Source of the DNA: Lentisphaeria bacterium
GTDB lineage: Bacteria; Verrucomicrobiota; Lentisphaeria; Victivallales; Victivallaceae
Reading direction: 5' to 3'
DNA: 64,000 nucleotides
Assembly (NCBI GenBank): GCA_017508385.1
Contig: JAFVZB010000041.1
Location: 1-64,000, forward strand
Of the stretch, positions 1 through 64,000 are shown one piece after another. The notes under the pieces are model-generated. The model had not been told where the DNA came from. It made no database searches and saw only the letters and a list, made by a program, of their open reading frames with translations. Positions within the stretch are counted from its first letter, which is position 1; every line of letters starts with the position of its first letter. The position numbers and the translations under genes are program-made.

Positions 1-2457
1 AAAAGTTTCCGGAGCAAGAGATATTCTTCTGGCAGTCGAACCCAGCTTCTGACCGAGCCGCTCTTCGCACTTCGGCCAGCGGGAAATCATGGTGTTGTTG
101 AGATTGGCGATCTCCTGAAGTCTGGAAAACGCTCCTCTGAGTCCGGAAGCAGGGGCAAACTCATCATCCACATTGTAAATGACTTCGACCTTGCATCCTG
201 AGATAAGGTCGATGCTGCCGCACTTGACCACGATATCGGTCATTTCCCCATCGTAACGCCATGCACTTTCGCTTTCGAGCTCATCAAAGTCGTAACACCA
301 CGGAACGGCAGAACCGTTGACTTTGACCTCTTGCGGCGGAACGACTCCGGCAAAGCGCAGCTCAAAGTCACGGCTGTTTTCAAAGCCGTCGTAAGAGCCC
401 TGTTCGAGCTTGATATCGAAAGTGCGTACTCTGCCGTTTTTGCTGTGCTGCATCTTTATCCATGCAGACTTGCCTGCGGTGTAGCCGGTGGTTTTTCCGT
501 CATCCTCATAAAGCATGTAGCAGCCTGAAGCTCCCGGATAAACCGTTGCAGAGAGCTGTTTGTAACAAACATCATCAAGACGCTTTGCGTTGCGCTGAGT
601 CGGAATGATCGCGCCTTCAGTGACGAATACCGGGATCTCATTCATCATGTACTTGTCGGTCACAGTAGTGCTGCCTTTGACCGTGCATCCCCTGACGGTA
701 TCAAAGAAAGTGCCCTCCGGCAGCCAGGTTGACTTGCCGCTGAGAAGCGTAGTCTTGTCAGCCGGAGCAACCACGGGTGAAACGATCATGTTTCTGCCGA
801 ACTTGAAGACCTCGTTCTGAGCGTAAGCGTTCTCCTCCTCAGGGTGGTCATAGTATAATGGATAACAGAGACTCACACCGTTATCGACAGTGTTGCGGCA
901 CTCGGTGTAGATGTACGGAACAAGCTCGTAACGCCTGATGATGGCATCACGCAGATATTGGCTGTACGGACTCGGATATACCCAGAACTCCCGGTCTGCA
1001 TCGAGATTTTTTGTGGTGTGAGTGCGCATGACAGGCGAGAAAGCACCGTATTGCATCCAGCGCACATAGAGTTCCGGCTCGATGATTCCGGGCACATGTC
1101 CGCCGAGGTCGTGACTCCAGTAGCCGTAAAGGATATTGGCGGCGGTGGCGGTGAAGTAGGGCTGATAGGCGAGACTTGCCCATGTGGAGTAGGTGTCGCC
1201 TGAAAAGCCGACAGCATATCTGCCTGCTCCTGTTCCACCGAAGCGGCTGAAGATGAGCGGACGGGCATTGTCTTCACGGTCGAGCATATCGTTCCAGTGC
1301 AGTGCGTTGAGCCACGCCAGCGGGTCGAGTCCCTCGATGGCGGTCTCTTTTCCCTGCTGCCAATCCATCCACCAGAAGTCCACGCCCCGCTTTTCCTCGG
1401 GGTGGTGGAGTATCTCGAAGTAGCTTTTGATGAACTTTTCGTCAGTGACATCAAAGGGAATACGCTCTGTTTTTTCAGGGTCAGCTCCGAGAGATTTGCA
1501 CATTGCAGCAAAATGCTCCTCATGCTTGCCTACTCCGTCTGCGGGATGCAGATTGAGCGTAACTCTCAAACCCTTGCGGTGCATGTGCTTGAGGAAACGG
1601 TCAGGGTCGGGGAAATACCTCTTATCCCAAGTGTACCCTGTCCAGCCGTCAAGGTGCCAATCCATATCGACGACCATGACATCGATTGGAGTTGCCGAGC
1701 GGTCGAAACCGTCAACGATATTTTCAAAATCCCGGTCACTGTAAGCCCAGTAGCGGCTGTACCAGTAACCGAAAGCGTAGCGTGGAGCGAGCGGCTGACT
1801 GCCGAAAATTTTGGAGGCATCACGCAAAGCATCACGGTAATCGTGACCGTATGCCAATAAATAGATATCCTGACGGTCGGCTTTTGAACGTGCCGCCACC
1901 CACTTGCCGTTGCCGTACTGAGACGGAACTATGACCACATTGGTGCTGTCATCGACCACACTCCAGCCTGAGCGTGAGATAAATCCCTTGCCGAGGTCGA
2001 TGGTGTAGTCACGGTTTGCACCGAACTTGTCAGCGAACGGAGCTTCGGCGTTTTCTTCCATAAAGAAGTGGTCACCGTCGCACTGGTCGAGAGTGCGGGC
2101 GGTGCCTTTGAGATTTTGGTCATCTTCGACTCCGAAATGCCAGACAACCTCTCTGCCATTGAGTTTGAAGACAGCGCAAAGGTTTTCCTGAGAGAATTTA
2201 TTTCCATCAGCTTTGAGTTTGATAACGACCTTTCCGGTGTCGATTTCAAGAGCGTCACCGTTCTTTTTGCAGGAGTGTTTTACAACTCCTGCATTTCGGT
2301 TGATGACAGCGAGAGTCTGACGGTCTTCAAAAACGCCGTCACTGCTCCACTCGAAGCGGAAAAAACGGTCAGTGAGTAAAGTTATGCGCACATTTTTGCT
2401 GAGGATGACGTTTTCCGGAGCAGGAAGTGCCGGTTGATAAATTCTCTGTTCCAACAT
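1..2457 (-). CDS. Glycoside hydrolase family 31 alpha-glycosidase (partial, C-terminus outside window)
   Basis: The reading frame is open from ATG at 2457 to the window edge (819 codons, no stop seen), so the C-terminal end is missing. It starts with an N-terminal beta-sandwich and contains a GH31 catalytic barrel. The nucleophile region reads FWWMDWQQG with Asp365 as probable nucleophile, and GFSGDTYSTW puts the acid/base at Asp421. GH31 enzymes are retaining alpha-glucosidases, alpha-xylosidases or transferases; which substrate applies here cannot be read from the sequence. No signal peptide is visible, so it probably acts in the cytoplasm on imported oligosaccharides. It lies 15 bases downstream of the mutarotase gene and is presumably the last visible gene of the glycan operon. 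An alpha-xylosidase role would suit the hemicellulose context, but that is inference. Confidence 0.9.
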   Translation of the reverse strand, partial: MLEQRIYQPALPAPENVILSKNVRITLLTDRFFRFEWSSDGVFEDRQTLAVINRNAGVVKHSCKKNGDALEIDTGKVVIKLKADGNKFSQENLCAVFKLNGREVVWHFGVEDDQNLKGTARTLDQCDGDHFFMEENAEAPFADKFGANRDYTIDLGKGFISRSGWSVVDDSTNVVIVPSQYGNGKWVAARSKADRQDIYLLAYGHDYRDALRDASKIFGSQPLAPRYAFGYWYSRYWAYSDRDFENIVDGFDRSATPIDVMVVDMDWHLDGWTGYTWDKRYFPDPDRFLKHMHRKGLRVTLNLHPADGVGKHEEHFAAMCKSLGADPEKTERIPFDVTDEKFIKSYFEILHHPEEKRGVDFWWMDWQQGKETAIEGLDPLAWLNALHWNDMLDREDNARPLIFSRFGGTGAGRYAVGFSGDTYSTWASLAYQPYFTATAANILYGYWSHDLGGHVPGIIEPELYVRWMQYGAFSPVMRTHTTKNLDADREFWVYPSPYSQYLRDAIIRRYELVPYIYTECRNTVDNGVSLCYPLYYDHPEEENAYAQNEVFKFGRNMIVSPVVAPADKTTLLSGKSTWLPEGTFFDTVRGCTVKGSTTVTDKYMMNEIPVFVTEGAIIPTQRNAKRLDDVCYKQLSATVYPGASGCYMLYEDDGKTTGYTAGKSAWIKMQHSKNGRVRTFDIKLEQGSYDGFENSRDFELRFAGVVPPQEVKVNGSAVPWCYDFDELESESAWRYDGEMTDIVVKCGSIDLISGCKVEVIYNVDDEFAPASGLRGAFSRLQEIANLNNTMISRWPKCEERLGQKLGSTARRISLAPETF

Positions 2458-2472
2458 GATGCACTCCGAATG

Positions 2473-3513
2473 TTACTTTTCAACTCCGAAGCGGTAAACG
2501 GTTCTGTGAGAGTAAACCTCTCCCGGAACGAGTTTTGCACTTGGGAACTCCGGATGATTTACGGCATCGGGCCAGAGCTGAGTCTCGAGACAGAAAGCTC
2601 CGAACCGGGGATATGCTTTTTTGCACTTGCCGACGGTGGTTCCATCAAGCCAGTACCCCATGTAGAACTGAACTCCGGGCTGGTCGGTGTCAACGGCAAG
2701 GGTGATTCCGGTGTTCTTTGAGACCAGATTAAAGACGTCTTTCTTGAAGATACCTGCCTTGTCGCCGATGATAAAGTTGTCATCGAAAGCTATCGGCAGC
2801 TCAGGATGATTATAAATGCTCTCAAAAGTGCGGAACGAGCTCAAATCGAAAGCGGTTCCTGAGGTGGGCAGTGATTTTCCGGTCGGAGTGAGGTTTTCGT
2901 TGACCTCAGTGTGAGCGTAAGCACTTGAGCGCACCTCATGACCGAGACAGTTGAGGGAGCTCTCTCCGTTCAAATTAAAGTAGGCGTGGTTGGTCATGCT
3001 GACCACGGTCGGAGAGTCGCAGACGGCACGGTAACTGATTTCCAGACTGTTGTCTTCGCCGACGTGATAGGTGACTTCGATTTTGAGTTCTCCGGGAAAA
3101 CCTGCGTCACCGTCCGGACTGGTGAGCAGGAGTTTGAGAGTGGTGTCATCAACGATCTGAGCATCCCACATTCTTCTTCCGTAACACTTGACTCCGTGCA
3201 GGCTGTTAGGACGGTTTTTATCGTTGCACTCAAGCTGATACTCCTTGCCCTCGAACACAAAGTGACCGTTGCCGATGCGGTTGGCGACTCTGCCGATGAG
3301 AGCACCGAAGAAGTTGGGGTTTGCCTCGTAGGTCTCAGGCTTATCATAACCGAGATTGACATCGACCAAATTTCCGTTGCGGTCAGGAGTGAGTATTGAA
3401 ACGATCGCTCCGCCCATATCGGTGATGGTGACGGTAAATCCTGATGTGTTGGTGAGGGTATAAAGTTTTGCCTGTCTGCCTTCTGATGTGATGAAAAAGT
3501 TTTCTGAACGCAT
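2473..3513 (-). CDS. galM: Aldose 1-epimerase (galactose mutarotase)
   Basis: The 346-residue product has the normal length of the family and interconverts alpha and beta anomers of aldoses such as galactose, glucose or xylose. Family landmarks are present: GALIGRVANRIG, NSLHG with the conserved substrate-binding histidine, TNHAYFNL with the catalytic acid histidine, and FCLETQLWPDAVNHPEFPS near the C-terminus with the glutamate that acts as catalytic base. It has no signal peptide and is expected in the cytoplasm. It sits between a secreted beta-helix protein and a GH31 glycosidase, so it likely processes the sugars released by the cluster. The symbol is given by family; the real sugar preference may differ. 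Confidence 0.93.
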   Translation of the reverse strand: MRSENFFITSEGRQAKLYTLTNTSGFTVTITDMGGAIVSILTPDRNGNLVDVNLGYDKPETYEANPNFFGALIGRVANRIGNGHFVFEGKEYQLECNDKNRPNSLHGVKCYGRRMWDAQIVDDTTLKLLLTSPDGDAGFPGELKIEVTYHVGEDNSLEISYRAVCDSPTVVSMTNHAYFNLNGESSLNCLGHEVRSSAYAHTEVNENLTPTGKSLPTSGTAFDLSSFRTFESIYNHPELPIAFDDNFIIGDKAGIFKKDVFNLVSKNTGITLAVDTDQPGVQFYMGYWLDGTTVGKCKKAYPRFGAFCLETQLWPDAVNHPEFPSAKLVPGEVYSHRTVYRFGVEK

Positions 3514-3539
3514 GATATTTTTCCTTATTTAAGTGAATA

Positions 3540-5855
3540 TTACCAGACTTCAAACACTGCCGGATCATTGGTGACAGCGATAAGATCAAGATAGGTGGCT
3601 TCTCTCGGAGCGAGTGTAAGGGTGTGTTTGCCCTTTTTAAGCATGAATCCCAACGGAAGCTGTCCCGGACGTTTGAGCATCTGGTACTTCCATTTTCCGT
3701 CAATGACGGTCATGAGGGAGCAGTTCCGGAGCGGGTCGCCATCAACTGCGGCAAAGATACTGTCGTGAGTTTTTCGCGGGAAGATTGCTTTGACTCTGAA
3801 GAGAATGTTGTAAAATCCATCCGCAGGAACTTCAAAGTGATATACGGCAGGCTTGATGATGTATTTACCGTTATCATCTTTCTGAGTTGAAAAATCAATG
3901 CAGAGCTTATTGTCGGCAAGCTCATCTTTGACCTTGGCAAAGGTTGCTCCTGAGTTTGGCACATCCGGCTCGATGAAAGAGACGAATTTGCCGTCAGCAA
4001 CTTGCGGACGGGTGATGTTTCCCGGGATGCCGACGGCATAGACCGATACCGGACGGGATAATCCTGACGGAGTTCTGATAAGAAACGCTCCCCGCAGAAA
4101 ACGGAACTTTTTCGCCTCAGCTTTGTCGATTGAAACGGTGAAAGTGAGTTTTTCACCCGGCTTGACGGTTCCCGAAGCGGGAGTGACTCTGAGCCACTTG
4201 ATTGCGCTGTTTATACGGATATTGAATTTGACCGGAGCGGCTTTTTTATCCACCGTCATAATTACAGTTTGATTTGAGTCCAAATCTTTTAAATTGAGCT
4301 CACTTGTACTGACATTGAACGGCAGCGGACGCACCGGGAACATCCGTCTTTTTCCATCGGGTCTTGCACCCCGGTCAACGTTTTTTGAGCCGGTAAAGCC
4401 GGGAATAACACATCCGCTTGCCTTTGCGGAACTGTTTTCCGCCAGAAAAAGCTGTCCGTCAAAGTTGTCGGCAAAGACATTTTTATCGTTGAAAACGTCT
4501 CCTTTTCCCGGAACTTCGGTTTTGACCGTAAAGGTGTTGCACTCGCTTGAACCCTTGTGATTTGGCAGCCTCGCCAGAGTGGACATTCCGCAGTGGATAT
4601 TGTTTTTTGCGATCACGGGCCACGCCGGCTGAAGTTTAAGTTCGGTCTCGTTGGGAGTGTAAACGCTGTTGTTGAAGATGTAGCTTACGGCGTACTTGCC
4701 TGCACGGTCTGCGTTGGTTTTGAAAGCCTGATTTCCGCATCCGGTACCGTCGGAGATGTAGGTGAGCACGTTTTCAAAGACGTAGCCCGGACCGGTCATA
4801 CATCCCTGCACGCTCACTCCGCAGAAAGTCTGCTCAAATTTGTTGTGGAAACACCTGACATTTGCCTGACCTCCGTCAAGTTCGATACCGTCATCATTGG
4901 CGAAAGCCATGTAGTTGCCGTAAACGTCACCATCGAAGCCGATACCTCCGTTGGGAATAAAGTTGCCCGGTCCCTCGACAGCATCGTTCCAGCGGTGCAG
5001 GTCGCTGCCTACGATATCGTTGTATCTGATGACAACTTTGCGGCTTTTGGAAACAGTGAGTCCGGCTGGACCGGTCGGGTGACTGTAAAACCAGCTGTTT
5101 GCATGGCTTACCGGGTCATGGATGTAGCACTTTTCAACCGTGACTGTGTTGCTCCACTTGATATCGATAGCCGCATCGTAATTGAAACACTCTTTGTTGA
5201 TTTTTTTCGGACCGTAGTCACTGTAAAATTTTCCATCAAGGTCAAATCTCTGAACGCCCTTGCGTCCCCAACCTGCGATATCACAGTTTGAAATGTGGAT
5301 ATCTCTTGAGTTGTGAACGACCACGGCGTTGCGGTGTCCGCCGCGCATGGTGAGATTTTCCAGAATGATGCAGCGGGCATTTTGAAGCTCAATGAGCGGA
5401 GTTTTTCCATCATTTTTGAGCACGAACCCGGGAGCGCAGGTATAACGGATATATCCGTTTTTGCTGCCCTGAGAGCTGATTTTGAGATTGCCGGTAAAAT
5501 TTTTCTCATCCAGCACGATGGTCTTAGCCACCGGCAGTTTGCTTCTGCGGGTGCGGAACTCTTTGGTTTTCACCCTGCCATCATTTCCGGTGACAGTTAT
5601 CCGGTAAGCGGTGTTCTCTTTCAGATGAACGATGCTTCCCCGATACTCTTTGACTTTGGCATCGTAAATCGGGGGCAGGGCGGGGTGCCTTGTGTCGGAG
5701 TTTCTTCTGCCGTATTCAACAGATTTGAGGTCTGATTTTGAGCTCTTTATATAGTAACTGCAAGTGTTGAAACCGGGAACGACTCTGATTTCATAAGCGC
5801 AGCATACCAGAGCTGCAGTCAATGCAAAAAAGAGAAGAGAAATTTTTTTCGGCAT
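3540..5855 (-). CDS. Secreted right-handed beta-helix protein with BACON-like and C-terminal jelly-roll domains
   Basis: The 771-residue protein begins with a clear signal peptide (two lysines, then a hydrophobic stretch ending near residue 20). Residues about 22-100 look like a fibronectin-III type fold. Residues about 105-450 are a parallel beta-helix with many Asn/Asp turn positions, of the kind found in polysaccharide lyases and pectin-active hydrolases. Residues about 520-600 resemble a BACON-type carbohydrate-binding domain (WLRVTPASGTVKPGE). The last 130 residues look like a malectin/CBM-like jelly roll. Catalytic residues cannot be named by eye. It is probably an extracellular or periplasmic glycan lyase or hydrolase that feeds the GH51 and GH31 enzymes coded next to it. 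Confidence 0.75.
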   Translation of the reverse strand: MPKKISLLFFALTAALVCCAYEIRVVPGFNTCSYYIKSSKSDLKSVEYGRRNSDTRHPALPPIYDAKVKEYRGSIVHLKENTAYRITVTGNDGRVKTKEFRTRRSKLPVAKTIVLDEKNFTGNLKISSQGSKNGYIRYTCAPGFVLKNDGKTPLIELQNARCIILENLTMRGGHRNAVVVHNSRDIHISNCDIAGWGRKGVQRFDLDGKFYSDYGPKKINKECFNYDAAIDIKWSNTVTVEKCYIHDPVSHANSWFYSHPTGPAGLTVSKSRKVVIRYNDIVGSDLHRWNDAVEGPGNFIPNGGIGFDGDVYGNYMAFANDDGIELDGGQANVRCFHNKFEQTFCGVSVQGCMTGPGYVFENVLTYISDGTGCGNQAFKTNADRAGKYAVSYIFNNSVYTPNETELKLQPAWPVIAKNNIHCGMSTLARLPNHKGSSECNTFTVKTEVPGKGDVFNDKNVFADNFDGQLFLAENSSAKASGCVIPGFTGSKNVDRGARPDGKRRMFPVRPLPFNVSTSELNLKDLDSNQTVIMTVDKKAAPVKFNIRINSAIKWLRVTPASGTVKPGEKLTFTVSIDKAEAKKFRFLRGAFLIRTPSGLSRPVSVYAVGIPGNITRPQVADGKFVSFIEPDVPNSGATFAKVKDELADNKLCIDFSTQKDDNGKYIIKPAVYHFEVPADGFYNILFRVKAIFPRKTHDSIFAAVDGDPLRNCSLMTVIDGKWKYQMLKRPGQLPLGFMLKKGKHTLTLAPREATYLDLIAVTNDPAVFEVW

Positions 5856-5939
5856 CAGTGATACTCCTTTGTTGTGAGTCTTGACTTTTGAGATTGCAGA
5901 AAAATATCCGCCTCCGCCTGAGGCGGATATTTCTATTAC

Positions 5940-7412
5940 TCAGGCAAGTTCCAGTTCGATGGCAGCCACTCCGGCAGCAGCAATGGTGTAGTTGTCGGTG
6001 TTGATTTCGCTCTTCTGCGGCAGGAAACACTCAGTATCCAGCTGGTTGATTTCGTGCCACGGATCGCTTTTGATTTCCCACGCAGTTGCTCTGACCACCT
6101 TTTTGCCCTCGACTTCGAGCGGAACATTCACGCTGTGGTGAGCGTTGGTGTTGACAATGTGCAGATAGAGTTTGTTTCCGTCAACAGAGGCGGTGACATC
6201 AATATCTTTGTCGTCGCAGACGGCATCGGCGGCGAATTTGCCGCAGTGAGCCGAGTAGAGACCCATGACTTCGCCGACCGGCATCAGGTAAGCCTTTCCT
6301 GCATAGACAGGAGTCGGGAGCATCATGGCGTTGACCTGCCAGCGGTTGCCGAAAAAGTCGGCGCAGGTTGCGATATCAAGCACATCGCTGTGACGGGCGA
6401 TTACGTTAAGGTTTTTGGCGTATGCCACACCGGCAGCCCAGGTTGAAAGCACATCACCGCGGTCACGTCCGTCAAAGATACAGAAGTGACCCTCAGTCAT
6501 GGCAAGCCGCTTGTTGTAGGGTTTGACCTGCTCTTTCATGGCAGTGATTTTGCTGTCGAGCTCTTTGGAAGAGCTGAGCAGTGTGTTCCATACGAGTTCG
6601 GGGTCTTGCTTGTAGAATTTCTTAGCCAGCACCACACCTTTGTCGTTCATGGAGTAACCCCAGTGGCAGTGGAAAGCGATAAGATCAATGAGGTCTCCGA
6701 GCTCCTCGCAGATATCAAAAGCATAGTCATCGTCGCCCCAAGCCAGCAGTTTGAGGTTGTTGTCGGCTTTTCTCATGGCAGTGGCGAAACGGCGTGCTGC
6801 GGCAGCGTTCTCTTTGCTGTTGTAACCGTCATGTACCCAGACACGGTCACCGTTGGCTTCAGGATAGCGATAGCTGGTCTCGTTTCCGATCTGCCAATAA
6901 CGGATGGTCAGCGGGTCGGCATGACCGTGAGACTTTCTCAGCTTGTTGTCGGGATTGTTGCAGTAATCGACCCACTCAGCCGCCTCGTCAGCTGAACCGC
7001 AGCGATCCATTCCGGGAGCGGGATTTGCCCATGTCTTGCGGCCGTCGGATTCCATGTTGACACACATCATGGGTTCTGAATTTGCAATGCGGCAGAGTTC
7101 GACGAATTCTGCAGTACCGATCTGGTTTGAAAAGATGCCATCCCACGCCAAATTGAGCATGGGGATACGGGAACTGCGGGGACCGACAGCCTCTTTCCAG
7201 TGATAGTAGCTGGCGAAACATCCGCCCCAGCGTATCATCGGGGGAGCAAGACGTTTGATAAGTTTGACAAAGTTTTTCTCCCAGCAGTTTTCGACATAGT
7301 TCCACGCCGCATCGACTGAGATATCGGCATTGCTCAGGGGTTCGGCGAACTGCATGTGCAAATAGGGTGAAAGCGTATGCTTAGCAGCCGGATTGATTTT
7401 GATTTTACTCAT
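5940..7412 (-). CDS. Alpha-L-arabinofuranosidase-like glycoside hydrolase (GH51 type)
   Basis: The 490-residue protein has the length and layout of GH51 arabinofuranosidases: a (beta/alpha)8 barrel followed by a beta-sandwich. The acid/base motif WQIGNETS puts the catalytic glutamate at 178, and LAMTEGHF puts the probable nucleophile at Glu307. The early motif MIRWGGCFASYYHWKEAVGP matches the substrate-site strand of the family. No signal peptide is seen, so it should act in the cytoplasm on arabinose-containing oligosaccharides. It lies 84 bases upstream (in transcription order) of the secreted beta-helix gene and downstream of the alpha/alpha-barrel gene. A related clan-A family such as GH39 is a less likely alternative. 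Confidence 0.75.
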   Translation of the reverse strand: MSKIKINPAAKHTLSPYLHMQFAEPLSNADISVDAAWNYVENCWEKNFVKLIKRLAPPMIRWGGCFASYYHWKEAVGPRSSRIPMLNLAWDGIFSNQIGTAEFVELCRIANSEPMMCVNMESDGRKTWANPAPGMDRCGSADEAAEWVDYCNNPDNKLRKSHGHADPLTIRYWQIGNETSYRYPEANGDRVWVHDGYNSKENAAAARRFATAMRKADNNLKLLAWGDDDYAFDICEELGDLIDLIAFHCHWGYSMNDKGVVLAKKFYKQDPELVWNTLLSSSKELDSKITAMKEQVKPYNKRLAMTEGHFCIFDGRDRGDVLSTWAAGVAYAKNLNVIARHSDVLDIATCADFFGNRWQVNAMMLPTPVYAGKAYLMPVGEVMGLYSAHCGKFAADAVCDDKDIDVTASVDGNKLYLHIVNTNAHHSVNVPLEVEGKKVVRATAWEIKSDPWHEINQLDTECFLPQKSEINTDNYTIAAAGVAAIELELA

Positions 7413-7445
7413 TTGAAAATTTCCTTATTTTAAAATAATTTTTTA

Positions 7446-8645
7446 TCAGTAATCCAACAGGGATTTCCCGTTAAGTTCATTGATTATGCCGATGGAAATA
7501 GGAGCATTTGTCCAGCCGGTGTAGATGCTTCCCGCACCGCCCTCGAGGGTGTCACCTCCGCCCCACTGACGGTTCTTCATATCGTAAAGTCCTCTCCAGC
7601 AGCCGTGGAGATGCCTTTCGCAAGAGACATCCTGAATATCCGTGAGGAGAGTGAGCAGTTTCAAAAAAGCCTCACGATATTGGCTCTCGCCGGTCTGTTT
7701 TTCCAGATTTTGCAGAGCGAGCAGTGACCAGTTGAGCGTGTAAATAGTGTCAGCAAGATCCGCTCCGACAGGAGTCTCATAGTGCTCTGCCGGAATATTT
7801 CCGCTTTTCTTATCCATCTTGGCAAGCAGTTTTTCCGCAAAGAGGTCACGGACAAGTCTGCTTTTTTCGTCACCGTAGGTGCGGAAACTTGATGTAGCTC
7901 CGAGAATGGCGTAGGCGAACTCACTTGATGTGAAAGTGTCGGCTTTTTTCAGCAAATAGTCGTGATAGTTGTCGATGATGTCAAAAAATCTTTTGTCATC
8001 AAATTCCAGTGCGGCACGGGAGAGGGCAAAGACAAACATCGAGCCCCAGTGCGGCAGATGGAGCCTGCCGGGGAAAGCTCCCTCCTGCTCCTGCGGAAGA
8101 GCGGGTTCTCCATTTGCCCAGCGTTTGTGATAAGCAGGAATAAACGCATCAAGACACGCCTTTGTCCAGTGGCGCAGCTGATATTTTTCTTCGAGTTCGG
8201 GACGCATTCTGCTCACCGCCAGCATGAGTATGCACATCCAGCTGTTGTCATCGAAAAAGTAGTTGCGGAAGTGTGAAGTGTGACTCCAATACCACGCACC
8301 CACCTCATTTTCCTCAAATTTCGGGTCTTGGAAACGTCTGAGCATACCGCTGCGGCAGAAGAGAAAATCGATGATGTTGCGAGCGGTATTTTCGTCACCT
8401 GCGAGCATAAAGAGAAAAGCGGTTTCCATGCAGCAGTCGGCACGTCTGTGTTCGATTATGCTGTACTTGCCGTCATGGTCGGTCCATGTGGGAAAATCCA
8501 CTCTGATTTTGTCAAGAGCGGAGTTGTTTCCTGTGAGCAGTACCCGCTCTGCAACACCCCACGACCCGTCAGACGGAAGCATGACACCGGAGTTTCTGAA
8601 CCAGTTGAGATTCAGCTCCAAACTTCTTAACAGTTTATCTCTCAT
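7446..8645 (-). CDS. Putative alpha/alpha-barrel glycoside hydrolase-like protein of unknown family
   Basis: I do not recognise the family of this 399-residue protein. It is mostly helical and rich in Trp, Tyr and His, with regularly spaced hydrophobic helices such as ADCCMETAFLFMLAGD, DDNSWMCILMLAVSR and DTIYTLNWSLLALQNLEKQ. This pattern is typical of six-hairpin (alpha/alpha) toroids in glycosidases and uronyl hydrolases. The C-terminal end has a Gly/Trp-rich segment (RQWGGGDTLEGGAG) like an active-site loop. There is no signal peptide. It is the first gene after an operator-like site at 8710-8738 and just precedes the GH51 gene, so a role in sugar-chain breakdown is likely. The exact reaction is not known. 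Confidence 0.6.
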   Translation of the reverse strand: MRDKLLRSLELNLNWFRNSGVMLPSDGSWGVAERVLLTGNNSALDKIRVDFPTWTDHDGKYSIIEHRRADCCMETAFLFMLAGDENTARNIIDFLFCRSGMLRRFQDPKFEENEVGAWYWSHTSHFRNYFFDDNSWMCILMLAVSRMRPELEEKYQLRHWTKACLDAFIPAYHKRWANGEPALPQEQEGAFPGRLHLPHWGSMFVFALSRAALEFDDKRFFDIIDNYHDYLLKKADTFTSSEFAYAILGATSSFRTYGDEKSRLVRDLFAEKLLAKMDKKSGNIPAEHYETPVGADLADTIYTLNWSLLALQNLEKQTGESQYREAFLKLLTLLTDIQDVSCERHLHGCWRGLYDMKNRQWGGGDTLEGGAGSIYTGWTNAPISIGIINELNGKSLLDY

Positions 8646-8709
8646 AATGAATGCGTCTCCTTTTCAGGACAAAATATTGTTCGCAGTATAATTTACACTC
8701 AGAGAGGTA

Positions 8710-8738
8710 ATTGCGCAAGTACAAAACGTTTGCACAAT
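8710..8738. promoter_or_regulatory. Operator-like inverted repeat upstream of the glycosidase genes
   Basis: Two half-sites, ATTGCGCAA (8710-8718) and TTGCACAAT (8730-8738), form an inverted repeat with one mismatch and an 11-base spacer, inside the 117-base gap between the SGNH gene and the gene starting at 8645. The spacing of about two helical turns suits a dimeric regulator of LacI, AraC or GntR type. The same half-site occurs as ATTGTGCAA at 63778-63786, next to another promoter. The binding protein is unknown. Confidence 0.4.
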
Positions 8739-8762
8739 TTTACGATTTTTTGGACAAAATAA

Positions 8763-9878
8763 TTATTTTGTCAAAATAGCCAATCTCGGCGTAAGCGCAT
8801 CGGCTATTTTGGTCATGCCAAAATCATTTGGATGAATGAGGTCGTGAAAACATTCACCCTGATTTTCGTCAAGCATTTTTCTGCCGTCAATGAAGTGAAA
8901 TCTTGCATCACCGGCATTGACTCTTCTTGCCATATTTTCAGTGTGGATGGCAGTTCTTGATTGACGCTCCTCAAAATTGACATCATCACTGCTGTCAACT
9001 GCGGTCTCATCAGGGTAAGGGAGTTTGGATATGGTGACGATAGGAGTTGTCCGGTGAGCATTCCTCAAAATATCCGAAAATCCCGGCAGAGTCTGAGCCA
9101 GTTCATCGGGGGAAACATTAGAGTCGTACCAGAGAATAAAAGCTCCGGGATCGGGAATATCCGCCAGCATTTTTGCCATAAACTCTTCCCCTTTTGCGCT
9201 TCCTGCAAACCCCATGTTGATGACTTCACGATTGAGTCTGCGGGAAATCATGTTGGTATAAGCCATTCCCGGACGGGAGGCACTGCACCCCTGTTCGATG
9301 GATGTGCCGTAAACGATTATCGGTTTGGGATTGCTGCGCAAAGAGGGTTTTTCGAACACCGCATCCGGCTCGAACCCGATGTAAAGCTCTTCGACGGCGG
9401 CGTAAAGCGGAAAGTTGAGCTGAAACTCATGCACACTCTTTTTCGGATTCGGACGGTTGTAAAGTTGAGCTGAAAAAGTGTGTTCCGGAAATTTTACTTC
9501 ATCGAAATTCATCCGTGATACACCGACGCAGAAACTCTTTTTGGGTTCTCCGCAGTAGAGGTCGAAGCCGACTCTTCCGAAAGTCATGATGTCTCCTGAG
9601 TTCCAGATCATCCTGACCTTTGCTTTTATTCTGATATCGGCTGAGTCAGTGGCAAAACGCAGGCAGACTCCGGCGGTGTGGTCGGCGTAAGTATCAACTC
9701 CGTCTGAGTACGGAAAGAGCTCCTGTTTTTCAGGAATCCTCCTGAAACTCCCGCCCTTTTTTCTGAACGGCAGTCCCTCGAGAACGAAGTTTTCGCACTC
9801 ATCGACGGTGTAATACCTTATTGAGCTGTCATCGGGCTGTGCAGTTTGCATATTTTTATCGAAACCGGATTTATCCAT
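8763..9878 (-). CDS. SGNH/GDSL-type hydrolase (probable carbohydrate esterase) with N-terminal GxDLY domain
   Basis: The 371-residue protein has two parts. Residues about 20-175 form a beta-sandwich that contains the GFDLY motif (residues 104-108) named for the domain that precedes many SGNH esterases. Residues about 185-371 are the hydrolase: YGTSIEQG carries the nucleophile Ser193, and HDLIHPNDFG near the end carries the Asp and His of the triad. Family members remove acetyl or other acyl groups from plant polysaccharides or small molecules. No signal peptide is visible. It is 3 bases from the glycosyltransferase gene upstream and is separated from the glycosidase genes by the operator-like gap. 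Confidence 0.85.
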   Translation of the reverse strand: MDKSGFDKNMQTAQPDDSSIRYYTVDECENFVLEGLPFRKKGGSFRRIPEKQELFPYSDGVDTYADHTAGVCLRFATDSADIRIKAKVRMIWNSGDIMTFGRVGFDLYCGEPKKSFCVGVSRMNFDEVKFPEHTFSAQLYNRPNPKKSVHEFQLNFPLYAAVEELYIGFEPDAVFEKPSLRSNPKPIIVYGTSIEQGCSASRPGMAYTNMISRRLNREVINMGFAGSAKGEEFMAKMLADIPDPGAFILWYDSNVSPDELAQTLPGFSDILRNAHRTTPIVTISKLPYPDETAVDSSDDVNFEERQSRTAIHTENMARRVNAGDARFHFIDGRKMLDENQGECFHDLIHPNDFGMTKIADALTPRLAILTK

Positions 9879-9881
9879 AAT

Positions 9882-11030
9882 TCAAATCTCCCTGCCGGTT
9901 GCTTTTTTTAACAGTTGTTTCTGACTGTCGGTAAGGTGAAAAAATTGGTTCAAGCACTCTCTTGATGAGTTTTGCAGCCGCTTCTGCGCCAACACATCAT
10001 TTGCGGCAAGCTGAACAGCGAAATTGAGCGCAACACTTCTGATGTAGAGCGAGCCGTGATATTTTTCCAGCATGAGCGCAGTGTAAAGCATTGCGGTCGG
10101 GATATCCTTCTGCGCCATGGCATCTTTGATTCTGTACTCATCAACGCCGTAGTCATCAGGGAAGAGCTGAGTTGCGATATTGAGATAAGCCTTGCGCTCA
10201 GCAGGATTTTTTGAGCGTATAAACTTTATTCCGCAGATGACCGCCGCGGCAAAGCGTTCATGTTCCGCCAGCTGAAAACTCCTGTCGTGAACGATTTTGT
10301 TTGCGGTCCGGCTGTGCTCAGAAAGGAAGTTGTTGCGGATAACTTCGTAACTCTGTTCAAAAAGCTGAGCCTTGACTTTGGTTTCCTGCCCCTGGTGGAT
10401 GCGGTATAAACCTCTGATTTCATCACGGAAATGCATCGCTTTTCTGGCGCAGACGGCACTCCACATACAAACATCATCAGCGACCCGGCAGACGGAGCCG
10501 TCGGCGAGCTGATAGCCACGGGAGCTCTTGAGGTCAGCGGCTCTTATGAGCATGCCGATGTGAGTCATTCTGGGGTCGAGCAAAAGGGCGAACTGGCTGT
10601 AATCGCCTCCGTGACTGCTGCCGAGGAACCCCTTTTCTGAAGAAAACAGCAGCTTTTTGCCGTAACTTGCACACCACTGAGGATTTTCGTCGAGCTCTTT
10701 TATCGCTCCGTCAATATCGAACGGAACAAATATATCATCGCTGTCAAACGGCATGATGTACCTGCCGCAGGCAAGCTCGACGAGCCGCTGATACGAGCGG
10801 GAAACTCCGAGATTCTGTTCGTTGCGGATGCACTTGATAAGCTGGGGGTACTGATTGGCATACCGTCTTGCTTTGTCGCCGTCACCTCCGGAGGGACTGG
10901 CATCATCGCAAATGAGGATTTCTGTGTCTTTGAAGTGGTATCCTCCGGAAAGAAAGCTCTCAAGCATATCGGTGAAGTACGGAGTATTGCCGTGACATGA
11001 GATGATGATACTGAGATTTTTACCGCTCAT
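9882..11030 (-). CDS. Family 2 glycosyltransferase
   Basis: The N-terminal 220 residues have the GT-A fold of family 2: LSIIISCHGN at the first strand, TEILICDDAS at the nucleotide-binding strand, and MPFDSDD with the metal-binding Asp motif at residues 96-99. The C-terminal 160 residues are helical, without obvious membrane segments, and may be TPR-like. It transfers a sugar from an activated donor to an unknown acceptor, perhaps a surface glycan. It lies between the mtaB gene and the SGNH hydrolase; the close spacing to the latter (3 bases) suggests joint transcription. Confidence 0.85.
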   Translation of the reverse strand: MSGKNLSIIISCHGNTPYFTDMLESFLSGGYHFKDTEILICDDASPSGGDGDKARRYANQYPQLIKCIRNEQNLGVSRSYQRLVELACGRYIMPFDSDDIFVPFDIDGAIKELDENPQWCASYGKKLLFSSEKGFLGSSHGGDYSQFALLLDPRMTHIGMLIRAADLKSSRGYQLADGSVCRVADDVCMWSAVCARKAMHFRDEIRGLYRIHQGQETKVKAQLFEQSYEVIRNNFLSEHSRTANKIVHDRSFQLAEHERFAAAVICGIKFIRSKNPAERKAYLNIATQLFPDDYGVDEYRIKDAMAQKDIPTAMLYTALMLEKYHGSLYIRSVALNFAVQLAANDVLAQKRLQNSSRECLNQFFHLTDSQKQLLKKATGREI

Positions 11031-11051
11031 AGCCTTGAGTTGTCTCCTGTA

Positions 11052-12335
11052 TTACAAATTGCTTTCGAGTGCATCGCCCCTGAGCAGAGCGAGATTATCT
11101 AGCGTTGCGGTGACTCTGACGATTTTTCCGGTGGGGAAAGCTCCTGCCGGAACAGTTACACCGAGATAGTTGTCGCTCCATCCGGTGAGCCTGCCGTTGC
11201 GGTTCTGTTCAAAAATCACCTCGAGCTCTTTTCCGACCATGTTCCGGGCGAATTTGAGTGCGGAGCTTTCGGCAGCAAGCCTCAACTCAGCAGCCCGTTC
11301 CGAGGCGATCTTTGCCGGAACCTGCTCAGGATAATCTGCCGCCGGAGTTCCCGGACGGCGGCTGTAAGTAAATATGTGCGTGTTGGCAAACTCCATTTGC
11401 TTTGTGAAACGCAGACACTCTTTGAAATCCTCATCGGTCTCGCCGGGGAAACCGGCAATAACATCGGTTCCGATGTGGATATCAGGCATCTTCTCTCTGG
11501 CGAGAGCGGTGAATTTTGCAAACTCCTCAGCGCAGTAGTGACGGTTCATCTTTCGGAGTATTCTGTTGCATCCGTGCTGAAGAGAGATGTGCAGGAACCG
11601 GCAGACTTTCGGAGTCTCAGCCATCACATCGAGCAAACCGATGTTTTTGAAGTCAGGTTCAGTCGAACTCAGCCTTATTCTGAAATCGCCCCGGATTTCG
11701 GCAACTTTTCTGATGAGGTCGCCGAGAGTTCTGCCGTTGTCGGAGTAGGTGCAGGTGTTGACTCCGGTGAGGATTATTTCCGGAAACCCCTGTTCCACCG
11801 CCTGACGGCAGTCTGCGAGAGCCTCTTCAAACGAACGTGACCGCTCTCTGCCTCTGACGTGCGGAACGATGCAGTAAGTGCAGAAGTTGTTGCACCCCTC
11901 CTGGATTTTGATGAACGCACGGCTGCGGAAGGGAAAACTTGATGTGGCATTCTCTTTGAATACCGGATAAAAAGTTTCATCCTCTTTTGCTGCCATGTTT
12001 TCAAGAAACTCTTCGAGCTGTTTCTTGCCGTTGTTTCCGAAAACTATCGTGGCTCCGTCACGCCTCAACTCATCTGCTGCGTGCATCACGGCACAGCCTG
12101 AGACCACGATGCAGGCATGTGGGTGTTTTTTCCGGAACTGCCTGAGCATCTGACGGCTTTTGCGTACCGCTTCGGCTGTTACGGCACAGCTGTTGAGCAA
12201 AACAAGGTCCGGCTCATCCGCGAAACTCTGCGGAACGAGCTCGAACCCTGCACGTTGCAGCCGCCGGGTCAAAAGTGCGGTATCCGCATGATTGAGACGG
12301 CAGCCGAGAGTTAAGATGACGGCTTTTTTCGCCAT
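11052..12335 (-). CDS. mtaB: tRNA (t6A37) methylthiotransferase MtaB
   Basis: This 427-residue radical-SAM enzyme adds a methylthio group to N6-threonylcarbamoyladenosine at position 37 of tRNAs that read ANN codons. The MiaB-like fold is clear: an N-terminal domain with three cluster cysteines (LGCRLNHAD, NSCAVTAEA, VSGCAV), the radical-SAM motif EGCNNFCTYCIVPHVRGRERS split by CxxxCxxC, and a C-terminal TRAM-like domain. The TLGCRLN start and the length favour MtaB over MiaB or RimO. It lies 3 bases downstream of the NfnB-like subunit gene. Confidence 0.92.
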   Translation of the reverse strand: MAKKAVILTLGCRLNHADTALLTRRLQRAGFELVPQSFADEPDLVLLNSCAVTAEAVRKSRQMLRQFRKKHPHACIVVSGCAVMHAADELRRDGATIVFGNNGKKQLEEFLENMAAKEDETFYPVFKENATSSFPFRSRAFIKIQEGCNNFCTYCIVPHVRGRERSRSFEEALADCRQAVEQGFPEIILTGVNTCTYSDNGRTLGDLIRKVAEIRGDFRIRLSSTEPDFKNIGLLDVMAETPKVCRFLHISLQHGCNRILRKMNRHYCAEEFAKFTALAREKMPDIHIGTDVIAGFPGETDEDFKECLRFTKQMEFANTHIFTYSRRPGTPAADYPEQVPAKIASERAAELRLAAESSALKFARNMVGKELEVIFEQNRNGRLTGWSDNYLGVTVPAGAFPTGKIVRVTATLDNLALLRGDALESNL

Positions 12336-12338
12336 GGA

Positions 12339-14360
12339 TTATTTCTTTTTTCTCCAACCGAGAGCACCGGTGGGACAGGCGTTTACGCACTCTCCGCAAT
12401 CGGCGCAAGCGGCGGGGAATCCGCTTTCAAAAGCCGTACCGATAACGGTGTAGAAACCGCGTTTTTTCTGACTGAGCAAGCCTTTGTTGACCACCTCTTT
12501 ACAGATTTTGACGCAGACGCCGCACTTGATGCACTTGCCGCGGTCCTGAATGATAAGCGGATGACGCACATCGTAGCTCGGCAGTTGTTTTTCGCCTGAA
12601 AAGGCATTGACATCACAGCCGTACTCATCGGCGTACTGACGGAGCTTGCAGCTGGATTTATCGGTGCAGCTGCACTCGATGCAGCGTTTGCCCTCCTGCA
12701 TGACCCGCTCTTTTTCCATGGTGAAGGTGGTCTCTTTGAAGGTGGTCTTGCGCTCTTCGAGTGATATGAGTTTGAGCCCCTGACGGGCATCCTGAGAGAG
12801 CTCGTCGCCTCTCAGAACCACAAGGTCATCGGCTGAAAGCTCCTGCCAGTTACCTCTTGAAACGTTGATCGAGGATTCTTTTTCAAACTCTCTGCCGAGA
12901 ATATCGTGCAGGATTTCCAGAGCGGCGTTGCGGCCGGTTGCGACAGCTTCGACCACAGTGGCGGCACCTGAGAGACAGTCTCCTGCTGAGTAGAGTTTGT
13001 TTCCCATATTCGCCGCTTCGAGATAACCGAAACGGTTGACGGGCAATCCTTCGGGAGCCTCGGTCTTCTGACCGATGGCGGCGATGACGGTATCAGCTTC
13101 GACCTCATAATCACTGCCGGGGATTTCAACCGGTTTGCGGCGGCCCGAAGCATCGGGTTCGCCGAGTTCCATCTTGCGGAAAGTCATAACGAGTTTGCCG
13201 TTACGCTTTTCAAGTTTCACCGGAGCGGCGAGATAGTGGAAATTGACTCCCTCTTCCTTTGCCTCTTCGATTTCGATTTTTTCGGCGGGCATCTCAGCTT
13301 CGGTTCTGCGGTAGAAGCAGTTGACATCACTGCTGCCGAGCCTGACCGAAGTGCGCAGACAGTCCATAGCGGTGTTTCCGCCGCCGACCACGATGACTTT
13401 TCCGGGATTGGGAGCAACATTGTCATTGAGAGCGACGTTGCGGAGGAAATCTATTCCTGAAACAGCCAGCTCTTCGCCCTCACAGCGGATTCCTGAGCTC
13501 TTCCAGCATCCGATGGCGATGACGACCGCATCGAACTTGGCTTTGAGCTCATCGAGCGAGAGATTGCTGCCGAGTTTTTTGCCGAACTCAAACTTGACTC
13601 CGAGCTTCTCAAAGTGAGCGAGCTCACGGTCGAGGATGGCTTTCTTGGGCAGACGGTACTCGGGAATGCCGTAACGGGTCATGCCTCCGGCCTTTTCCAT
13701 TGCCTCAAAAACGGTGACATTGACACCCTCGAGCCGCAGATAGTAGGCGGCGGAGAGTCCGGCAGGACCGGCTCCGACGATGGCGACGGATTTTCCGGTA
13801 TCCGGAGCAATATCCTCCATGTAAGTATCATAGTAGAGGTCAGCTGCAAGACGTTTGAACTCGTTGATGGCAACGGGTTTTCCACCGATGTTGCGGCGGC
13901 ACTGCTTCTCGCAGAAACGGGGGCAGACCCTGCCGATGGACATCGGAAGCGGAATACGCTTCTTGATGATTTTCAACGCTTCAGCAAAATCGCCGTTGCG
14001 TCCGGCTCTGACGTACTCTTCGACCGGAGCGTGGGCAGGGCAGGCGAGGGTGCACGGAGCTTCGCAGTCGCCGTTGTGCTCACTCAAAAGCAGATTGAGC
14101 GCAGTACGGCGCATCTCGATGACATCAGCACCTGAGGCATCTATTTCCTGCCCGGGGGCAGGCATGGCGGAGCAGGAGGGCAGGAAACGGCCGGTTTTGA
14201 CATCTTTGACCACGCAGACAAAGCAGCTGGTGGTCTTGCTGATGCGCTTTTCTCCGCAGAGACCGGGAATATTTATATTGTTATTGCGGGCGACCTCCAT
14301 GATGGTCTGCCCGGGTTCAGCCGTCACGGTGCGGCCGTCAAGGATAAATTCTATACTCAT
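12339..14360 (-). CDS. NAD(P)H oxidoreductase subunit: ferredoxin + GltD/NfnB-like flavoprotein + 2x[4Fe-4S]
   Basis: The 673-residue protein is a domain fusion. Residues 1-80 form a plant-type [2Fe-2S] ferredoxin. Residues about 95-190 are the GltD-type N-terminal cluster domain (CEAPCTLACPAHAPVEEY, CPRFCEKQC). Residues about 190-520 bind FAD (GAGPAGLSAAYYL) and NAD(P) (VVGGGNTAMDCLR). The end carries a cysteine-rich patch (CIECSCTDKSSC) and two [4Fe-4S] motifs (CIKCGVCVKIC, CADCGECVNACP). Together with the NuoF- and NuoE-like subunits upstream it matches the composition I recall for Sporomusa-type electron-bifurcating transhydrogenase (StnABC), which links NADPH, NADH and ferredoxin. Other partner roles, such as in a hydrogenase or formate dehydrogenase, cannot be excluded, but no such catalytic subunit is present here. 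Confidence 0.85.
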   Translation of the reverse strand: MSIEFILDGRTVTAEPGQTIMEVARNNNINIPGLCGEKRISKTTSCFVCVVKDVKTGRFLPSCSAMPAPGQEIDASGADVIEMRRTALNLLLSEHNGDCEAPCTLACPAHAPVEEYVRAGRNGDFAEALKIIKKRIPLPMSIGRVCPRFCEKQCRRNIGGKPVAINEFKRLAADLYYDTYMEDIAPDTGKSVAIVGAGPAGLSAAYYLRLEGVNVTVFEAMEKAGGMTRYGIPEYRLPKKAILDRELAHFEKLGVKFEFGKKLGSNLSLDELKAKFDAVVIAIGCWKSSGIRCEGEELAVSGIDFLRNVALNDNVAPNPGKVIVVGGGNTAMDCLRTSVRLGSSDVNCFYRRTEAEMPAEKIEIEEAKEEGVNFHYLAAPVKLEKRNGKLVMTFRKMELGEPDASGRRKPVEIPGSDYEVEADTVIAAIGQKTEAPEGLPVNRFGYLEAANMGNKLYSAGDCLSGAATVVEAVATGRNAALEILHDILGREFEKESSINVSRGNWQELSADDLVVLRGDELSQDARQGLKLISLEERKTTFKETTFTMEKERVMQEGKRCIECSCTDKSSCKLRQYADEYGCDVNAFSGEKQLPSYDVRHPLIIQDRGKCIKCGVCVKICKEVVNKGLLSQKKRGFYTVIGTAFESGFPAACADCGECVNACPTGALGWRKKK

Positions 14361-14372
14361 AATATTGTAACC

Positions 14373-16076
14373 TTACTCTGAAACACGGCTGATCGCCTTT
14401 TTCGGACAGACATCCATACAACTGTTGCAGCGGGTGCACTTGTCGGCATCAATTACGAAATCATCGCTTATAGCATCGACCGGACAGTTTTTGATGCACA
14501 TACGGCACTTCACACACTTGCTCTGATCGAGCTTGAGTTTGACCAGAGCATTGCACTGCAGTGCTTCGCAGACATGGTCATTGACATGAGCCTCATACTC
14601 GTGACGGTAGTAACGCAAGGTCGCCAGCACGGGATTGGGAGCAGTCTGACCGAGTCCGCAGAGAGAACCGGCTTTGATTTTTTTGCCGAGCTCTTCGAGC
14701 AGAGTGATATCCTCGGGCTTGCCCTTTCCGGCAACTATACGCTCGAGGGTCTCAAACATTCTGGTGGTTCCGATGCGGCAGAAGGTGCACTTTCCGCAAC
14801 TCTCACGGTGGGTGAAGTCGAGGAAGTATCTTGCAGTCTCGACCATGCAGCGGTTTTTACCGATGACGATCATACCGCCTGAACCCATGATGGCTCCTAG
14901 AGCCTTGAGGGAGTCGTAGTCCACCGGAGTGTTGAAGAGCTCGACCGGGATACATCCGCCGGAGGGACCTCCGGTCTGAACCGCCTTGACTTCAGCCGGG
15001 TCAGCTCCGCCGATCTCGAACACGATTTCTGCGAGCGTAGTTCCCATAGGCACTTCGATGAGTCCGGGATTCTTCAAATCTCCGGCGAGAGCGAAGAGTT
15101 TTGTTCCTTTGCTGCCCTCGGTACCGATTTTGGCATACTCAGCACCGCCGTTGCGCAGAATGACCGGAACGTTTCCATAGGTCTCAACGTTGTTGATCAT
15201 GGTCGGATGACCGAGATATCCGCTGTCAGTCGGGAACGGAGGACGGAAACGGGGAGTTCCTCGTTTACCCTCGAGAGAGGCGATAAGAGAGGTCTCTTCA
15301 CCGCAGACGAAAGCTCCCGCACCCTCTTTGATATTGATTTCAAGAGCTCTGCCGTTGATAACGTTGAGCTTGTTTTCATAAATCTGTTCAATGGCGATCT
15401 TGAGGTGCTTGATCGCCATGGGATACTCTGCACGGCAGTAGATGAAGAGCTTGGTTGCGCCGGTGGCGTAAGCAGCGATGAGCATACCCTCGAGAACCTG
15501 ATGCGGCACGCTTTCCATCAGGGAGCGGTCCATGAACGCACCGGGGTCGCCCTCGTCGGCGTTGCAGATGAGGATTTTTTCCTCAGCCTGTTTTGCTGCG
15601 AGAAAACTCCACTTCATACCGGTGGGGAAACCGCCGCCGCCGCGACCGCGGAGACCTGAGAGTTTCATCTCGTTGACCACCTCTTCCGGAGTGAGCGAAA
15701 GAGCCCGTTTCAGACCCTCGTAACCGCCGTTGGCAATGTAGTCATCGAAGTTTGTGGGGTCAACTTTACCCGCCAGAGCCAGCACCATGACTTTCTCTTT
15801 TTTGCGGCGGGCTTCAGGAATTTCAAAACGGTTTTCCTCACCGCAGGCGAGGATGTTATCGATATCGGCATCGACAGGTTTGACATCACGGTAGAATATT
15901 GAGCTGCCGTCATCGAGAACAGCTTCGACAATGGGTTCGGCATAGCAGTGACCGATACATCCGACCCCGATAACCGGAGTGTTTCCGGCTTTCTCTTTCA
16001 GAAGATTCATTACGCCGTCAGCACCGGACGCAATGCCGCAGCTGGCGACACCGACTCTCAAAAATTTGATACTCAT
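14373..16076 (-). CDS. NuoF/HydB-like NADH-binding flavoprotein subunit
   Basis: The 567-residue protein has an N-terminal thioredoxin-like [2Fe-2S] domain (residues about 1-90), the FMN/NADH core of NuoF (GLRGRGGGGFPTGMKW, NADEGDPGAFMDRSLME, GEETSLIASLEG) and the [4Fe-4S] N3-type site (CGKCTFCRIGT). Two more [4Fe-4S] motifs are at the C-terminus (CVKCRMCIKNCP, CTRCNSCMDVCP). This extended form is typical of bifurcating hydrogenases and transhydrogenases rather than of complex I. Its start overlaps the stop of the NuoE-like gene by 4 bases, and the NfnB-like gene follows 12 bases later, so the three form one operon. Confidence 0.92.
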   Translation of the reverse strand: MSIKFLRVGVASCGIASGADGVMNLLKEKAGNTPVIGVGCIGHCYAEPIVEAVLDDGSSIFYRDVKPVDADIDNILACGEENRFEIPEARRKKEKVMVLALAGKVDPTNFDDYIANGGYEGLKRALSLTPEEVVNEMKLSGLRGRGGGGFPTGMKWSFLAAKQAEEKILICNADEGDPGAFMDRSLMESVPHQVLEGMLIAAYATGATKLFIYCRAEYPMAIKHLKIAIEQIYENKLNVINGRALEINIKEGAGAFVCGEETSLIASLEGKRGTPRFRPPFPTDSGYLGHPTMINNVETYGNVPVILRNGGAEYAKIGTEGSKGTKLFALAGDLKNPGLIEVPMGTTLAEIVFEIGGADPAEVKAVQTGGPSGGCIPVELFNTPVDYDSLKALGAIMGSGGMIVIGKNRCMVETARYFLDFTHRESCGKCTFCRIGTTRMFETLERIVAGKGKPEDITLLEELGKKIKAGSLCGLGQTAPNPVLATLRYYRHEYEAHVNDHVCEALQCNALVKLKLDQSKCVKCRMCIKNCPVDAISDDFVIDADKCTRCNSCMDVCPKKAISRVSE

Positions 16077-16525
16077 TTTTCAGCGTAATCCTTCAAAATC
16101 TTTGCCAGTTTTTTGCGATCGAGTTTTCCGTAAACTTTTCCGTTGATGCTCATTACAGGAGCAAGACTGCAACATCCGAGACAGGCGACAGTTTCGAGAG
16201 AAAACACGCCGTCATCACTGGTCTCACCGGGTTTGAGTCCGAGTTCCTGTTCGATCCAGGTGTGCACCTGACTTGAGCCTTTGATGTGGCAGGCTGTTCC
16301 ATCGCAGACACAGATGTGGTTTTTACCGGGTTTGACCCGTTTGAACTGGGCGTAAAAGCTCAGTACGCCCTCGATTTCGACCTCGGGCAGACTGAAGTAC
16401 TCAGCCGCCGCACGGATTCCGTCGTCAGAAACGTATCCTTCGGTCGATTGTATGAGCTGAAGACCTTTTATCAGGTTGTTCGGCTCATTACCGATTTTTT
16501 TCAAGTAAGCAAATTCAGGATTCAT
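16073..16525 (-). CDS. NuoE-like [2Fe-2S] subunit
   Basis: This thioredoxin-like protein of 150 residues carries the four cysteines of the NuoE/HydC cluster in CVCDGTACHIKG and ETVACLGCCSLAP. It passes electrons between the flavin subunit and other centres. I chose ATG at 16525 because GGGGAG lies 8 bases upstream; a TTG codon directly before it is a weaker choice. It is the first gene of the three-gene redox operon, with a promoter at 16685-16713 and a leader of about 150 bases. Confidence 0.92.
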   Translation of the reverse strand: MNPEFAYLKKIGNEPNNLIKGLQLIQSTEGYVSDDGIRAAAEYFSLPEVEIEGVLSFYAQFKRVKPGKNHICVCDGTACHIKGSSQVHTWIEQELGLKPGETSDDGVFSLETVACLGCCSLAPVMSINGKVYGKLDRKKLAKILKDYAEK

Positions 16526-16684
16526 CAAAAAATCTCCCCAAGTTTAGAGGTAATTTCAGTATTCCTCAAAAATAACACCGGGTAGCCGCAGTGTACGATT
16601 TAAGAACCTTCCCCATCTTATATGGCGGATAAAAATATATCCGCACGGACACAATGGCTGCCTTTTTTACAATAACATCTTTAT

Positions 16685-16713
16685 AAAATACATTCTCTTT
16701 TGCTTTATGTCAA
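16685..16713 (-). promoter_or_regulatory. Promoter of the NuoE/NuoF/NfnB-like operon
   Basis: On the minus strand TTGACA (16713-16708) and TATTTT (16690-16685) are separated by 17 bases. The predicted start near 16678 gives a leader of about 150 bases. In the leader a short hairpin (GCGGATA stem, 16625-16644) can form, without a T-tract. No other gene lies in 16526-16812 (287 bases). Confidence 0.6.
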
Positions 16714-16812
16714 GCATGAATTTAACAAAGTGTCATCATTTTTGTTTTGCGTCATCATCAATGATGAAAAGACTCTTCGGGCACAGGAAAAATATGATTT
16801 TCCACTTTTGAG

Positions 16813-17430
16813 TCACGGCAGTTGATTGATAAAACCGCCGATACCTGTGAGCATCATCTGCATGGCAATAGCCATGACCACCAATCCGGTAAGACGGATG
16901 ACCGGACCTACGAACACCAGAAACTCCAGCATCTTTGAGATGTACCTGCTGGCATACATGGCAATGAGGTTTATCAGCAGTGCAGGAGTGAGAGCGATGA
17001 GAGTCTGGATAAATCCGAGCTGAATTGAAAAACTGATGGTGGCGGCAATGGTTCCCGGACCTGCGATGAGCGGAGCTGCGAGCGGAACCACCGAGAGTTC
17101 ATCATGCGAGACGTGCTGATTATCCTGCTCATGGTAAAAAGCACCTTTCTGAACGGCGGCAAGACCTGAAAAGAGCAGCACGAGACCTCCTGAAAGTTGA
17201 AGTGCATACAAGTGAACTTTGAAGATGTTTTCCAAAATGACTTTTCCGCCAGCGGCACTGCCTGCGAGGATGATGAAGGCGAAAAGCGAGGCTCTGCGGG
17301 CGATGTGCCGCAGTTCGGCAGTGGTGAGTGCCGGCTTGTGAGCGGTGAGAAAAAATATCTTGCTTGCCGGATTTATCAGTGCCAGAAAATAGAGTGAAGT
17401 CTCTGCGATGGTGCTGAACTGGAGTTCCAT
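16813..17430 (-). CDS. MarC family integral membrane protein
   Basis: The 205-residue protein has six predicted membrane helices and the family's characteristic segments: LINPASKIFFL near the start and PLIAGPGTIAATI in the middle, an Asn-Pro and Gly-Pro-Gly pair repeated in each half. The biochemical function of MarC proteins is not established; the old link to multiple antibiotic resistance was not confirmed. It is coded 2 bases downstream of the low-molecular-weight phosphatase gene. Confidence 0.9.
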   Translation of the reverse strand: MELQFSTIAETSLYFLALINPASKIFFLTAHKPALTTAELRHIARRASLFAFIILAGSAAGGKVILENIFKVHLYALQLSGGLVLLFSGLAAVQKGAFYHEQDNQHVSHDELSVVPLAAPLIAGPGTIAATISFSIQLGFIQTLIALTPALLINLIAMYASRYISKMLEFLVFVGPVIRLTGLVVMAIAMQMMLTGIGGFINQLP

Positions 17431-17432
17431 TT

Positions 17433-17873
17433 TTATTTCTCCTTTGCGGCAATTGTTTTTGCCAGCACTTCGATTTGTTTTCGGAATGAGTTGAAAGTTG
17501 CCATGTAGATATCAAAAGTTCCTCCGAACGGGTCGGGGACATCGCAGTTCGGCAGCAGGGTGCTGATTTTGTTTTGCGCCTGCGGAAAATGCCTGAGGAG
17601 GGCGTTTTTGTGCGAGCTTGTCATGGTGAAAATCAGGTCGGCTTGGGAAACAAGCTCATCTGTTGCCATCTGTGAGCGGAAATTCGATGAGTCGATATCA
17701 ACACTCTGCATGACCAGTGCGGCGTTGCGTGAAATCGGCAAGCCGTCATCAGTGGCGATGCCGCAGCTATGAGCACGGGATTGGGCTCCGAGTTTCTGAC
17801 AGCAGAAATTGAAGTAGAGTTCAGCCATCGGACTGCGGCAGGTGTTTCCGGTGCAGACAAAGAGGATTTCCAT
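17433..17873 (-). CDS. Low-molecular-weight protein-tyrosine-phosphatase family protein
   Basis: The active-site loop is at the very start, FVCTGNTCRSPMAE, with nucleophile Cys7 and Arg13 of the CX5R motif. The general acid Asp is in VPDPFGG. At 146 residues it has normal family length. Members remove phosphate from phosphotyrosine on tyrosine kinases; some relatives act on arginine phosphate, and the Thr after the loop glycine (CTGNTCRS) is seen in that arginine-phosphatase branch. It lies 3 bases after ruvA and 2 bases before the marC-like gene. Confidence 0.88.
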   Translation of the reverse strand: MEILFVCTGNTCRSPMAELYFNFCCQKLGAQSRAHSCGIATDDGLPISRNAALVMQSVDIDSSNFRSQMATDELVSQADLIFTMTSSHKNALLRHFPQAQNKISTLLPNCDVPDPFGGTFDIYMATFNSFRKQIEVLAKTIAAKEK

Positions 17874-17876
17874 AAT

Positions 17877-18470
17877 TCAAAACCGCAATTTTGCCAGTGC
17901 TTTGAGCGTGAGGTTTTCGGTGGTCTGTTCCTCAGGAGGCAGTTCGGTGACCAGTTCTCCGAGAGCCTTGTTGATGGCATCACGCTTGAAACCGAGCTTT
18001 TCGAGGGCGAGGGCGGCATCCTGAGTGTTGGCGTTTGAAAGTGCAACTGCAGTTGTTCCCTGCACACCTTCCGGGAGTTTGCCTTTGAGTTCAACGATGA
18101 TTCTTTCCGCCGTTCTCTTGCCGATACCGTTGATGAGCGAAAGAGCCTTGACGTCTCCGGAACTGACGGCGGCGCAGAAGTTCTGGACCGGCATAGCTCC
18201 GAGAATGTTCAAGGCGAGTTTGCCGCCGATGCCGGAAATGTTTATCAAGGTGCGGAAAAGCTCCCGCTCTTCAGAGGTGGCGAAGCCGAACAGAGTTATC
18301 GCATCTTCACGCACCTGAGTGTGGATGAAGAGTTTTGTCCTGTTTCCCGGCAGCGGCAGCTTGTCGAAAGTCGAAAGCGGAATTTCCACATCGTAACCCA
18401 CGCCGTTTACGTCAATGGTGCACTGGGAAAAACTGCTTTCGTCAATGATTCCGTTGAGTGAGCCTATCAT
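17877..18470 (-). CDS. ruvA: Holliday junction branch migration protein RuvA
   Basis: RuvA binds four-way DNA junctions as a tetramer and loads the RuvB motor. The 197-residue product shows all three family domains: the N-terminal OB fold (MIGSLNGIIDESS), two helix-hairpin-helix motifs (LINISGIGGKLALNIL and LSLINGIGKRTAERII), and the C-terminal RuvB-binding domain after an acidic linker (ALEKLGFKRDAINKAL). The start ATG overlaps the end of nadC by 4 bases. ruvB and ruvC are not in the window. Confidence 0.97.
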   Translation of the reverse strand: MIGSLNGIIDESSFSQCTIDVNGVGYDVEIPLSTFDKLPLPGNRTKLFIHTQVREDAITLFGFATSEERELFRTLINISGIGGKLALNILGAMPVQNFCAAVSSGDVKALSLINGIGKRTAERIIVELKGKLPEGVQGTTAVALSNANTQDAALALEKLGFKRDAINKALGELVTELPPEEQTTENLTLKALAKLRF

Positions 18471-19360
18471 TGCTGCACGACCTCGATATCAAGTGAAATA
18501 TCTGCTGACTTCACCGAGTGGGTGAGGGCTCCTGATGAGACATAGTCAACTCCGGTCTTGCCGATTCTTGCGAGCCGTTCGAGAGTGATTCCGCCTGAAG
18601 CCTCGAGTTTTGCTCTGCCGTTGACGATTTTCACCGCCTCAGCCATGGTGGCATCATCCATGTTGTCGAGCATGATGTACTCTGCTCCGGTTTCTGCGGC
18701 TTCACGGACTTCTTCGAGACTGTCGGCTTCGACTTCGATTTCCAAATCAGGATAAGCACGTCTTGCCCGCTCAACGGCTCTGGTGATAGCTCCGTCACCC
18801 TCGGCGGCGGCGAGTTCACGGTGATTGTCTTTTATCATGATGCGGTCAAAGAGACCGATGCGGTGGTTGGTGGCTCCGCCGACTGCAACTGAGTATTTTT
18901 CCAGATTGCGGACCCCGGGAGTAGTCTTTCTGGTATCAAGCACCACAGTGTTGTAATCTTTGAGTGCATCGGCGTAAAGACGGCTGGCAGTGGCGACTCC
19001 GCAGAGTCTCTGGATGAAGTTGAGAGCGGTGCGCTCGGCGGTGAGAATTCCCCGTGCCGGGCCCGATATCTCAGCCAGCAGGTCTCCGTACTTGCAAACG
19101 TCTCCGTCTTTGACAAAGGCGTTGAATTGCAAAGCGGGCTCAACGGTTTTGAAAACCCTTTCGGCGACAGCAAGACCTGAAACGACCATGCCCTCCTGCT
19201 TGCATCTCAGGACGGCACGGCTGACTGCGTTGGCAGGAACAACAGCGAGTGTGGTGGTGTCACCTGCTTCATCAAGATCCTCCTCGAGGGCGAGGGCGAT
19301 CAATAAATCAGTCCGTTTCCAGTCGATTTCGGGAATGTTATGGATATTTTCTCTGCTCAT
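18467..19360 (-). CDS. nadC: Nicotinate-nucleotide pyrophosphorylase (quinolinate phosphoribosyltransferase)
   Basis: NadC makes nicotinate mononucleotide from quinolinate and PRPP in de novo NAD synthesis. The 297-residue protein carries the expected motifs: EDLDEAGDTTT near the start, RTALNFIQRLCGVAT, DTRKTTPGVRNLEKYSVAVGG, NHRIGLFDRIMIKDNH, EVEADSLEE and LEASGGITLE. nadA and nadB are not nearby. It is the first gene of a minus-strand operon with ruvA, the phosphatase and the marC-like gene, read from the promoter at 19402-19429. Confidence 0.97.
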   Translation of the reverse strand: MSRENIHNIPEIDWKRTDLLIALALEEDLDEAGDTTTLAVVPANAVSRAVLRCKQEGMVVSGLAVAERVFKTVEPALQFNAFVKDGDVCKYGDLLAEISGPARGILTAERTALNFIQRLCGVATASRLYADALKDYNTVVLDTRKTTPGVRNLEKYSVAVGGATNHRIGLFDRIMIKDNHRELAAAEGDGAITRAVERARRAYPDLEIEVEADSLEEVREAAETGAEYIMLDNMDDATMAEAVKIVNGRAKLEASGGITLERLARIGKTGVDYVSSGALTHSVKSADISLDIEVVQQ

Positions 19361-19401
19361 GATGCAATCTCTTTCTGAAGTTGATTTACAGTTCTGTTTC
19401 T

Positions 19402-19429
19402 AATATAGCACTGTTGAAAACATTTGCAA
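19402..19429 (-). promoter_or_regulatory. Promoter of nadC operon
   Basis: On the minus strand TTGCAA (19429-19424) and TATATT (19407-19402) are 16 bases apart, about 42 bases before the nadC start. It diverges from the promoter at 19532-19559; the DNA between (19430-19531) is A/T-rich with no gene. Confidence 0.55.
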
Positions 19430-19531
19430 TATCGGTTTTGCAAAAAGTGCTGATAACGGCGTGGACGGAGCAATTTTTTACTGAAATTACCTGATAAATC
19501 AAAAAAAAGTGAAAAAAATATAAAAAAAGAC

Positions 19532-19559
19532 TTTACAGCTGTTGAAAACGTGATATATT
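19532..19559 (+). promoter_or_regulatory. Promoter of the RNA upstream of fau
   Basis: TTTACA (19532-19537) and TATATT (19554-19559) are 16 bases apart. Transcription would begin near 19566, more than 270 bases before the fau start, which leaves room for the structured RNA described at 19566-19779. Confidence 0.55.
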
Positions 19560-19565
19560 TATATT

Positions 19566-19779
19566 GACGACTTGGATTATCAGGTCTTTGGAATATATAT
19601 GACAGATTGTTTTCAGTCTGGCGGAAAACAGGGGAATTACAGGAATTTGCAAAAAATGCGGGTTCCTGATGGAAGATATCAGTGTGCCGTTTCAAGAGAA
19701 GCGGTGCGCAGAACAGGGAACAGGGTGGAAACAGGAGTTTTCTCCCTGAAAAGCGTATCCTGTCTGCGTGCGTTTTTTT
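19566..19779 (+). ncRNA. Candidate structured RNA, 6S-like by position
   Basis: This roughly 214-base unit lies between a promoter and a strong hairpin with a run of seven T. It contains a 7-bp hairpin (19603-19609 with 19614-19620, UUUU loop), an 11-bp hairpin with three G-U pairs (19641-19651 with 19657-19667, A5 loop) and the terminal stem. No convincing reading frame is present. In many bacteria 6S RNA lies directly before the 5-formyltetrahydrofolate cyclo-ligase gene, as here, and the size fits. I could not build the typical open central bubble with a single long closing stem, so the 6S identity is inferred from position only. A second pairing, 19668-19680 with 19780-19791, would compete with the terminator. 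Confidence 0.4.
19704..19779 (+). terminator. Terminator-like hairpin after the candidate RNA
   Basis: Positions 19704-19719 pair with 19758-19771 (about 14 pairs, two bulges), enclosing a smaller GGAG/CTCC hairpin, and are followed by seven T at 19773-19779. It could end the short RNA or reduce read-through into fau. Confidence 0.5.
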
Positions 19780-19838
19780 GATATCTTCATCCTGCCTTGA
19801 AAAACTGCCGGCTGTTGCTTTCTGCTAAAGGAGAGAAA

Positions 19839-20423
19839 GTGGGTTCTTTATCCGCAAAAAGTGAGCTCAGAAAGCATTACAGCGCAAAGCGCAGAGAGCT
19901 TTCACGCGTTGAGCTGTCGGAGTACAGCCGTAAAATCTGCGGCTTTATCCGTGCGCTCGATGTGTATAAGCAAGCTGAGTGTGTGGCTGGATTTTCCGCC
20001 CTCGGAGCAGAGCCTGATCTCTCTTCATTGTTTCCTGAAAAACGCTTTTTCCTTCCGCGTTACGATGCGGAAAAAGGGGCGTATTCGATGGTCGAGATCC
20101 GTGATTGGGAGCGTGATTTGACAACAGGTCACTACAATATCACGGAGCCCCGCAGAGAGATAGAGGCAGCCGGAAAGGCCTGGTGCGATGCCAATTTGCT
20201 CTATCTCATACCTGCAGTGGCATGCGACCGTCGGGGAGTGCGGCTGGGTCGGGGAGGCGGTTTTTACGACCGTCTGCTTGAAAACAGTCGGCTTCCGAAA
20301 GTGGGAGTCATCTTTTCCTGCCAGCTTGCGGAACAACTTCCCTGCGGGGAGCCGCATGATGTCAGATTGGATATCGTGGTGACTGAGAACGAAGTTTTGG
20401 AGTGTAAGTCTGTCCGGCAGTGA
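19839..20423 (+). CDS. fau: 5-formyltetrahydrofolate cyclo-ligase
   Basis: The enzyme converts 5-formyl-THF to 5,10-methenyl-THF using ATP. The 194-residue product shows the basic N-terminal segment (KSELRKHYSAKRREL) and the substrate/ATP motif VRLGRGGGFYDRLLE. I chose GTG at 19839, since AAAGGAG lies 5 bases before it and the protein then begins at the usual place; an upstream in-frame TTG at 19797 has no ribosome site. rny follows after 22 bases. Confidence 0.92.
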   Translation: MGSLSAKSELRKHYSAKRRELSRVELSEYSRKICGFIRALDVYKQAECVAGFSALGAEPDLSSLFPEKRFFLPRYDAEKGAYSMVEIRDWERDLTTGHYNITEPRREIEAAGKAWCDANLLYLIPAVACDRRGVRLGRGGGFYDRLLENSRLPKVGVIFSCQLAEQLPCGEPHDVRLDIVVTENEVLECKSVRQ

Positions 20424-20445
20424 CAGCAGTAAAACGAGGTGAAAA

Positions 20446-22014
20446 ATGGGAGAGAATATACCGGTAATCATATCCGTTGCGTGTATATTCAGCGTGATAG
20501 GTGTCGCGCTTGGAATTATGATCAACAACTATATCCAGAAGCTGCAGAAAGGTGCGGCTCAACGGGATGCAAGTAAAATCCGCAGTGATGCCGAGCGTGA
20601 GGCTGAGCACCTGCTGCGTGACGCAAGGGTTTCAGCCAAAGGCGAGACCATCAAGATGCGTGAGGAGTGTGAGGCGGAGCTCAAAGAACGCCGCCGTGAG
20701 CAGACCAACAACGAGAAACGTCTTGCTCAGCGTGAGGAGGTTCTCGACCGCAGAGCAGAATCCATCGAGACCAAGCAGAAGAATATCGAGCGTCAGGAAA
20801 AGGATATCGAGCAGCTGCGTGAGCGTCTGAGCAACCGTGAACAGGAGCTGGCAAAAAATATTTCCAACCAGATCGACGAGCTCGAGCGTATCAGCGGCTT
20901 CACCCGTGAAGAGGCGCGCAAAGAGCTGCTTGAAAAACTCGGCAGTGAGGTGAAAAACGAGTCCGGAGTGCTGGTTCGCAACATCCTTGAAGAGGCGAAG
21001 AGCCGCAGTGAGCGTGAGGCACGCCGCATACTCACCTACGCCATTCAGCGTTACGCATCTGATTGCACCTATGAGCGTACAACTACAACCATCCCGCTTC
21101 CGACCGATGAGCTCAAGGGACGCATCATCGGCAGAGAGGGCAGAAATATCCGTGCCATCGAAGCTGCTACCGGAGTGAGCATTCTCATTGATGATACTCC
21201 CGAAGCGGTGGTCATCAGCTGTTTTGACCCCGTGCGCAAAGAGGTCGCCCGTCAGCTTATGGAGCGTCTGGTGAGCGACGGACGCATCCATCCCTCACGC
21301 ATCGAAGAGTTGGTGCGTAAAATCAGCAAGGAGCTCGACGAGGAGTTGTTCCAGGTCGGTGAGGCTGCCGTTCTCGAGACCGGAATTACCGGAGTTTCTC
21401 CGCAGGTGATGAGCATCCTCGGCAGATTGAAATACCGTTACAGCTTTTCACAGAACGTTTTGCAGCACTCTCTCGAGACTGCCTATTTCATGGGCATGAT
21501 CGCAGCCGAGCTCGGACTCGATGAGAAGAAAGCCAAGCGTATCGGACTCTTCCATGATATCGGTAAGGCTCTCGACCACGAGATCGAGGGACCGCACGCC
21601 CAGATCGGAGCCGATTTCCTGCGCAAACACAACGAGCAGAAAGATGTCATCCACGCTGTTGCGGCGCACCACGGAGAGGTTGAGCCTGACAGTGTCTATG
21701 ATATCCTCATCACCGCTTGTGATACTCTGAGTGCCTCCCGTCCGGGAGCCAGAAGTGAGACCACCGAGCTCTATCTCAAACGCCTCGAGCAGCTTGAAAC
21801 CATAGCCCACGAGTTCAAGGGTGTCGAAGCCTGCTTCGCACTCCAGGCAGGACGTGAGGTGCGTGTGGTCGTGACTCCCGAAAAGGTCACCGAGGGTGAG
21901 GCTCAGATGCTTGCCAAAGAGATTTGTGAGCGCATCGAAAAAGAGATGACCTATCCCGGTCAGATCAAAGTGACCATCATCCGTGAGACCCGCTCTGTCG
22001 AGTACGCCAAGTAA
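20446..22014 (+). CDS. rny: Ribonuclease Y
   Basis: RNase Y is the membrane-bound endoribonuclease that starts mRNA decay in many bacteria. The 522-residue protein has one N-terminal membrane helix (residues about 5-27), a long charged coiled coil (about 30-200), a KH RNA-binding domain (LKGRIIGREGRNIRAIEAATG) and an HD catalytic domain (GLFHDIGKALDHE, AAHHGE). A GAGGTG ribosome site precedes the ATG. The order fau-rny places it in a housekeeping RNA/folate unit. Confidence 0.97.
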   Translation: MGENIPVIISVACIFSVIGVALGIMINNYIQKLQKGAAQRDASKIRSDAEREAEHLLRDARVSAKGETIKMREECEAELKERRREQTNNEKRLAQREEVLDRRAESIETKQKNIERQEKDIEQLRERLSNREQELAKNISNQIDELERISGFTREEARKELLEKLGSEVKNESGVLVRNILEEAKSRSEREARRILTYAIQRYASDCTYERTTTTIPLPTDELKGRIIGREGRNIRAIEAATGVSILIDDTPEAVVISCFDPVRKEVARQLMERLVSDGRIHPSRIEELVRKISKELDEELFQVGEAAVLETGITGVSPQVMSILGRLKYRYSFSQNVLQHSLETAYFMGMIAAELGLDEKKAKRIGLFHDIGKALDHEIEGPHAQIGADFLRKHNEQKDVIHAVAAHHGEVEPDSVYDILITACDTLSASRPGARSETTELYLKRLEQLETIAHEFKGVEACFALQAGREVRVVVTPEKVTEGEAQMLAKEICERIEKEMTYPGQIKVTIIRETRSVEYAK

Positions 22015-22042
22015 GTGTTTTTTGTGCCGGAAAGTTTTTCTT

Positions 22043-23155
22043 ATGGCAGAGCCTCGCAGTTTTCTTGATGTAAATCTGGGAGCGGTGAGATATAATATCA
22101 ATTCGATCATCTCAGCCGTTCCCGGACACCGTCTGCTCGCAGTTGTCAAAGCCAACGCCTACGGAGTCGGAGTAAAAGCTGTTTCGACCGCCGCAAGCGA
22201 ATGCGGATGTTACGGTTTCGGAGTCGCCACCTGTCAGGAGGCATTGCAGCTCCGCAGTTTCGGTGAGACCAAGCCGATTTATATGTTGAGCGGATTTTTC
22301 GATGATGAGCTCGAAGAGGCGGTTCTGAATGAAATCACCCTTCCTGTGACCAGTGTCGAAGCGGCAAAGCGTATCAGTGCAGTTGCAGTGAAGCTTGAAA
22401 AAGTTGCCGAAGTCAATCTTGTTATCGACTCAGGAATGGGCAGAGTCGGACTTCTTCCGGTGACAGCGGCATCGCAAATTGCAGAGATATCAGCCCTGCC
22501 GATGCTGAAAGTGGTGGGGTTGTACTCACACTTTTCCAGTGCCGGAGAGCAGGGAGATGAGTACACCTTGGAACAGTTGAAACTTCTCAAAGCGTTTTTG
22601 GCTGAAACACCGCTCCCTGCCGGCTGCCGTGATATCCATTTTGCGGCGTTTGACGGAATAAACAACTATCCCGAGTCGGTCACAGACCCCTTTACCATGG
22701 CAAGGTGCGGTATCGGAATGTACGGAATGGCAGAAGCCAATACTCTCAATATTCCATTGAAACCTGCACTGCGGTTCTCGGCAAAAGTTGCCGAGGTGCG
22801 TGAACTGCCCGCCGGAAGTTGTATCGGTTACATGCACACGGTAAAGTTGAGCAAAAAGAGCCGCATAGCCGTAGTCGCCGCAGGATACGCTGACGGACTT
22901 CCGCTCGGGGAATCCAATCGCGGACGTTTTCTGATAAACGGAGTTTCCTGCCCGGTCATCGGCAGGATATCCATGGATTACACCACCTGCGACCTCGGTG
23001 ATGCTCCCTGCAAAGCCGGTGACAGTGCAGTTATTTTCGGCAGTGACGGAAACAGTTTTATCAGCGTTTCAGAGGTCGCCGGATTGCGCAACAGCCACGA
23101 TTATGATGTGCTCTGTTCAGTTGGTCCGAGAACCGGCAGGAGATATATCGGATGA
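22043..23155 (+). CDS. alr: Alanine racemase
   Basis: This PLP enzyme makes D-alanine for peptidoglycan. The PLP lysine is in VVKANAYGVG near residue 40, the catalytic tyrosine region of the C-terminal domain reads GYADGLPLGESNRG, and ISMDYTTCDLG is the conserved active-site strand. The start at 22043 (MAEPRSFLDVNLGAVRYN) gives the normal length of 370 residues; the frame extends upstream into the end of rny, but that part does not look like family sequence. Its end overlaps the aldehyde dehydrogenase start by 4 bases. Confidence 0.95.
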   Translation: MAEPRSFLDVNLGAVRYNINSIISAVPGHRLLAVVKANAYGVGVKAVSTAASECGCYGFGVATCQEALQLRSFGETKPIYMLSGFFDDELEEAVLNEITLPVTSVEAAKRISAVAVKLEKVAEVNLVIDSGMGRVGLLPVTAASQIAEISALPMLKVVGLYSHFSSAGEQGDEYTLEQLKLLKAFLAETPLPAGCRDIHFAAFDGINNYPESVTDPFTMARCGIGMYGMAEANTLNIPLKPALRFSAKVAEVRELPAGSCIGYMHTVKLSKKSRIAVVAAGYADGLPLGESNRGRFLINGVSCPVIGRISMDYTTCDLGDAPCKAGDSAVIFGSDGNSFISVSEVAGLRNSHDYDVLCSVGPRTGRRYIG

Positions 23156-24537
23156 GCAGTTCAGCAACAGGTCTCCTGTCAAGAATAGATGGTTCAATTC
23201 AGCTTGCCCGTACCCGGGAGTCAGTGCCTGATGTGAAAACCCGTATCCTTTACCTTGACCGCCTGCTGGCTGCTGTGCGTAAATATTCAGAGCCGATTCT
23301 GGCGGCACTCGAAGAAGAGCTCGGCAGAAGCCGTTACGACAGCTACGCTTTTGAACTTCTGCCGCTGGCAAGGACTCTGAAATATCTCAAACGTCATCTT
23401 CCCGACCTTGCCTCCGAACGCAGGGCAGGGGGAACATGGTTTGCCTTTCCCGCAAAGTTTTCAGTGATTCCCGAGCCATACGGAATGGTTTATATCGGTT
23501 CAAGTTGGAACTATCCCTTTCTGCTTGCTCTCGAACCGGTCGCAGGAGCGATAGCCGCCGGAAACCGGGTCGTTCTTCAGCTTCCGTTGCGTGTTCCGAG
23601 GTGTGTCGGACTGGTGAAGCGTATCATTGAGGAAGTCTTTACCGGCGACGAGGTGATATGTTTCCGTGATGAGTTGAAGTGCGGAGATATTTTTGCCCGG
23701 GGGTGCGACCGTATATTCTACACCGGAAGCATCAAAGGAGCGAAAGATATAATGAAAAATGCCGCAGAATTTCTTATTCCGGCGGTGCTTGAGCTTGGCG
23801 GTAAAAACCCTTGCATCATCGATTCGGATGCCAATTTGCAAATTGCGGCAAAACGTATAGTCTGGGGCAAGTTCACCAATTCAGGACAGACCTGCGTTGC
23901 TCCGGATTACCTCGTGGTGCACAGTAAAATCCGAAAAGAGTTTTTTAATGTGCTCTCGGATGAGATACGCAGAAAATACGGCGATTTCCCGCTCAACAGT
24001 TCCGGATGCGGCAAGGTCGTGGATTCCGGAGCTTACGAGCGGCTCAACACCATGAGCTGCAGCGGCAGATTGATTTTCGGTGGAGAGAAAGAGCCGTCAT
24101 CACGCCGCATCTCGCCGACTGTTCTCGACCAGCTCGAAGCAGATGATCCTCTGTTGACCGAAGAGGTGTTCGGACCGCTGCTCGGAGTCGTGTATTTTGA
24201 GGATACTCCGGAACTTCTGAGGGTACTCCGCCGCAATCCCGATCCGCTTGCTGTGTATTACTTCGGCAGCCGCAACAATGTTGTTGAATCGTTGAAAAAG
24301 ATGATACGTTCAGGTTCACTCTGTATAAACGACTGCCTGATGCAGTTTTCCAATTTCCGGGTTCCCTTCGGCGGCATCGGTAAAAGCGGAATGGGGGCTT
24401 ACCACGGAAAACTCACCTTTCAGGTGTTCTCCCACGACAAAACGATAATGCGTCAATCGTCGTGGTTCGATTTGAATTTACGCTATTCCGGAGGAAAAAT
24501 AAAGGAAAAACTGATAAAATATCTCTTTCATCATTGA
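23152..24537 (+). CDS. Aldehyde dehydrogenase (class 3 type)
   Basis: The 461-residue protein has the length of class 3 / fatty-aldehyde dehydrogenases, which lack the N-terminal extension of other classes. The general base Glu214 is in LELGGKNPC, the catalytic Cys248 in NSGQTCVAPDY, and the NAD-site segment IGSSWNYPFLLALEPV is typical. It oxidises an unknown aldehyde to the acid with NAD(P)+. The start overlaps alr by 4 bases, suggesting shared translation, although there is no obvious pathway link. Confidence 0.92.
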   Translation: MSSSATGLLSRIDGSIQLARTRESVPDVKTRILYLDRLLAAVRKYSEPILAALEEELGRSRYDSYAFELLPLARTLKYLKRHLPDLASERRAGGTWFAFPAKFSVIPEPYGMVYIGSSWNYPFLLALEPVAGAIAAGNRVVLQLPLRVPRCVGLVKRIIEEVFTGDEVICFRDELKCGDIFARGCDRIFYTGSIKGAKDIMKNAAEFLIPAVLELGGKNPCIIDSDANLQIAAKRIVWGKFTNSGQTCVAPDYLVVHSKIRKEFFNVLSDEIRRKYGDFPLNSSGCGKVVDSGAYERLNTMSCSGRLIFGGEKEPSSRRISPTVLDQLEADDPLLTEEVFGPLLGVVYFEDTPELLRVLRRNPDPLAVYYFGSRNNVVESLKKMIRSGSLCINDCLMQFSNFRVPFGGIGKSGMGAYHGKLTFQVFSHDKTIMRQSSWFDLNLRYSGGKIKEKLIKYLFHH

Positions 24538-24566
24538 AAAGCTGTGAGATTTTAGCCTCTTGCGCC

Positions 24567-24595
24567 TTGCATATCTGTGCCCGAAGGGGTATATT
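24567..24595 (+). promoter_or_regulatory. Promoter of uxaE
   Basis: TTGCAT (24567-24572) and TATATT (24590-24595) are 17 bases apart and lie about 50 bases before the start codon at 24647, within the 109-base gap after the aldehyde dehydrogenase gene. Confidence 0.55.
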
Positions 24596-24646
24596 ATTTG
24601 CGTGTGTGATTTTATTCGCATAAGTTATTGTATAAAAGGAGTCAAA

Positions 24647-26170
24647 ATGAAAACAATTGCAGAGAGTGTTCTTTGTCGTTTGGATCGCGGTGATAAAAAT
24701 CTGCGTGCCAATATGGTGATGAGTTCCGGTGATTATACCGTTTATCCTGATTCTGTTCATGTCAGCGGCAACAATGCTTTTATGATCGTCCGCAACAGTG
24801 AGAAGCGCAACCTTCTGGTGGTGGCATCCAACGCCGCAAAAGTTCCTGCCGGATTTTCAGGTGAAAAAATTGAGCTTTTCAACGGCGGAGCAGCCCTTGT
24901 TTGCGAACTTGATGCGGCAAACGCCAAAGCATTGCGTGCACTTTTTCCGTGGTGTGCTCCCAAAAGCCTGCGCCTCGAGCGTACCACGATGGGATGCGGA
25001 GACCGCCTCGGTCTTGCCACCCGCGGACACATTCAGGCTTGCAAAAAATATGCCCTTTCTCCCGTGCTTGCCCAGCAGTCAATGCGTGAGTTGACCATGA
25101 CCGGACGTACCTTCCGGGGAGTTGTCGATGATGCCACTTACATGGTGTTCGAGTGCGATTTCCGTGATGGATACGGAGCTGACGGAGACCACCTCAAAAA
25201 GATTTGCGACATCGATGTGGCTCTCGCCGCAGGAATGCCGATGATAACCCTCGATCTCTCAGAGGTGATGAATGCCGCCGCCGGAGACTGGAACAGTGAC
25301 GAAATCAATTCCGCTTTTTCAGCACTGCCCGAAAAGAACAGAGCCCACGTCAAAGCCGATTATGCAGGCAAGAGTTTCGTGGTCGGAAATCACACTGTTG
25401 ACGTCGATGAGCTTACCGCCAAACGCTGCGCTGTGATGTACGATGCGGCACTTGATTTTGCGCTCGAAGTTTACAAACATCTCCAGAGCAAGAGAGGAAA
25501 CGAGTTCGACCTTGAAATTTCCATCGACGAGACCACCAGTCCGACACTTCCCTCACACCACCTTTACATTGCCCGTGAGCTGCGTCTGCGCGGAATAGAG
25601 TTTTCGTCACTTGCACCCCGCTTTGTCGGAGAGTTCCAGAAAGCCATCGACTATATTGGTGACCTCGCCGAGTTCGACCGCCAGTTTGCCTGCCACGCCG
25701 ATATCGCCAAGAGCTACGGAAACTACAAAATTTCCGTTCACTCGGGAAGCGACAAGTTTGCAGTTTATCCGACTGTCGGCAGAGAGACCGCAGGATTCCT
25801 GCACCTCAAGACCGCCGGAACCAGCTGGCTGGTCGCAGTCGAAGTTATTTCACGCTGCGAGCCTGAGCTCTACCGTGATATGCACAAGTGTGCACTTGAA
25901 AACTTCAATGATATGCTCAAGCTCTACCACATCACTGCCGATATCAACAAGATTCCGGCAGTTGATTCCCTGAGCGATGCCGAGCTGCCCGCTCTGATGG
26001 AAATGCCCGAAGCCCGCCAGCTTCTGCACATCACCTACGGTCCGATCCTTACCAGCGGACTGCGTGAGCGTTTCTTCAAAGCGATGCACAAATTTGAGAA
26101 AGAGTACGATGAGGCGATCCGCCGTCACTTTGACAAGCACATCTCTCTTCTCGGAGTTCCTGAGAAATAA
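24647..26170 (+). CDS. uxaE: Tagaturonate/fructuronate epimerase family protein
   Basis: I recognise the UxaE family by the segments SIDETTSPTLPSHH, LAPRFVGEFQKAIDYIGD and SVHSGSDKFAVYPTVGRETAG. The characterised member epimerises D-tagaturonate to D-fructuronate, so that galacturonate from pectin can enter the glucuronate route. The 507-residue product starts at ATG 24647, with AAAGGAG 6 bases before it; a longer in-frame extension upstream overlaps the promoter and is unlikely. No other uronate genes are next to it, but the glycan cluster at 1-10 kb supports use of plant cell-wall sugars. Confidence 0.87.
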   Translation: MKTIAESVLCRLDRGDKNLRANMVMSSGDYTVYPDSVHVSGNNAFMIVRNSEKRNLLVVASNAAKVPAGFSGEKIELFNGGAALVCELDAANAKALRALFPWCAPKSLRLERTTMGCGDRLGLATRGHIQACKKYALSPVLAQQSMRELTMTGRTFRGVVDDATYMVFECDFRDGYGADGDHLKKICDIDVALAAGMPMITLDLSEVMNAAAGDWNSDEINSAFSALPEKNRAHVKADYAGKSFVVGNHTVDVDELTAKRCAVMYDAALDFALEVYKHLQSKRGNEFDLEISIDETTSPTLPSHHLYIARELRLRGIEFSSLAPRFVGEFQKAIDYIGDLAEFDRQFACHADIAKSYGNYKISVHSGSDKFAVYPTVGRETAGFLHLKTAGTSWLVAVEVISRCEPELYRDMHKCALENFNDMLKLYHITADINKIPAVDSLSDAELPALMEMPEARQLLHITYGPILTSGLRERFFKAMHKFEKEYDEAIRRHFDKHISLLGVPEK

Positions 26171-26212
26171 TACAATATATAAAACATATAACAAATGTAA
26201 AAGGAGACAAAA

Positions 26213-26548
26213 ATGTTCAACTTGATTATCGCCGCCGCAGAGAAGGCAGCTCCCGCCGCCGGAAAAGCTCCGAATCCGATCATGCAGATGGTTCCGATTT
26301 TTCTGGTAGTGATCGTGTTCATGTTTTTCATGAGCCGTTCTCAGAAGAAACAGCAGCAGAAGCGTGAGGAAATGCTCAACGCTCTGGTTCGCGGCAAAAA
26401 GGTCATGCTTGCCAACGGAATTTACGGCAAAATCAGTGAGGTCAAAGAGAAGTCCTTCATCGTCGAGATTGCTCCTGATGTCTGCATCGAAGTTGCCAAA
26501 AACGGAGTTGCAGAGGTTGTTGAACCTGAAGCGGAGGAAAAGAAATAA
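26213..26548 (+). CDS. yajC: Preprotein translocase accessory subunit YajC
   Basis: A 111-residue protein with a single membrane helix (PIFLVVIVFMFFMSRSQKK) followed by the conserved cytoplasmic domain (VRGKKVMLANGIYGKISEV). YajC associates with SecDF at the Sec translocon. Its stop codon overlaps the secDF start by one base, the usual arrangement. Confidence 0.95.
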   Translation: MFNLIIAAAEKAAPAAGKAPNPIMQMVPIFLVVIVFMFFMSRSQKKQQQKREEMLNALVRGKKVMLANGIYGKISEVKEKSFIVEIAPDVCIEVAKNGVAEVVEPEAEEKK

Positions 26549-29118
26549 TGGAAAATCGTCCCCTGCTTCTGCGCACCTGTATAACAGTGTTCGTAATCGC
26601 CCTGTTCATTATCGGAATGTATCCGCTGCGTGAACGTGATTACTATCAGGTGTTTATGGAAATGCTCAAGAACCCGGGCGACAAAGAGGCTGCAGCACTC
26701 GTTGAGGATGCCAAAAAACTTAAAGAGGCAAATCCCCAGCTCTTCCAGTCCCAGGTTCTGCTTCAGGCTGCCGAGAACAGAAAAATCGACCTGACCAAAA
26801 AGGTCAAGGGCGACGGACTTCTCGACAACCGTGATGTCATGAGTCTCATCCGCAAAAACGCTTCCGGCTCCATCCGTCTCGGACTCGACCTTGCCGGAGG
26901 TGTTGAGTTCTATCTTGAGCTGGTTCCCGATGAGGGCTTGCTGTCAGATGTTCCCGCCGAGGGCAAAGGCGAGAGCCGTGCCGAAATCGAAGCCCGCATG
27001 GATAACGAATTCAACCGCTACCGTGACGTCGCCATCGAAATTCTGCGTAAACGTCTTGAGGGACAGAAGATTTTTGAAGCTGAGATCGCTCCCTCAGGAA
27101 AACGCTATGTTGTCCTGCGTGCACCTGTTGTCGCCCGTGACGAGAAACTGAAACTGCTCGACCTCATCAAAATGAGTGCCAAGCTCAATTTCCGTATGGT
27201 TCACGACAACAACGCCGCTCTGGTTGCCGAGTATCTGAAATCACCTGCGACCTTCCAGGTTCCGATCGGATACGAGCTTATGAGCAACAGCGATAATCCC
27301 GCCGAGCCGGTCATTCTGGTCAACCGCCGTCCCGAGATGGATGGCAAGGGTATCTCAATGGCGCAGGCGACCCGTGATGAGTACGGTCAGAGACGCATTG
27401 TCCTGCGCTTCAACAGTCAGGGTGCCGAGGACTTCGCCAAGGTCACCAGCAACAACATCGGCAAACGCATGGCGATCGTGCTTGACGGCAAACTCTATTG
27501 CGCTCCTTCGATCAACTCCGCCATCACCGGCGGCAGTGCTGAAATCACAGGTAAATTTTCCGAGGAGGAGGCAAAGACCATTGCCGATGCCCTCATGAGC
27601 GGAAGTTTCCCCTTCCAGATCAAAGTCAACGCAGTGTTTGACACCGACCCGAAACTCGGAGCCAGCAATATTTCCAACGGTATCTGGGTGGGAATCCTTT
27701 CTATGATTGCAGTTGCCGTGTTTATGGTCATCTACTACCGCCTTTCAGGACTCATCTCAGTTGCCGCACTCTGTGTCAACATCGTTCTGATTCTCGGAGC
27801 AATGGCGGCATTCAACTGTACTCTCACCCTGCCGGGTATCGCCGGTATCGTGCTCACCATCGGTATGGCGGTCGATGCCAACGTGCTGGTGTTCGAGCGT
27901 ATCCGTGAGGAGCTTGAAAAAGGCAGGAAACTCAAAAACGCCGTTGATGTCGGTTTTGACCGCGCACTGCCCTCAGTGCTCGACGCCAATATCACGACTC
28001 TTCTTACATCCATCATCCTGATGTCAGTGGGAACCGGTGCGGTCAAAGGATTTGCTGTGACTCTTTCGATCGGTATTCTGACCAGTTTGTTCACTGCGCT
28101 TTTCATGTCACGTCTGATTTTCGACTATCTCTTCCGCTTTACGAAGTTCGACCACATTTCAATGCTCAGTGTCATGCGCAGAAGAAAGTTCGACTTTGTC
28201 AAGGCCCGCAAGGTGAGTTTCATCGTTGCCGCTGCGTTCATCATGTTCACAGGCGTGCTCATCATGGTGCGCGGAACCAGCATCCTCGGTGTTGACTTCA
28301 CCGGAGGAACAGTCGTTTCATTCAATTACGCCGAAAAAGTTCCTCAGGATCAGATACAGAAAGTTCTGGTCGCAGCCGGATATGATGAGCCGACCGTCAC
28401 CTACAAAGCCAACATCGCTTCAGCCAACGGCGAAGAGAAAGTTGAGATACTTATTCGTGGAGACCTCACCAAGAAGGGTGAAAACAAGAGTCCGAAAGAT
28501 GAATTGGCATCTATCCTCAACAAGAGTTTCCCAAAAGCGAAATTCGAGGGCGGACTTGAGAGCAGCGTAGGCGGACTCATCGGCTGGGAGTTCACCAAAG
28601 CCGCAGTTCTCGCCGTTGCACTGGCGTTTGTCGGAATCGGAGTTTATATCATGCTCCGCTACGAGTACACCTACGCCATGACCGGAGTTCTCGCCCTGAT
28701 GAACGACGTGTTTGTCGTGCTCGGCATCTATCTGTTGATGGGACGCACCATCTCGCTTACCGTTGTTGCAGCACTGCTGACCGTTATCGGTTACTCCATC
28801 AACGATAAGGTGGTTATCTTCGACCGCATCCGTGAAAATGTTGCTTTGAAAGTCTGTTCAAACTACATCGACACGGTCAATCTCTCGGTCAACCAGACCA
28901 TCAGCCGTACCATGCTGACCAGTATCACCACCTTCATCGTGGTGTTCATCCTCTACCTCGGCGGAGGAGTTGCCATCAATGACTTCGTGCTCATCATGAT
29001 GCTCGGTGTCATTGTCGGAACCGCTTCGTCAATGTTCATTGCCGCTCCTGCGATCGCCATTTGGCAGACCCGCCGCAGCTTGTCGAGCGGAGCCAAAAAC
29101 AACTCAACCAAGGCATAA
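26548..29118 (+). CDS. secDF: Fused protein translocase subunits SecDF
   Basis: The 856-residue protein contains SecD and SecF in one chain, each with one N-terminal helix, a periplasmic domain and five further helices. SecD motifs: RLGLDLAGGVEFYLEL near residue 110 and GMAVDANVLVFERIREE near 450. SecF motifs: LGVDFTGGTVVSF near 590 and GYSINDKVVIFDRIREN near 755. It uses the proton or sodium gradient to help export after SecA has acted. Fused SecDF is known in several phyla and is normal at this length. Confidence 0.97.
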   Translation: MENRPLLLRTCITVFVIALFIIGMYPLRERDYYQVFMEMLKNPGDKEAAALVEDAKKLKEANPQLFQSQVLLQAAENRKIDLTKKVKGDGLLDNRDVMSLIRKNASGSIRLGLDLAGGVEFYLELVPDEGLLSDVPAEGKGESRAEIEARMDNEFNRYRDVAIEILRKRLEGQKIFEAEIAPSGKRYVVLRAPVVARDEKLKLLDLIKMSAKLNFRMVHDNNAALVAEYLKSPATFQVPIGYELMSNSDNPAEPVILVNRRPEMDGKGISMAQATRDEYGQRRIVLRFNSQGAEDFAKVTSNNIGKRMAIVLDGKLYCAPSINSAITGGSAEITGKFSEEEAKTIADALMSGSFPFQIKVNAVFDTDPKLGASNISNGIWVGILSMIAVAVFMVIYYRLSGLISVAALCVNIVLILGAMAAFNCTLTLPGIAGIVLTIGMAVDANVLVFERIREELEKGRKLKNAVDVGFDRALPSVLDANITTLLTSIILMSVGTGAVKGFAVTLSIGILTSLFTALFMSRLIFDYLFRFTKFDHISMLSVMRRRKFDFVKARKVSFIVAAAFIMFTGVLIMVRGTSILGVDFTGGTVVSFNYAEKVPQDQIQKVLVAAGYDEPTVTYKANIASANGEEKVEILIRGDLTKKGENKSPKDELASILNKSFPKAKFEGGLESSVGGLIGWEFTKAAVLAVALAFVGIGVYIMLRYEYTYAMTGVLALMNDVFVVLGIYLLMGRTISLTVVAALLTVIGYSINDKVVIFDRIRENVALKVCSNYIDTVNLSVNQTISRTMLTSITTFIVVFILYLGGGVAINDFVLIMMLGVIVGTASSMFIAAPAIAIWQTRRSLSSGAKNNSTKA

Positions 29119-29133
29119 TAAGGTTGGAGAAAA

Positions 29134-29448
29134 ATGGCAAGTCTCGGTGATATGGCAAAGATGATGTCCCGTTACAAGGATATCCAGAAAGGCATCGGCG
29201 AGTTGAAAGAGCAGCTTCCTCAGATGGAGTTCACCTCTGAGGGAGCCAAAAAACTGGTGAGCGTCACCGTCGGCGGAGATTTTACTATCCGCAAGGTGAC
29301 CATCGTTCCGGGAGGAACCGCCGACCGCTTTGAGCTTGAGCAGGATATGGTAATGGCACTCAACACTGCCTTGAACAATGCGAAGCAGGAAATCGCTTCG
29401 CGCATGAAAGAGATGACCGGCGGTATCGAACTGCCGGGATTTTTCTGA
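29134..29448 (+). CDS. YbaB/EbfC family nucleoid-associated protein
   Basis: The 104-residue protein shows the family pattern: an N-terminal helix with many Met/Lys/Gln, then TSEGAKKLVSVTVGGDFTIRKVTI and a C-terminal helix. EbfC-type dimers bind DNA. It lies 29 bases before recR, the arrangement conserved across bacteria. Confidence 0.93.
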   Translation: MASLGDMAKMMSRYKDIQKGIGELKEQLPQMEFTSEGAKKLVSVTVGGDFTIRKVTIVPGGTADRFELEQDMVMALNTALNNAKQEIASRMKEMTGGIELPGFF

Positions 29449-29477
29449 TTATCTGTTGAATAAAGGAGCTTGAAGTC

Positions 29478-30089
29478 ATGCTGAATTATCCGGAGATTGT
29501 CGAGCAGTTGATCGACGAACTCAGAACGCTTCCCGGCGTCGGACGCAGGGCGGCTGAACGCATGACGCTTGCTCTTCTTGAACGGGATAACGACTCGCTT
29601 GCGATGCTTGGGGGCATCATATCGGCGATACCTGAAAAGGTGTGGCGTTGTCCTGAATGCGGTGCGATGGCGGAAAAAGGTGAGCTGTGTGAAATATGCA
29701 GTTCACCCCGCCGTGACAAGAGTCTGCTCTGCGTGGTGGAGGGGATGCCGCAGCTTTTCTCGGTCGAGGCAAGCGGGCAGTATTCCGGAACCTATCTGGT
29801 GCTGGGCGGACACATCTCGCCGGTGGATGACCGTTTTGAGAGCCGTCTCAATATAGATGGTTTACAGAAAAAGGTTTCGTCAGGCGAGGTGAAAGAGGTT
29901 ATACTTGCCCTGAGTTCCGACGTGGAGGGCAGGGCAACGGCAGCGTATCTTGCAGAGATGCTTGCGAACAGCGGAGTGTTGGTGAGCCGTCCTGCGCTCG
30001 GACTTCCGGCAGGAGCAAACCTCTCATTCGTCAACGCCGCAACGATCGGAGCCGCCCTGCGCGGCAGAACAGTAGAAAATCCTGAGTGA
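29478..30089 (+). CDS. recR: Recombination mediator RecR
   Basis: RecR helps RecO and RecF load RecA on gapped DNA. The 203-residue protein has the helix-hairpin-helix (LRTLPGVGRRAAERM), the four-cysteine zinc site (CPECGAMAEKGELCEIC), the TOPRIM domain (LCVVEGMPQLF, LGGHISPVDD) and the C-terminal Walker-like segment. Length is normal. Confidence 0.96.
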   Translation: MLNYPEIVEQLIDELRTLPGVGRRAAERMTLALLERDNDSLAMLGGIISAIPEKVWRCPECGAMAEKGELCEICSSPRRDKSLLCVVEGMPQLFSVEASGQYSGTYLVLGGHISPVDDRFESRLNIDGLQKKVSSGEVKEVILALSSDVEGRATAAYLAEMLANSGVLVSRPALGLPAGANLSFVNAATIGAALRGRTVENPE

Positions 30090-30113
30090 TCAGGAAATTT
30101 TGGAAGGTTGAAA

Positions 30114-30704
30114 ATGAATTATTTAGAACTGACTGTGGGGGCAGTGCTGGTCAACAATTTTGTGTTGTCACGATTTTTAGGTATATGTCCTTTCCTCGGA
30201 GTTTCCAAGCGATTGGAAACTGCTCTGGGTATGTCCGGAGCTGTAATTTTTGTAATGACATTATCGAGTTGTATTACTTCTGTGATCTACAATCATCTGC
30301 TGGTGTTTGAGATTTCCGGCAGAAGATATGATTTGAGATATTTGCAGGTTTTGCTTTTTATTCTGGTCATCGCCGCCCTTGTGCAGGTGATCGAGATCAT
30401 GCTTCAGAAATTGAGTCCGAAGCTCTATCAGGCTCTCGGAATTTATCTGCCGCTCATTACCACCAACTGTGCGGTGCTCGGTTCAGCGACCATCAACGCC
30501 AAACAGGGTTACAGTGTGCTTGAAGCGACGATTTTCGGATGTTTTTCCGGAGTGGGATTTGCTCTTGCGTTACTGCTTTTTGCCAGTATCAGAGAGAAAC
30601 TTGAGCTTTCCAATCCTCCGAAATCCCTTGCCGGAACTCCCATTGCGCTCATCACGGCAGGAATACTTGCCATGGCGTTCATCGGTTTTTCCGGACTCTG
30701 CTGA
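30114..30704 (+). CDS. rnfA: Rnf complex subunit A
   Basis: A 196-residue membrane protein with six helices, homologous to RnfE. The typical start NYLELTVGAVLVNNFVLSRFLGICPFLG is split here by the ATG at 30114, with GGAAGG as ribosome site; the intramembrane cysteine in GICPF and the one in TTNCAVLG ligate the membrane [2Fe-2S] cluster known from Rnf structures. It opens a six-gene operon in the order A-B-C-D-G-E, the order of proteobacteria rather than that of acetogens (C-D-G-E-A-B). Confidence 0.97.
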   Translation: MNYLELTVGAVLVNNFVLSRFLGICPFLGVSKRLETALGMSGAVIFVMTLSSCITSVIYNHLLVFEISGRRYDLRYLQVLLFILVIAALVQVIEIMLQKLSPKLYQALGIYLPLITTNCAVLGSATINAKQGYSVLEATIFGCFSGVGFALALLLFASIREKLELSNPPKSLAGTPIALITAGILAMAFIGFSGLC

Positions 30705-30716
30705 GGAGGAAACATC

Positions 30717-31583
30717 ATGTCAGAAATCTTTTCTTCAATAATTCTTCCGGCAGTCATCTTCATGGGCGGACTCGGAGTTCTGCTCGGAGTTGTCATCGGA
30801 GTATTCGCCAAGTATTTCAAAGTTGACAGTGACCCGAGAGTGGAGCTGGTGACTGAGCTTCTTCCCGGAGCCAACTGCGGCGGATGTGGAAAAGCCGGAT
30901 GCTCTGACTTTGCCAAGTCAGTTGTTGACGGCGAAAATCCTCCCGGAAAGTGTCCGGTATCAAGCCCCGAGCAGGTGAGTTCCATCGCCCGTGCCCTCGG
31001 CATCGATGCCGGTGAGAGTTTCGCCCGCCGTGCCGTGGTCTGCTGCGGTGGCGACGTCGAACAGATGGTGCGTACTCCCAACTACAACGGCGTGCTCGAT
31101 TGCGCCTCGGCCGTGCTGGTTGCCGGAGGTCCGAAGGGATGCTCCTACGGTTGTATCGGCATGGGCAGCTGTGCCAGAAAGTGCCCGTTCGGAGCCATTG
31201 AAATAATCAACAATCTTGCCGTTGTCCACAGTGAACTGTGTGTCGGCTGCGGAACTTGCGTAGCGGTGTGTCCGCGCGGAGTTATCAAGCTCGTGCCTGC
31301 CGAAGCAGAGGTTCACGTCTATTGCAACAACCCCGACAAAGGTCCCGACAAGCGCAAGGTGTGTAAAGTTTCCTGCCTCGGCTGCCGCAAATGCGAGCGT
31401 TACAGTGCTGAGAAGTTCGGAACATCAGGTTTCCTTGCCAGTGTCAAATATGACGCCGCCGAGCTTCCGACCGCTGCCGACGTCGAGGCGATCGGCTGCC
31501 CCACAGGAGCACTGCTCACTGCCAAACGCCACCTCGAAATAGAAACCAATAATCCGGAGTTTGCCCCAAATGAAGATAAATAA
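30717..31583 (+). CDS. rnfB: Rnf complex subunit B (ferredoxin-oxidising)
   Basis: A 288-residue subunit with an N-terminal membrane helix, the [4Fe-4S] domain ELLPGANCGGCGKAGC, and further ferredoxin-type motifs (CARKCPFGAIE, CVGCGTCVAVCP, CLGCRKCERY). It accepts electrons from reduced ferredoxin. The gene overlaps the start of rnfC by 14 bases. Confidence 0.97.
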   Translation: MSEIFSSIILPAVIFMGGLGVLLGVVIGVFAKYFKVDSDPRVELVTELLPGANCGGCGKAGCSDFAKSVVDGENPPGKCPVSSPEQVSSIARALGIDAGESFARRAVVCCGGDVEQMVRTPNYNGVLDCASAVLVAGGPKGCSYGCIGMGSCARKCPFGAIEIINNLAVVHSELCVGCGTCVAVCPRGVIKLVPAEAEVHVYCNNPDKGPDKRKVCKVSCLGCRKCERYSAEKFGTSGFLASVKYDAAELPTAADVEAIGCPTGALLTAKRHLEIETNNPEFAPNEDK

Positions 31584-32904
31584 TAATGCCGTATTGAGTT
31601 TCAAGGGCGGAATACACCCCTCCGGAAATGGTAAAGACCTCACATCGGCAAAAGCGGTGCAGACCGCTCCGTTGATGGAAAGATATTTTGTCCTGCTCGG
31701 ACAGAATGCCGGAAAAGCTCCCGAACCCGTGGTCAACAAGGGTGATGTGGTCAAAAAGTACCAGCTTATCGCTCAGGCTTCAGGATTTGTTTCAGCCAAC
31801 TTGCACGCTCCCACCAGCGGAACAGTAGGAGGGCTCGTGACCGTTCCCGGACCGATGGGAGTTCCTGCTCAGGCGATAGAGATCGTGTCAGATAATCTCG
31901 ATGAAGCCGTCGAACCGATGGAAAGCATCGACTGGCGCAACAGTGACTCCAAAACCATTCTTGACCGCATTGCCCGGTGCGGATTGGTCGGAATGGGCGG
32001 AGCATCTTTCCCGACCCACGTCAAACTCTCTCCTCCGCCGGATAAAGTTATTGATACTTTGATATTCAACGGAGCAGAGTGCGAACCCTACCTCACTGCC
32101 GACCACCGTCTGATGGTCGAAGCTCCCCGCAAAGTTCTTGAGGGAGCAGCCATTGTCGGAAAAATCCTCGGCGTTGAAAATATTTTTATCGGTATTGAGG
32201 TAAATAAAGCCGATGCGATAACAGAATTGCAGACCATCGCCGACGGATACGGCGTAAAAATCGTTCCTCTGCAGGTGCAGTACCCGCAGGGCAGTGAAAA
32301 ACAGCTCATCGACGCTATAACCGGCAGGGAAGTCCGCTCAGGCGGTCTGCCCATGGATGCCGGATGTGTTGTCCAGAACGTCGGAACCGCCAAAGCGGTG
32401 TACGATGCCGTTGTCGGAGGAATTCCGCTCATCGAGCGTGTTGTTACCGTGACCGGAGAGGTCGTTGCAGAACCGGGCAACTGGCTGCTCAGGATCGGAA
32501 CTCCGGTAATGAAAGTCATCGAGCTTGCAAAAGGCGTGACCGATGACCCGGGCAAACTTATTCTCGGCGGTCCCATGATGGGATTTGCCCAGAAATCGTA
32601 TGACGTGCCGGTATCCAAAAACACCAGCGGAATACTTCTGCTTTCAAAAGCAGATGCAGTTAATTACGGTTCAGGCAGCTGTATCCGCTGCGGCAGATGC
32701 GTGTCAGCGTGCCCGATGCACCTGGTGCCGTGCCTGCTCGGATGTGCCATAGAAAGTGAACGCTACGACCTTGCGGCTCAGAATCATGTAATGGATTGCC
32801 TCGAGTGCGGAGCGTGTGCGTATGTCTGTCCGGCACACCGTCCTCTCATACAACATCTGCGCCGTGCCAAGTCTGAAATCCGCCGCCGCAGTCAGAAGAA
32901 GTAA
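31570..32904 (+). CDS. rnfC: Rnf complex subunit C (NADH-binding)
   Basis: The peripheral subunit that binds FMN and NAD. Motifs: LSFKGGIHPSG at the start, GMGGASFPTHVKL, FNGAECEPYLTADHRLM, and two [4Fe-4S] sites CIRCGRCVSACP and CLECGACAYVCP. I chose ATG at 31570 over a TTG nine bases upstream. At 444 residues it is of the short form without the Ala/Lys-rich C-terminal extension of enterobacterial RsxC. Confidence 0.97.
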   Translation: MKINNNAVLSFKGGIHPSGNGKDLTSAKAVQTAPLMERYFVLLGQNAGKAPEPVVNKGDVVKKYQLIAQASGFVSANLHAPTSGTVGGLVTVPGPMGVPAQAIEIVSDNLDEAVEPMESIDWRNSDSKTILDRIARCGLVGMGGASFPTHVKLSPPPDKVIDTLIFNGAECEPYLTADHRLMVEAPRKVLEGAAIVGKILGVENIFIGIEVNKADAITELQTIADGYGVKIVPLQVQYPQGSEKQLIDAITGREVRSGGLPMDAGCVVQNVGTAKAVYDAVVGGIPLIERVVTVTGEVVAEPGNWLLRIGTPVMKVIELAKGVTDDPGKLILGGPMMGFAQKSYDVPVSKNTSGILLLSKADAVNYGSGSCIRCGRCVSACPMHLVPCLLGCAIESERYDLAAQNHVMDCLECGACAYVCPAHRPLIQHLRRAKSEIRRRSQKK

Positions 32905-32922
32905 AATCGGGATATTTTGAAT

Positions 32923-34038
32923 ATGAGTGAAGAGATAAAAAACACAGAGTCAGTAAGACTGCCGGATGCTGAAAAGCTGGTGCTGAGCAGTTCTCCCCAC
33001 GTTTCCACCTCGGATACCGTTCGTAAAATAATGTATAAAGTGCTGCTTGCGCTGTTGCCGGCAGTTATTGCCGGAGTCTGGTATTTCGGCTTGCGTGCGC
33101 TTTGCGTGATAATCCTGACCACGGTCTGCTGCATCGGAGCAGAGGCGTTGTGGTGCAAACTTGCCGGAAAAGAGGTGAAGAACACCATCCTCGACGGCAG
33201 TGCGGCGGTCACCGGAGTTCTGCTGGCATTGAATATGCCCTCATCGGTTCCGGTTTACATTCCCGTTATCGGAGCATTTCTTGCCATCTGGCTCGGTAAA
33301 CAGGTCTATGGCGGAATAGGCAATAACCCGTTCAATCCTGCCATTGTGGCTCGTGTGGGGCTGCTTATTGCTTTCCCCGCAGCGATGACAATGTGGACGG
33401 CACCCCGAAATTTTGAAAAGAGTTTCGGATATGAAAACTTTGTCACTCCTCAGCAGAGGATAATACTCCAAAAAGGCGGTAAAGCTGCTGAAACCATCAC
33501 CTGTGCCACTCCGCTCGGAGCGGTGAAAATGAGTGATAAGGAAGAGTTCGCGCAGGGATTTTATTCGCATCCGCAGATGTTGTGGAACTGCTTTATCGGC
33601 AACCGCGGCGGATGTATCGGTGAAACCTGCGTGCCTGCGCTTCTGCTTGGATTTATAGTTCTGGTGGCATTCAAACTTATAAATTGGAAAATTCCGGTGT
33701 GTTTTGTCGGAACTGTTGCAGTGTTCGGAGCAGTCATCCACACGATTTCTCCGGCACTTGCTCCCATGCCTCTCTTTCATGTGCTTTCCGGCGGACTCCT
33801 GCTCGGAGCAATCTTTATGGCAACCGATATGGTGACAAGTCCGATAACTCCGCTCGGAGCAATCGTGTTCGGTGTCGGTTGCGGAATAGTCACATCCGTT
33901 ATCCGTTTCTGGGGCAATTATCCGGAGGGAGTGAGTTTTGCCATTCTTCTGATGAACGCCCTCGTTCCTTTGATCGACCGTTTCTGCGGTATCAGACCGT
34001 TCGGCTACGTCAAAGCAAGAAAAGAGGTGGCAAAATGA
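32923..34038 (+). CDS. rnfD: Rnf complex subunit D
   Basis: Membrane subunit with about ten helices, related to NqrB, that carries a covalently bound FMN. The flavinylation region is the threonine in TCATPLGAVKM near residue 190. Conserved GNNPFNPAIVARVG is present. Start ATG at 32923 gives 371 residues. The end overlaps rnfG by 4 bases. Confidence 0.96.
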   Translation: MSEEIKNTESVRLPDAEKLVLSSSPHVSTSDTVRKIMYKVLLALLPAVIAGVWYFGLRALCVIILTTVCCIGAEALWCKLAGKEVKNTILDGSAAVTGVLLALNMPSSVPVYIPVIGAFLAIWLGKQVYGGIGNNPFNPAIVARVGLLIAFPAAMTMWTAPRNFEKSFGYENFVTPQQRIILQKGGKAAETITCATPLGAVKMSDKEEFAQGFYSHPQMLWNCFIGNRGGCIGETCVPALLLGFIVLVAFKLINWKIPVCFVGTVAVFGAVIHTISPALAPMPLFHVLSGGLLLGAIFMATDMVTSPITPLGAIVFGVGCGIVTSVIRFWGNYPEGVSFAILLMNALVPLIDRFCGIRPFGYVKARKEVAK

Positions 34039-34700
34039 AGCTGAGGGATAACGAAAATATCGCAGTACTGGGAATTTTTCTCGGAGTTATCGGACTTCTT
34101 TCAGCCCTCGTTCTCGCTCTGATATCTCACGTTACTGCAGACCCCATTGCCAAAGCTAAAGCCGCACAGCAGGCAAAGGCGATAAGTCAGGTACTTCCGG
34201 AGTTTGATAACAAACCGGCAGAGCTGGTGTATGAGACAAAAACTGCTTCCGGTTGGAGTGTCAAATTCATGGGAGCAAAAAAAGAAGGCAAACTGGTCGG
34301 AGTTGCAGCACTTTGCACCTCTTCCAAGGGTTACGGCGGAAACATTGAGATGCTCATGGGTATCGGAGTAGACGGCAAAATCAAAGCCGTGTTGATTACC
34401 GCGAATAATGAAACTCCGGGATTGGGAGCAAATATCTGCACCCGTGCATTCAAAAAGACCATCTTCAATATCACCAAGCCGGCTCCTGCCGGACTTGCTC
34501 CAAATGAGTATCTCGACCAGTTCAATGGCAAGAGAGCCGGAGAAAAAACGTGGCATGTGAAGAAGAACGGAGGAGAGTTCCTGTACCGTACCGGAGCGAC
34601 CATCACCAGTGAAGCTGTGACCGTGCTTGCCTACGAGATCAATCGGGCGTTTGAGACCAACAAAAAAGAGATACTCTCCAAGTTCGGAGGTGCAAAATGA
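34035..34700 (+). CDS. rnfG: Rnf complex subunit G
   Basis: A 221-residue protein with one N-terminal membrane helix and an FMN-binding domain outside the membrane. The covalent FMN site is the RTGATITSEAV motif near the end. The frame runs on upstream inside rnfD, but the overlap ATGA at 34035-34038 and the start MKLRDNENIAVLG show the true beginning. Confidence 0.96.
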   Translation: MKLRDNENIAVLGIFLGVIGLLSALVLALISHVTADPIAKAKAAQQAKAISQVLPEFDNKPAELVYETKTASGWSVKFMGAKKEGKLVGVAALCTSSKGYGGNIEMLMGIGVDGKIKAVLITANNETPGLGANICTRAFKKTIFNITKPAPAGLAPNEYLDQFNGKRAGEKTWHVKKNGGEFLYRTGATITSEAVTVLAYEINRAFETNKKEILSKFGGAK

Positions 34701-35377
34701 GTAAATCAATGAACAACCTTATCCGCGGTATCTGGAAGGAGAACCCGGTATTTGTCCTGCTGCTCGGAACCTGTCCGACCCTGGCACTCACCAGCTGTGC
34801 CACCAACGGCATCGGAATGGGACTTGCCACTACATTTGTGCTTATCGGCAGCAATTTTGTGGTCAGCTGTATAAGTTCAATAGTTCCTAAAAAGATACGC
34901 ATACCAGTTTACATTGTGGTCATAGCCACATTTGTAACGGTGGTCGATCTGCTCATGCAGGCATATGCTCCGGCATCGCTCTATGAGGCATTGGGAATAT
35001 TTATTCCGCTCATCGTGGTGAATTGCATCGTGCTGGGCAGAGCGGAGGCGTTTGCCTCTAAAAACACTCCGATACAGTCGATTTTCGATGCGATCGGAAT
35101 GGGACTCGGCTTTACCGTTGCCCTCACATTGCTCGGCAGTATCCGTGAGTTTATCGGCACCGGCTCAGTGTTCGGAGTCAAAATCATCACCTGCTGGACG
35201 ACAGATTTTCTGCTTCCGGGAGCCGCTCCGGGAGCATTCATTATCGTAGGAGCAATACTTGGATTAAAGAGTTACATCAACCGCAGAGCAGCGATAAAAG
35301 CAGGCAAACTGTATATACCGCCCGCCGGTCTCGACTGCCGCAACTGCCGTATATGCTCAATAGAGGAAGAAGAGTGA
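34697..35377 (+). CDS. rnfE: Rnf complex subunit E
   Basis: Membrane subunit related to RnfA, with six helices. Motifs: RGIWKENPVFVLLLGTCPTLA at the start and VNCIVLGRAEAFA in the middle hold the cluster cysteines. The C-terminal tail has four cysteines (CRNCRIC in LDCRNCRICSIEEEE), a small extra feature also found in some anaerobes. A terminator follows directly, closing the operon. Confidence 0.96.
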   Translation: MSKSMNNLIRGIWKENPVFVLLLGTCPTLALTSCATNGIGMGLATTFVLIGSNFVVSCISSIVPKKIRIPVYIVVIATFVTVVDLLMQAYAPASLYEALGIFIPLIVVNCIVLGRAEAFASKNTPIQSIFDAIGMGLGFTVALTLLGSIREFIGTGSVFGVKIITCWTTDFLLPGAAPGAFIIVGAILGLKSYINRRAAIKAGKLYIPPAGLDCRNCRICSIEEEE

Positions 35378-35388
35378 TTTTATTCAAA

Positions 35389-35415
35389 GCCCGCCACAAA
35401 AAAGCGGGCATTTTG
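35389..35415 (+). terminator. Terminator after rnfE
   Basis: GCCCGC (35389-35394) pairs perfectly with GCGGGC (35404-35409), with a nine-base A-rich loop and a following ATTTTG. It lies 12 bases after the rnfE stop. Confidence 0.75.
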
Positions 35416-35438
35416 TTAACTAAAGAGGAGTTTGATAA

Positions 35439-36179
35439 ATGATTTGGATCTCACATCGCGGAGAGAGCTTTGATGCTCCCGAAAATACCGTTGAAGCTTT
35501 TCAGCTTGCTCTTGACCGTAAAACCAGTGGTTCCGAGTGCGATATTCACTTGACCGCAGATAAAAAACTTGTGACCTGCCATGACTCAGATACCATCCGC
35601 ACGTGCGGCAAATCCATGGTCATTGAGGAAACAACTTTTGATGAGTTGCAGACTCTTGATGCTTCCAACAAAAAAATCGAGTACACTGACGTCAGAATTC
35701 CGCTCTTTTCCGATACCCTCAAGGTTCTGGGTGACCGTCTCTACTATGTGGAAATCAAACAGAACGACCCCGAAGTTATCACTGCAATGGTGGATGAGCT
35801 CGAAAAGAGCAATATTCCGGCAGAACAGGTGGTTATGATAAGTTTCTGCGAAGACATCGTTAAAATTTTCAAAGAGCGTTATCCTGAGCGCAAAGCATTG
35901 TGGCTTACCGGTTTCAAAACTTCTCAGGAGGGAACCTGGAAATATACAGCTGATGAGCTCATCGAAAAACTGCGTTATCTCGGAGCTGACGGAGTCGATA
36001 TCCACGCCAATATGGTCTATCTCACTGCCGAATACGTTGAAAAAGTGAAAGCAGCTGGCTTCACCTTTGCCGTATGGACAGTTGATGACCCCAAAATCGC
36101 CGAGCGTCTGATAACCTTCAATGTCGATGCCATCACCAGCAACCGTGCAGCTTATCTGCGTGGAGTCCTTGAGAAGTGA
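35439..36179 (+). CDS. Glycerophosphodiester phosphodiesterase family protein
   Basis: The 246-residue protein has the GDPD TIM barrel: HRGESFDAPENTVEAF at residue 6, the metal ligands in ECDIHLTADKKLVTCHDSD, and a C-terminal VWTVDDP strand. Such enzymes split glycerophosphodiesters into glycerol 3-phosphate and an alcohol. No signal peptide is present, so it is likely cytoplasmic. Its TGA overlaps the GTG start of the regulator that follows. Confidence 0.93.
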   Translation: MIWISHRGESFDAPENTVEAFQLALDRKTSGSECDIHLTADKKLVTCHDSDTIRTCGKSMVIEETTFDELQTLDASNKKIEYTDVRIPLFSDTLKVLGDRLYYVEIKQNDPEVITAMVDELEKSNIPAEQVVMISFCEDIVKIFKERYPERKALWLTGFKTSQEGTWKYTADELIEKLRYLGADGVDIHANMVYLTAEYVEKVKAAGFTFAVWTVDDPKIAERLITFNVDAITSNRAAYLRGVLEK

Positions 36180-36751
36180 ACCTCGTAGAACTCGCCAAAA
36201 CCATAAGACGGGTGCGTCAGCAGCAGGGAATGACCGTTGAACAGCTCGCCCGCAAGTGCGGTTTCAGCAAGGGATTTATCTCTCAGGTTGAAAATTTCCG
36301 GCAGACTCCGTCAGTAAAGGCTCTTGCAAGGATATCCGATGCTCTCGGACTGCCGGTTTCAGAGCTTTTCAACGAAAACGGTCCGGCAAATCCGCCATAC
36401 CTTTTCGGTCGTCTCGATGACGGAGAAGAGCTTATGCGTGATGACGGCGAAAAGTACGGGATCCGTTATTTTTCCCTCGCCCACCGTCAGCTCGGCAGAC
36501 AGATGGATCCATTCATCATTGAGTACACTCCTGCCTCACCGCGTGACTTCATGAACCACGACTCCGAGGAGTTTTTCGTGTTGCTCGAGGGCAGGCTGAT
36601 CTACTATATCTGTGACGACAGCATAAAAAAGGAGCTGGTCACAGGAGACACGATTTATCTTCAGGCAAACGTGCCTCACCGGGTGGAACTTCCCGAGGGC
36701 TGCGAAAAAGCCAAAGGATTGATCATCTACGCCGAGCCCAAAGGAAATTGA
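36176..36751 (+). CDS. XRE-family regulator with C-terminal cupin domain
   Basis: The 191-residue protein starts with GTG at 36176. Residues about 5-60 are a helix-turn-helix of the XRE type (MTVEQLARKCGFSKGFISQVE). Residues about 110-185 are a cupin barrel (DSEEFFVLLEGRLIYYI, GDTIYLQANVPHRVELPE), which in this family senses a small molecule. The overlap with the glycerophosphodiesterase gene suggests co-regulation, but the ligand is unknown. Relatives such as PuuR regulate polyamine or other metabolite genes. Confidence 0.92.
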   Translation: MNLVELAKTIRRVRQQQGMTVEQLARKCGFSKGFISQVENFRQTPSVKALARISDALGLPVSELFNENGPANPPYLFGRLDDGEELMRDDGEKYGIRYFSLAHRQLGRQMDPFIIEYTPASPRDFMNHDSEEFFVLLEGRLIYYICDDSIKKELVTGDTIYLQANVPHRVELPEGCEKAKGLIIYAEPKGN

Positions 36752-36804
36752 TATTCCGGGGCAGCATACTGCGGATGACCCTCACATAGCATTTACCTGC
36801 AAAA

Positions 36805-36847
36805 AGAGCCGCTCCGGTAATTGACCGTTGCGGCTCTCTGTTTTTTT
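36805..36847. terminator. Bidirectional terminator between convergent genes
   Basis: AGAGCCGC (36805-36812) pairs with GCGGCTCT (36830-36837). The right side is followed by a T-tract (36841-36847) and the left side is preceded by AAAAA, so it can serve both the XRE-cupin gene and the GH38 gene. Confidence 0.8.
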
Positions 36848-36857
36848 CCTGTCAGTT

Positions 36858-39581
36858 TCAGAACGTGATTTTGAGTGTGGTGTAAGCCCACTTGGTTGAA
36901 GTTACTTTCAAAGAATTGCCTGAAAACTCCAAATCTGCAACCGGAGTTTCATCAAGACGGCAGATTTGTGCTGATTTTATCGGGCGGTCAAAACGTATTC
37001 CGGCTGATTCCTCTTTATCCGAGTAGTTCACCAAACGTATGATGATGGCGTTTTTACTGCCATCCCAAGCGGGCTTGCAGGCGGAGTACACCAGATTTCC
37101 GCTCAGTTCAAAGAACGGTTTTTGTGTTTCGGCAATGACCGCAGAACTCTTGATGATGTCTGTTGGAACATCGACACGCATATCAAGCATATCCTGAACA
37201 AGTTTTCCGTTGCAGGTATCTTTGCCGATACATTTGATGGCGTAGTTGAATTCCAAATGCTTCAACAGCTGACCGTCAACTTCTCCATTGGTCATCACGG
37301 TGCGGCGGAAACTGCGCCACAGGGTCACTGCGAGCGCATTGTCGTAACTTCCGGCGAGTCCTGAAACCTCATGGAGTCCGGCTCTGGAAATAAAGGCGAT
37401 ACCGCCTTGGTCGTCACGTTTTCCGGCAATGCCGTCGAAGTTGCGCTCGATGACTTCGGGCTCATCAAAGTTTATGGTCTTGTCACCCTGAGGTCTGCCC
37501 ATCGGGTTGTCGAGGAACGCTGCCACCTGACTGGTGAAGTATTTTCCGGCAATACCGGTCGGGATCCTCAATCTTACTCTGGCATCGCACAGAGTGTTGT
37601 CCACGGTGGTTTTCACCTTGACAAGGTCACTGCCGGAGGATATCGAAATCGCGCTTCTGAGTTCGAGAGTGGTGTATTCGTCGCTCTCATAAGTGCCGAC
37701 GTACTGTTCATTTATGCTGCCTTTCCAGACCAGCTCTCCGGGAACACGGTAACGTCTGACGACTTCAAATTCAGCATAGTCGCTCATATCGTAAAGCAGT
37801 CTTATTGTCACATCGCCGGTTCCGCAGACGACCGGATTGACTGCGGGCGGAACAAAGTACCAGCCATCGCCGCAGTCACGGTCGATAAGAAATTCGTTCT
37901 GACCATCGTATGAGCGTCCTGAACGCAAATCGGTGACACAGAAAGTGCCGTCATTGGCGATGTTGAGCCTGATTATTCCGTTTTCAGCCTGACGGATCCC
38001 GGTGATCAGACTTCCCCAGTTGCGGACAGCGTATTTGGAAGGTTTGATTTCAAAACTTGTCCATGCAGATGGAGCAAGCTGACACTTCAGCGCCACGACA
38101 TAGACATCGTAATCCCGCACATCCTGACGGCAGAAAGCCCTGACCTGCTTGCGCTTGACGCTCTTGATGACATAGGGCAGGGGAGTGCCGTTGACATCGA
38201 AGATGTTGAAAGAGTTGATGGTATCTTTGATAAACATTCCGCCGGGACGGGAAATGTACGGCTCTTTTGAGGGAAATGCGATGGTGACTTCACGCACTGA
38301 GTCAATGGCGGTCGGCAGCGGATTGTAGAGTCTCAGGGTGTAGTTGCCGTCATCGGCAATTTCGTCACCTGATTTATCAATTCCGTCAGAGCCCTTGAGT
38401 TCGGCGGAAATCGGCTTGCCTGAAATACGCTCACGCTCGATGAAGCGGAACTCCTCTTCCATGCGCGAGGCGAGCTGTTGAACCTCCTCAAATCTTCCGA
38501 GCACCTGACGGTGAACTGTGTCGATGGAGCAGCCGCAGATGGAGTCGTGGGGATGATTTTTCAAAAGAGTTTTCCAGAGACAGCGCAGGAACGGCAGACT
38601 TTTTGTATCTCCGTCGGCGGCTCTGCGGGCGAGTTCAGGTTCGATGAGCAGCTCGAGTGTGTTCTGACAGAGGTCGTTGGCACGCTTGACATCATACCGT
38701 GAGCTGAGGGTGAACGGGATCTGAACACCGTTGTTGTTGTTGCCGCTTGCCGGAATTATCTGCTCTCCGGCAAATACCGGCAGTTCTGCGGCATTCTGAA
38801 ACTCTGAAGCGAAAAAGTCGCTGTAATCGGTGTGCACGACTTCGGCATCAGGATAAAGCTCTTTTATCCACTTGAGCAGTTTTGGAGTATCTGCTGACGG
38901 CACGGCATGGTCGAGCGCATCACTCAACACGAAAGTATCTCCGAAGAAATAGCGGTTCTCTTCTATCCACTTTGAGAGCCGCTCTTTCATGGATTTTTCA
39001 TCAAGTTTTTCGTTCCACCAGCCTCTCACTTCGAGACTGAATTTGCCGTAACCCGCCATCGGATGCAAACGCAGTGTGGGTATCCTGGTTCCGTCAGGAG
39101 ACTCCCAGAATCCCTTGCCGCCCTTATCCTCGGGGAAACCTCTCCAAACCACCGCACCGTCGAGACCGAACCCCGCCATGATCTGCGGCATCTGGGCGAT
39201 GTGACCGAAGATATCGCAGATGTACCCTGACTTCCAGGCTTTACCTCCGAACTCATCAGCGACCTGATGACCGATGGAAAAGTTGCGCATCAGAGCCTCT
39301 CCTGAGCAGAGAAACTCATCGGGCATGACGTACCACGGACCGACATTGAGTTTGCCGGATGAAACGAGCTGCATCAACTCATCTTTCCATTCGGGATGGA
39401 TTTCAGTTACATCCTCGAGCACGATGGTCTGACCGTCGAAAGTGAAACGCTCGAAATCAGGAGTGTTTTTAAAAATTTTCAACAGTTCGGCGGTGGTATC
39501 GACGAGATACTTTCTGAACTCCTGAAACGGCTGATACCACTCTCTATCCCAGTGGGTCGAGTTGAAGTAATAAAATTTCAT
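36858..39581 (-). CDS. Alpha-mannosidase, glycoside hydrolase family 38
   Basis: The 907-residue enzyme begins MKFYYFNSTHWDREWYQPF, the GH38 start with the zinc-binding histidine and aspartate. SGYICDIFGHIAQMPQI carries the nucleophile Asp near residue 125, followed by MAGFGLDGAVVWRGF. KNHPHDSICGCSIDTVH near residue 335 holds further zinc ligands. The C-terminal half is the beta-sandwich region of the family. GH38 enzymes release alpha-mannose from mannosides or N-glycan type oligosaccharides. I chose ATG at 39581, with AGGAG upstream; the frame is open for a further 850 bases upstream, but that part crosses the pyrR gene on the other strand and has no family similarity. Confidence 0.93.
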   Translation of the reverse strand: MKFYYFNSTHWDREWYQPFQEFRKYLVDTTAELLKIFKNTPDFERFTFDGQTIVLEDVTEIHPEWKDELMQLVSSGKLNVGPWYVMPDEFLCSGEALMRNFSIGHQVADEFGGKAWKSGYICDIFGHIAQMPQIMAGFGLDGAVVWRGFPEDKGGKGFWESPDGTRIPTLRLHPMAGYGKFSLEVRGWWNEKLDEKSMKERLSKWIEENRYFFGDTFVLSDALDHAVPSADTPKLLKWIKELYPDAEVVHTDYSDFFASEFQNAAELPVFAGEQIIPASGNNNNGVQIPFTLSSRYDVKRANDLCQNTLELLIEPELARRAADGDTKSLPFLRCLWKTLLKNHPHDSICGCSIDTVHRQVLGRFEEVQQLASRMEEEFRFIERERISGKPISAELKGSDGIDKSGDEIADDGNYTLRLYNPLPTAIDSVREVTIAFPSKEPYISRPGGMFIKDTINSFNIFDVNGTPLPYVIKSVKRKQVRAFCRQDVRDYDVYVVALKCQLAPSAWTSFEIKPSKYAVRNWGSLITGIRQAENGIIRLNIANDGTFCVTDLRSGRSYDGQNEFLIDRDCGDGWYFVPPAVNPVVCGTGDVTIRLLYDMSDYAEFEVVRRYRVPGELVWKGSINEQYVGTYESDEYTTLELRSAISISSGSDLVKVKTTVDNTLCDARVRLRIPTGIAGKYFTSQVAAFLDNPMGRPQGDKTINFDEPEVIERNFDGIAGKRDDQGGIAFISRAGLHEVSGLAGSYDNALAVTLWRSFRRTVMTNGEVDGQLLKHLEFNYAIKCIGKDTCNGKLVQDMLDMRVDVPTDIIKSSAVIAETQKPFFELSGNLVYSACKPAWDGSKNAIIIRLVNYSDKEESAGIRFDRPIKSAQICRLDETPVADLEFSGNSLKVTSTKWAYTTLKITF

Positions 39582-39714
39582 GGCAAATCTCCTTTGAATA
39601 CAGCTTTGTTCCTGATATGGGCAGATGATGCGAAAGAAAGCGTGAAAACTTTTTTTACCTTCACCTGCCATGTCGGGAACAGAGCCTTGAATATATAGAA
39701 AATGTATTTGGTGT

Positions 39715-39742
39715 AATATATCATTGAGCAGATATTTTTCAA
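39715..39742 (-). promoter_or_regulatory. Promoter of the GH38 gene
   Basis: On the minus strand TTGAAA (39742-39737) and TATATT (39720-39715) are 16 bases apart. The leader to the GH38 start would be about 128 bases. Nothing coding is seen in 39582-39866 (285 bases). Confidence 0.55.
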
Positions 39743-39798
39743 GTGAGTCATGCTGATTTTGCAGAGAAACGGAAGCTCCAAAATAAATAAAAAAAGAC

Positions 39799-39827
39799 TT
39801 GAAAGTGTATAAGTGGAATGATATATT
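39799..39827 (+). promoter_or_regulatory. Promoter of the pyr operon
   Basis: TTGAAA (39799-39804) and TATATT (39822-39827) are 17 bases apart. The start near 39834 leaves a leader of only about 33 bases before pyrR, too short for a PyrR-type attenuator. Confidence 0.6.
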
Positions 39828-39866
39828 ATTTCTCCGGAAATACACCACTTTTTGGAGCACACCGAA

Positions 39867-40400
39867 ATGAGCAGTAAAAAACAGCTGATACCGGCTGAAA
39901 AGATGTGGCCGGAAATCAAACGGATGGCAATGGCTATCCACAACCGTTACATAAATCTTGAAGAGGATTATGCTTTCGTCGGGATCCAGCAGCTCGGAGT
40001 TCCGCTGGCGGAGAAACTTCAGGAAATAATCATCAACGAGACCGGATATACTCCTGCACTTGCCAAACTTGATATATCCATGTACCGTGATGATATATCC
40101 AACCGCAAACGCCTGCCGCTCATCAGAGAGACCGATATTCCTTTCGATGTCAACGATAAAATACTGGTGCTGGTGGATGACGTGCTCTCTTCGGGCAGAA
40201 CCATCAGAGCTGCGCTCGATGCCATCACCGATTACGGACGCCCCAAAGTGATACGTCTGGCGGTGCTGGTCGATCGTGGAAATCCCGAATTTCCCATCCA
40301 TGCGGACTTTACCGGATTTGATATAGATATTCCTGCTGAGAACAAGATCGTGGTCGAGTTCGAGGATGAGCCGGGAATATACTGCAAAGAGTGGAATTGA
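39867..40400 (+). CDS. pyrR: PyrR-like phosphoribosyltransferase
   Basis: The 177-residue protein is a type I phosphoribosyltransferase with the PRPP loop LVLVDDVLSSGRTIRAAL and the order of motifs found in PyrR (VGIQQLGVPLAEKL, LDISMYRDD, VIRLAVLVDRG). PyrR controls pyrimidine genes by binding UMP and a leader RNA, and may have uracil phosphoribosyltransferase activity. Its place at the head of pyrB-pyrC is typical. The ATG at 39867 has GGAG 9 bases before it. Confidence 0.9.
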   Translation: MSSKKQLIPAEKMWPEIKRMAMAIHNRYINLEEDYAFVGIQQLGVPLAEKLQEIIINETGYTPALAKLDISMYRDDISNRKRLPLIRETDIPFDVNDKILVLVDDVLSSGRTIRAALDAITDYGRPKVIRLAVLVDRGNPEFPIHADFTGFDIDIPAENKIVVEFEDEPGIYCKEWN

Positions 40401-40432
40401 AATTATCATTAACATAACGGAGCATACCAAAT

Positions 40433-41359
40433 ATGCAATGGAACAGAAAAGATCTGCTCACCCTTTACGATTTGAGCGGTGAGGAAATCGAGTACCTGCT
40501 CGACACCGCCGCCGAATTCAAAAAGGTCTCCGAGCGGAGCGTCAAGAAGGTCCCCGCCCTGCGCGGCAAGACGGTCGTCAATTTCTTTGTTGAACCGAGC
40601 ACCAGAACCAGAGTTTCCTTCGAGCTTGCCGAACAGCGGCTCAGTGCCGACATCGTCAATATGCAGGCACAGGCGAGCAGTCTGCTCAAAGGTGAAACTC
40701 TGCTCGATACCGTGCGCAACATCGAGGCACTTCAGGTCGATCTGGTAGTTATGCGCCATGCCGCTCCCGGAGCTCAGAGCTTCATCGCCAAACACCTCAA
40801 GTGCGGAGTCATCAATGCAGGAGACGGAGCTCATGCCCATCCGACTCAGGCATTGCTCGACCTCTTTACCATAAGAGAGAAAAAGGGCGGCTTCAAAGGT
40901 CTGAAAGTCGCCATCATCGGAGATATCCTCCACAGCCGTGTTGCCCGCAGCAACATCTGGGGACTTTTGAAGCTCGGAGCCGAAGTCACCGTCGCCGGAC
41001 CTGCCACACTGGTTCCCCGTGAGTTCGAGAGCATCGGAGTTCGAGTCTGCCACGATCTGCGTGAGGCGACTTCCGATGCCGACGTGGTGAATCTGCTGCG
41101 TATCCAGCACGAGCGTCAGAACGCAAGTTTCTTCCCCAGCACCGGAGAGTATTCCCGCTTTTTCGGAATCAAAGCCGACTCATTCAAATATCTCAAAAAA
41201 GATGTCCTTATCATGCACCCCGGCCCGATAAACCGTGATGTCGAGCTGGCGGGAGATGTGGCTGACGGTCCCAATTCAGTGATTCTCGAACAAGTCACCA
41301 ACGGACTTGCCGTGCGTATGGCAGTCCTTTATTCAGTTTCAGGATGTGTGCAGAAATGA
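40433..41359 (+). CDS. pyrB: Aspartate carbamoyltransferase catalytic subunit
   Basis: It joins carbamoyl phosphate and aspartate in pyrimidine synthesis. Motifs: the carbamoyl-phosphate site FFVEPSTRTRVSFELAEQRL near residue 50, DGAHAHPTQALLDLFT, and the aspartate site with HPGPINRDVEL. At 308 residues it is a normal catalytic chain. No pyrI follows, as expected for the form that works with PyrC. Confidence 0.97.
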   Translation: MQWNRKDLLTLYDLSGEEIEYLLDTAAEFKKVSERSVKKVPALRGKTVVNFFVEPSTRTRVSFELAEQRLSADIVNMQAQASSLLKGETLLDTVRNIEALQVDLVVMRHAAPGAQSFIAKHLKCGVINAGDGAHAHPTQALLDLFTIREKKGGFKGLKVAIIGDILHSRVARSNIWGLLKLGAEVTVAGPATLVPREFESIGVRVCHDLREATSDADVVNLLRIQHERQNASFFPSTGEYSRFFGIKADSFKYLKKDVLIMHPGPINRDVELAGDVADGPNSVILEQVTNGLAVRMAVLYSVSGCVQK

Positions 41360-42624
41360 GCGATATACTTTTTAAGAATGCGCGTATCATCGATCCCGTG
41401 CGCAACATTGATACCAAAGGGGATCTCGGAGTTTCCGACGGCCGCATAGCAGATTGCGGAAAACTCAAAAATCCCGAGGTCATTGACCTTGCGGGAAAGG
41501 TTCTCACCCACGGCTTTCTTGATGTCCATGTGCATCTGCGCCAGCCGGGCAACACCAACGCCGAGACCATAGCCACCGGAACCATGGCAGCCGCCGCAGG
41601 CGGATTTACCACCATAGTCGCCATGCCCAACACCAAGCCGGCTGCCGACACTGTCGGAGCTATCGAGCTTCTGCGCCAGACCGCACTCCAGCAGGCAGTG
41701 GTCAATGTTCTGCCCTGCGGATGTATGACCGTCAACAGCGAAGGCAAAGAGATGGCTCCCATCGGCTCACTCAAGAGTGCCGGAATCGCCGCCCTCAGCG
41801 ACGATGGCAAATGCGTGCAGGATCACGCTCTCATGCGCCACATCGTCGAGTACGCCAAGAGTTTTGACCTGCCCATCCTCGACCACTGCGAAGAGACCAC
41901 TCTTGCCGCCGGCGGAGTGATGAACGAAGGCAAATGGTCAGTGCTTCTCGGTTTCAACGGAATATCCGGAGCCTCGGAAGAGCTCATAGTCGCCCGCAAT
42001 ATCATACTTTCACGCATGGTGGATTGGAAGATCCACATGCAGCATATCTCAGTCAAAGAGAGTGTTGAACTCATCCGTCAGGCACGCAAGCGCGGTATCA
42101 AAGTCACAGGAGAAGCGACTCCGCACCATATCACGCTCACCGATGAGAAAATCAAGACCTTCGATACCAATTACAAGATGAATCCTCCGCTGCGCAGTGA
42201 GGAAGATCGTGTTGCGCTCATCGAAGGAATAGCCGATGACTCGATCACCGTCATCGCCACCGACCACGCTCCCCATACCACCACGGCGAAAATGGTCGAG
42301 TTCGACTACGCTCCCTTCGGCATCATCGGACTTGAAACCGCATTCCCGCTCTGCTACACCGAGCTGGTGAAAAAGGGAGTCATCGGTCTGCCGAAACTTC
42401 TGGAAAAACTTATTGCCGGACCTGCCGATGTCATGGGTATCAAAAACTTTGATCTCTCAGAGGGCAACGCCGCCGATATCGTGATAATCGACCCCGATGC
42501 ACAGTATGTCATCGACAAGGAGTCGTTCAAATCCAAAGCCAGAAACACTCCGTTTGACGGAATGTCTGTGTTCGGACGCATTGAGCGCACCCTTGTCAAC
42601 GGCAAAACGGTTTATCAGCTGTGA
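41356..42624 (+). CDS. pyrC: Dihydroorotase
   Basis: Type I dihydroorotase of 422 residues. Zinc site HVHLRQPGNTNAET near residue 58, MPNTKPAAD, DHCEET and ATDHAPHTT with the catalytic aspartate. I chose ATG at 41356, which overlaps the pyrB stop as ATGA; another in-frame ATG lies 12 bases upstream. Such type I enzymes often form a complex with PyrB. Confidence 0.96.
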   Translation: MSDILFKNARIIDPVRNIDTKGDLGVSDGRIADCGKLKNPEVIDLAGKVLTHGFLDVHVHLRQPGNTNAETIATGTMAAAAGGFTTIVAMPNTKPAADTVGAIELLRQTALQQAVVNVLPCGCMTVNSEGKEMAPIGSLKSAGIAALSDDGKCVQDHALMRHIVEYAKSFDLPILDHCEETTLAAGGVMNEGKWSVLLGFNGISGASEELIVARNIILSRMVDWKIHMQHISVKESVELIRQARKRGIKVTGEATPHHITLTDEKIKTFDTNYKMNPPLRSEEDRVALIEGIADDSITVIATDHAPHTTTAKMVEFDYAPFGIIGLETAFPLCYTELVKKGVIGLPKLLEKLIAGPADVMGIKNFDLSEGNAADIVIIDPDAQYVIDKESFKSKARNTPFDGMSVFGRIERTLVNGKTVYQL

Positions 42625-43787
42625 AAATGAATATAGATGAGATGATCTCAGATATGTTGCCTGAGTTGATTGAGCTCAGGCACGATCTGCACCGGATACC
42701 TGAAATCGCAGGCATGGAATACAAGACCTGCAAGCGTATAAGAGAGTATCTCAGTGATATTCCTGAATTGGAAACAGCTCCGCCGTTTTTACAGACCGAT
42801 ACTGTATCCATGCTCCACGGAAGGAGTGAGGGGAAAAACGTCACCCTGAGAGCTGATATCGATGCCCTTGAACTGCCCGATTCCGGAGGAAAACCCTATG
42901 CCTCAACGCATCCTGGGTTTTCTCATGCCTGCGGTCACGATGCCCACATGACCATGCTCTGCGGAGCGGCAAAGCTGTTGGCAAAGCTCAGAAATGAGTT
43001 TTCGGGCTCAGTGCGTTTCGTGTTCCAGCCGGGAGAGGAAAATGTGGCAATGGCAAAAGAGCTCATCTCAGCCGGAGCTATTGATGCGCCATCGCCCGAT
43101 TTGGTTGCCGCCTTGCATATCGTACCCAAATATCCGGTGGGAAAAATGGTCATCCGCAAAGGAACAGTCTCGGCGGCAAGTGCCCATTTTGAAGTCACAT
43201 TCACCGGCAGGGGAGGGCACGGCAGCCGCCCCGACCTTGCCCGCAACCCGGTGCTCGCACTGGCGGCGGCGGTCGTCAATCTTCAGGGAGCGGTACAAAA
43301 CCGTATAACTCCGTTTGAGTCGGGAGTAATCAGTGTGGCGACCGTTTCAGGAGGAACTCTGGCAAACATCATTCCTGATACCGCAAAGTTTACCGGCACG
43401 ATCAGAGCATTGACCGACGCGACCGCAGAAAAGCTCGTGGAGGCGTTGAAAGATATCTGTCAATCGACAGCAAAACTCTATCAGGTTGAGTGTGAAGCGG
43501 TAGTCTCAGGCAATTATCCTGCGACCATCAATGATGATGCGGCAGTGGAGCTCGCTCAAAAGGTACTCGAAGAGAACGGTATTCCCTACGAATGGGAACC
43601 ATCATCGGCGATGAGTTCAGAGGATTTTGCGTTCTTCCTGCACCGTGCCCCCGGAGTTTACCTGCGGATAGGTTCAGGCGAAGAGTCACCCGATTTGCAC
43701 AATTCTGCGCTTGATGCTCCTGACGGAATGCTGGCAAACGGCATAAAGTTTCTGGTCAACTACGCTCTGGCAGGATTACAGGCGTGA
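42621..43787 (+). CDS. M20 family amidohydrolase
   Basis: The 388-residue protein resembles N-acyl-amino-acid amidohydrolases (hippurate hydrolase, N-acetyldiaminopimelate deacetylase). Metal ligands are in HACGHDAHMTM near residue 98, PGEENVAMA, and LHIVPKYPVG; the dimerisation domain begins near 180 (FTGRGGHGSRPD). The substrate cannot be fixed from sequence. GTG at 42621 overlaps the pyrC stop, and an ATG two codons later is also possible. Confidence 0.9.
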   Translation: MKMNIDEMISDMLPELIELRHDLHRIPEIAGMEYKTCKRIREYLSDIPELETAPPFLQTDTVSMLHGRSEGKNVTLRADIDALELPDSGGKPYASTHPGFSHACGHDAHMTMLCGAAKLLAKLRNEFSGSVRFVFQPGEENVAMAKELISAGAIDAPSPDLVAALHIVPKYPVGKMVIRKGTVSAASAHFEVTFTGRGGHGSRPDLARNPVLALAAAVVNLQGAVQNRITPFESGVISVATVSGGTLANIIPDTAKFTGTIRALTDATAEKLVEALKDICQSTAKLYQVECEAVVSGNYPATINDDAAVELAQKVLEENGIPYEWEPSSAMSSEDFAFFLHRAPGVYLRIGSGEESPDLHNSALDAPDGMLANGIKFLVNYALAGLQA

Positions 43788-44866
43788 ACTGCTATATCCA
43801 TGTTCCGTTCTGCCGCAGTAAGTGCGGTTACTGTGCCTTTTACTCCGAAGCAAATGCGGAAAACGGAGTTGTTGAACGGTATCTGGATAAGTTGGAAAAG
43901 GATGTGAAAGAGTCTCAAATCCTCTATCCGCAAACCATTTACATCGGCGGAGGAACTCCGACACTGTTGAGTGTTGCGCAGTTGAAACGGCTCTTTGGTA
44001 TAATATCCGGGTGTTGGCGACCCAATGCTGATTGTGAAATATCCATCGAGTGCAATCCGGAAACGCTCACACCCGAAAAAGCTGAACTGCTGAGGAGTTT
44101 CGTCACCAGAATAAGCCTCGGAATACAGAGCTTTGACCCGGCTTTGAGGAAAACCCTCGGCAGAAATTGCAGTCAGTCGGCGATAATCGAGGCGGTAAAA
44201 CTGATTCAGACGCAAAAGTTCGACCACTTCAACTGCGACCTGATATACGGAATTCCTGGTCAAACACTTGAGATGTGGCGTTCAGACATCGGGCAGGCAG
44301 TGAAGTGCGGCATCGACCATATTTCCTGTTACAGCCTCACCCCCGAGGAGCAGAGTGTTCTCGGCGGAACGTTTCTGATAGATGACGACAGTGCGGTTTC
44401 GATGTACGAAGCGGCGCAGCAAGAGCTTGAAAAGCACTCAATAAACCGCTATGAGATATCAAATTACGCAGCAGCGGGAGCGGAGTGCCGCCACAACGTG
44501 AACGTCTGGCGAGGCGGAAAACTCGCCGCTTTCGGACCCTCAGGAGCAGGTTTTGACGGAGTGACCCGCTCAATCAACTCCGATAACATCCGCAACTGGC
44601 TTGACGGAGAACTCTCGGAAAAAGACACCCTCATCCCCGAAGCCCGCTGCCGTGAAATATTTGCTGTGAATTTGCGCACTGTATCCGGCTGGAACCGCAG
44701 TTTATGGCAGCAGAACGCCGTAAGTTGGGATGAAATGCGGGAAATATTCCGTACTGCGATGGAAAGTATCCCCGAGAGGTTCTATATTATAAACGAAGAC
44801 AGCGTCAGATTGACTCCTGACGGCTTGCTTTACTGGAACGATATTGCTGAAAGAGTGATTTTATGA
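43784..44866 (+). CDS. hemW: HemW-like radical SAM protein
   Basis: The 360-residue protein starts with GTG overlapping the previous stop. The radical-SAM cluster motif CRSKCGYC is at residue about 9, followed by YIGGGTPTLLS and SIECNPETLT. The C-terminal HemN-type domain is present. HemW-type proteins are thought to carry haem for insertion in partner enzymes; they were often misnamed coproporphyrinogen oxidase. The short N-terminus without the extra HemN segment supports HemW. Confidence 0.9.
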   Translation: MNCYIHVPFCRSKCGYCAFYSEANAENGVVERYLDKLEKDVKESQILYPQTIYIGGGTPTLLSVAQLKRLFGIISGCWRPNADCEISIECNPETLTPEKAELLRSFVTRISLGIQSFDPALRKTLGRNCSQSAIIEAVKLIQTQKFDHFNCDLIYGIPGQTLEMWRSDIGQAVKCGIDHISCYSLTPEEQSVLGGTFLIDDDSAVSMYEAAQQELEKHSINRYEISNYAAAGAECRHNVNVWRGGKLAAFGPSGAGFDGVTRSINSDNIRNWLDGELSEKDTLIPEARCREIFAVNLRTVSGWNRSLWQQNAVSWDEMREIFRTAMESIPERFYIINEDSVRLTPDGLLYWNDIAERVIL

Positions 44867-45681
44867 GCATTGAAGAGACAAGTTATACTCCGCTGCACCG
44901 TTACGTGCTTGAAATAGCCTACGACGGCACCAATTACAGCGGCTGGCAGATACAGCCGCACCGCCTTGCCGTGCAGGAGGTTCTGCAAAAGATACTGACC
45001 TATATGTATATGGATCAGCCGATCCACCTGATTGGATGCAGCCGCACGGATGCCGGAGTTCACGCATTGGGATTTGTAGCGAGTTTTCTTGCACCTGAAA
45101 GACCTGATATTGCTCCTGACAAACTCTTGCGGGCGGTGAACCGCCAGCTGCCCGGAGACATCAAAGTGATGTCGATAAAGGAAGTTCCCTTTGAGTTTCA
45201 TTCAAGATACGATGCACTCGGCAAAGCCTACACCTACGTGCTGAATCTGCGTGACAGCAGTCCGTTCAGCGAGCGTTACAGCTGGCGTCCCCTGAGGAGA
45301 CTTGACCCTGAGTTGCTCAATGCGGCGGCACAGAGATTGGTGGGAACCCATGATTTTTCGAGCTTCGTAGTCGAGCGCAGTAAAATCGACGATGCGGTGC
45401 GCACCATCTACCGCATTGAACAGCAGATATTCGGAGACTATTGTACACTCACCTTTGTCGGCAACGGCTTTCTCTACAAAATGATCCGCTGTCTGATGGG
45501 CACGATAGAAGCCGCAGGAGCAGGCAAACTCTCACCGGATGCAGTGACCAGGATACTGGAATCAAAAAACCGCACCAACGCCCCCGAAACCGCCCCGCCG
45601 CAGGGATTATTTCTGATGAAAGTATTTTACGACGAAGAGTCGCTAAAAAACTTCAAACTCGAAAAACTCCCGTTCCATTGA
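44863..45681 (+). CDS. truA: tRNA pseudouridine synthase TruA
   Basis: TruA makes pseudouridine at positions 38-40 of tRNA. The catalytic aspartate is in GCSRTDAGVHALG near residue 61. Other motifs: IAYDGTNYSGWQIQP at the start and FVGNGFLYKMIRCLMG near 205. The start overlaps the hemW end by 4 bases. It is the last gene of the plus-strand operon before the accessory island. Confidence 0.96.
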   Translation: MSIEETSYTPLHRYVLEIAYDGTNYSGWQIQPHRLAVQEVLQKILTYMYMDQPIHLIGCSRTDAGVHALGFVASFLAPERPDIAPDKLLRAVNRQLPGDIKVMSIKEVPFEFHSRYDALGKAYTYVLNLRDSSPFSERYSWRPLRRLDPELLNAAAQRLVGTHDFSSFVVERSKIDDAVRTIYRIEQQIFGDYCTLTFVGNGFLYKMIRCLMGTIEAAGAGKLSPDAVTRILESKNRTNAPETAPPQGLFLMKVFYDEESLKNFKLEKLPFH

Positions 45682-45752
45682 TATATTTTAGTTGTAAGTG
45701 ATAAACAACTGAATGAAAATATCCAATGACGGCTGGATTTATTTGCTTGACA

Positions 45753-45920
45753 TCATTGCGCTGATGTCACTTTGCTGGTCTTGGTGCTTCCGCCGATGAC
45801 AGCCTTGACAACTCTCACATAAATGTACGACCAAGCATCATTATCCGCATCTTTCAGAAGCCGTACCAGCTCATTATTGGAAAGATCATCGTAATATTTT
45901 AATTTTTCAATCGTGATCAT
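45753..45920 (-). pseudogene. Truncated duplicate of the sigma-factor gene (5' part only)
   Basis: Translation from ATG at 45920 gives 55 residues. The first 46 (MITIEKLKYYDDLSNNELVR and on to VVKAVIGGST) match the start of the sigma factor at 57392-57994 with one change (V12 to D); after GGST the sequences part and a stop comes at 45753. At the DNA level 45779-45920 is nearly the same as 57852-57994. The start codon overlaps the stop of the caspase-like gene at 45917, much as the complete sigma gene overlaps its own caspase neighbour. This is a relic of a segmental duplication. Only the beginning of sigma region 2 remains, so it cannot be a working sigma factor, although the fragment could still be translated. 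Confidence 0.85.
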
Positions 45921-47239
45921 TCAAAGAACTCCTGATCCTCTGCCCTTTTTGCCCACCAAGCAAAAAATAGGGATGTTGCAGCTGGAAAAATGAAATCTGG
46001 CAATAAAACGAGCTCTGCAAGATAGCCAAAATCTCTTACAAACAGTAATAAATAAAACGTGATTTGCATGAACTGTACGCACGTTGCTGCAAACACATGT
46101 TTCCATGACGTAAAGTTGATTTTTTTAACACGAATTATAAAAATTAGTAATGGCAATGATATATTTATTCCCGTAAATAGATATCGTGCCACGTCATGAT
46201 AAATGTATATCCAAAGTAAATCTAAGAAAAAATATACCGTTCCAACTGCCCTAATGAATCTCCATGCTTTTGTTCTTTGCCTTGCTTTGCGAATAGCTTT
46301 GGCTTCAGCGTTGCGCTCTTCTTCGACTATAGGCTCTTCCTCGGCTTTGCGAGGAGCTTCGGATCTGCGTTCTTCTTCAGCCTTGCGGGCGGCTTCGGCG
46401 GCTTTACGCTCTTCTTCGGCTCTGCGGGCGGCTTCTTTTTCTTCTTCGGCTTTGGGAACTTCAGTTTTCGGAACTTCGGGAGACTTTTCTGTTTTCTTCA
46501 CCCAGTTGGCAAACAGCGGAATGTTGTTCCACAAGTCTACGTTTCCGGCAGAGGAGATGTTCTGATTTCTGCCGGCAGGAATCAGGGTCTTTATCCGGGC
46601 ATTAAGCTGTGTGAACAATGTGGTAAAATCCGATACCGGTGTTTTTTGGGACAACACATCAAGCAGAGCTTTAGTGAATACTCCGTGTTTTTCATTTTGC
46701 AGTTCAAACGCCTGTTGTCCGGTGCTGCAGGAGTTGATGATGAGGGGAGGTAAGTCTCCATTGTTTTCAACGGCTTCCATTGCTGATATCAGGGAAAGGT
46801 CGCGGGCATCGGAGCAAACAAATGCTTCGCCGCGTCCGGCGATAAGGTCGGTGCGACAGCAGTCGAGGATAAACAGACGGTTGAGTCCGGATTTGTTGGA
46901 TGCCTCCAATAATTCAGGAACGGTCACCGTTCCTTTTCTGTAAAAGGCAGCTGAGGCTCTTCCGCTGGGACCCACGAGGAAGTGTTCGCCGTTGAACTCC
47001 CTGCCGTGTCCGGCGAAATAAAAGACAAAGAGGTCTCCGGATGACAAAGATTTTGTCATCTCTTCGACCCTGTCCAAAACATCTTCGCAGTGGGCATCTT
47101 CATCCAGAAGAAAGTCCACCTTGTCAAAATGTTGAGCGAAATACAGGCTCAGCTCTTTGGCATCGTTGCAGGAGCAGCTCAAAGAACTGATACCGTTCTT
47201 ATAATTATCAACACCAACAAATAATCCGTATCGTCTCAT
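45917..47239 (-). CDS. Caspase-like (peptidase C14) protein with charged linker and C-terminal membrane helices
   Basis: The 440-residue protein has an N-terminal caspase-like domain (residues about 1-240) with the catalytic pair His78 (FYFAGHGRE) and Cys128 (FILDCCRTD). A low-complexity Ala/Glu/Lys/Arg linker follows (about 255-320), built of units such as ARKAEEER. The last 110 residues hold about four hydrophobic segments, so the protease would be tied to the membrane. The caspase domain is about three-quarters identical by eye to that of the gene at 57981-60071, and the shared downstream sigma fragment shows that they are duplicates. Caspase-like proteases of this class are often inactive until a signal triggers cleavage of targets. 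The natural targets are unknown. Confidence 0.85.
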   Translation of the reverse strand: MRRYGLFVGVDNYKNGISSLSCSCNDAKELSLYFAQHFDKVDFLLDEDAHCEDVLDRVEEMTKSLSSGDLFVFYFAGHGREFNGEHFLVGPSGRASAAFYRKGTVTVPELLEASNKSGLNRLFILDCCRTDLIAGRGEAFVCSDARDLSLISAMEAVENNGDLPPLIINSCSTGQQAFELQNEKHGVFTKALLDVLSQKTPVSDFTTLFTQLNARIKTLIPAGRNQNISSAGNVDLWNNIPLFANWVKKTEKSPEVPKTEVPKAEEEKEAARRAEEERKAAEAARKAEEERRSEAPRKAEEEPIVEEERNAEAKAIRKARQRTKAWRFIRAVGTVYFFLDLLWIYIYHDVARYLFTGINISLPLLIFIIRVKKINFTSWKHVFAATCVQFMQITFYLLLFVRDFGYLAELVLLPDFIFPAATSLFFAWWAKRAEDQEFFE

Positions 47240-47331
47240 AGTTTATATCCTTTTATATTGCCTTGACGGCTTGGCTTATCATACCTTATATCAATCCGAC
47301 CGCCTTGGTCATGTTACGCTGCGCATGTCTA

Positions 47332-47460
47332 TCATTGAACCGGCACAAGAGCGACACGGAAGCCGATGAGCCAGAAGCGGTAGCCGGGAACCTGGAAGTT
47401 CCGGAACGCAGAGCGGCAGCGCTTCGCGTCACTAGAGCAGCTACCGCCGCGGCGCACGCA
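47332..47460 (-). other. Putative variable region (retroelement-type) at the end of the FGE-like domain
   Basis: The coding strand of this 3' end is G+C-rich: by hand count 74 of 110 bases in 47351-47460, clearly above the surrounding island. It encodes RRGGSCSSDAKRCRSAFRNF, then QVPGYRFWLIGFRVALVPVQ. Positions that are usually Asn in template repeats are occupied here mainly by NNC or NNT codons (TGC, TCT, AGT, CGC, TTC, TTC, GTT, TAC, TTC, CTC), which is what adenine-directed mutagenesis of AAC/AAT codons leaves. The conserved IGFRV end with the stop close behind fits the initiation-of-homology region. A short GACC/GGTC hairpin is at 47298-47310. No template repeat or reverse transcriptase is visible in this window. 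Confidence 0.4.
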
Positions 47461-49392
47461 GTGCGAGCCGGTAGACGGACCAGTGGGGTCGGTTGCATCG
47501 CCGTGGTAGTCGTCATACCAGTCCCGGCACCACTCTTCCACATTACCGTGCATGTCATACAATCCCCATGCGTTGGGGAGTTTCTGACCTACAGGCTGTG
47601 TTACCATCCAATCTGAATTTTTATTATACCAGCCGACTTCATTCAAGTTGGATGATTTGCCAAACCACGATATTTTCATATCTTCGCCGTTATTCAATGC
47701 TGTGGTTGTTCCGGCACGGCAGGCATACTCCCACTGCGCTTCGGTCGGCAGGTCAAACCAGTAACCGGCAGGGAGTTTGCCTGAATACAAATCATTGAGT
47801 TTTGCGCAGAACTTCTTGGCATCTTCCCAGCTTACCGTATCCACCGGAAGGTTTGCTCCTGTGAAACATGAGGGATTTTCACCCATTACCGCTTCATATT
47901 GAGCCTGAGTGACTTCAAATTTACCCAGCCAGTAATCCTGTGTAAGGGTCACTCGATGCTGTTTTTCATTATCATAACGTCCAAGTTCGCCATCCGGACT
48001 GCCCATGGTAAACGTTCCGGCTTTGATTTTCACCATTTCAAGGGCAACATTGCCGGGAAGCATAAGTTTTGAAAGACTGTTTTCGAATGCCCTGCGCTCT
48101 TCTTCAGCCTTGCGAGCGGCTTTGCGCTTTTCTTCTGCTTTGCGCTCTTCTTCAGCCTTGCGGGCGGCTTCGGCGGCTTTTTCTTCCGCAGTTTTTAATA
48201 TTGACAGCAGATCGTTGTACTCCTTTTCTGCATCATTCCAAAGTTCATTGAACCAATAGTGATGAGCCAATTCCAAACGCCCTTTGAAATCATCCGGCAG
48301 AGAGTACTGCAGAGAGGAAAATTTTTCAGCAATGGTATCTTCAATACGCTTCAGTGAATACTTCTTTTCTGTCTTCCGGCACCATTCATTCAGAGCTGAC
48401 ATTTTGGCATACGCTTCAGTAAAACACTTCTGATTATAAAGAGTTTCTGCCGATTTCAAATTATCTTCGAAGTACTGTTTATCAGCTTCATCCGACAATT
48501 GCCCGGCAAACTGTTTGAGCCGCAAAGAGAGTTGGAGATACTCCTTTATCTCTGTTACTCCGGGTTTTGTTTTCTGTATTTTTTCCTCAGCAACAACACT
48601 CTTTACCGGTTCGGATTCCGGAACTTCGGGTTTTACCGGTTCAGGTTTTGCCCACCTGTCAAAGAGAATGATATCCTGGTAGACATCACCATTCCAGCTT
48701 ACTGTTTGCTTCTGTCCTGCAACAAGTTGCGCCACCTTACTGTCAACAGTTGTTTTCAACTCACGTTTGAATTTTTCAAACGAATTTATCTTCCGGTTTC
48801 CAATTACATTCAATAATGCACTGGTGAAGATCCCCTTGCCCTCAGCTTCGCTTTCAAAGGACTTTTCCCCGGTCCCACATGAAGTCAGAATAAGAGGCGG
48901 CGATATCAAATCCATACCGGAATTTTCTTTTATCAGGTTTTTCAACGAAAGATCACGCGATGCCGGACAATGTTCCACCCCCCTGTGATTTTCATGTAAA
49001 TCACTGCGGCAGCTGTCAAGAATAAACAAACGCTGAAGTCCGGGTACGTTTGTCAACTGGCATATCAATGAAATCGGTATCAAACCAAATTGGAAATCCA
49101 ACAAGCCAGCATCCGCAGTGGAACTCAAAAGGTAATGATTTCCTTTTATTTCACATCCGTGTCCGGAAAAATAAAAAACAAAAATATCACCTTTCCGGAA
49201 TTCGCTTTTCCTGCGCTTGAGAGTACTTAGCACAGTATCCGGTGTCACTTCTTTATCCAACAGCAAATCAACGCTGTAATCCTCGGCAAGAAATTTCTTA
49301 TAAATGCAGGAAGCATCTCCCCTCGCATACGACAATGGAGTTATTCCATTTTGGTAATCATTGATGCCTGCAAACAGACCATATCTGGACAT
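47332..49392 (-). CDS. Caspase-like protein fused to FGE-sulfatase/C-type-lectin-like domain
   Basis: The 686-residue protein has three parts. Residues about 1-245 are the caspase-like domain with His78 (FYFSGHGCE) and Cys128 (FILDSCRSD). Residues about 285-445 are helical and charged, ending in the same Ala/Glu/Lys-rich linker as its paralogs. Residues about 455-686 are a formylglycine-generating-enzyme-like domain: IKAGTFTMGSPDGELGR, EVTQAQYEAVMG, LPTEAQWEYACRAGT, LYDMHGNVEEWCRDWY and RRGGSCSSDAKRCRSAFRN. In this fold many relatives are binding modules, not enzymes, and the same fold is used by variable proteins of diversity-generating retroelements. A sensor role for the C-terminus with the caspase as effector is a reasonable guess. 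Confidence 0.87.
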   Translation of the reverse strand: MSRYGLFAGINDYQNGITPLSYARGDASCIYKKFLAEDYSVDLLLDKEVTPDTVLSTLKRRKSEFRKGDIFVFYFSGHGCEIKGNHYLLSSTADAGLLDFQFGLIPISLICQLTNVPGLQRLFILDSCRSDLHENHRGVEHCPASRDLSLKNLIKENSGMDLISPPLILTSCGTGEKSFESEAEGKGIFTSALLNVIGNRKINSFEKFKRELKTTVDSKVAQLVAGQKQTVSWNGDVYQDIILFDRWAKPEPVKPEVPESEPVKSVVAEEKIQKTKPGVTEIKEYLQLSLRLKQFAGQLSDEADKQYFEDNLKSAETLYNQKCFTEAYAKMSALNEWCRKTEKKYSLKRIEDTIAEKFSSLQYSLPDDFKGRLELAHHYWFNELWNDAEKEYNDLLSILKTAEEKAAEAARKAEEERKAEEKRKAARKAEEERRAFENSLSKLMLPGNVALEMVKIKAGTFTMGSPDGELGRYDNEKQHRVTLTQDYWLGKFEVTQAQYEAVMGENPSCFTGANLPVDTVSWEDAKKFCAKLNDLYSGKLPAGYWFDLPTEAQWEYACRAGTTTALNNGEDMKISWFGKSSNLNEVGWYNKNSDWMVTQPVGQKLPNAWGLYDMHGNVEEWCRDWYDDYHGDATDPTGPSTGSHCVRRGGSCSSDAKRCRSAFRNFQVPGYRFWLIGFRVALVPVQ

Positions 49393-49411
49393 AATTGTTT
49401 TTTACCTTTTT

Positions 49412-50986
49412 TTATTCAACTACCGTATAAGAAAGATATCCCGCAGCCCAGCTATCCTTTGAAAATGTTTGCAACCTTTTAATGATCCGCCGGAGCTGTT
49501 CCGGCTGAACAATATCAAAACCATCTCCACTGTGCGGCTGATAAAAAAAATCTTCCAGCGATTCTTTTGAAATGATAATGAGCAGTTGTTCTTTGCCCGC
49601 CGGTTTTTCCTGACACACCCGTAACCCCGGCAAAAACTCCTCCCCGGGGAAAGAATAGGTTCTGTTGGCATCTACTTTACAAACACCGTCAACAAAGTTT
49701 GGAGCTATCAGCAAAATGTGTTCACTGAAATTTATTATTGTAAGATATCCGGAAATATCACTCTTGAATGAAAATGTTATTTCATCACCTATTTTTACTG
49801 CCGCAGACTTAAATCCGCCTATTCCCAAGCCCCGTGGAGAAACAATATTTTCCTGTCTGGCATATATTTTTTTGAGTTCAACGGAGTGCATTTTCTGCTG
49901 TGTCCTGACAACATCAATAAGATCATCAGGCGAGGAGGGAGCTTTGCACAGCATCTCTTCACACTTTCCGGTCATCTCATTCAATGCATGATTAAAATTT
50001 TGCATTTGATTTGAAAGTAATTTCTCGAAATTTTCATTCTGTTTATTGCCAGCATCGACAGCGTTATGTATCTTTTGACAGATGCCGTCCAACAATTTTA
50101 TATTCTCGCGATGCTCTTGCCTTATTTCCGACACATACGTTTCAAATATCTTTAATTTGCCACGCTCACTCTCGCATTTTGTTTCAGCCAGTTCAGTTTG
50201 AATAGCTATCAATTGGATGTTGCAATTTTTTTCTTCTATTTGTTTCTGGAGCAATTCATTATTAGTTGCAGCAGCAATTTTTTCCAATTGCAATCTATCC
50301 AGTTTTAGTTTTAATTCATCTTCTTCAAATTCAGCATGTTTTTTCAATCTATCTTTCTCGAGCTCATATTGTAAACTTTTGATTTCCTGTTCGAGAATTT
50401 CATTTTGTACATCATTCTGATGTTTCAGCTCAGCAAGTTCAGCGCGTGCCTCTATTTCTTTTTTGGCAGCTTCGTTTTCTGCTGCTATTTTATCAATTTC
50501 ATTTTGCTGCTGCTGGAGTTGTATTTTTTTCAGAAACTCCTCCTGCTGACGCTCATCTTCAGTCTGCAGCACTTTTGCATTAAAATATTGTAATTTTTTT
50601 ATTTCAATCCACGCAGGAAGCACATCATCGTGAGGTTCCCAACTGACAGCCTCTTTTCCGTAACGCAAAACAAGACCAATGTTTGTAACTCCGTTAATGA
50701 GCTTTTGCAGATATGAAGCCAATCCATAGTCTTCGTTCTGCAATAAATGAGCAAATTCAGACAAAGTAACTTTGTCAGTAATGACCAGTAATGCCCACTC
50801 TTTGAATTCCTTATGTTCCGAGTGCACATTTATCAATAATGACGCACGTACATTGATCCCGCCTGGGCAATTCGGATGCTGCAGATCAGTATCTATTTCA
50901 ATTGGCAAGCTTGTCGGAAGAACATCGAATTTAGTACCACCTAGTGTATTCAAACGCTTTATAAATATTTTATCGTTATCTGTCAT
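49412..50986 (-). CDS. Coiled-coil protein with C-terminal DUF4384-like domain
   Basis: Residues about 1-130 form a globular domain without a family that I recognise (HPNCPGGINVRASLLINVHS). Residues about 150-330 are a long coiled coil rich in Gln, Glu, Lys and Leu. The C-terminal 120 residues resemble DUF4384 (KIGDEITFSFKSDISGYLTI, then LLIAPN, FPGEEF and an IIISKES-type strand), a domain often fused to caspase-like or kinase-type signalling proteins. I prefer ATG at 50986, which has GGAG 9 bases before it; another ATG at 51001 lacks a site. The gene overlaps the DUF1294 gene by 11 bases and precedes the caspase-FGE gene by 19 bases. Confidence 0.65.
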   Translation of the reverse strand: MTDNDKIFIKRLNTLGGTKFDVLPTSLPIEIDTDLQHPNCPGGINVRASLLINVHSEHKEFKEWALLVITDKVTLSEFAHLLQNEDYGLASYLQKLINGVTNIGLVLRYGKEAVSWEPHDDVLPAWIEIKKLQYFNAKVLQTEDERQQEEFLKKIQLQQQQNEIDKIAAENEAAKKEIEARAELAELKHQNDVQNEILEQEIKSLQYELEKDRLKKHAEFEEDELKLKLDRLQLEKIAAATNNELLQKQIEEKNCNIQLIAIQTELAETKCESERGKLKIFETYVSEIRQEHRENIKLLDGICQKIHNAVDAGNKQNENFEKLLSNQMQNFNHALNEMTGKCEEMLCKAPSSPDDLIDVVRTQQKMHSVELKKIYARQENIVSPRGLGIGGFKSAAVKIGDEITFSFKSDISGYLTIINFSEHILLIAPNFVDGVCKVDANRTYSFPGEEFLPGLRVCQEKPAGKEQLLIIISKESLEDFFYQPHSGDGFDIVQPEQLRRIIKRLQTFSKDSWAAGYLSYTVVE

Positions 50987-51305
50987 CGTAAATATCTCCA
51001 TTTAAATATAAAATCAGTATTTGAACAAGTAATATCCCGATTACAGGAAGGTGAAAACTGTTTTTCTCCGTTTTGTGATGAAATATAAGCATTGCAAGAA
51101 TACAGCCCAGGGTTCCGCCAATCACACACATCAACCACAGAAAACGCTCCGGAATACGCAAGTAACGTTTGATGGCAGCAAACTTATCATATCCCATGAT
51201 AAAAAAGGTAATAAGATTTGTTCCCGCAATATAGGTGATTATTCCACCTGCAAAAAACGCAAATGGAATAAGTATTGCCATATACAAAAATGCAAAAGCT
51301 ATCAT
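50976..51305 (-). CDS. DUF1294 family small membrane protein
   Basis: The 109-residue protein has three hydrophobic helices and the family signature: NLITFFIMGYDKFAAIKRYL, then RIPERFLW, GGTLGCILAMLIFHHKT and F-H-P near the last helix. The function of DUF1294 proteins is unknown. It overlaps the coiled-coil gene downstream and follows the membrane gene upstream by 12 bases, so it belongs to the island operon. Confidence 0.85.
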   Translation of the reverse strand: MIAFAFLYMAILIPFAFFAGGIITYIAGTNLITFFIMGYDKFAAIKRYLRIPERFLWLMCVIGGTLGCILAMLIFHHKTEKNSFHLPVIGILLVQILILYLNGDIYDDR

Positions 51306-51317
51306 TCCCGGAACTCC

Positions 51318-52253
51318 TTAATTTTTCTCCAGCCGTAACGCGAATGACATTATCTGCACATTGTAAAAAAATGCTATTGCCAATGCAACAAGAAAAAGCA
51401 AAACCCGGAGAAAATCAGAAAAACTTCCACCCACCATAAAAAACGCAAAAATCGCATCTGTAACGGTGTATATCGTCAGCACAAAAGCGTTTATCCTGTT
51501 GGAACTTTTTGCAACCATGGTTCTGATGAAAGATATCGTAACAATAGGAAGCAGCAGCATCATCAGAACAAAACCCAGAAAACGCATGTACCACGGCATT
51601 GTCAATGCCGCAAATTCAATTTTGCGGTTGCTGTCTTTGACATTTTGAACAGCACCGGCTATCGCTTTTTTAACAGGAGACGAAGAATCTTCATGGATTA
51701 TGCCCGAAGCAATACGCCTGCCGGTTCCTTTTTCGTCCAAATACCACTCACCTTTCAGGACAGCACCCGCACGATCGGACTCAAAAACATCGACCCTGCC
51801 CCAGAGAGCCGCTTGTACGTTCTGATCGGATATTTCCTTTTGCACTTCCTCAGGAGAAGAGTATTCTTTGCAGCGCAAATTCAGCCTTTTAGATAACTTT
51901 TCTCCCAAAGATGTATCCTGAATAGTAAGGACACCGGTAGCATTGAGGGATTTTCTCAGAGTATCTGAAACATAATCCGTCGGATCATTGGAAAAATGCA
52001 GCAATGCAACATTGCGGATATTTTCACGTTTGTTCCGGATTTCCTCTGTCATTTTTTGAACAGCAATATCGGCAATCTTCCGTCTCTGAGAGTCCGGTTG
52101 TGGTTTTTGCGGTCCCAGCCAGAACCACCCCAAACAGCCTACATAAATCACAAACAAAATACAGCTGATATATTGCAGTTTTTTTCCGAGCAGAGAAATG
52201 CTGAATAAAGCTCCCATAAACTTGATTATATCACTACCGATGTGTCCAGACAT
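51318..52253 (-). CDS. Membrane protein with a soluble TolB/CsgG-like domain
   Basis: The 311-residue protein has a membrane helix at about 28-47, a soluble part at about 60-215, and three more membrane helices up to the end. The soluble part (NVALLHFSNDPTDYVSDTLR, SLGEKLSKRLNL, then QAALWGRVDV) has the pattern of the small alpha/beta domain in TolB N-terminal, FlgO and CsgG proteins, which are mostly found in the envelope. This similarity is by eye and not firm. It lies 17 bases after the Vps4-like gene and may be the membrane platform for the remodelling machinery. Confidence 0.6.
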   Translation of the reverse strand: MSGHIGSDIIKFMGALFSISLLGKKLQYISCILFVIYVGCLGWFWLGPQKPQPDSQRRKIADIAVQKMTEEIRNKRENIRNVALLHFSNDPTDYVSDTLRKSLNATGVLTIQDTSLGEKLSKRLNLRCKEYSSPEEVQKEISDQNVQAALWGRVDVFESDRAGAVLKGEWYLDEKGTGRRIASGIIHEDSSSPVKKAIAGAVQNVKDSNRKIEFAALTMPWYMRFLGFVLMMLLLPIVTISFIRTMVAKSSNRINAFVLTIYTVTDAIFAFFMVGGSFSDFLRVLLFLVALAIAFFYNVQIMSFALRLEKN

Positions 52254-52270
52254 AATAATTGTCCTTAAGT

Positions 52271-53476
52271 TTATTCTTCAGAGTCAGCAGATGAGTCATC
52301 TACTGCACCGGAGTTTTCTTTGAAACATTTGTTTTTAGCAATGATTTCAGCATCCCTGACCGATGTTGGAACAACTGTTTTGAAAGCACGCTCAAAATCA
52401 CACCACGCCACCGGCTCAACCCGCATGTATTCTTCGCTTTCTTTGTCAACTCCTTCGCGTCTCAGTATCCATCTGCGGGCAGCAAATTTCCGGGCATCAT
52501 CACAAAGACCGCCGCCTTGTTCTTTGTGTGACAATTCAGCTCCGCTGAAGCCCTCTGTCAATGTAACCAGCTTGTCAATCGAAACATCATCAGCCAGCGG
52601 TACATTTTTCAATGCAGATGAAATGATCTCTTTCCGCGCTTCGGCATCCGGAAGATCCACATATACTGATGCGCTGATACGTCCACTGCGGGTTATCGCA
52701 CTGTCTATCAGCCACGGACGGTTCGTTGCCAGCAAGACAAACAGCTGGTTCTTATTATCCGGATTAAATCCGTCAAGTTCAACCAGAAACTGCTCAACCA
52801 TGCAAACCTTTTGATTTCCGCGTTTGCGCAGCATTGATTCACACTCGTCCAGAAACAGGACACATTTTTCATAAGATCTTGCTTCTTTGAACATTTTGGC
52901 AATATTTGCTTCACTTTCGCCGACATATTTACTCTTCAATTCATTCAGTTTCACATGCATGAATGTTGTGTTCATCTCGTTGGCAATTGCTTTGGCAAAC
53001 ATAGTTTTTCCTGTTCCGGGAGGACCGTAAAGAAGGAGTCCTGTTCCGGGTTTTACCTTCAATACCTCGTAGACATCCGGATGATTGACCGGATTGATGA
53101 GTGCATCACGGACGATTTCCTTTGCTTCCGCAAGACCTTTAACATCATCAAGCCGGATGTCGCTTTTACCGGAAACGGTCCATTGTTTCTGTTCAGCATT
53201 ATCAACACCTGCTGACGCGGATTCCACATCAGCTGAACGTTGTACTGAGCTTGCTGATATTATTTTTGCTTTGAGCTGTGCGGCAATCTCTACAAGTTCA
53301 TTTGCATCTTCGAGGTATGCAAAGGCTAAATCTCCGCAACTCTGCTCTGCCAGATTATATGTAAATTCAGCAGCTTGGTGTGTGTGAAAAAACGCTTTGG
53401 CATAATCATTATTTGCCAACGCTTTTTCAGCCGCGTTTTCGTGTTCTCTTTTTTTATCAGCATTAAAACTGCTCAT
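52271..53476 (-). CDS. Vps4-like AAA+ ATPase with MIT-like N-terminal domain
   Basis: The 401-residue protein has an N-terminal three-helix domain (residues 1-75) whose pattern NNDYAKAFFHTHQAAEFTYN, with EDANELVEIAAQLKAK, resembles the MIT domain of Vps4 and spastin. The AAA+ core follows: Walker A GPPGTGKT (151-158), pore loop SKYVGESE (182-189), Walker B VLFLDE (206-211), sensor 1 Asn252 (LLATNRPWLIDSA) and TEGFSGAEL near 310. The order and wording place it in the meiotic clade of AAA proteins (Vps4, katanin, spastin) rather than FtsH, although the SGRISASVYVDLPD stretch is nearer the general AAA form. In eukaryotes and archaea Vps4 pulls apart ESCRT-III polymers. The ESCRT-III-like gene lies 24 bases upstream. 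Confidence 0.82.
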   Translation of the reverse strand: MSSFNADKKREHENAAEKALANNDYAKAFFHTHQAAEFTYNLAEQSCGDLAFAYLEDANELVEIAAQLKAKIISASSVQRSADVESASAGVDNAEQKQWTVSGKSDIRLDDVKGLAEAKEIVRDALINPVNHPDVYEVLKVKPGTGLLLYGPPGTGKTMFAKAIANEMNTTFMHVKLNELKSKYVGESEANIAKMFKEARSYEKCVLFLDECESMLRKRGNQKVCMVEQFLVELDGFNPDNKNQLFVLLATNRPWLIDSAITRSGRISASVYVDLPDAEARKEIISSALKNVPLADDVSIDKLVTLTEGFSGAELSHKEQGGGLCDDARKFAARRWILRREGVDKESEEYMRVEPVAWCDFERAFKTVVPTSVRDAEIIAKNKCFKENSGAVDDSSADSEE

Positions 53477-53500
53477 ATTTCACCTGACTTTCAGAAAAAA

Positions 53501-54136
53501 TTACTTCATCAAATCTTTAAGTTTGCGGCGTCCTTCACCTATCTGAGCTGCAACAGATGAAGACTGTTCGTTAGTCATTCCCGCAATTTTTCCACCTGAA
53601 ACATCGGCAATGACCTCTTTCTCAAGATTGCTCATCATATCTTCGATGGATGGAATAGTATCTATTTTGGACATTCCATTCATCTCAGCGGTATACTGTT
53701 TATCCCAGATTTTATCTATTTCACCTTGTTCAGCCAGAGTGTCATCGACATCAATGAGGACATCCTCTATTTTATCGGGATCAACATTCAGTACACTGTT
53801 GAGAGTTCCCAACGCTGCCGCAAAATCCTGATCTGTTTTTGCCATTCCCATTTTGGTGATATATTGATTGAAAACCCAGCTTTTCCTCTCCAGTTTTCCC
53901 ATCATTATCTCGTTGGCCTGAACGGTTTGCAGGCAGCGCTGTGCGGCAGCTTTTTGACCGTCGCGCAAATAAGCTCTTGCTTCGTTCCATGCTTTATCAC
54001 GTTCAGCTTTGAGATCATTGATTTTATCTTTCACACTATCGCTTGCGCGCTCAGCTTCCCGGATCGCCTTGCGTCTTTCACGCTCTTTTTCTTTTTGGAT
54101 CTCTCTTTCGGATTTGAACAAGTCTCTCAGTCCCAT
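53501..54136 (-). CDS. ESCRT-III-like (CHMP/Snf7-type) helical protein
   Basis: The 211-residue protein has the ESCRT-III hallmarks: similar length, a short N-terminal amphipathic stretch (MGLRDLFKSER), a strongly basic first half, an acidic second half, and a C-terminal helix with a MIM1-like motif (EGRRKLKDLMK, residues 201-211) of the kind that binds MIT domains. The helices align by eye with CHMP1: KAWNEARAYLRDGQKAAAQR with the long helical hairpin, and LNVDPDKIEDVLIDVDDTLA with the segment in CHMP proteins that reads like MNLEKI. A plain coiled-coil protein or a PspA relative are alternatives, but neither explains the C-terminal motif and the Vps4-like neighbour. A good ribosome site (AGGAGA) precedes the ATG. 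Confidence 0.72.
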   Translation of the reverse strand: MGLRDLFKSEREIQKEKERERRKAIREAERASDSVKDKINDLKAERDKAWNEARAYLRDGQKAAAQRCLQTVQANEIMMGKLERKSWVFNQYITKMGMAKTDQDFAAALGTLNSVLNVDPDKIEDVLIDVDDTLAEQGEIDKIWDKQYTAEMNGMSKIDTIPSIEDMMSNLEKEVIADVSGGKIAGMTNEQSSSVAAQIGEGRRKLKDLMK

Positions 54137-54171
54137 AATAAATTCTCCTTGTATTGATGCGTTATTTTTTA

Positions 54172-54732
54172 TTAGAAATCAGCAAGTTCTTTTTCAAACT
54201 GCTCATCTTTTTCTTTTTCAAGCTGCTGCATGGCAAAATCGAGCGGTATGTCTTCGACATTGCTTTGGTATTGCCGCTTCTGTAAATCTTTTATTGCGGA
54301 ATTTTCATTATCCCATTCATCCAGCATCATGTCATAATCAACGGAAGCGGATTCGATTTCCTCAGTCCGGGTCGGATTTTTCAACGCAAACATGACAGCT
54401 TCAAGTTTGTCGCAAAGAATTCGATCATTATCGATCCGGTCGGAAATAATATCAATAAGCTCTTCTTTTCTTTTATAAGTTGCCAAAAGCGACATCAATT
54501 CTCGTTTTACAATTTTTTGCTTCAGAGTTGAAGTAAGCTCATTGTATATTTTCTTCTTAATCCGGATTTGTTCCTCTATAGCCTCTGCATCCTCTTTGAT
54601 GGCATCGAGTTTATCCTGATTGTTTTTTATTGAGGAATTCAGAGAGAGACTTGATTTTAAAAGCGTGTCATATTCTGAATCTTTCAACCCCATTTTCGTA
54701 ACAAGTTCTGCGAGAATATCATTTATTGCCAT
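54172..54732 (-). CDS. Helical charged protein, possible second ESCRT-III-type subunit
   Basis: The 186-residue protein is nearly all helix. Residues about 30-110 could form a long antiparallel hairpin, with basic residues in the centre (IRIKKKIYNELTSTLKQKIV), and the last 60 residues are acidic (DYDMMLDEWDNENSAIKDL). The basic-then-acidic layout, the size and the place directly upstream of the ESCRT-III-like gene (35 bases) suggest a partner filament protein. I see no clear MIM1 motif; the end reads EKEKDEQFEKELADF. The assignment is inference and the family is not recognised. Confidence 0.5.
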   Translation of the reverse strand: MAINDILAELVTKMGLKDSEYDTLLKSSLSLNSSIKNNQDKLDAIKEDAEAIEEQIRIKKKIYNELTSTLKQKIVKRELMSLLATYKRKEELIDIISDRIDNDRILCDKLEAVMFALKNPTRTEEIESASVDYDMMLDEWDNENSAIKDLQKRQYQSNVEDIPLDFAMQQLEKEKDEQFEKELADF

Positions 54733-54753
54733 TTTCAGTTCTCCTTATGTAAT

Positions 54754-56742
54754 TTATTTATCCAATTTGCGTTCAAAATATCCCTGAATACATGTTGTTA
54801 TATATAAGCATACGGCAAGCATAAAAACTGACAACCCCTTTCCCATTTCCTGCTGCAAACTTGGAGGGAGCAGCATTCCGCGCAGCTGAATACCAATAAT
54901 TCCGATCAATGCGACACCAAAACCTTTCACGTGTCTTTTGAACCATGAATCTGGTTGTGAAAACCGTATGAGTTTTGCATTTTTTTCTTCAGCACTGCGC
55001 ACCCGGACAGCCTTCTCGCTGTTTGCAAAATAATTCAGGAAATTGCCTGTTTTCTGAAGTTTGTCACAACAGCTGGCGACCAATTCTTCCGGAATATTCA
55101 ACTCTTTTGAGATTTTTTTAACTGTGACGTTTCCGGAATATCTGTTGTATCCCTGAATATATTTCTTTACTCTGTCACACCTTTCGTCAGATTTTTCAGG
55201 ATAGAGGGAATAAACGAAATCACGATAAACTTTTCTGTAATTATCGAGTGCGAGATGCCTGACGATCCATTGGCGGCTTTCATTCAAGTGGCAGAGAAGC
55301 TGCACACTGTCTTTGAGCGCAACCGGATCGTTGTTGCTCCACCCCTCCGGAGTGGCTAAAATCCAACAGGCGCAATTCGGTTTAGCAGCTCCGGTATTTT
55401 TTTCCCATGTTTTGACAAAAGATCTCAATGCCTCATATATTGAATTGTCAGCCCGGATGATCTTTTGCTGCTGTATATCTATGGGAGTAACAAAGAAAGC
55501 CACAAAGCGGAAAACTATTGATCCCCGGGAAAGCTCATACATTCTGAAGAGGTTTGCAGCCTCGATTTTGGCAAAATCCTCTTCCGTCACGGTATCTTTT
55601 TCGGGAATAATTCCTGCCCGGCTCAAAAAGTTGCAAAATTCCTCTCCGTCGACACGAATTTCTTTGTACTCACGGAATTTCAAGCTGAAGAAGTGCGGAA
55701 TTAAATTTACCCAGACAGGAAGATTTATACCCGGAATTATTTTCCCTGTATTTTCTCTGATATTGACATCAAGAGCTGAGCCGAATTGCCGGGCATCATT
55801 CATTTTTCTGTCGATTTCGCTCGCGAGTTCCGGAGATAATTTTTGCCAGAAACTGTAACCGTTGCTGACAAATTTATTCCGGTTTTCAGGAGTGTTTAAT
55901 CTTGCGTTGCCTCTGCCGTCAATTATAATGGAGTCTCCGGCTGCAATTTCAAATACTCCGGATAAGGCATCCTTCATATCTTTGGTAGCGACAGAGATAT
56001 ATTTTTGCATCAGTGATGTTTCAAGAGATGAGTTTTTATCATCAGAACAAGTCATAATAGTTCCAGCCTCCCAGGCATTGTCAATTACATATTGATAAGA
56101 TATTTTTATAAGACCGCTATTGTTTTTCGCCCAATTTTTTCCCCAGCTGTTTTGTACGAGAAAATATCCTCCACCGGGAATATGCTCTGCATCTTTGTAA
56201 CCGTAAATAAGCATCGCATGTCCGCCGTCGGGAACTGCACCAAATGGAACTTCGAGCCAGTCATCATGTATATTCATCGGAGAATATACCCGGCATCCGA
56301 AAACAATGGGCATCGGCTTTGTGTTATTTGCTCCGGTCAGAATGTATTTGTATTCATCTATATTGGACGGAGTATATAATTTATGAAAATTTATCTCCGG
56401 CAAGCTGATAGTTTGAAACTCATCCAAGCGCTCAGCGGATATTTGAGCTTCATCTTCAGTTTGATTTGGATTATATGGCCAATCTTCGAACGGCAGCACA
56501 CCGAATTGCTGAATGCAGTTGAAAACCTCTTCTATTGATGCGCCTGCCGTCTCGGCATCTTCCTGAGCTTCAGACAGTTTGCAGCAGGCATACAGAAACT
56601 GCGGACTGAGTTTTACTTTATTCTGCAGGTAATACTCAAGAAGGGCAATGGTGCTGAATGCAGCACAAGTTCCTCTTTCACCCTGATTGGTTGCTTCGGG
56701 AATAAAATTCGGTACAACTGTTGATTTAGGCAGCGTGTTCAT
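54754..56742 (-). CDS. Papain-like (C1) cysteine protease with C-terminal membrane anchor
   Basis: The 662-residue protein has a papain fold in residues about 1-245: oxyanion Gln20 and nucleophile Cys26 (NQGERGTCAAFS), His175 (DGGHAMLIYGY) and Asn198 (LVQNSWGKNWA). There is no signal peptide or propeptide, so it acts in the cytoplasm. Residues about 250-570 are an unassigned region, and about 540-600 may contain a winged-helix (VTVKKISKELNIPEELVASCC). Two hydrophobic helices near 610-655 would anchor it to the membrane. Its start overlaps the anti-sigma gene by 4 bases. Cleavage of the anti-sigma factor or of the caspase-like proteins would be an attractive role but is not shown. Confidence 0.82.
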   Translation of the reverse strand: MNTLPKSTVVPNFIPEATNQGERGTCAAFSTIALLEYYLQNKVKLSPQFLYACCKLSEAQEDAETAGASIEEVFNCIQQFGVLPFEDWPYNPNQTEDEAQISAERLDEFQTISLPEINFHKLYTPSNIDEYKYILTGANNTKPMPIVFGCRVYSPMNIHDDWLEVPFGAVPDGGHAMLIYGYKDAEHIPGGGYFLVQNSWGKNWAKNNSGLIKISYQYVIDNAWEAGTIMTCSDDKNSSLETSLMQKYISVATKDMKDALSGVFEIAAGDSIIIDGRGNARLNTPENRNKFVSNGYSFWQKLSPELASEIDRKMNDARQFGSALDVNIRENTGKIIPGINLPVWVNLIPHFFSLKFREYKEIRVDGEEFCNFLSRAGIIPEKDTVTEEDFAKIEAANLFRMYELSRGSIVFRFVAFFVTPIDIQQQKIIRADNSIYEALRSFVKTWEKNTGAAKPNCACWILATPEGWSNNDPVALKDSVQLLCHLNESRQWIVRHLALDNYRKVYRDFVYSLYPEKSDERCDRVKKYIQGYNRYSGNVTVKKISKELNIPEELVASCCDKLQKTGNFLNYFANSEKAVRVRSAEEKNAKLIRFSQPDSWFKRHVKGFGVALIGIIGIQLRGMLLPPSLQQEMGKGLSVFMLAVCLYITTCIQGYFERKLDK

Positions 56743-57395
56743 TGCAGTCTGATGTCTCCATGGGAAATATATTTATCGGGAAAAGATATACTGATACCCT
56801 GTCCGCTGATACTTTTTTTGAAGTCTTCGACAGAAATTACGGTATGTCCGTCGTGTACCGGCAGATATATGCTTCTGAAACACAACACTCCGGATGGCAA
56901 AGGGGAATTATTTGCGGTGTAAACAAAGAAATCCAGGGTACTGGAATTGGTCATTACAGCCGGAAAACGCAGCATTGCTTTCCAGTAATACGGTGATGCT
57001 TGAGAAACATCCGAGGAAAAACAAACTTCCGGAGCCGAAACATTGGCAGCCTTTTTATTTTGCGGACTGGCAAACGCTATTTTCTGCCCTGCGTTCCCAA
57101 ACGGCACAGCGCCGGATGTCAGGCTGACGACAGCGCAAGAGCTGAGTTTTTCAGAAATCCATTTGATGATTTCCTGTAACTTATCTTGTTTTTTCAACCT
57201 TGCAGACACGATATTGTGTACTTGCATCAATTCAATTTTTGTCGGCTGATAATCGCAAGATCCTGCCTCTAATGCTGTATGCAGATTTTCGCAGCAGTCA
57301 TTACAGTTGCAGATATGGGCGGCGAGTTCGGCATCACTTTCAGTTGGAGTTACGGATGCGAAACGAATGATTTCTTCGATATCTGGACAATTCAT
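56739..57395 (-). CDS. Zinc-finger anti-sigma-like protein
   Basis: The 218-residue protein begins with CPDIEEIIRFA and has the HxxxCxxC pattern (AAHICNCNDCCENL, residues about 26-35) of the zinc-finger domain of anti-sigma factors. A helix follows, then a C-terminal beta-rich region of about 100 residues that I do not recognise (PYYWKAMLRFPAVMTNSS, LPVHDGHTVISVEDF). No membrane helix is seen, so it would be a soluble anti-sigma factor. The gene overlaps both the sigma gene and the protease gene by 4 bases, which indicates coupled translation. Confidence 0.72.
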   Translation of the reverse strand: MNCPDIEEIIRFASVTPTESDAELAAHICNCNDCCENLHTALEAGSCDYQPTKIELMQVHNIVSARLKKQDKLQEIIKWISEKLSSCAVVSLTSGAVPFGNAGQKIAFASPQNKKAANVSAPEVCFSSDVSQASPYYWKAMLRFPAVMTNSSTLDFFVYTANNSPLPSGVLCFRSIYLPVHDGHTVISVEDFKKSISGQGISISFPDKYISHGDIRLQ

Positions 57396-57994
57396 TTTGC
57401 ATCTCCTGAAAATTTTGTTATAAGTTTTACCAAATCGCTTTTGGCTCTCAAGTGATACTGGTCGACATTGTTACTGCTTTTCAAACCCAAAAAATTCTTG
57501 ATTTCCTCAGAAGAATAACACCCCTGATTTTTCAATAGGAACACATACGCTCTCATCGGATTTTCTCTCCATAATTCTGCAAAACTCATTTCGGTTACTT
57601 CAGCAATTTCACGACATGCTGTTCTGCTTATAGAGATGAATTTCAGACACTCATCTGACACATGGGAAGGAAATTTTTTACAATATCCCAGAATGATATT
57701 CATAACATATATCCTCATCCAGTAAATGAGAGGACAGCCGGATTTGAATAGGTCAAGTTTATTTCTTCCGACCATTTCAGCATACAGGTCGGACCATATA
57801 TCGCACTCTTCCAAACCTTTATCCTTCAATATGCGGCGGTAGGCTATGCCGTTTCTGGTGCTTCCGCCGATGACAGCCTTGACAACTCTCACATAAATGT
57901 ACGACCAGGCATCATTATCCGCATCTTTCAGAAGCCGTACCAGCTCATTATTGGAAAGAACATCGTAATATTTTAATTTTTCAATTGTGATCAT
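57392..57994 (-). CDS. ECF-like sigma-70 family RNA polymerase sigma factor
   Basis: The 200-residue protein shows region 2 features (ELVRLLKDADNDAWSYIYVR, then IYWMRIYVMNIILGYCKKF) and a region 4 helix-turn-helix near the C-terminus (FLLKNQGCYSSEEIKNFLGL, then QYHLRAKSDLVKLI). Size and layout agree with ECF sigma factors, although the sequence is far from the well-known groups. It is followed without gap by the anti-sigma-like gene and overlaps the caspase gene upstream by 14 bases. It may drive the island itself; no common promoter for it could be read by eye. A truncated copy of its 5' end is at 45753-45920. Confidence 0.8.
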   Translation of the reverse strand: MITIEKLKYYDVLSNNELVRLLKDADNDAWSYIYVRVVKAVIGGSTRNGIAYRRILKDKGLEECDIWSDLYAEMVGRNKLDLFKSGCPLIYWMRIYVMNIILGYCKKFPSHVSDECLKFISISRTACREIAEVTEMSFAELWRENPMRAYVFLLKNQGCYSSEEIKNFLGLKSSNNVDQYHLRAKSDLVKLITKFSGDAK

Positions 57995-60071
57995 CGTCAG
58001 CTCCGCAACTGTACCATAGAAAAAAAAACGGCTTTAGCATCCCAATCCCCCCAAGTAAATAAGGAAATAAAAGGACTTCATTAAATCCATAAACAAAAAA
58101 AGGTGCTGCAACCATAGGTACATAGATCATGATCACACACAATCGACTTACTAAAGGATGTATGTACTTCATTTCGATATCAAATATACCTACTCCTACC
58201 GCAAGGGGGAAAAAGCTTATAAGACAAAGAATAGCATATAACCAAATATCTACTTTTAACACGGTTAAAGGCAAACACAATAATGCTAACAAAAAGGGAA
58301 AGAATAACCAGGCTTTTCTACGTTCCATTGGTTCCCTGCGCCTTATTTCTTCTGCTATGCGGGCTTCTTCCTCGGCTTTGCGCTCTTCTTCAGCTTTGCG
58401 GGCAGCTTCGGCGGCTTTACGCTTTTCTTCGGCTTTGCGGGCAGTCAATAATTTTTTGATTTCATTGCCAAGTGACAAGGCTGTTGACCATTGCCGGTTG
58501 TTTTCTGCCCGGGTAAATTCATCCAGCTTGGGAGAAAATGAAGAAAATGATACACCATAGTGTGCTGATAATTCTGACCGCAGTTTATTGATTTCATCTG
58601 CCAGTTTATCAACCTCTGCTATCTTGCCGTTTACGGATTTGAGTTGGTCATTCAACAGTTGAATAACCTGCTGCCAATACATCCGGGATTTCTGATAATT
58701 TTTCTCTTCGAAAGCATGCTTGCCATTGCTGATAATGATATTGTTATCTCCGGAAACAGTTTCTCCGATACTGCTGATTTTCTTTGTAAGGTTTTCTATT
58801 TCGTGATAGAGTAATTTTGAAATTTGTTCTTCCAGAAGCGTGCGTGAATTTTGCAAAAAATCTTTTGCAAGATTGTAATCACCGCATTTAATTGCATTAA
58901 TTGCAGTGTTTTCCAAGTCCACTGCCTGTTCGGATACGTCGTTTTTGTGCGTTGTTAAAAAGTTTTTATGTTCATCAATTTTTTTCAACTCATCATTACA
59001 AATCATTGCAAAATCTATTTTTTGCTTATACTCGGTGAGAGTTTCATTGATACTTTTTAATTCTTCAATTTTTTGGCGGGTAATGGTCCCGGTATTGCCG
59101 AGTTTCGAAAGCTGTTCTTTCAAAATAACATTTGTTTTTTGCAGGAGCAAAGGTATGTTTTCACGTTTTTCCAAAAACTGAATTTCCTTTTCAAGCCTTG
59201 AAAAATCAACATAAAACGAGCGGCGTTCTGCATCTGATAATGAGATGTCTTCCTGACATGATGTTTTTGCAACAGTTGCTTTCAGAGCTTCAGGTTCCAT
59301 CGGTTTTGAAAACTTTTCGCTTTTCTTTATCCAGTTTGAAAACAAAGGAATGTCGTTCCACAAATTTATGTTTCCTTGTGGAGAAACATGCTGCTTTCTG
59401 CCGGTAGGAATAAGCGTTTTTATCTTTGCATCCAGTTGCTGGAATAACGTGGTGAAATCAGACACGGGAGTTTGGGCATTTGTCAATACTGAGAGCAGAG
59501 CTTTAGTGAATACTCCGTGGTTTTCATTTTGCAGTTCAAACGCCTGTTGTCCGGTGCTGCAGGAGTTGATGATGAGGGGAGGCAATCCGCCCTCCTTTTC
59601 AACGGTTTCCATTGCTGATTTCAGGGAAAGGTCGCGGGCATCGGGGCAAACAAATGCTTCGCCGCGTCCGGCGATAAGGTCGGTGCGACAGCAATCAAGA
59701 ATAAAAAGACGGTTGAGTCCGGATTTATTTGAAGCAGCGAGAAGTTCCGGCACAGTTACCGTTCCTTGGCGGTAAAATGCCTCATTTGCCATCCCGCTGG
59801 GACCGACAAGGAAATGTTCGCCCTGGAATTCCCTGCCGTGGCCGGCAAAATAAAAGACAAAGAGATCTCCGGGAGACAAAGAATTGGTTATCTTCATGAC
59901 TCGATCCAAAACATTCCCGCAGTTGGCTTTTTCATTCAGAAGCAGATCCACCTTATCAAAGTGTCTGGCAAAACAGAAGCTCAGTTCTTGTGCGTCGTTG
60001 CATGCGCAACTCAAAGAACTGATACCATCCTTGTATGTATCAACACCTACAAATAATCCGTATCGTTTCAT
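57981..60071 (-). CDS. Caspase-like protein with long coiled coil and C-terminal membrane helices
   Basis: The 696-residue protein has the caspase-like domain at about 1-240 with His78 (FYFAGHGRE) and Cys128 (FILDCCRTD). A long helical/coiled-coil part with many Lys, Glu, Asn and Leu runs from about 265 to 545, followed by the Ala/Glu/Lys/Arg-rich linker (about 550-585) and four or five membrane helices to the end. It is the closest paralog of the gene at 45917-47239; there the coiled coil is missing and the membrane part differs in sequence. It overlaps the sigma gene by 14 bases. Confidence 0.85.
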   Translation of the reverse strand: MKRYGLFVGVDTYKDGISSLSCACNDAQELSFCFARHFDKVDLLLNEKANCGNVLDRVMKITNSLSPGDLFVFYFAGHGREFQGEHFLVGPSGMANEAFYRQGTVTVPELLAASNKSGLNRLFILDCCRTDLIAGRGEAFVCPDARDLSLKSAMETVEKEGGLPPLIINSCSTGQQAFELQNENHGVFTKALLSVLTNAQTPVSDFTTLFQQLDAKIKTLIPTGRKQHVSPQGNINLWNDIPLFSNWIKKSEKFSKPMEPEALKATVAKTSCQEDISLSDAERRSFYVDFSRLEKEIQFLEKRENIPLLLQKTNVILKEQLSKLGNTGTITRQKIEELKSINETLTEYKQKIDFAMICNDELKKIDEHKNFLTTHKNDVSEQAVDLENTAINAIKCGDYNLAKDFLQNSRTLLEEQISKLLYHEIENLTKKISSIGETVSGDNNIIISNGKHAFEEKNYQKSRMYWQQVIQLLNDQLKSVNGKIAEVDKLADEINKLRSELSAHYGVSFSSFSPKLDEFTRAENNRQWSTALSLGNEIKKLLTARKAEEKRKAAEAARKAEEERKAEEEARIAEEIRRREPMERRKAWLFFPFLLALLCLPLTVLKVDIWLYAILCLISFFPLAVGVGIFDIEMKYIHPLVSRLCVIMIYVPMVAAPFFVYGFNEVLLFPYLLGGIGMLKPFFFLWYSCGADDDHN

Positions 60072-60114
60072 ATAAATTATCCTTTAATATTACCCAAACG
60101 CCATTTTCCAATAT

Positions 60115-62109
60115 TCAAAAAAGTTTTGGATGTCGTTGCTTCAGTTTTTCACGGCAAGGACATTTTCTGAAAGCCCGCTTCCCGATACTCGAAACGCTAC
60201 TTGGAATATTGACGCTGGTCAGGTTTTGGCAACCATAAAACGCACCTATTTCAATAGTTGTAACACCGTCTGGAATCTTGACGCTGGTCAGGTTTTTGCA
60301 ACCAAAAAACGCATAACTTGCAATGGTTGTAACACCGTCTGGAATATTGACGCTGGTCAGGTTTGCGCAATCTTCAAACGTAGAACTTTCAATGGTTGTG
60401 ACACCGTCTGGAATCTTGACGCTGGTCAGGTTTGCGCAACCACGAAACGCACCACCTCCAATGGTTGTAACACCGTCTGGAATCTTGACGCTGGTCAGGT
60501 TTTTGCAACCATAAAACGCACAAAATCCAATGGTTGTAACACCGTCTGGAATCTTGACGCTGGTCAGGTTTGCGCAACCATAAAACGCATGATTTCCAAT
60601 GGTTGTAACACCGTCTGGAATCTTGACGCTGGTCAACTTTGCGCAACCATAAAACGCATCCATTCCAATGGTTGTAACACCGTCTGGAATCTTGACGCTG
60701 GTCAGGTTTGCGCAACCACGAAACGCATCCATTCCAATGGTTGTAACACCGTTTGGAATATCCACGGTTTCAATGTCCTTATAGATACATTTCTTCAACA
60801 CAGTTTTGTCTTCACTGAAAACAAACCTTTTTTCAATGGCTCTACCCCAACTATCAGCGCGAACTTCTTCAGCCTGTAATATAGCATTGAGTGATGAATA
60901 TTCAGCTTCAGCTTCGTCCAAAAATCCAAAGCGCAAATAGGAGTGTGCCAACGTAAAAGCGGAATCAAATGTATCCGGAAGCACGGAACGCAATTTTTCT
61001 ACTCTTGCTGAAATAGTTTCTTCAAGCTGTTTTAAAGAGTATTTGCGTTCAATTGAATCACACCATTGTGCCAACGCTGATATTTGGCTGAAAGCACGTT
61101 TGAATTCTCCTTGTCCGACTTTTTCCTGCGCAGAGTCCGTCTCCTTCTTAATATATAGCCTGTCTTTTTCAATCAGTGACATCTGAGAAAATTTTTTGAT
61201 CCGGTCGACATGCCGCGTGTATTCTTTCACTTCCTCAGGGGTGATTTCCTGCTCTTCAGGCGAAGGATAATTGGCAGGTGTCGGCTGTTTTTTGTCGGGA
61301 CACTCAGAGAAATCTTTTATCTCTGATGGAGATATTTTCTGTTCATCAACAACTACCGCCTGTGCAGGTTTCCAGTTCGGAAACAGAGGAATATGGTTCC
61401 AACCATCCACGTCTCCGAGCCATGACGGAGTTTGACGCTGTGGTAATATTCTGTCGGTATGCAATCTCTGCATCCCTGAAGATATTCTGCTACGCAAGTT
61501 TTCAAAGCTGTCGGTTGTCGGATCTTTAAGCGCATTAATGATTATTTCAGTATAAAAACCGTGCCCGGTTTTCTTATTTTCAAATGCTTTTTCGCCGGTG
61601 CTGCATGAGGTGGCAATCAGAGGAGGAATTATCTCCTGGTGATTTGCGGGGGCATTAAGCAAACTCTGTAAACTCAAATCTCTTGACTCAGGACAAAACG
61701 CAACACCTCTTCCGTCAAGCAGAGACTCCTTACAGCAATCGAGAACAAACAATCGCTGTACTCCCGGAATATCAGTTGCCGCTTTTATTCCAGCAAGCGG
61801 TATCATTCCAACATGAGCGTTCAGCAGATTGCTGCGGGCATCGGAAGAGAGCAGATAGTGCTCATTTTGGTCTTCACAGCCATGTCCGGAAAAATAAAAA
61901 ACAAAAATATCTCCGCTCTTAAGCCGAAACATCTCCAATTTGTCAAAAATACTCACTGCAGTCACATCAGCATCATGCATGAATATTGCATCAAAGCCTC
62001 TGTCGCTGAACATCCTGTACAATGTCATAGCGTCTTCTCTTGCGCACGACAATGGCTTTATGCCTTTCTCATAATCATTGACGCCTATAAATAATCCGAA
62101 TCGTCCCAT
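60115..62109 (-). CDS. Caspase-like protein with BspA-type leucine-rich repeats
   Basis: The 664-residue protein has the caspase-like domain at about 1-240 with His76 (FYFSGHGCE) and Cys126 (FVLDCCKES), a helical part at about 270-420 similar to that of the caspase-FGE protein (SQISALAQWCDSIERKYSLK matches its relative), and nine 23-residue BspA-type repeats to the end. Such repeats are used for binding, often to surface or host proteins, so this end may be the sensor. It is the first gene of the island in the direction of transcription; a TATAAT is 39 bases upstream. The Ala/Glu/Lys linker of the other three paralogs is absent here. Confidence 0.88.
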   Translation of the reverse strand: MGRFGLFIGVNDYEKGIKPLSCAREDAMTLYRMFSDRGFDAIFMHDADVTAVSIFDKLEMFRLKSGDIFVFYFSGHGCEDQNEHYLLSSDARSNLLNAHVGMIPLAGIKAATDIPGVQRLFVLDCCKESLLDGRGVAFCPESRDLSLQSLLNAPANHQEIIPPLIATSCSTGEKAFENKKTGHGFYTEIIINALKDPTTDSFENLRSRISSGMQRLHTDRILPQRQTPSWLGDVDGWNHIPLFPNWKPAQAVVVDEQKISPSEIKDFSECPDKKQPTPANYPSPEEQEITPEEVKEYTRHVDRIKKFSQMSLIEKDRLYIKKETDSAQEKVGQGEFKRAFSQISALAQWCDSIERKYSLKQLEETISARVEKLRSVLPDTFDSAFTLAHSYLRFGFLDEAEAEYSSLNAILQAEEVRADSWGRAIEKRFVFSEDKTVLKKCIYKDIETVDIPNGVTTIGMDAFRGCANLTSVKIPDGVTTIGMDAFYGCAKLTSVKIPDGVTTIGNHAFYGCANLTSVKIPDGVTTIGFCAFYGCKNLTSVKIPDGVTTIGGGAFRGCANLTSVKIPDGVTTIESSTFEDCANLTSVNIPDGVTTIASYAFFGCKNLTSVKIPDGVTTIEIGAFYGCQNLTSVNIPSSVSSIGKRAFRKCPCREKLKQRHPKLF
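60160..60770 (-). repeat. Tandem 69-bp repeats coding for BspA-type leucine-rich repeats
   Basis: The anchor caccgt(c/t)tgg (plus strand) recurs exactly every 69 bases at 60264, 60333, 60402, 60471, 60540, 60609, 60678 and 60747. Each unit codes for 23 residues of the form NLTSVKIPDGVTTI-xxx-AFYGCA. The units are almost identical except for the three residues after TTI (GMD, GMD, GNH, GFC, GGG, ESS, ASY, EIG). The unit nearest 60160 is diverged (VSSIGKRAF) and acts as a cap. Near-identity at DNA level points to recent expansion or gene conversion. Confidence 0.92.
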
Positions 62110-62147
62110 AGTTTGCAGGGCTCCATCCCTTAAGTTACCAATGCAAC

Positions 62148-62153
62148 ATTATA
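62148..62153 (-). promoter_or_regulatory. Possible -10 element before the first caspase gene
   Basis: TATAAT on the minus strand, 39 bases before the ATG at 62109. No good -35 hexamer is found at 16-18 bases; that position lies in the terminator hairpin at 62165-62203. An alternative sigma factor or read-through could therefore be used. Confidence 0.35.
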
Positions 62154-62154
62154 A

Positions 62155-62483
62155 CAACAAACAAAAACAGCCGCGATATCGGGCTTGATTATCGCGGCTG
62201 TTTGGAATGTTAAAAGATGAATGGGGAACCGTTATTGAACTTTACTCTTGCTGCACATCCCCCCTTTGCGACCTGTAATTCCACAACTTTCTGCTGCGAA
62301 ATCCAGCCTGTTTGGTAACGTTCAAATAAAAAAACCGAACGCTTCCAAACACTATTCCGAAGGTCCGACCAAGAACCTGCTCTCTTCATGTCAAAAAAGC
62401 GCCCGGCAAGACCTGTGTATACAGTAATCCTACCGGCACATTTCACCTGTGAAGAGAGCAAATAAACTTTTTACTTGGTCGGT
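62155..62483 (-). other. Orphan transcription unit with doubtful small reading frame
   Basis: A promoter (62490-62518) and a terminator hairpin (62165-62203) enclose about 330 bases on the minus strand. The only longer frame, 62461-62210, would start with TTG without ribosome site and give an 83-residue, Arg/Val-rich product (ending VKFNNGSPFIF) that I do not recognise; a shorter 59-residue form could start at ATG near 62389, also without ribosome site. I found no tmRNA, RNase P or SRP signature. It may be a non-coding RNA or a small unknown gene. Confidence 0.35.
62165..62203 (-). terminator. Strong terminator hairpin
   Basis: AAACAGCCGCGATA (62165-62178) pairs without mismatch with TATCGCGGCTGTTT (62190-62203), a 14-bp stem. 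On the minus strand a T-rich stretch follows. It ends the orphan unit and separates it from the island. Confidence 0.8.
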
Positions 62484-62489
62484 TTTCGG

Positions 62490-62518
62490 AATATTTGCTG
62501 AAATATAACGGTTGTCAA
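62490..62518 (-). promoter_or_regulatory. Promoter of the orphan unit
   Basis: On the minus strand TTGACA (62518-62513) and AATATT (62495-62490) are 17 bases apart. Start near 62483. Confidence 0.5.
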
Positions 62519-62818
62519 GAAGCTACTGCTGAAAAATGAGTTCTCCCCCCATTTATAACAATATAGATAAAATAACACCCAATAAAAGAAATTTCAAGGA
62601 GGTTATTGATTTTTTTTGACGTTTCTTTGCCATCTTAAGTTTGTAAAATCACACACAAGCCCATGTTTATAGATATTTGTATTTGCTATGATAAATAAAA
62701 TGCACGCATTTTGTGAATACTTTTGCCTTTGTTATATATACGTTGTAAAGAGTATCAAAACTTTTCTCATTTTCAGGAGATTGTTCTGCCATTTTACCAT
62801 TATCTGCAATGGTACATC
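62519..62818. other. A/T-rich intergenic region
   Basis: These 300 bases between the orphan unit and the end of the N-formylglutamate amidohydrolase gene are A/T-rich. An AAGGAGG occurs at about 62597 on the plus strand, but no reading frame follows it. I see no RNA gene or repeat. Confidence 0.5.
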
Positions 62819-63574
62819 TCAAAATGCAGCTGACAGGTTGTTCAGCAGTATTCTGATTTTGTTTTTTATGTGGCGGTAGTTTGATATTGAGAGGAGCTCT
62901 CCCTGCTTCTGATAGAGACTGCGGTTGATTTCTACCATGATTGTTTGAACCCTTGAGTCTCCGAAGTATTTGCCCGGAATCATGCTGCCGGCGTACGGGT
63001 AGTTCACTGCTACGGTGTTTCCATCGCTTTGCAGTGTCCTGATCGCCGTGTTGCTCAAGTGTCTTGTGGTGTTCCCGTCAACCGTTCCTATGCAGAAATC
63101 CGGACGTTCTGTGCTTTGTTCCGGCTCGTAGGGCAGGGGAGTTCCTGAAAATGAGTGACAGTCAACAAGCAGGCATTTACCGTGTTTTTTGACCATTCCG
63201 GTAACTGCATCTTCGAGTGCTTTATGGTGCGGGTCGTAATACAGTTTGAGTATAAGTTCCCGTTTTACGCTGTCGAAACTGCGCAGCGGACGCATAAAGG
63301 CGTCGCTGGTGTAAACAGCTCCGAAACCGTGAGCTGCCATGCTTTCCTGTTCGTCGCGCCTGTACCTTTCCATGTCGCAGACCATGCGGCTGACGTTTGA
63401 GATCACGCGGCATGGAAAAGCATGATGAGAAAACAAATCTTTGGTTCTCCAATCGGTGAACGAGTAAAAGTTCTGTTCAAGCTCTTCGTCGCTCAGGAAT
63501 ATATCACTGCGCAGAAAGTCAGGAATATAGTGTGAGCTGTGCGGAATATGAATAACAACCGGATGTTCTCTCAT
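62819..63574 (-). CDS. N-formylglutamate amidohydrolase family protein
   Basis: The 251-residue protein matches the family by VVIHIPHSSHYIP at the start, DMERYRRDEQE, LLVDCHSFSGTPLP with the metal-site Asp and His, and MVEINRSLY near the end. The characterised enzymes split N-formylglutamate to formate and glutamate in histidine breakdown, but no hut genes are here, so the substrate is open. I chose ATG at 63574, with GGAG 9 bases before it; longer forms starting at 63589 or 63610 would include that ribosome site. A structured leader and a promoter lie upstream. Confidence 0.87.
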   Translation of the reverse strand: MREHPVVIHIPHSSHYIPDFLRSDIFLSDEELEQNFYSFTDWRTKDLFSHHAFPCRVISNVSRMVCDMERYRRDEQESMAAHGFGAVYTSDAFMRPLRSFDSVKRELILKLYYDPHHKALEDAVTGMVKKHGKCLLVDCHSFSGTPLPYEPEQSTERPDFCIGTVDGNTTRHLSNTAIRTLQSDGNTVAVNYPYAGSMIPGKYFGDSRVQTIMVEINRSLYQKQGELLSISNYRHIKNKIRILLNNLSAAF

Positions 63575-63610
63575 TTTTAATATCTCCATGTTAATTGTAA
63601 AAATCAACAC

Positions 63611-63734
63611 AAAGAGTACACTTCAGGAGCGCATCCGGGAGCTTTTTTGACGTTAAGTCCACATCAATTCCTCGAAGGAATAATTCACCGTGGGTTCCCG
63701 ACCTCGGTTGACAGACCTGAAAAGGTCACTCTTT
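63611..63734 (-). promoter_or_regulatory. Structured leader RNA, riboswitch-like, of unknown class
   Basis: On the minus strand the ends pair over a distance: AAAGAGT (63734-63728) with ACTCTTT (63617-63611), then CTT(TT)CAGG (63724-63716) with CCTGAAG (63627-63621). Inside are a TTCC/GGAA hairpin (near 63671-63683), an outer CCAC/GTGG pairing (near 63652-63691) and CGGGA/TCCCG (near 63636-63699). This makes a closed multi-branched fold of about 124 bases, 37 bases before the start codon. I cannot match it to a known riboswitch. Confidence 0.45.
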
Positions 63735-63748
63735 GATGTTATGCGCAT

Positions 63749-63776
63749 AATATAGCATAAAATTGCAATTTTTCAA
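63749..63776 (-). promoter_or_regulatory. Promoter of the N-formylglutamate amidohydrolase gene
   Basis: On the minus strand TTGAAA (63776-63771) and TATATT (63754-63749) are 16 bases apart, giving a start near 63742 and a leader of about 168 bases. The half-site ATTGTGCAA (63778-63786) next to the -35 box is like that of the operator at 8710-8738. Confidence 0.6.
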
Positions 63777-63786
63777 GATTGTGCAA

Positions 63787-64000
63787 ACTGTTTCACCAGA
63801 TGCGGAGTAAAATAATCTTTTGATATATACCGTTTTCAAGGTGTGTCCGGCAGGTTTCCACGTTTTGAGATCGTCAGACGTAAATACCGGAATTCCCTGA
63901 TTTGAGAGTGTGCCCTAAGTGTAGTATCAGAATAAACAGAACCGGCTATCATAACCGGGATTTGATGTGTGATGCAAATAAAAGGAGAAATTTTGTCATT
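63787..64000. other. Intergenic region at the window edge
   Basis: No gene is complete here. CCGGCTATCATAACCGG at 63942-63958 is an imperfect 17-bp palindrome that could be an operator. AAAGGAG at 63981-63987 is a good ribosome site, so a plus-strand gene probably starts at or just beyond position 64000. Confidence 0.4.

Follow-up and report, generated by a model that had tools for sequence, protein, structure and literature searches.

ESCRT-III proteins build filaments on membranes, and Vps4 is the enzyme that disassembles such filaments. To our knowledge, the pairing of the two is generally held to occur only in archaea and eukaryotes. Accordingly, previous studies have reported ESCRT homologues from archaea and not from bacteria (PMC10936438), have stated that a clear Vps4 homologue is lacking in bacteria, and have described PspA and Vipp1 as acting without Vps4 (PMC7615534). 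Ravi et al. 2024 have reported that VPS4-like ATPases were transferred to bacteria, where snf7 was displaced by a TPR/6TM gene, and that some bacterial Snf7-clade genes lie near AAA+ ATPases (PMC11237479). The accessible part of that paper describes no MIT-bearing ATPase adjoining a Snf7 gene, no fusion of the two, and no system of the Lentisphaerae or Kiritimatiellae. Since the same part mentions bacterial VPS4-like and Snf7-clade genes, the novelty of the locus reported below is lowered, but not removed.

We have analysed a stretch of 64,000 nucleotides from a Lentisphaeria bacterium (the window), for which a preliminary description had proposed that an ESCRT-III-like protein and a Vps4-like ATPase with an MIT domain are coded side by side and operate together. 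Both open reading frames are confirmed on the minus strand, 24 nt apart: one codes for a protein of 211 aa (53501-54136), the other for an ATPase of 401 aa (52271-53476). All the motifs named beforehand, i.e., GPPGTGKT, SKYVGESE and TEGFSGAEL in the ATPase and RRKLKDLMK at the C-terminus of its neighbour, are present. Overall, profiles and models argue for both families and folds, and the linkage of the two genes is observed; that a complete filament-plus-disassembly pair operates here is what we infer, though strongly.

The 211-aa protein matches Pfam Snf7 with 35.7 bits (E 8.7e-9), against a curated cut-off of 27.3, and 19 of its 22 relatives match the same family at E <= 1. Searching the PDB with a profile of 40 sequences returns yeast SNF7 (E 4e-8) and Asgard ESCRT-IIIB (0.013), with PspA and Vipp1 absent from the matches at E <= 1. 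Neither is PspA_IM30 matched by the 211-aa protein itself in Pfam at E <= 1, nor is it among the 25 families most matched by the 22 relatives. That is, the profiles pick Snf7 over PspA_IM30, by which we have rejected an orthologue of PspA or Vipp1. Charged helical proteins readily give weak profile matches, and the similarity might in principle be a chance one between coiled coils. A second coiled-coil family from the same loci, here called CCB (16 members), serves as a natural control for this, and Snf7 is not among the matches listed for it. Because the Snf7 match lies above the curated cut-off, is shared by most relatives and has no counterpart listed for the control family, and with ESCRT-III dominating the structure search as well, we regard chance similarity as extremely improbable. 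The best profile matches in Pfam and the PDB are thus Snf7/SNF7, and not the unrelated coiled-coil families that might have been feared.

The AlphaFold2 model of this protein (pLDDT 75, pTM 0.62) has helices at residues 3-7, 10-58, 62-98, 102-116, 130-152, 164-179 and 192-210, which is the ESCRT-III layout of a long alpha1-alpha2 hairpin (10-58, 62-98) followed by alpha3-alpha5. Foldseek against the PDB ranks S. islandicus CdvB, Asgard ESCRT-IIIB and Snf7 first, then Vipp1 and PspA, with CHMP1B also among the leading matches. Nine of the ten top entries have probabilities of 0.94-1.00, those to CdvB, Asgard ESCRT-IIIB and Snf7 being 0.99-1.0; the E-values are modest at 0.03-0.08, as is usual for short helical folds. 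The CHMP/Snf7-like helix pattern noticed earlier is therefore borne out by the model and these matches, and so is the basic-to-acidic layout, the charge being +8 in residues 1-100 and -12 in residues 101-211. Based on these profiles and the model, the 211-aa protein is a member of the ESCRT-III family. The window's CCB protein itself (186 aa, 54172..54732, minus strand) belongs to a family that accompanies the pair at most of the loci, and a profile comparison with the ESCRT-III family gives an ambiguous result (probability 68%, E 4.7e-5), so that CCB is possibly a divergent ESCRT-III subunit or an adaptor. In distant loci (L038, L039, L040, L041, L043 and L044), CCB carries an N-terminal cysteine-rich module (CxxC...LPN).

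The neighbouring ATPase matches PF00004 with 127.9 bits, and its AAA+ core (52529..53146) is intact, with Walker A GPPGTGKT, Walker B LFLDE, the pore-loop motif SKYVGESE and ATNRPW. Vps4_C is not among the best 25 of the 41 Pfam families listed for it; as far as we know, the beta domain of Vps4 is also missing in archaeal CdvC. The earlier proposal of an MIT-like helical start holds at the level of predicted fold and is invisible to sequence profiles. Residues 1-75 (53252..53476) have no MIT profile match in Pfam or the PDB across the 31 relatives searched, while AlphaFold2 models them as a three-helix domain with a pLDDT of 92.6. The best Foldseek match is 2w2u, the MIT domain of Sulfolobus Vps4 (probability 1.00, TMt 0.81-0.82, rmsd 1.5 A), from a PDB entry on the interaction of this archaeal Vps4-type MIT with ESCRT-III; VPS4A MIT gives a TMt of 0.85. 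Behind 2w2u come SKD1, S. solfataricus Vps4, VPS4A, VPS4B, MITD1, NRBF2 and yeast Vps4 MIT, with some unrelated helical proteins interspersed. Taken over both proteins, the Foldseek E-values are modest at 0.03-0.2, although the probabilities are high. Weak matches of this region to HEPN and CheR are judged to be chance, since only two to three members show them and the fold search returns MIT. We thus regard the N-terminus of the ATPase as a predicted MIT fold.

At the extreme C-terminus of the ESCRT-III protein lies a helix (53504..53563, minus strand) that is conserved in most relatives with the consensus [ILV]xxG[RQ]x[RK][LV]xx[LI][LM]. The tail RRKLKDLMK had been called MIM1-like; its presence and conservation as a helix stand, and it fits the MIM1 core (R/K-L/V-x-x-L) in part only. 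The tail is missing from a Kiritimatiellae lineage whose MIT is divergent (MQSMT type), from the lineage that has a CbbX-like AAA (by inspection), and from proteins where ESCRT-III and AAA parts are fused. An aromatic residue stands at MIT position 38 in 19 of 22 ATPases with a tail-bearing partner, vs 1 of 9 with a tail-less one. Loss of the tail thus appears to track change in the MIT domain, which is suggestive only, because there are few independent events. When the tail was joined to the MIT domain through read-through of TAA and TGA, AlphaFold2 extended helix 1 with the tail and gave no sign of docking. On sequence grounds, we regard the helix as MIM-like and as a candidate MIT-interacting motif.

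In the AAA tree, the bacterial ATPases form one clan (support 97/91), which groups with CdvC, Vps4 and FIGNL1 against Cdc48 and FtsH (97/93); the tree is unrooted and has few reference groups, taken from PDB alignments, with CdvC from Sulfolobales only. L038_149, which a first tree had placed with FtsH, was left out of the final one. The bacterial ATPases may accordingly belong to the meiotic clade in the sense of this grouping, within which they are a clan of their own. Topology tests leave a clade of the bacterial clan and CdvC standing (p 0.14), reject one with only eukaryotic Vps4 (p 0.002) and reject one with Cdc48 marginally (p 0.046); of the two relationships for which a phylogeny had been suggested, sisterhood to CdvC therefore survives and an exclusive one to Vps4 does not. 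The CdvC result, together with Sulfolobus CdvB and Vps4 MIT as the closest folds, would agree with these bacteria having recently acquired a CdvB-CdvC pair from archaea by horizontal transfer. On the other hand, the clan is well supported and separated from CdvC by a long distance, its MIT domain is unrecognisable by sequence, and many diverged subfamilies of the pair exist within the phylum, and we consider a recent transfer unlikely. An older transfer from archaea may have taken place, the CdvC sequences in the tree being those of Sulfolobales.

The pair is carried by some bacteria from the Lentisphaerae/Kiritimatiellae group that live in guts and sediments. Of 137 genomes in the window's order, 9 have the ESCRT-III family, as do 25 of 162 genomes in a second order and 15 of 388 genomes in a phylum sample. 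A scan with a narrower alignment gives 21 loci, with Lentisphaerae, Kiritimatiellae and Verrucomicrobia among the record titles, while a genome-wide scan with the single 211-aa protein as query gives no matches; plasmids and phages show no match to the ESCRT-III protein. Outside the phylum, the scope is that of a motif-limited scan, and the named records are nearly all metagenome-assembled genomes (MAGs). Some genomes carry two to four ESCRT-III copies, and archaea and eukaryotes likewise have multiple copies.

In 35 of 40 Verrucomicrobiota loci, the ATPase gene lies near or adjoining the ESCRT-III gene on the same strand, and four of the five exceptions are no more than 0.9 kb away from the end of their contig. 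Three of the 35 are fusions, in which an ESCRT-III hairpin and a Vps4-like AAA domain share one reading frame and the MIT domain is replaced (L087:1256-2668, minus; L088:7455-8849, plus; L089:7720-9111, plus). Taken together, sequence and models support an ESCRT-III protein and a Vps4-like ATPase of MIT fold as a conserved pair, sometimes fused. As to variants, two AAA domains are seen in some ATPases of the same family (L009:4372-6762, L027:5962-8982 and L028:941-3166). In L045, L085, L086, L090 and L091, an MIT-like domain sits on a CbbX-like AAA, and the ESCRT-III protein no longer has its tail helix; the genes nearby in L086 include those for a Ser/Thr kinase and for a helicase-nuclease (DUF4011/MTES_1575).

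In the window, the pair belongs to an operon-like array of 13 genes (45917-62109), all on the minus strand, in which neighbours are separated by, or overlap by, fewer than 100 bases. Beside the ATPase gene, a membrane protein of 311 aa (51318..52253), conserved at this place in close relatives, has by inspection a TM stretch at its N-terminus and several more at its C-terminus, which flank a domain. It is followed by a small DUF1294 membrane protein (50976..51305, PF06961 E 1.6e-21) and a coiled-coil protein with DUF4384 (49412..51001, PF14326 E 1.3e-9), the latter kept in close relatives. On the other side of the pair, beyond CCB, lies a papain-family (C1) protease (54754..56742, PF00112 E 1.7e-13), also kept in close relatives and ending in TM helices by inspection. 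Then come an anti-sigma-like protein (56739..57395), conserved beside the sigma gene, with a zinc-finger-like HxxxCxxC by inspection and no significant match in a Pfam search, and a divergent ECF-type sigma factor (57392..57994), whose relatives in L027 and L028 match Sigma70_r4_2 with E 8e-7 and 1e-4, respectively. Four caspase-type proteins complete the array: a C14 protease upstream of the pair (57981..60071, PF00656 E 6e-15, GHG and DCC motifs by inspection), a protein with leucine-rich-type repeats by inspection (60115..62109, PADLOC caspase 1e-6), one with a formylglycine-enzyme-like domain by inspection (47332..49392), and one of 440 aa with TM helices (45917..47239). The C-terminal parts of these four thus differ, being formylglycine-enzyme-like, leucine-rich-type repeats or TM. 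The contig also has ordinary bacterial genes, among them one at 44863 that by inspection resembles a tRNA pseudouridine synthase; because of these genes and the recurrence of related loci across many independent MAGs, we have ruled out contamination.

The source genome has FtsZ and lacks PspA, and PspA_IM30 is missing in 20 of the 21 genomes searched in the window's order (G000 to G012, G024 to G031). As FtsZ is present, division is unlikely to depend on the pair, and with PspA absent, envelope maintenance or a stress response is likelier than division. At distant loci, SPFH (Band_7) proteins with zinc ribbons are encoded near the pair (L040:15718-17346, L041:16761-18356, L043:6660-8351, L044:6738-8336, L079:8997-11198, L080:1453-3501 and L082:1062-2852), and in B. 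subtilis the SPFH protein YdjI ties PspA to the membrane (PMC8581546). These neighbours recall the PspA/YdjI operon, and PspA and Vipp1 share the superfamily and also appear in the Foldseek list. One might hence propose a PspA-like envelope-stress protein that resembles Snf7 and is recycled by an unrelated AAA+ unfoldase without any MIM-MIT contact, but the profiles choose Snf7, the ATPase has a predicted MIT fold and falls within the Vps4-type AAA clade, and fusions of the two partners exist. We think this explanation quite unlikely.

The proteases of the array bring in the main rival to envelope maintenance, namely a conflict system for cell death or defence, in which the polymer would be a scaffold or a sensor of membrane damage, the ATPase a regulator and the proteases the effectors. 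The four caspase-type proteins of the array and its C1 protease, a caspase gene beside the fused ATPase of L089, Ser/Thr kinases and FHA proteins encoded at distant loci, the patchy distribution in the phylum sample, and a match of the ATPase to AAA models of the anti-phage protein IetA (E 2e-34, PADLOC) all speak for it. The IetA match may be generic to AAA proteins, since it covers mainly the core and its score of 109.5 bits is far under the NCBIfam family cut-off of 510, and we have rejected an identity as an IetA defence ATPase. Moreover, caspases are seen at some of the loci only, unlike the ESCRT-III-ATPase pair, and the ESCRT-III protein has neither a PADLOC match nor plasmid or phage relatives. 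We regard the conflict system as a possibility of less than even weight. An envelope-maintenance machine with Vps4-type recycling is the best reading, and the two roles can be combined.

We therefore consider it probable that the pair is a bacterial ESCRT-III/Vps4-type machine for stress-induced membrane maintenance. By analogy, the 211-aa subunit would polymerise on the inner face of the cytoplasmic membrane via its alpha1-alpha2 hairpin. Its C-terminal helix would bind the MIT-fold domain and so recruit the adjoining ATPase, and an ATPase hexamer would then draw subunits through its pore, by which the filament may be remodelled or recycled at the expense of ATP. Induction would probably come from the array's own sigma/anti-sigma pair under envelope stress, and the physiological role would be membrane maintenance, or action beside the caspase and papain proteases, rather than cell division. 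A bolder proposal, which we hold as rather doubtful, is that of a deep-branching bacterial ESCRT-III/Vps4 lineage with MIM-MIT recruitment, not recently acquired from archaea and in some cases in one polypeptide, which would be connected with caspase-type proteases and would thereby tie membrane repair to protease-driven death of the cell, similar to pyroptosis and necroptosis in animals.

The occurrence of an ESCRT-III/Vps4-type pair in Verrucomicrobiota, where its genes are linked, have diversified and in some cases are fused, contradicts the restriction of such pairs to archaea and eukaryotes, and is relevant to how coupling to Vps4 arose. With its naturally occurring fusions of filament protein and ATPase, the pair may also serve as a small model in bacteria for the remodelling of ESCRT-III by an AAA+ motor, and the neighbouring caspases suggest that membrane repair and protease pathways are linked, which can be tested.

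Compared with the known systems, the pair resembles anti-phage IetAS in its ATPase core and in the logic of an AAA protein with a protease, but the IetA score is far below the family cut-off, no IetS subtilase was identified among the neighbours scanned with Pfam, and the ATPase here starts with a predicted MIT fold and is paired with an ESCRT-III protein. With PspA/Vipp1 (IM30), it shares the superfamily fold and, at distant loci, an SPFH partner, as for YdjI and PspA in B. subtilis (PMC8581546), whereas its sequence is closer to Snf7 and PspA itself is absent from the genome. Eukaryotic ESCRT-III (Snf7/CHMP4) and VPS4 have in common with it the Snf7 domain, a MIM-like C-terminal helix, an MIT fold (here predicted) and meiotic-clade-like AAA motifs; unlike in eukaryotes, the tail fits MIM1 in part, grouping with Vps4 is rejected, and no ESCRT-I/II partners are seen. 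From the Cdv system of Sulfolobales, it differs in the bacterial host, the separate ATPase clan, the absence of a visible CdvA gene, the linkage to proteases, kinases, SPFH proteins and sigma factors, and the presence of FtsZ in the genome, with which dependence of division on the pair is unlikely. Like CdvB and CdvC/Vps4, it consists of a filament protein of the ESCRT-III type and an ATPase that has a single AAA domain and, at its N-terminus, a (here predicted) MIT fold, and Sulfolobales CdvB and Vps4 MIT are the best PDB fold matches for its two parts.
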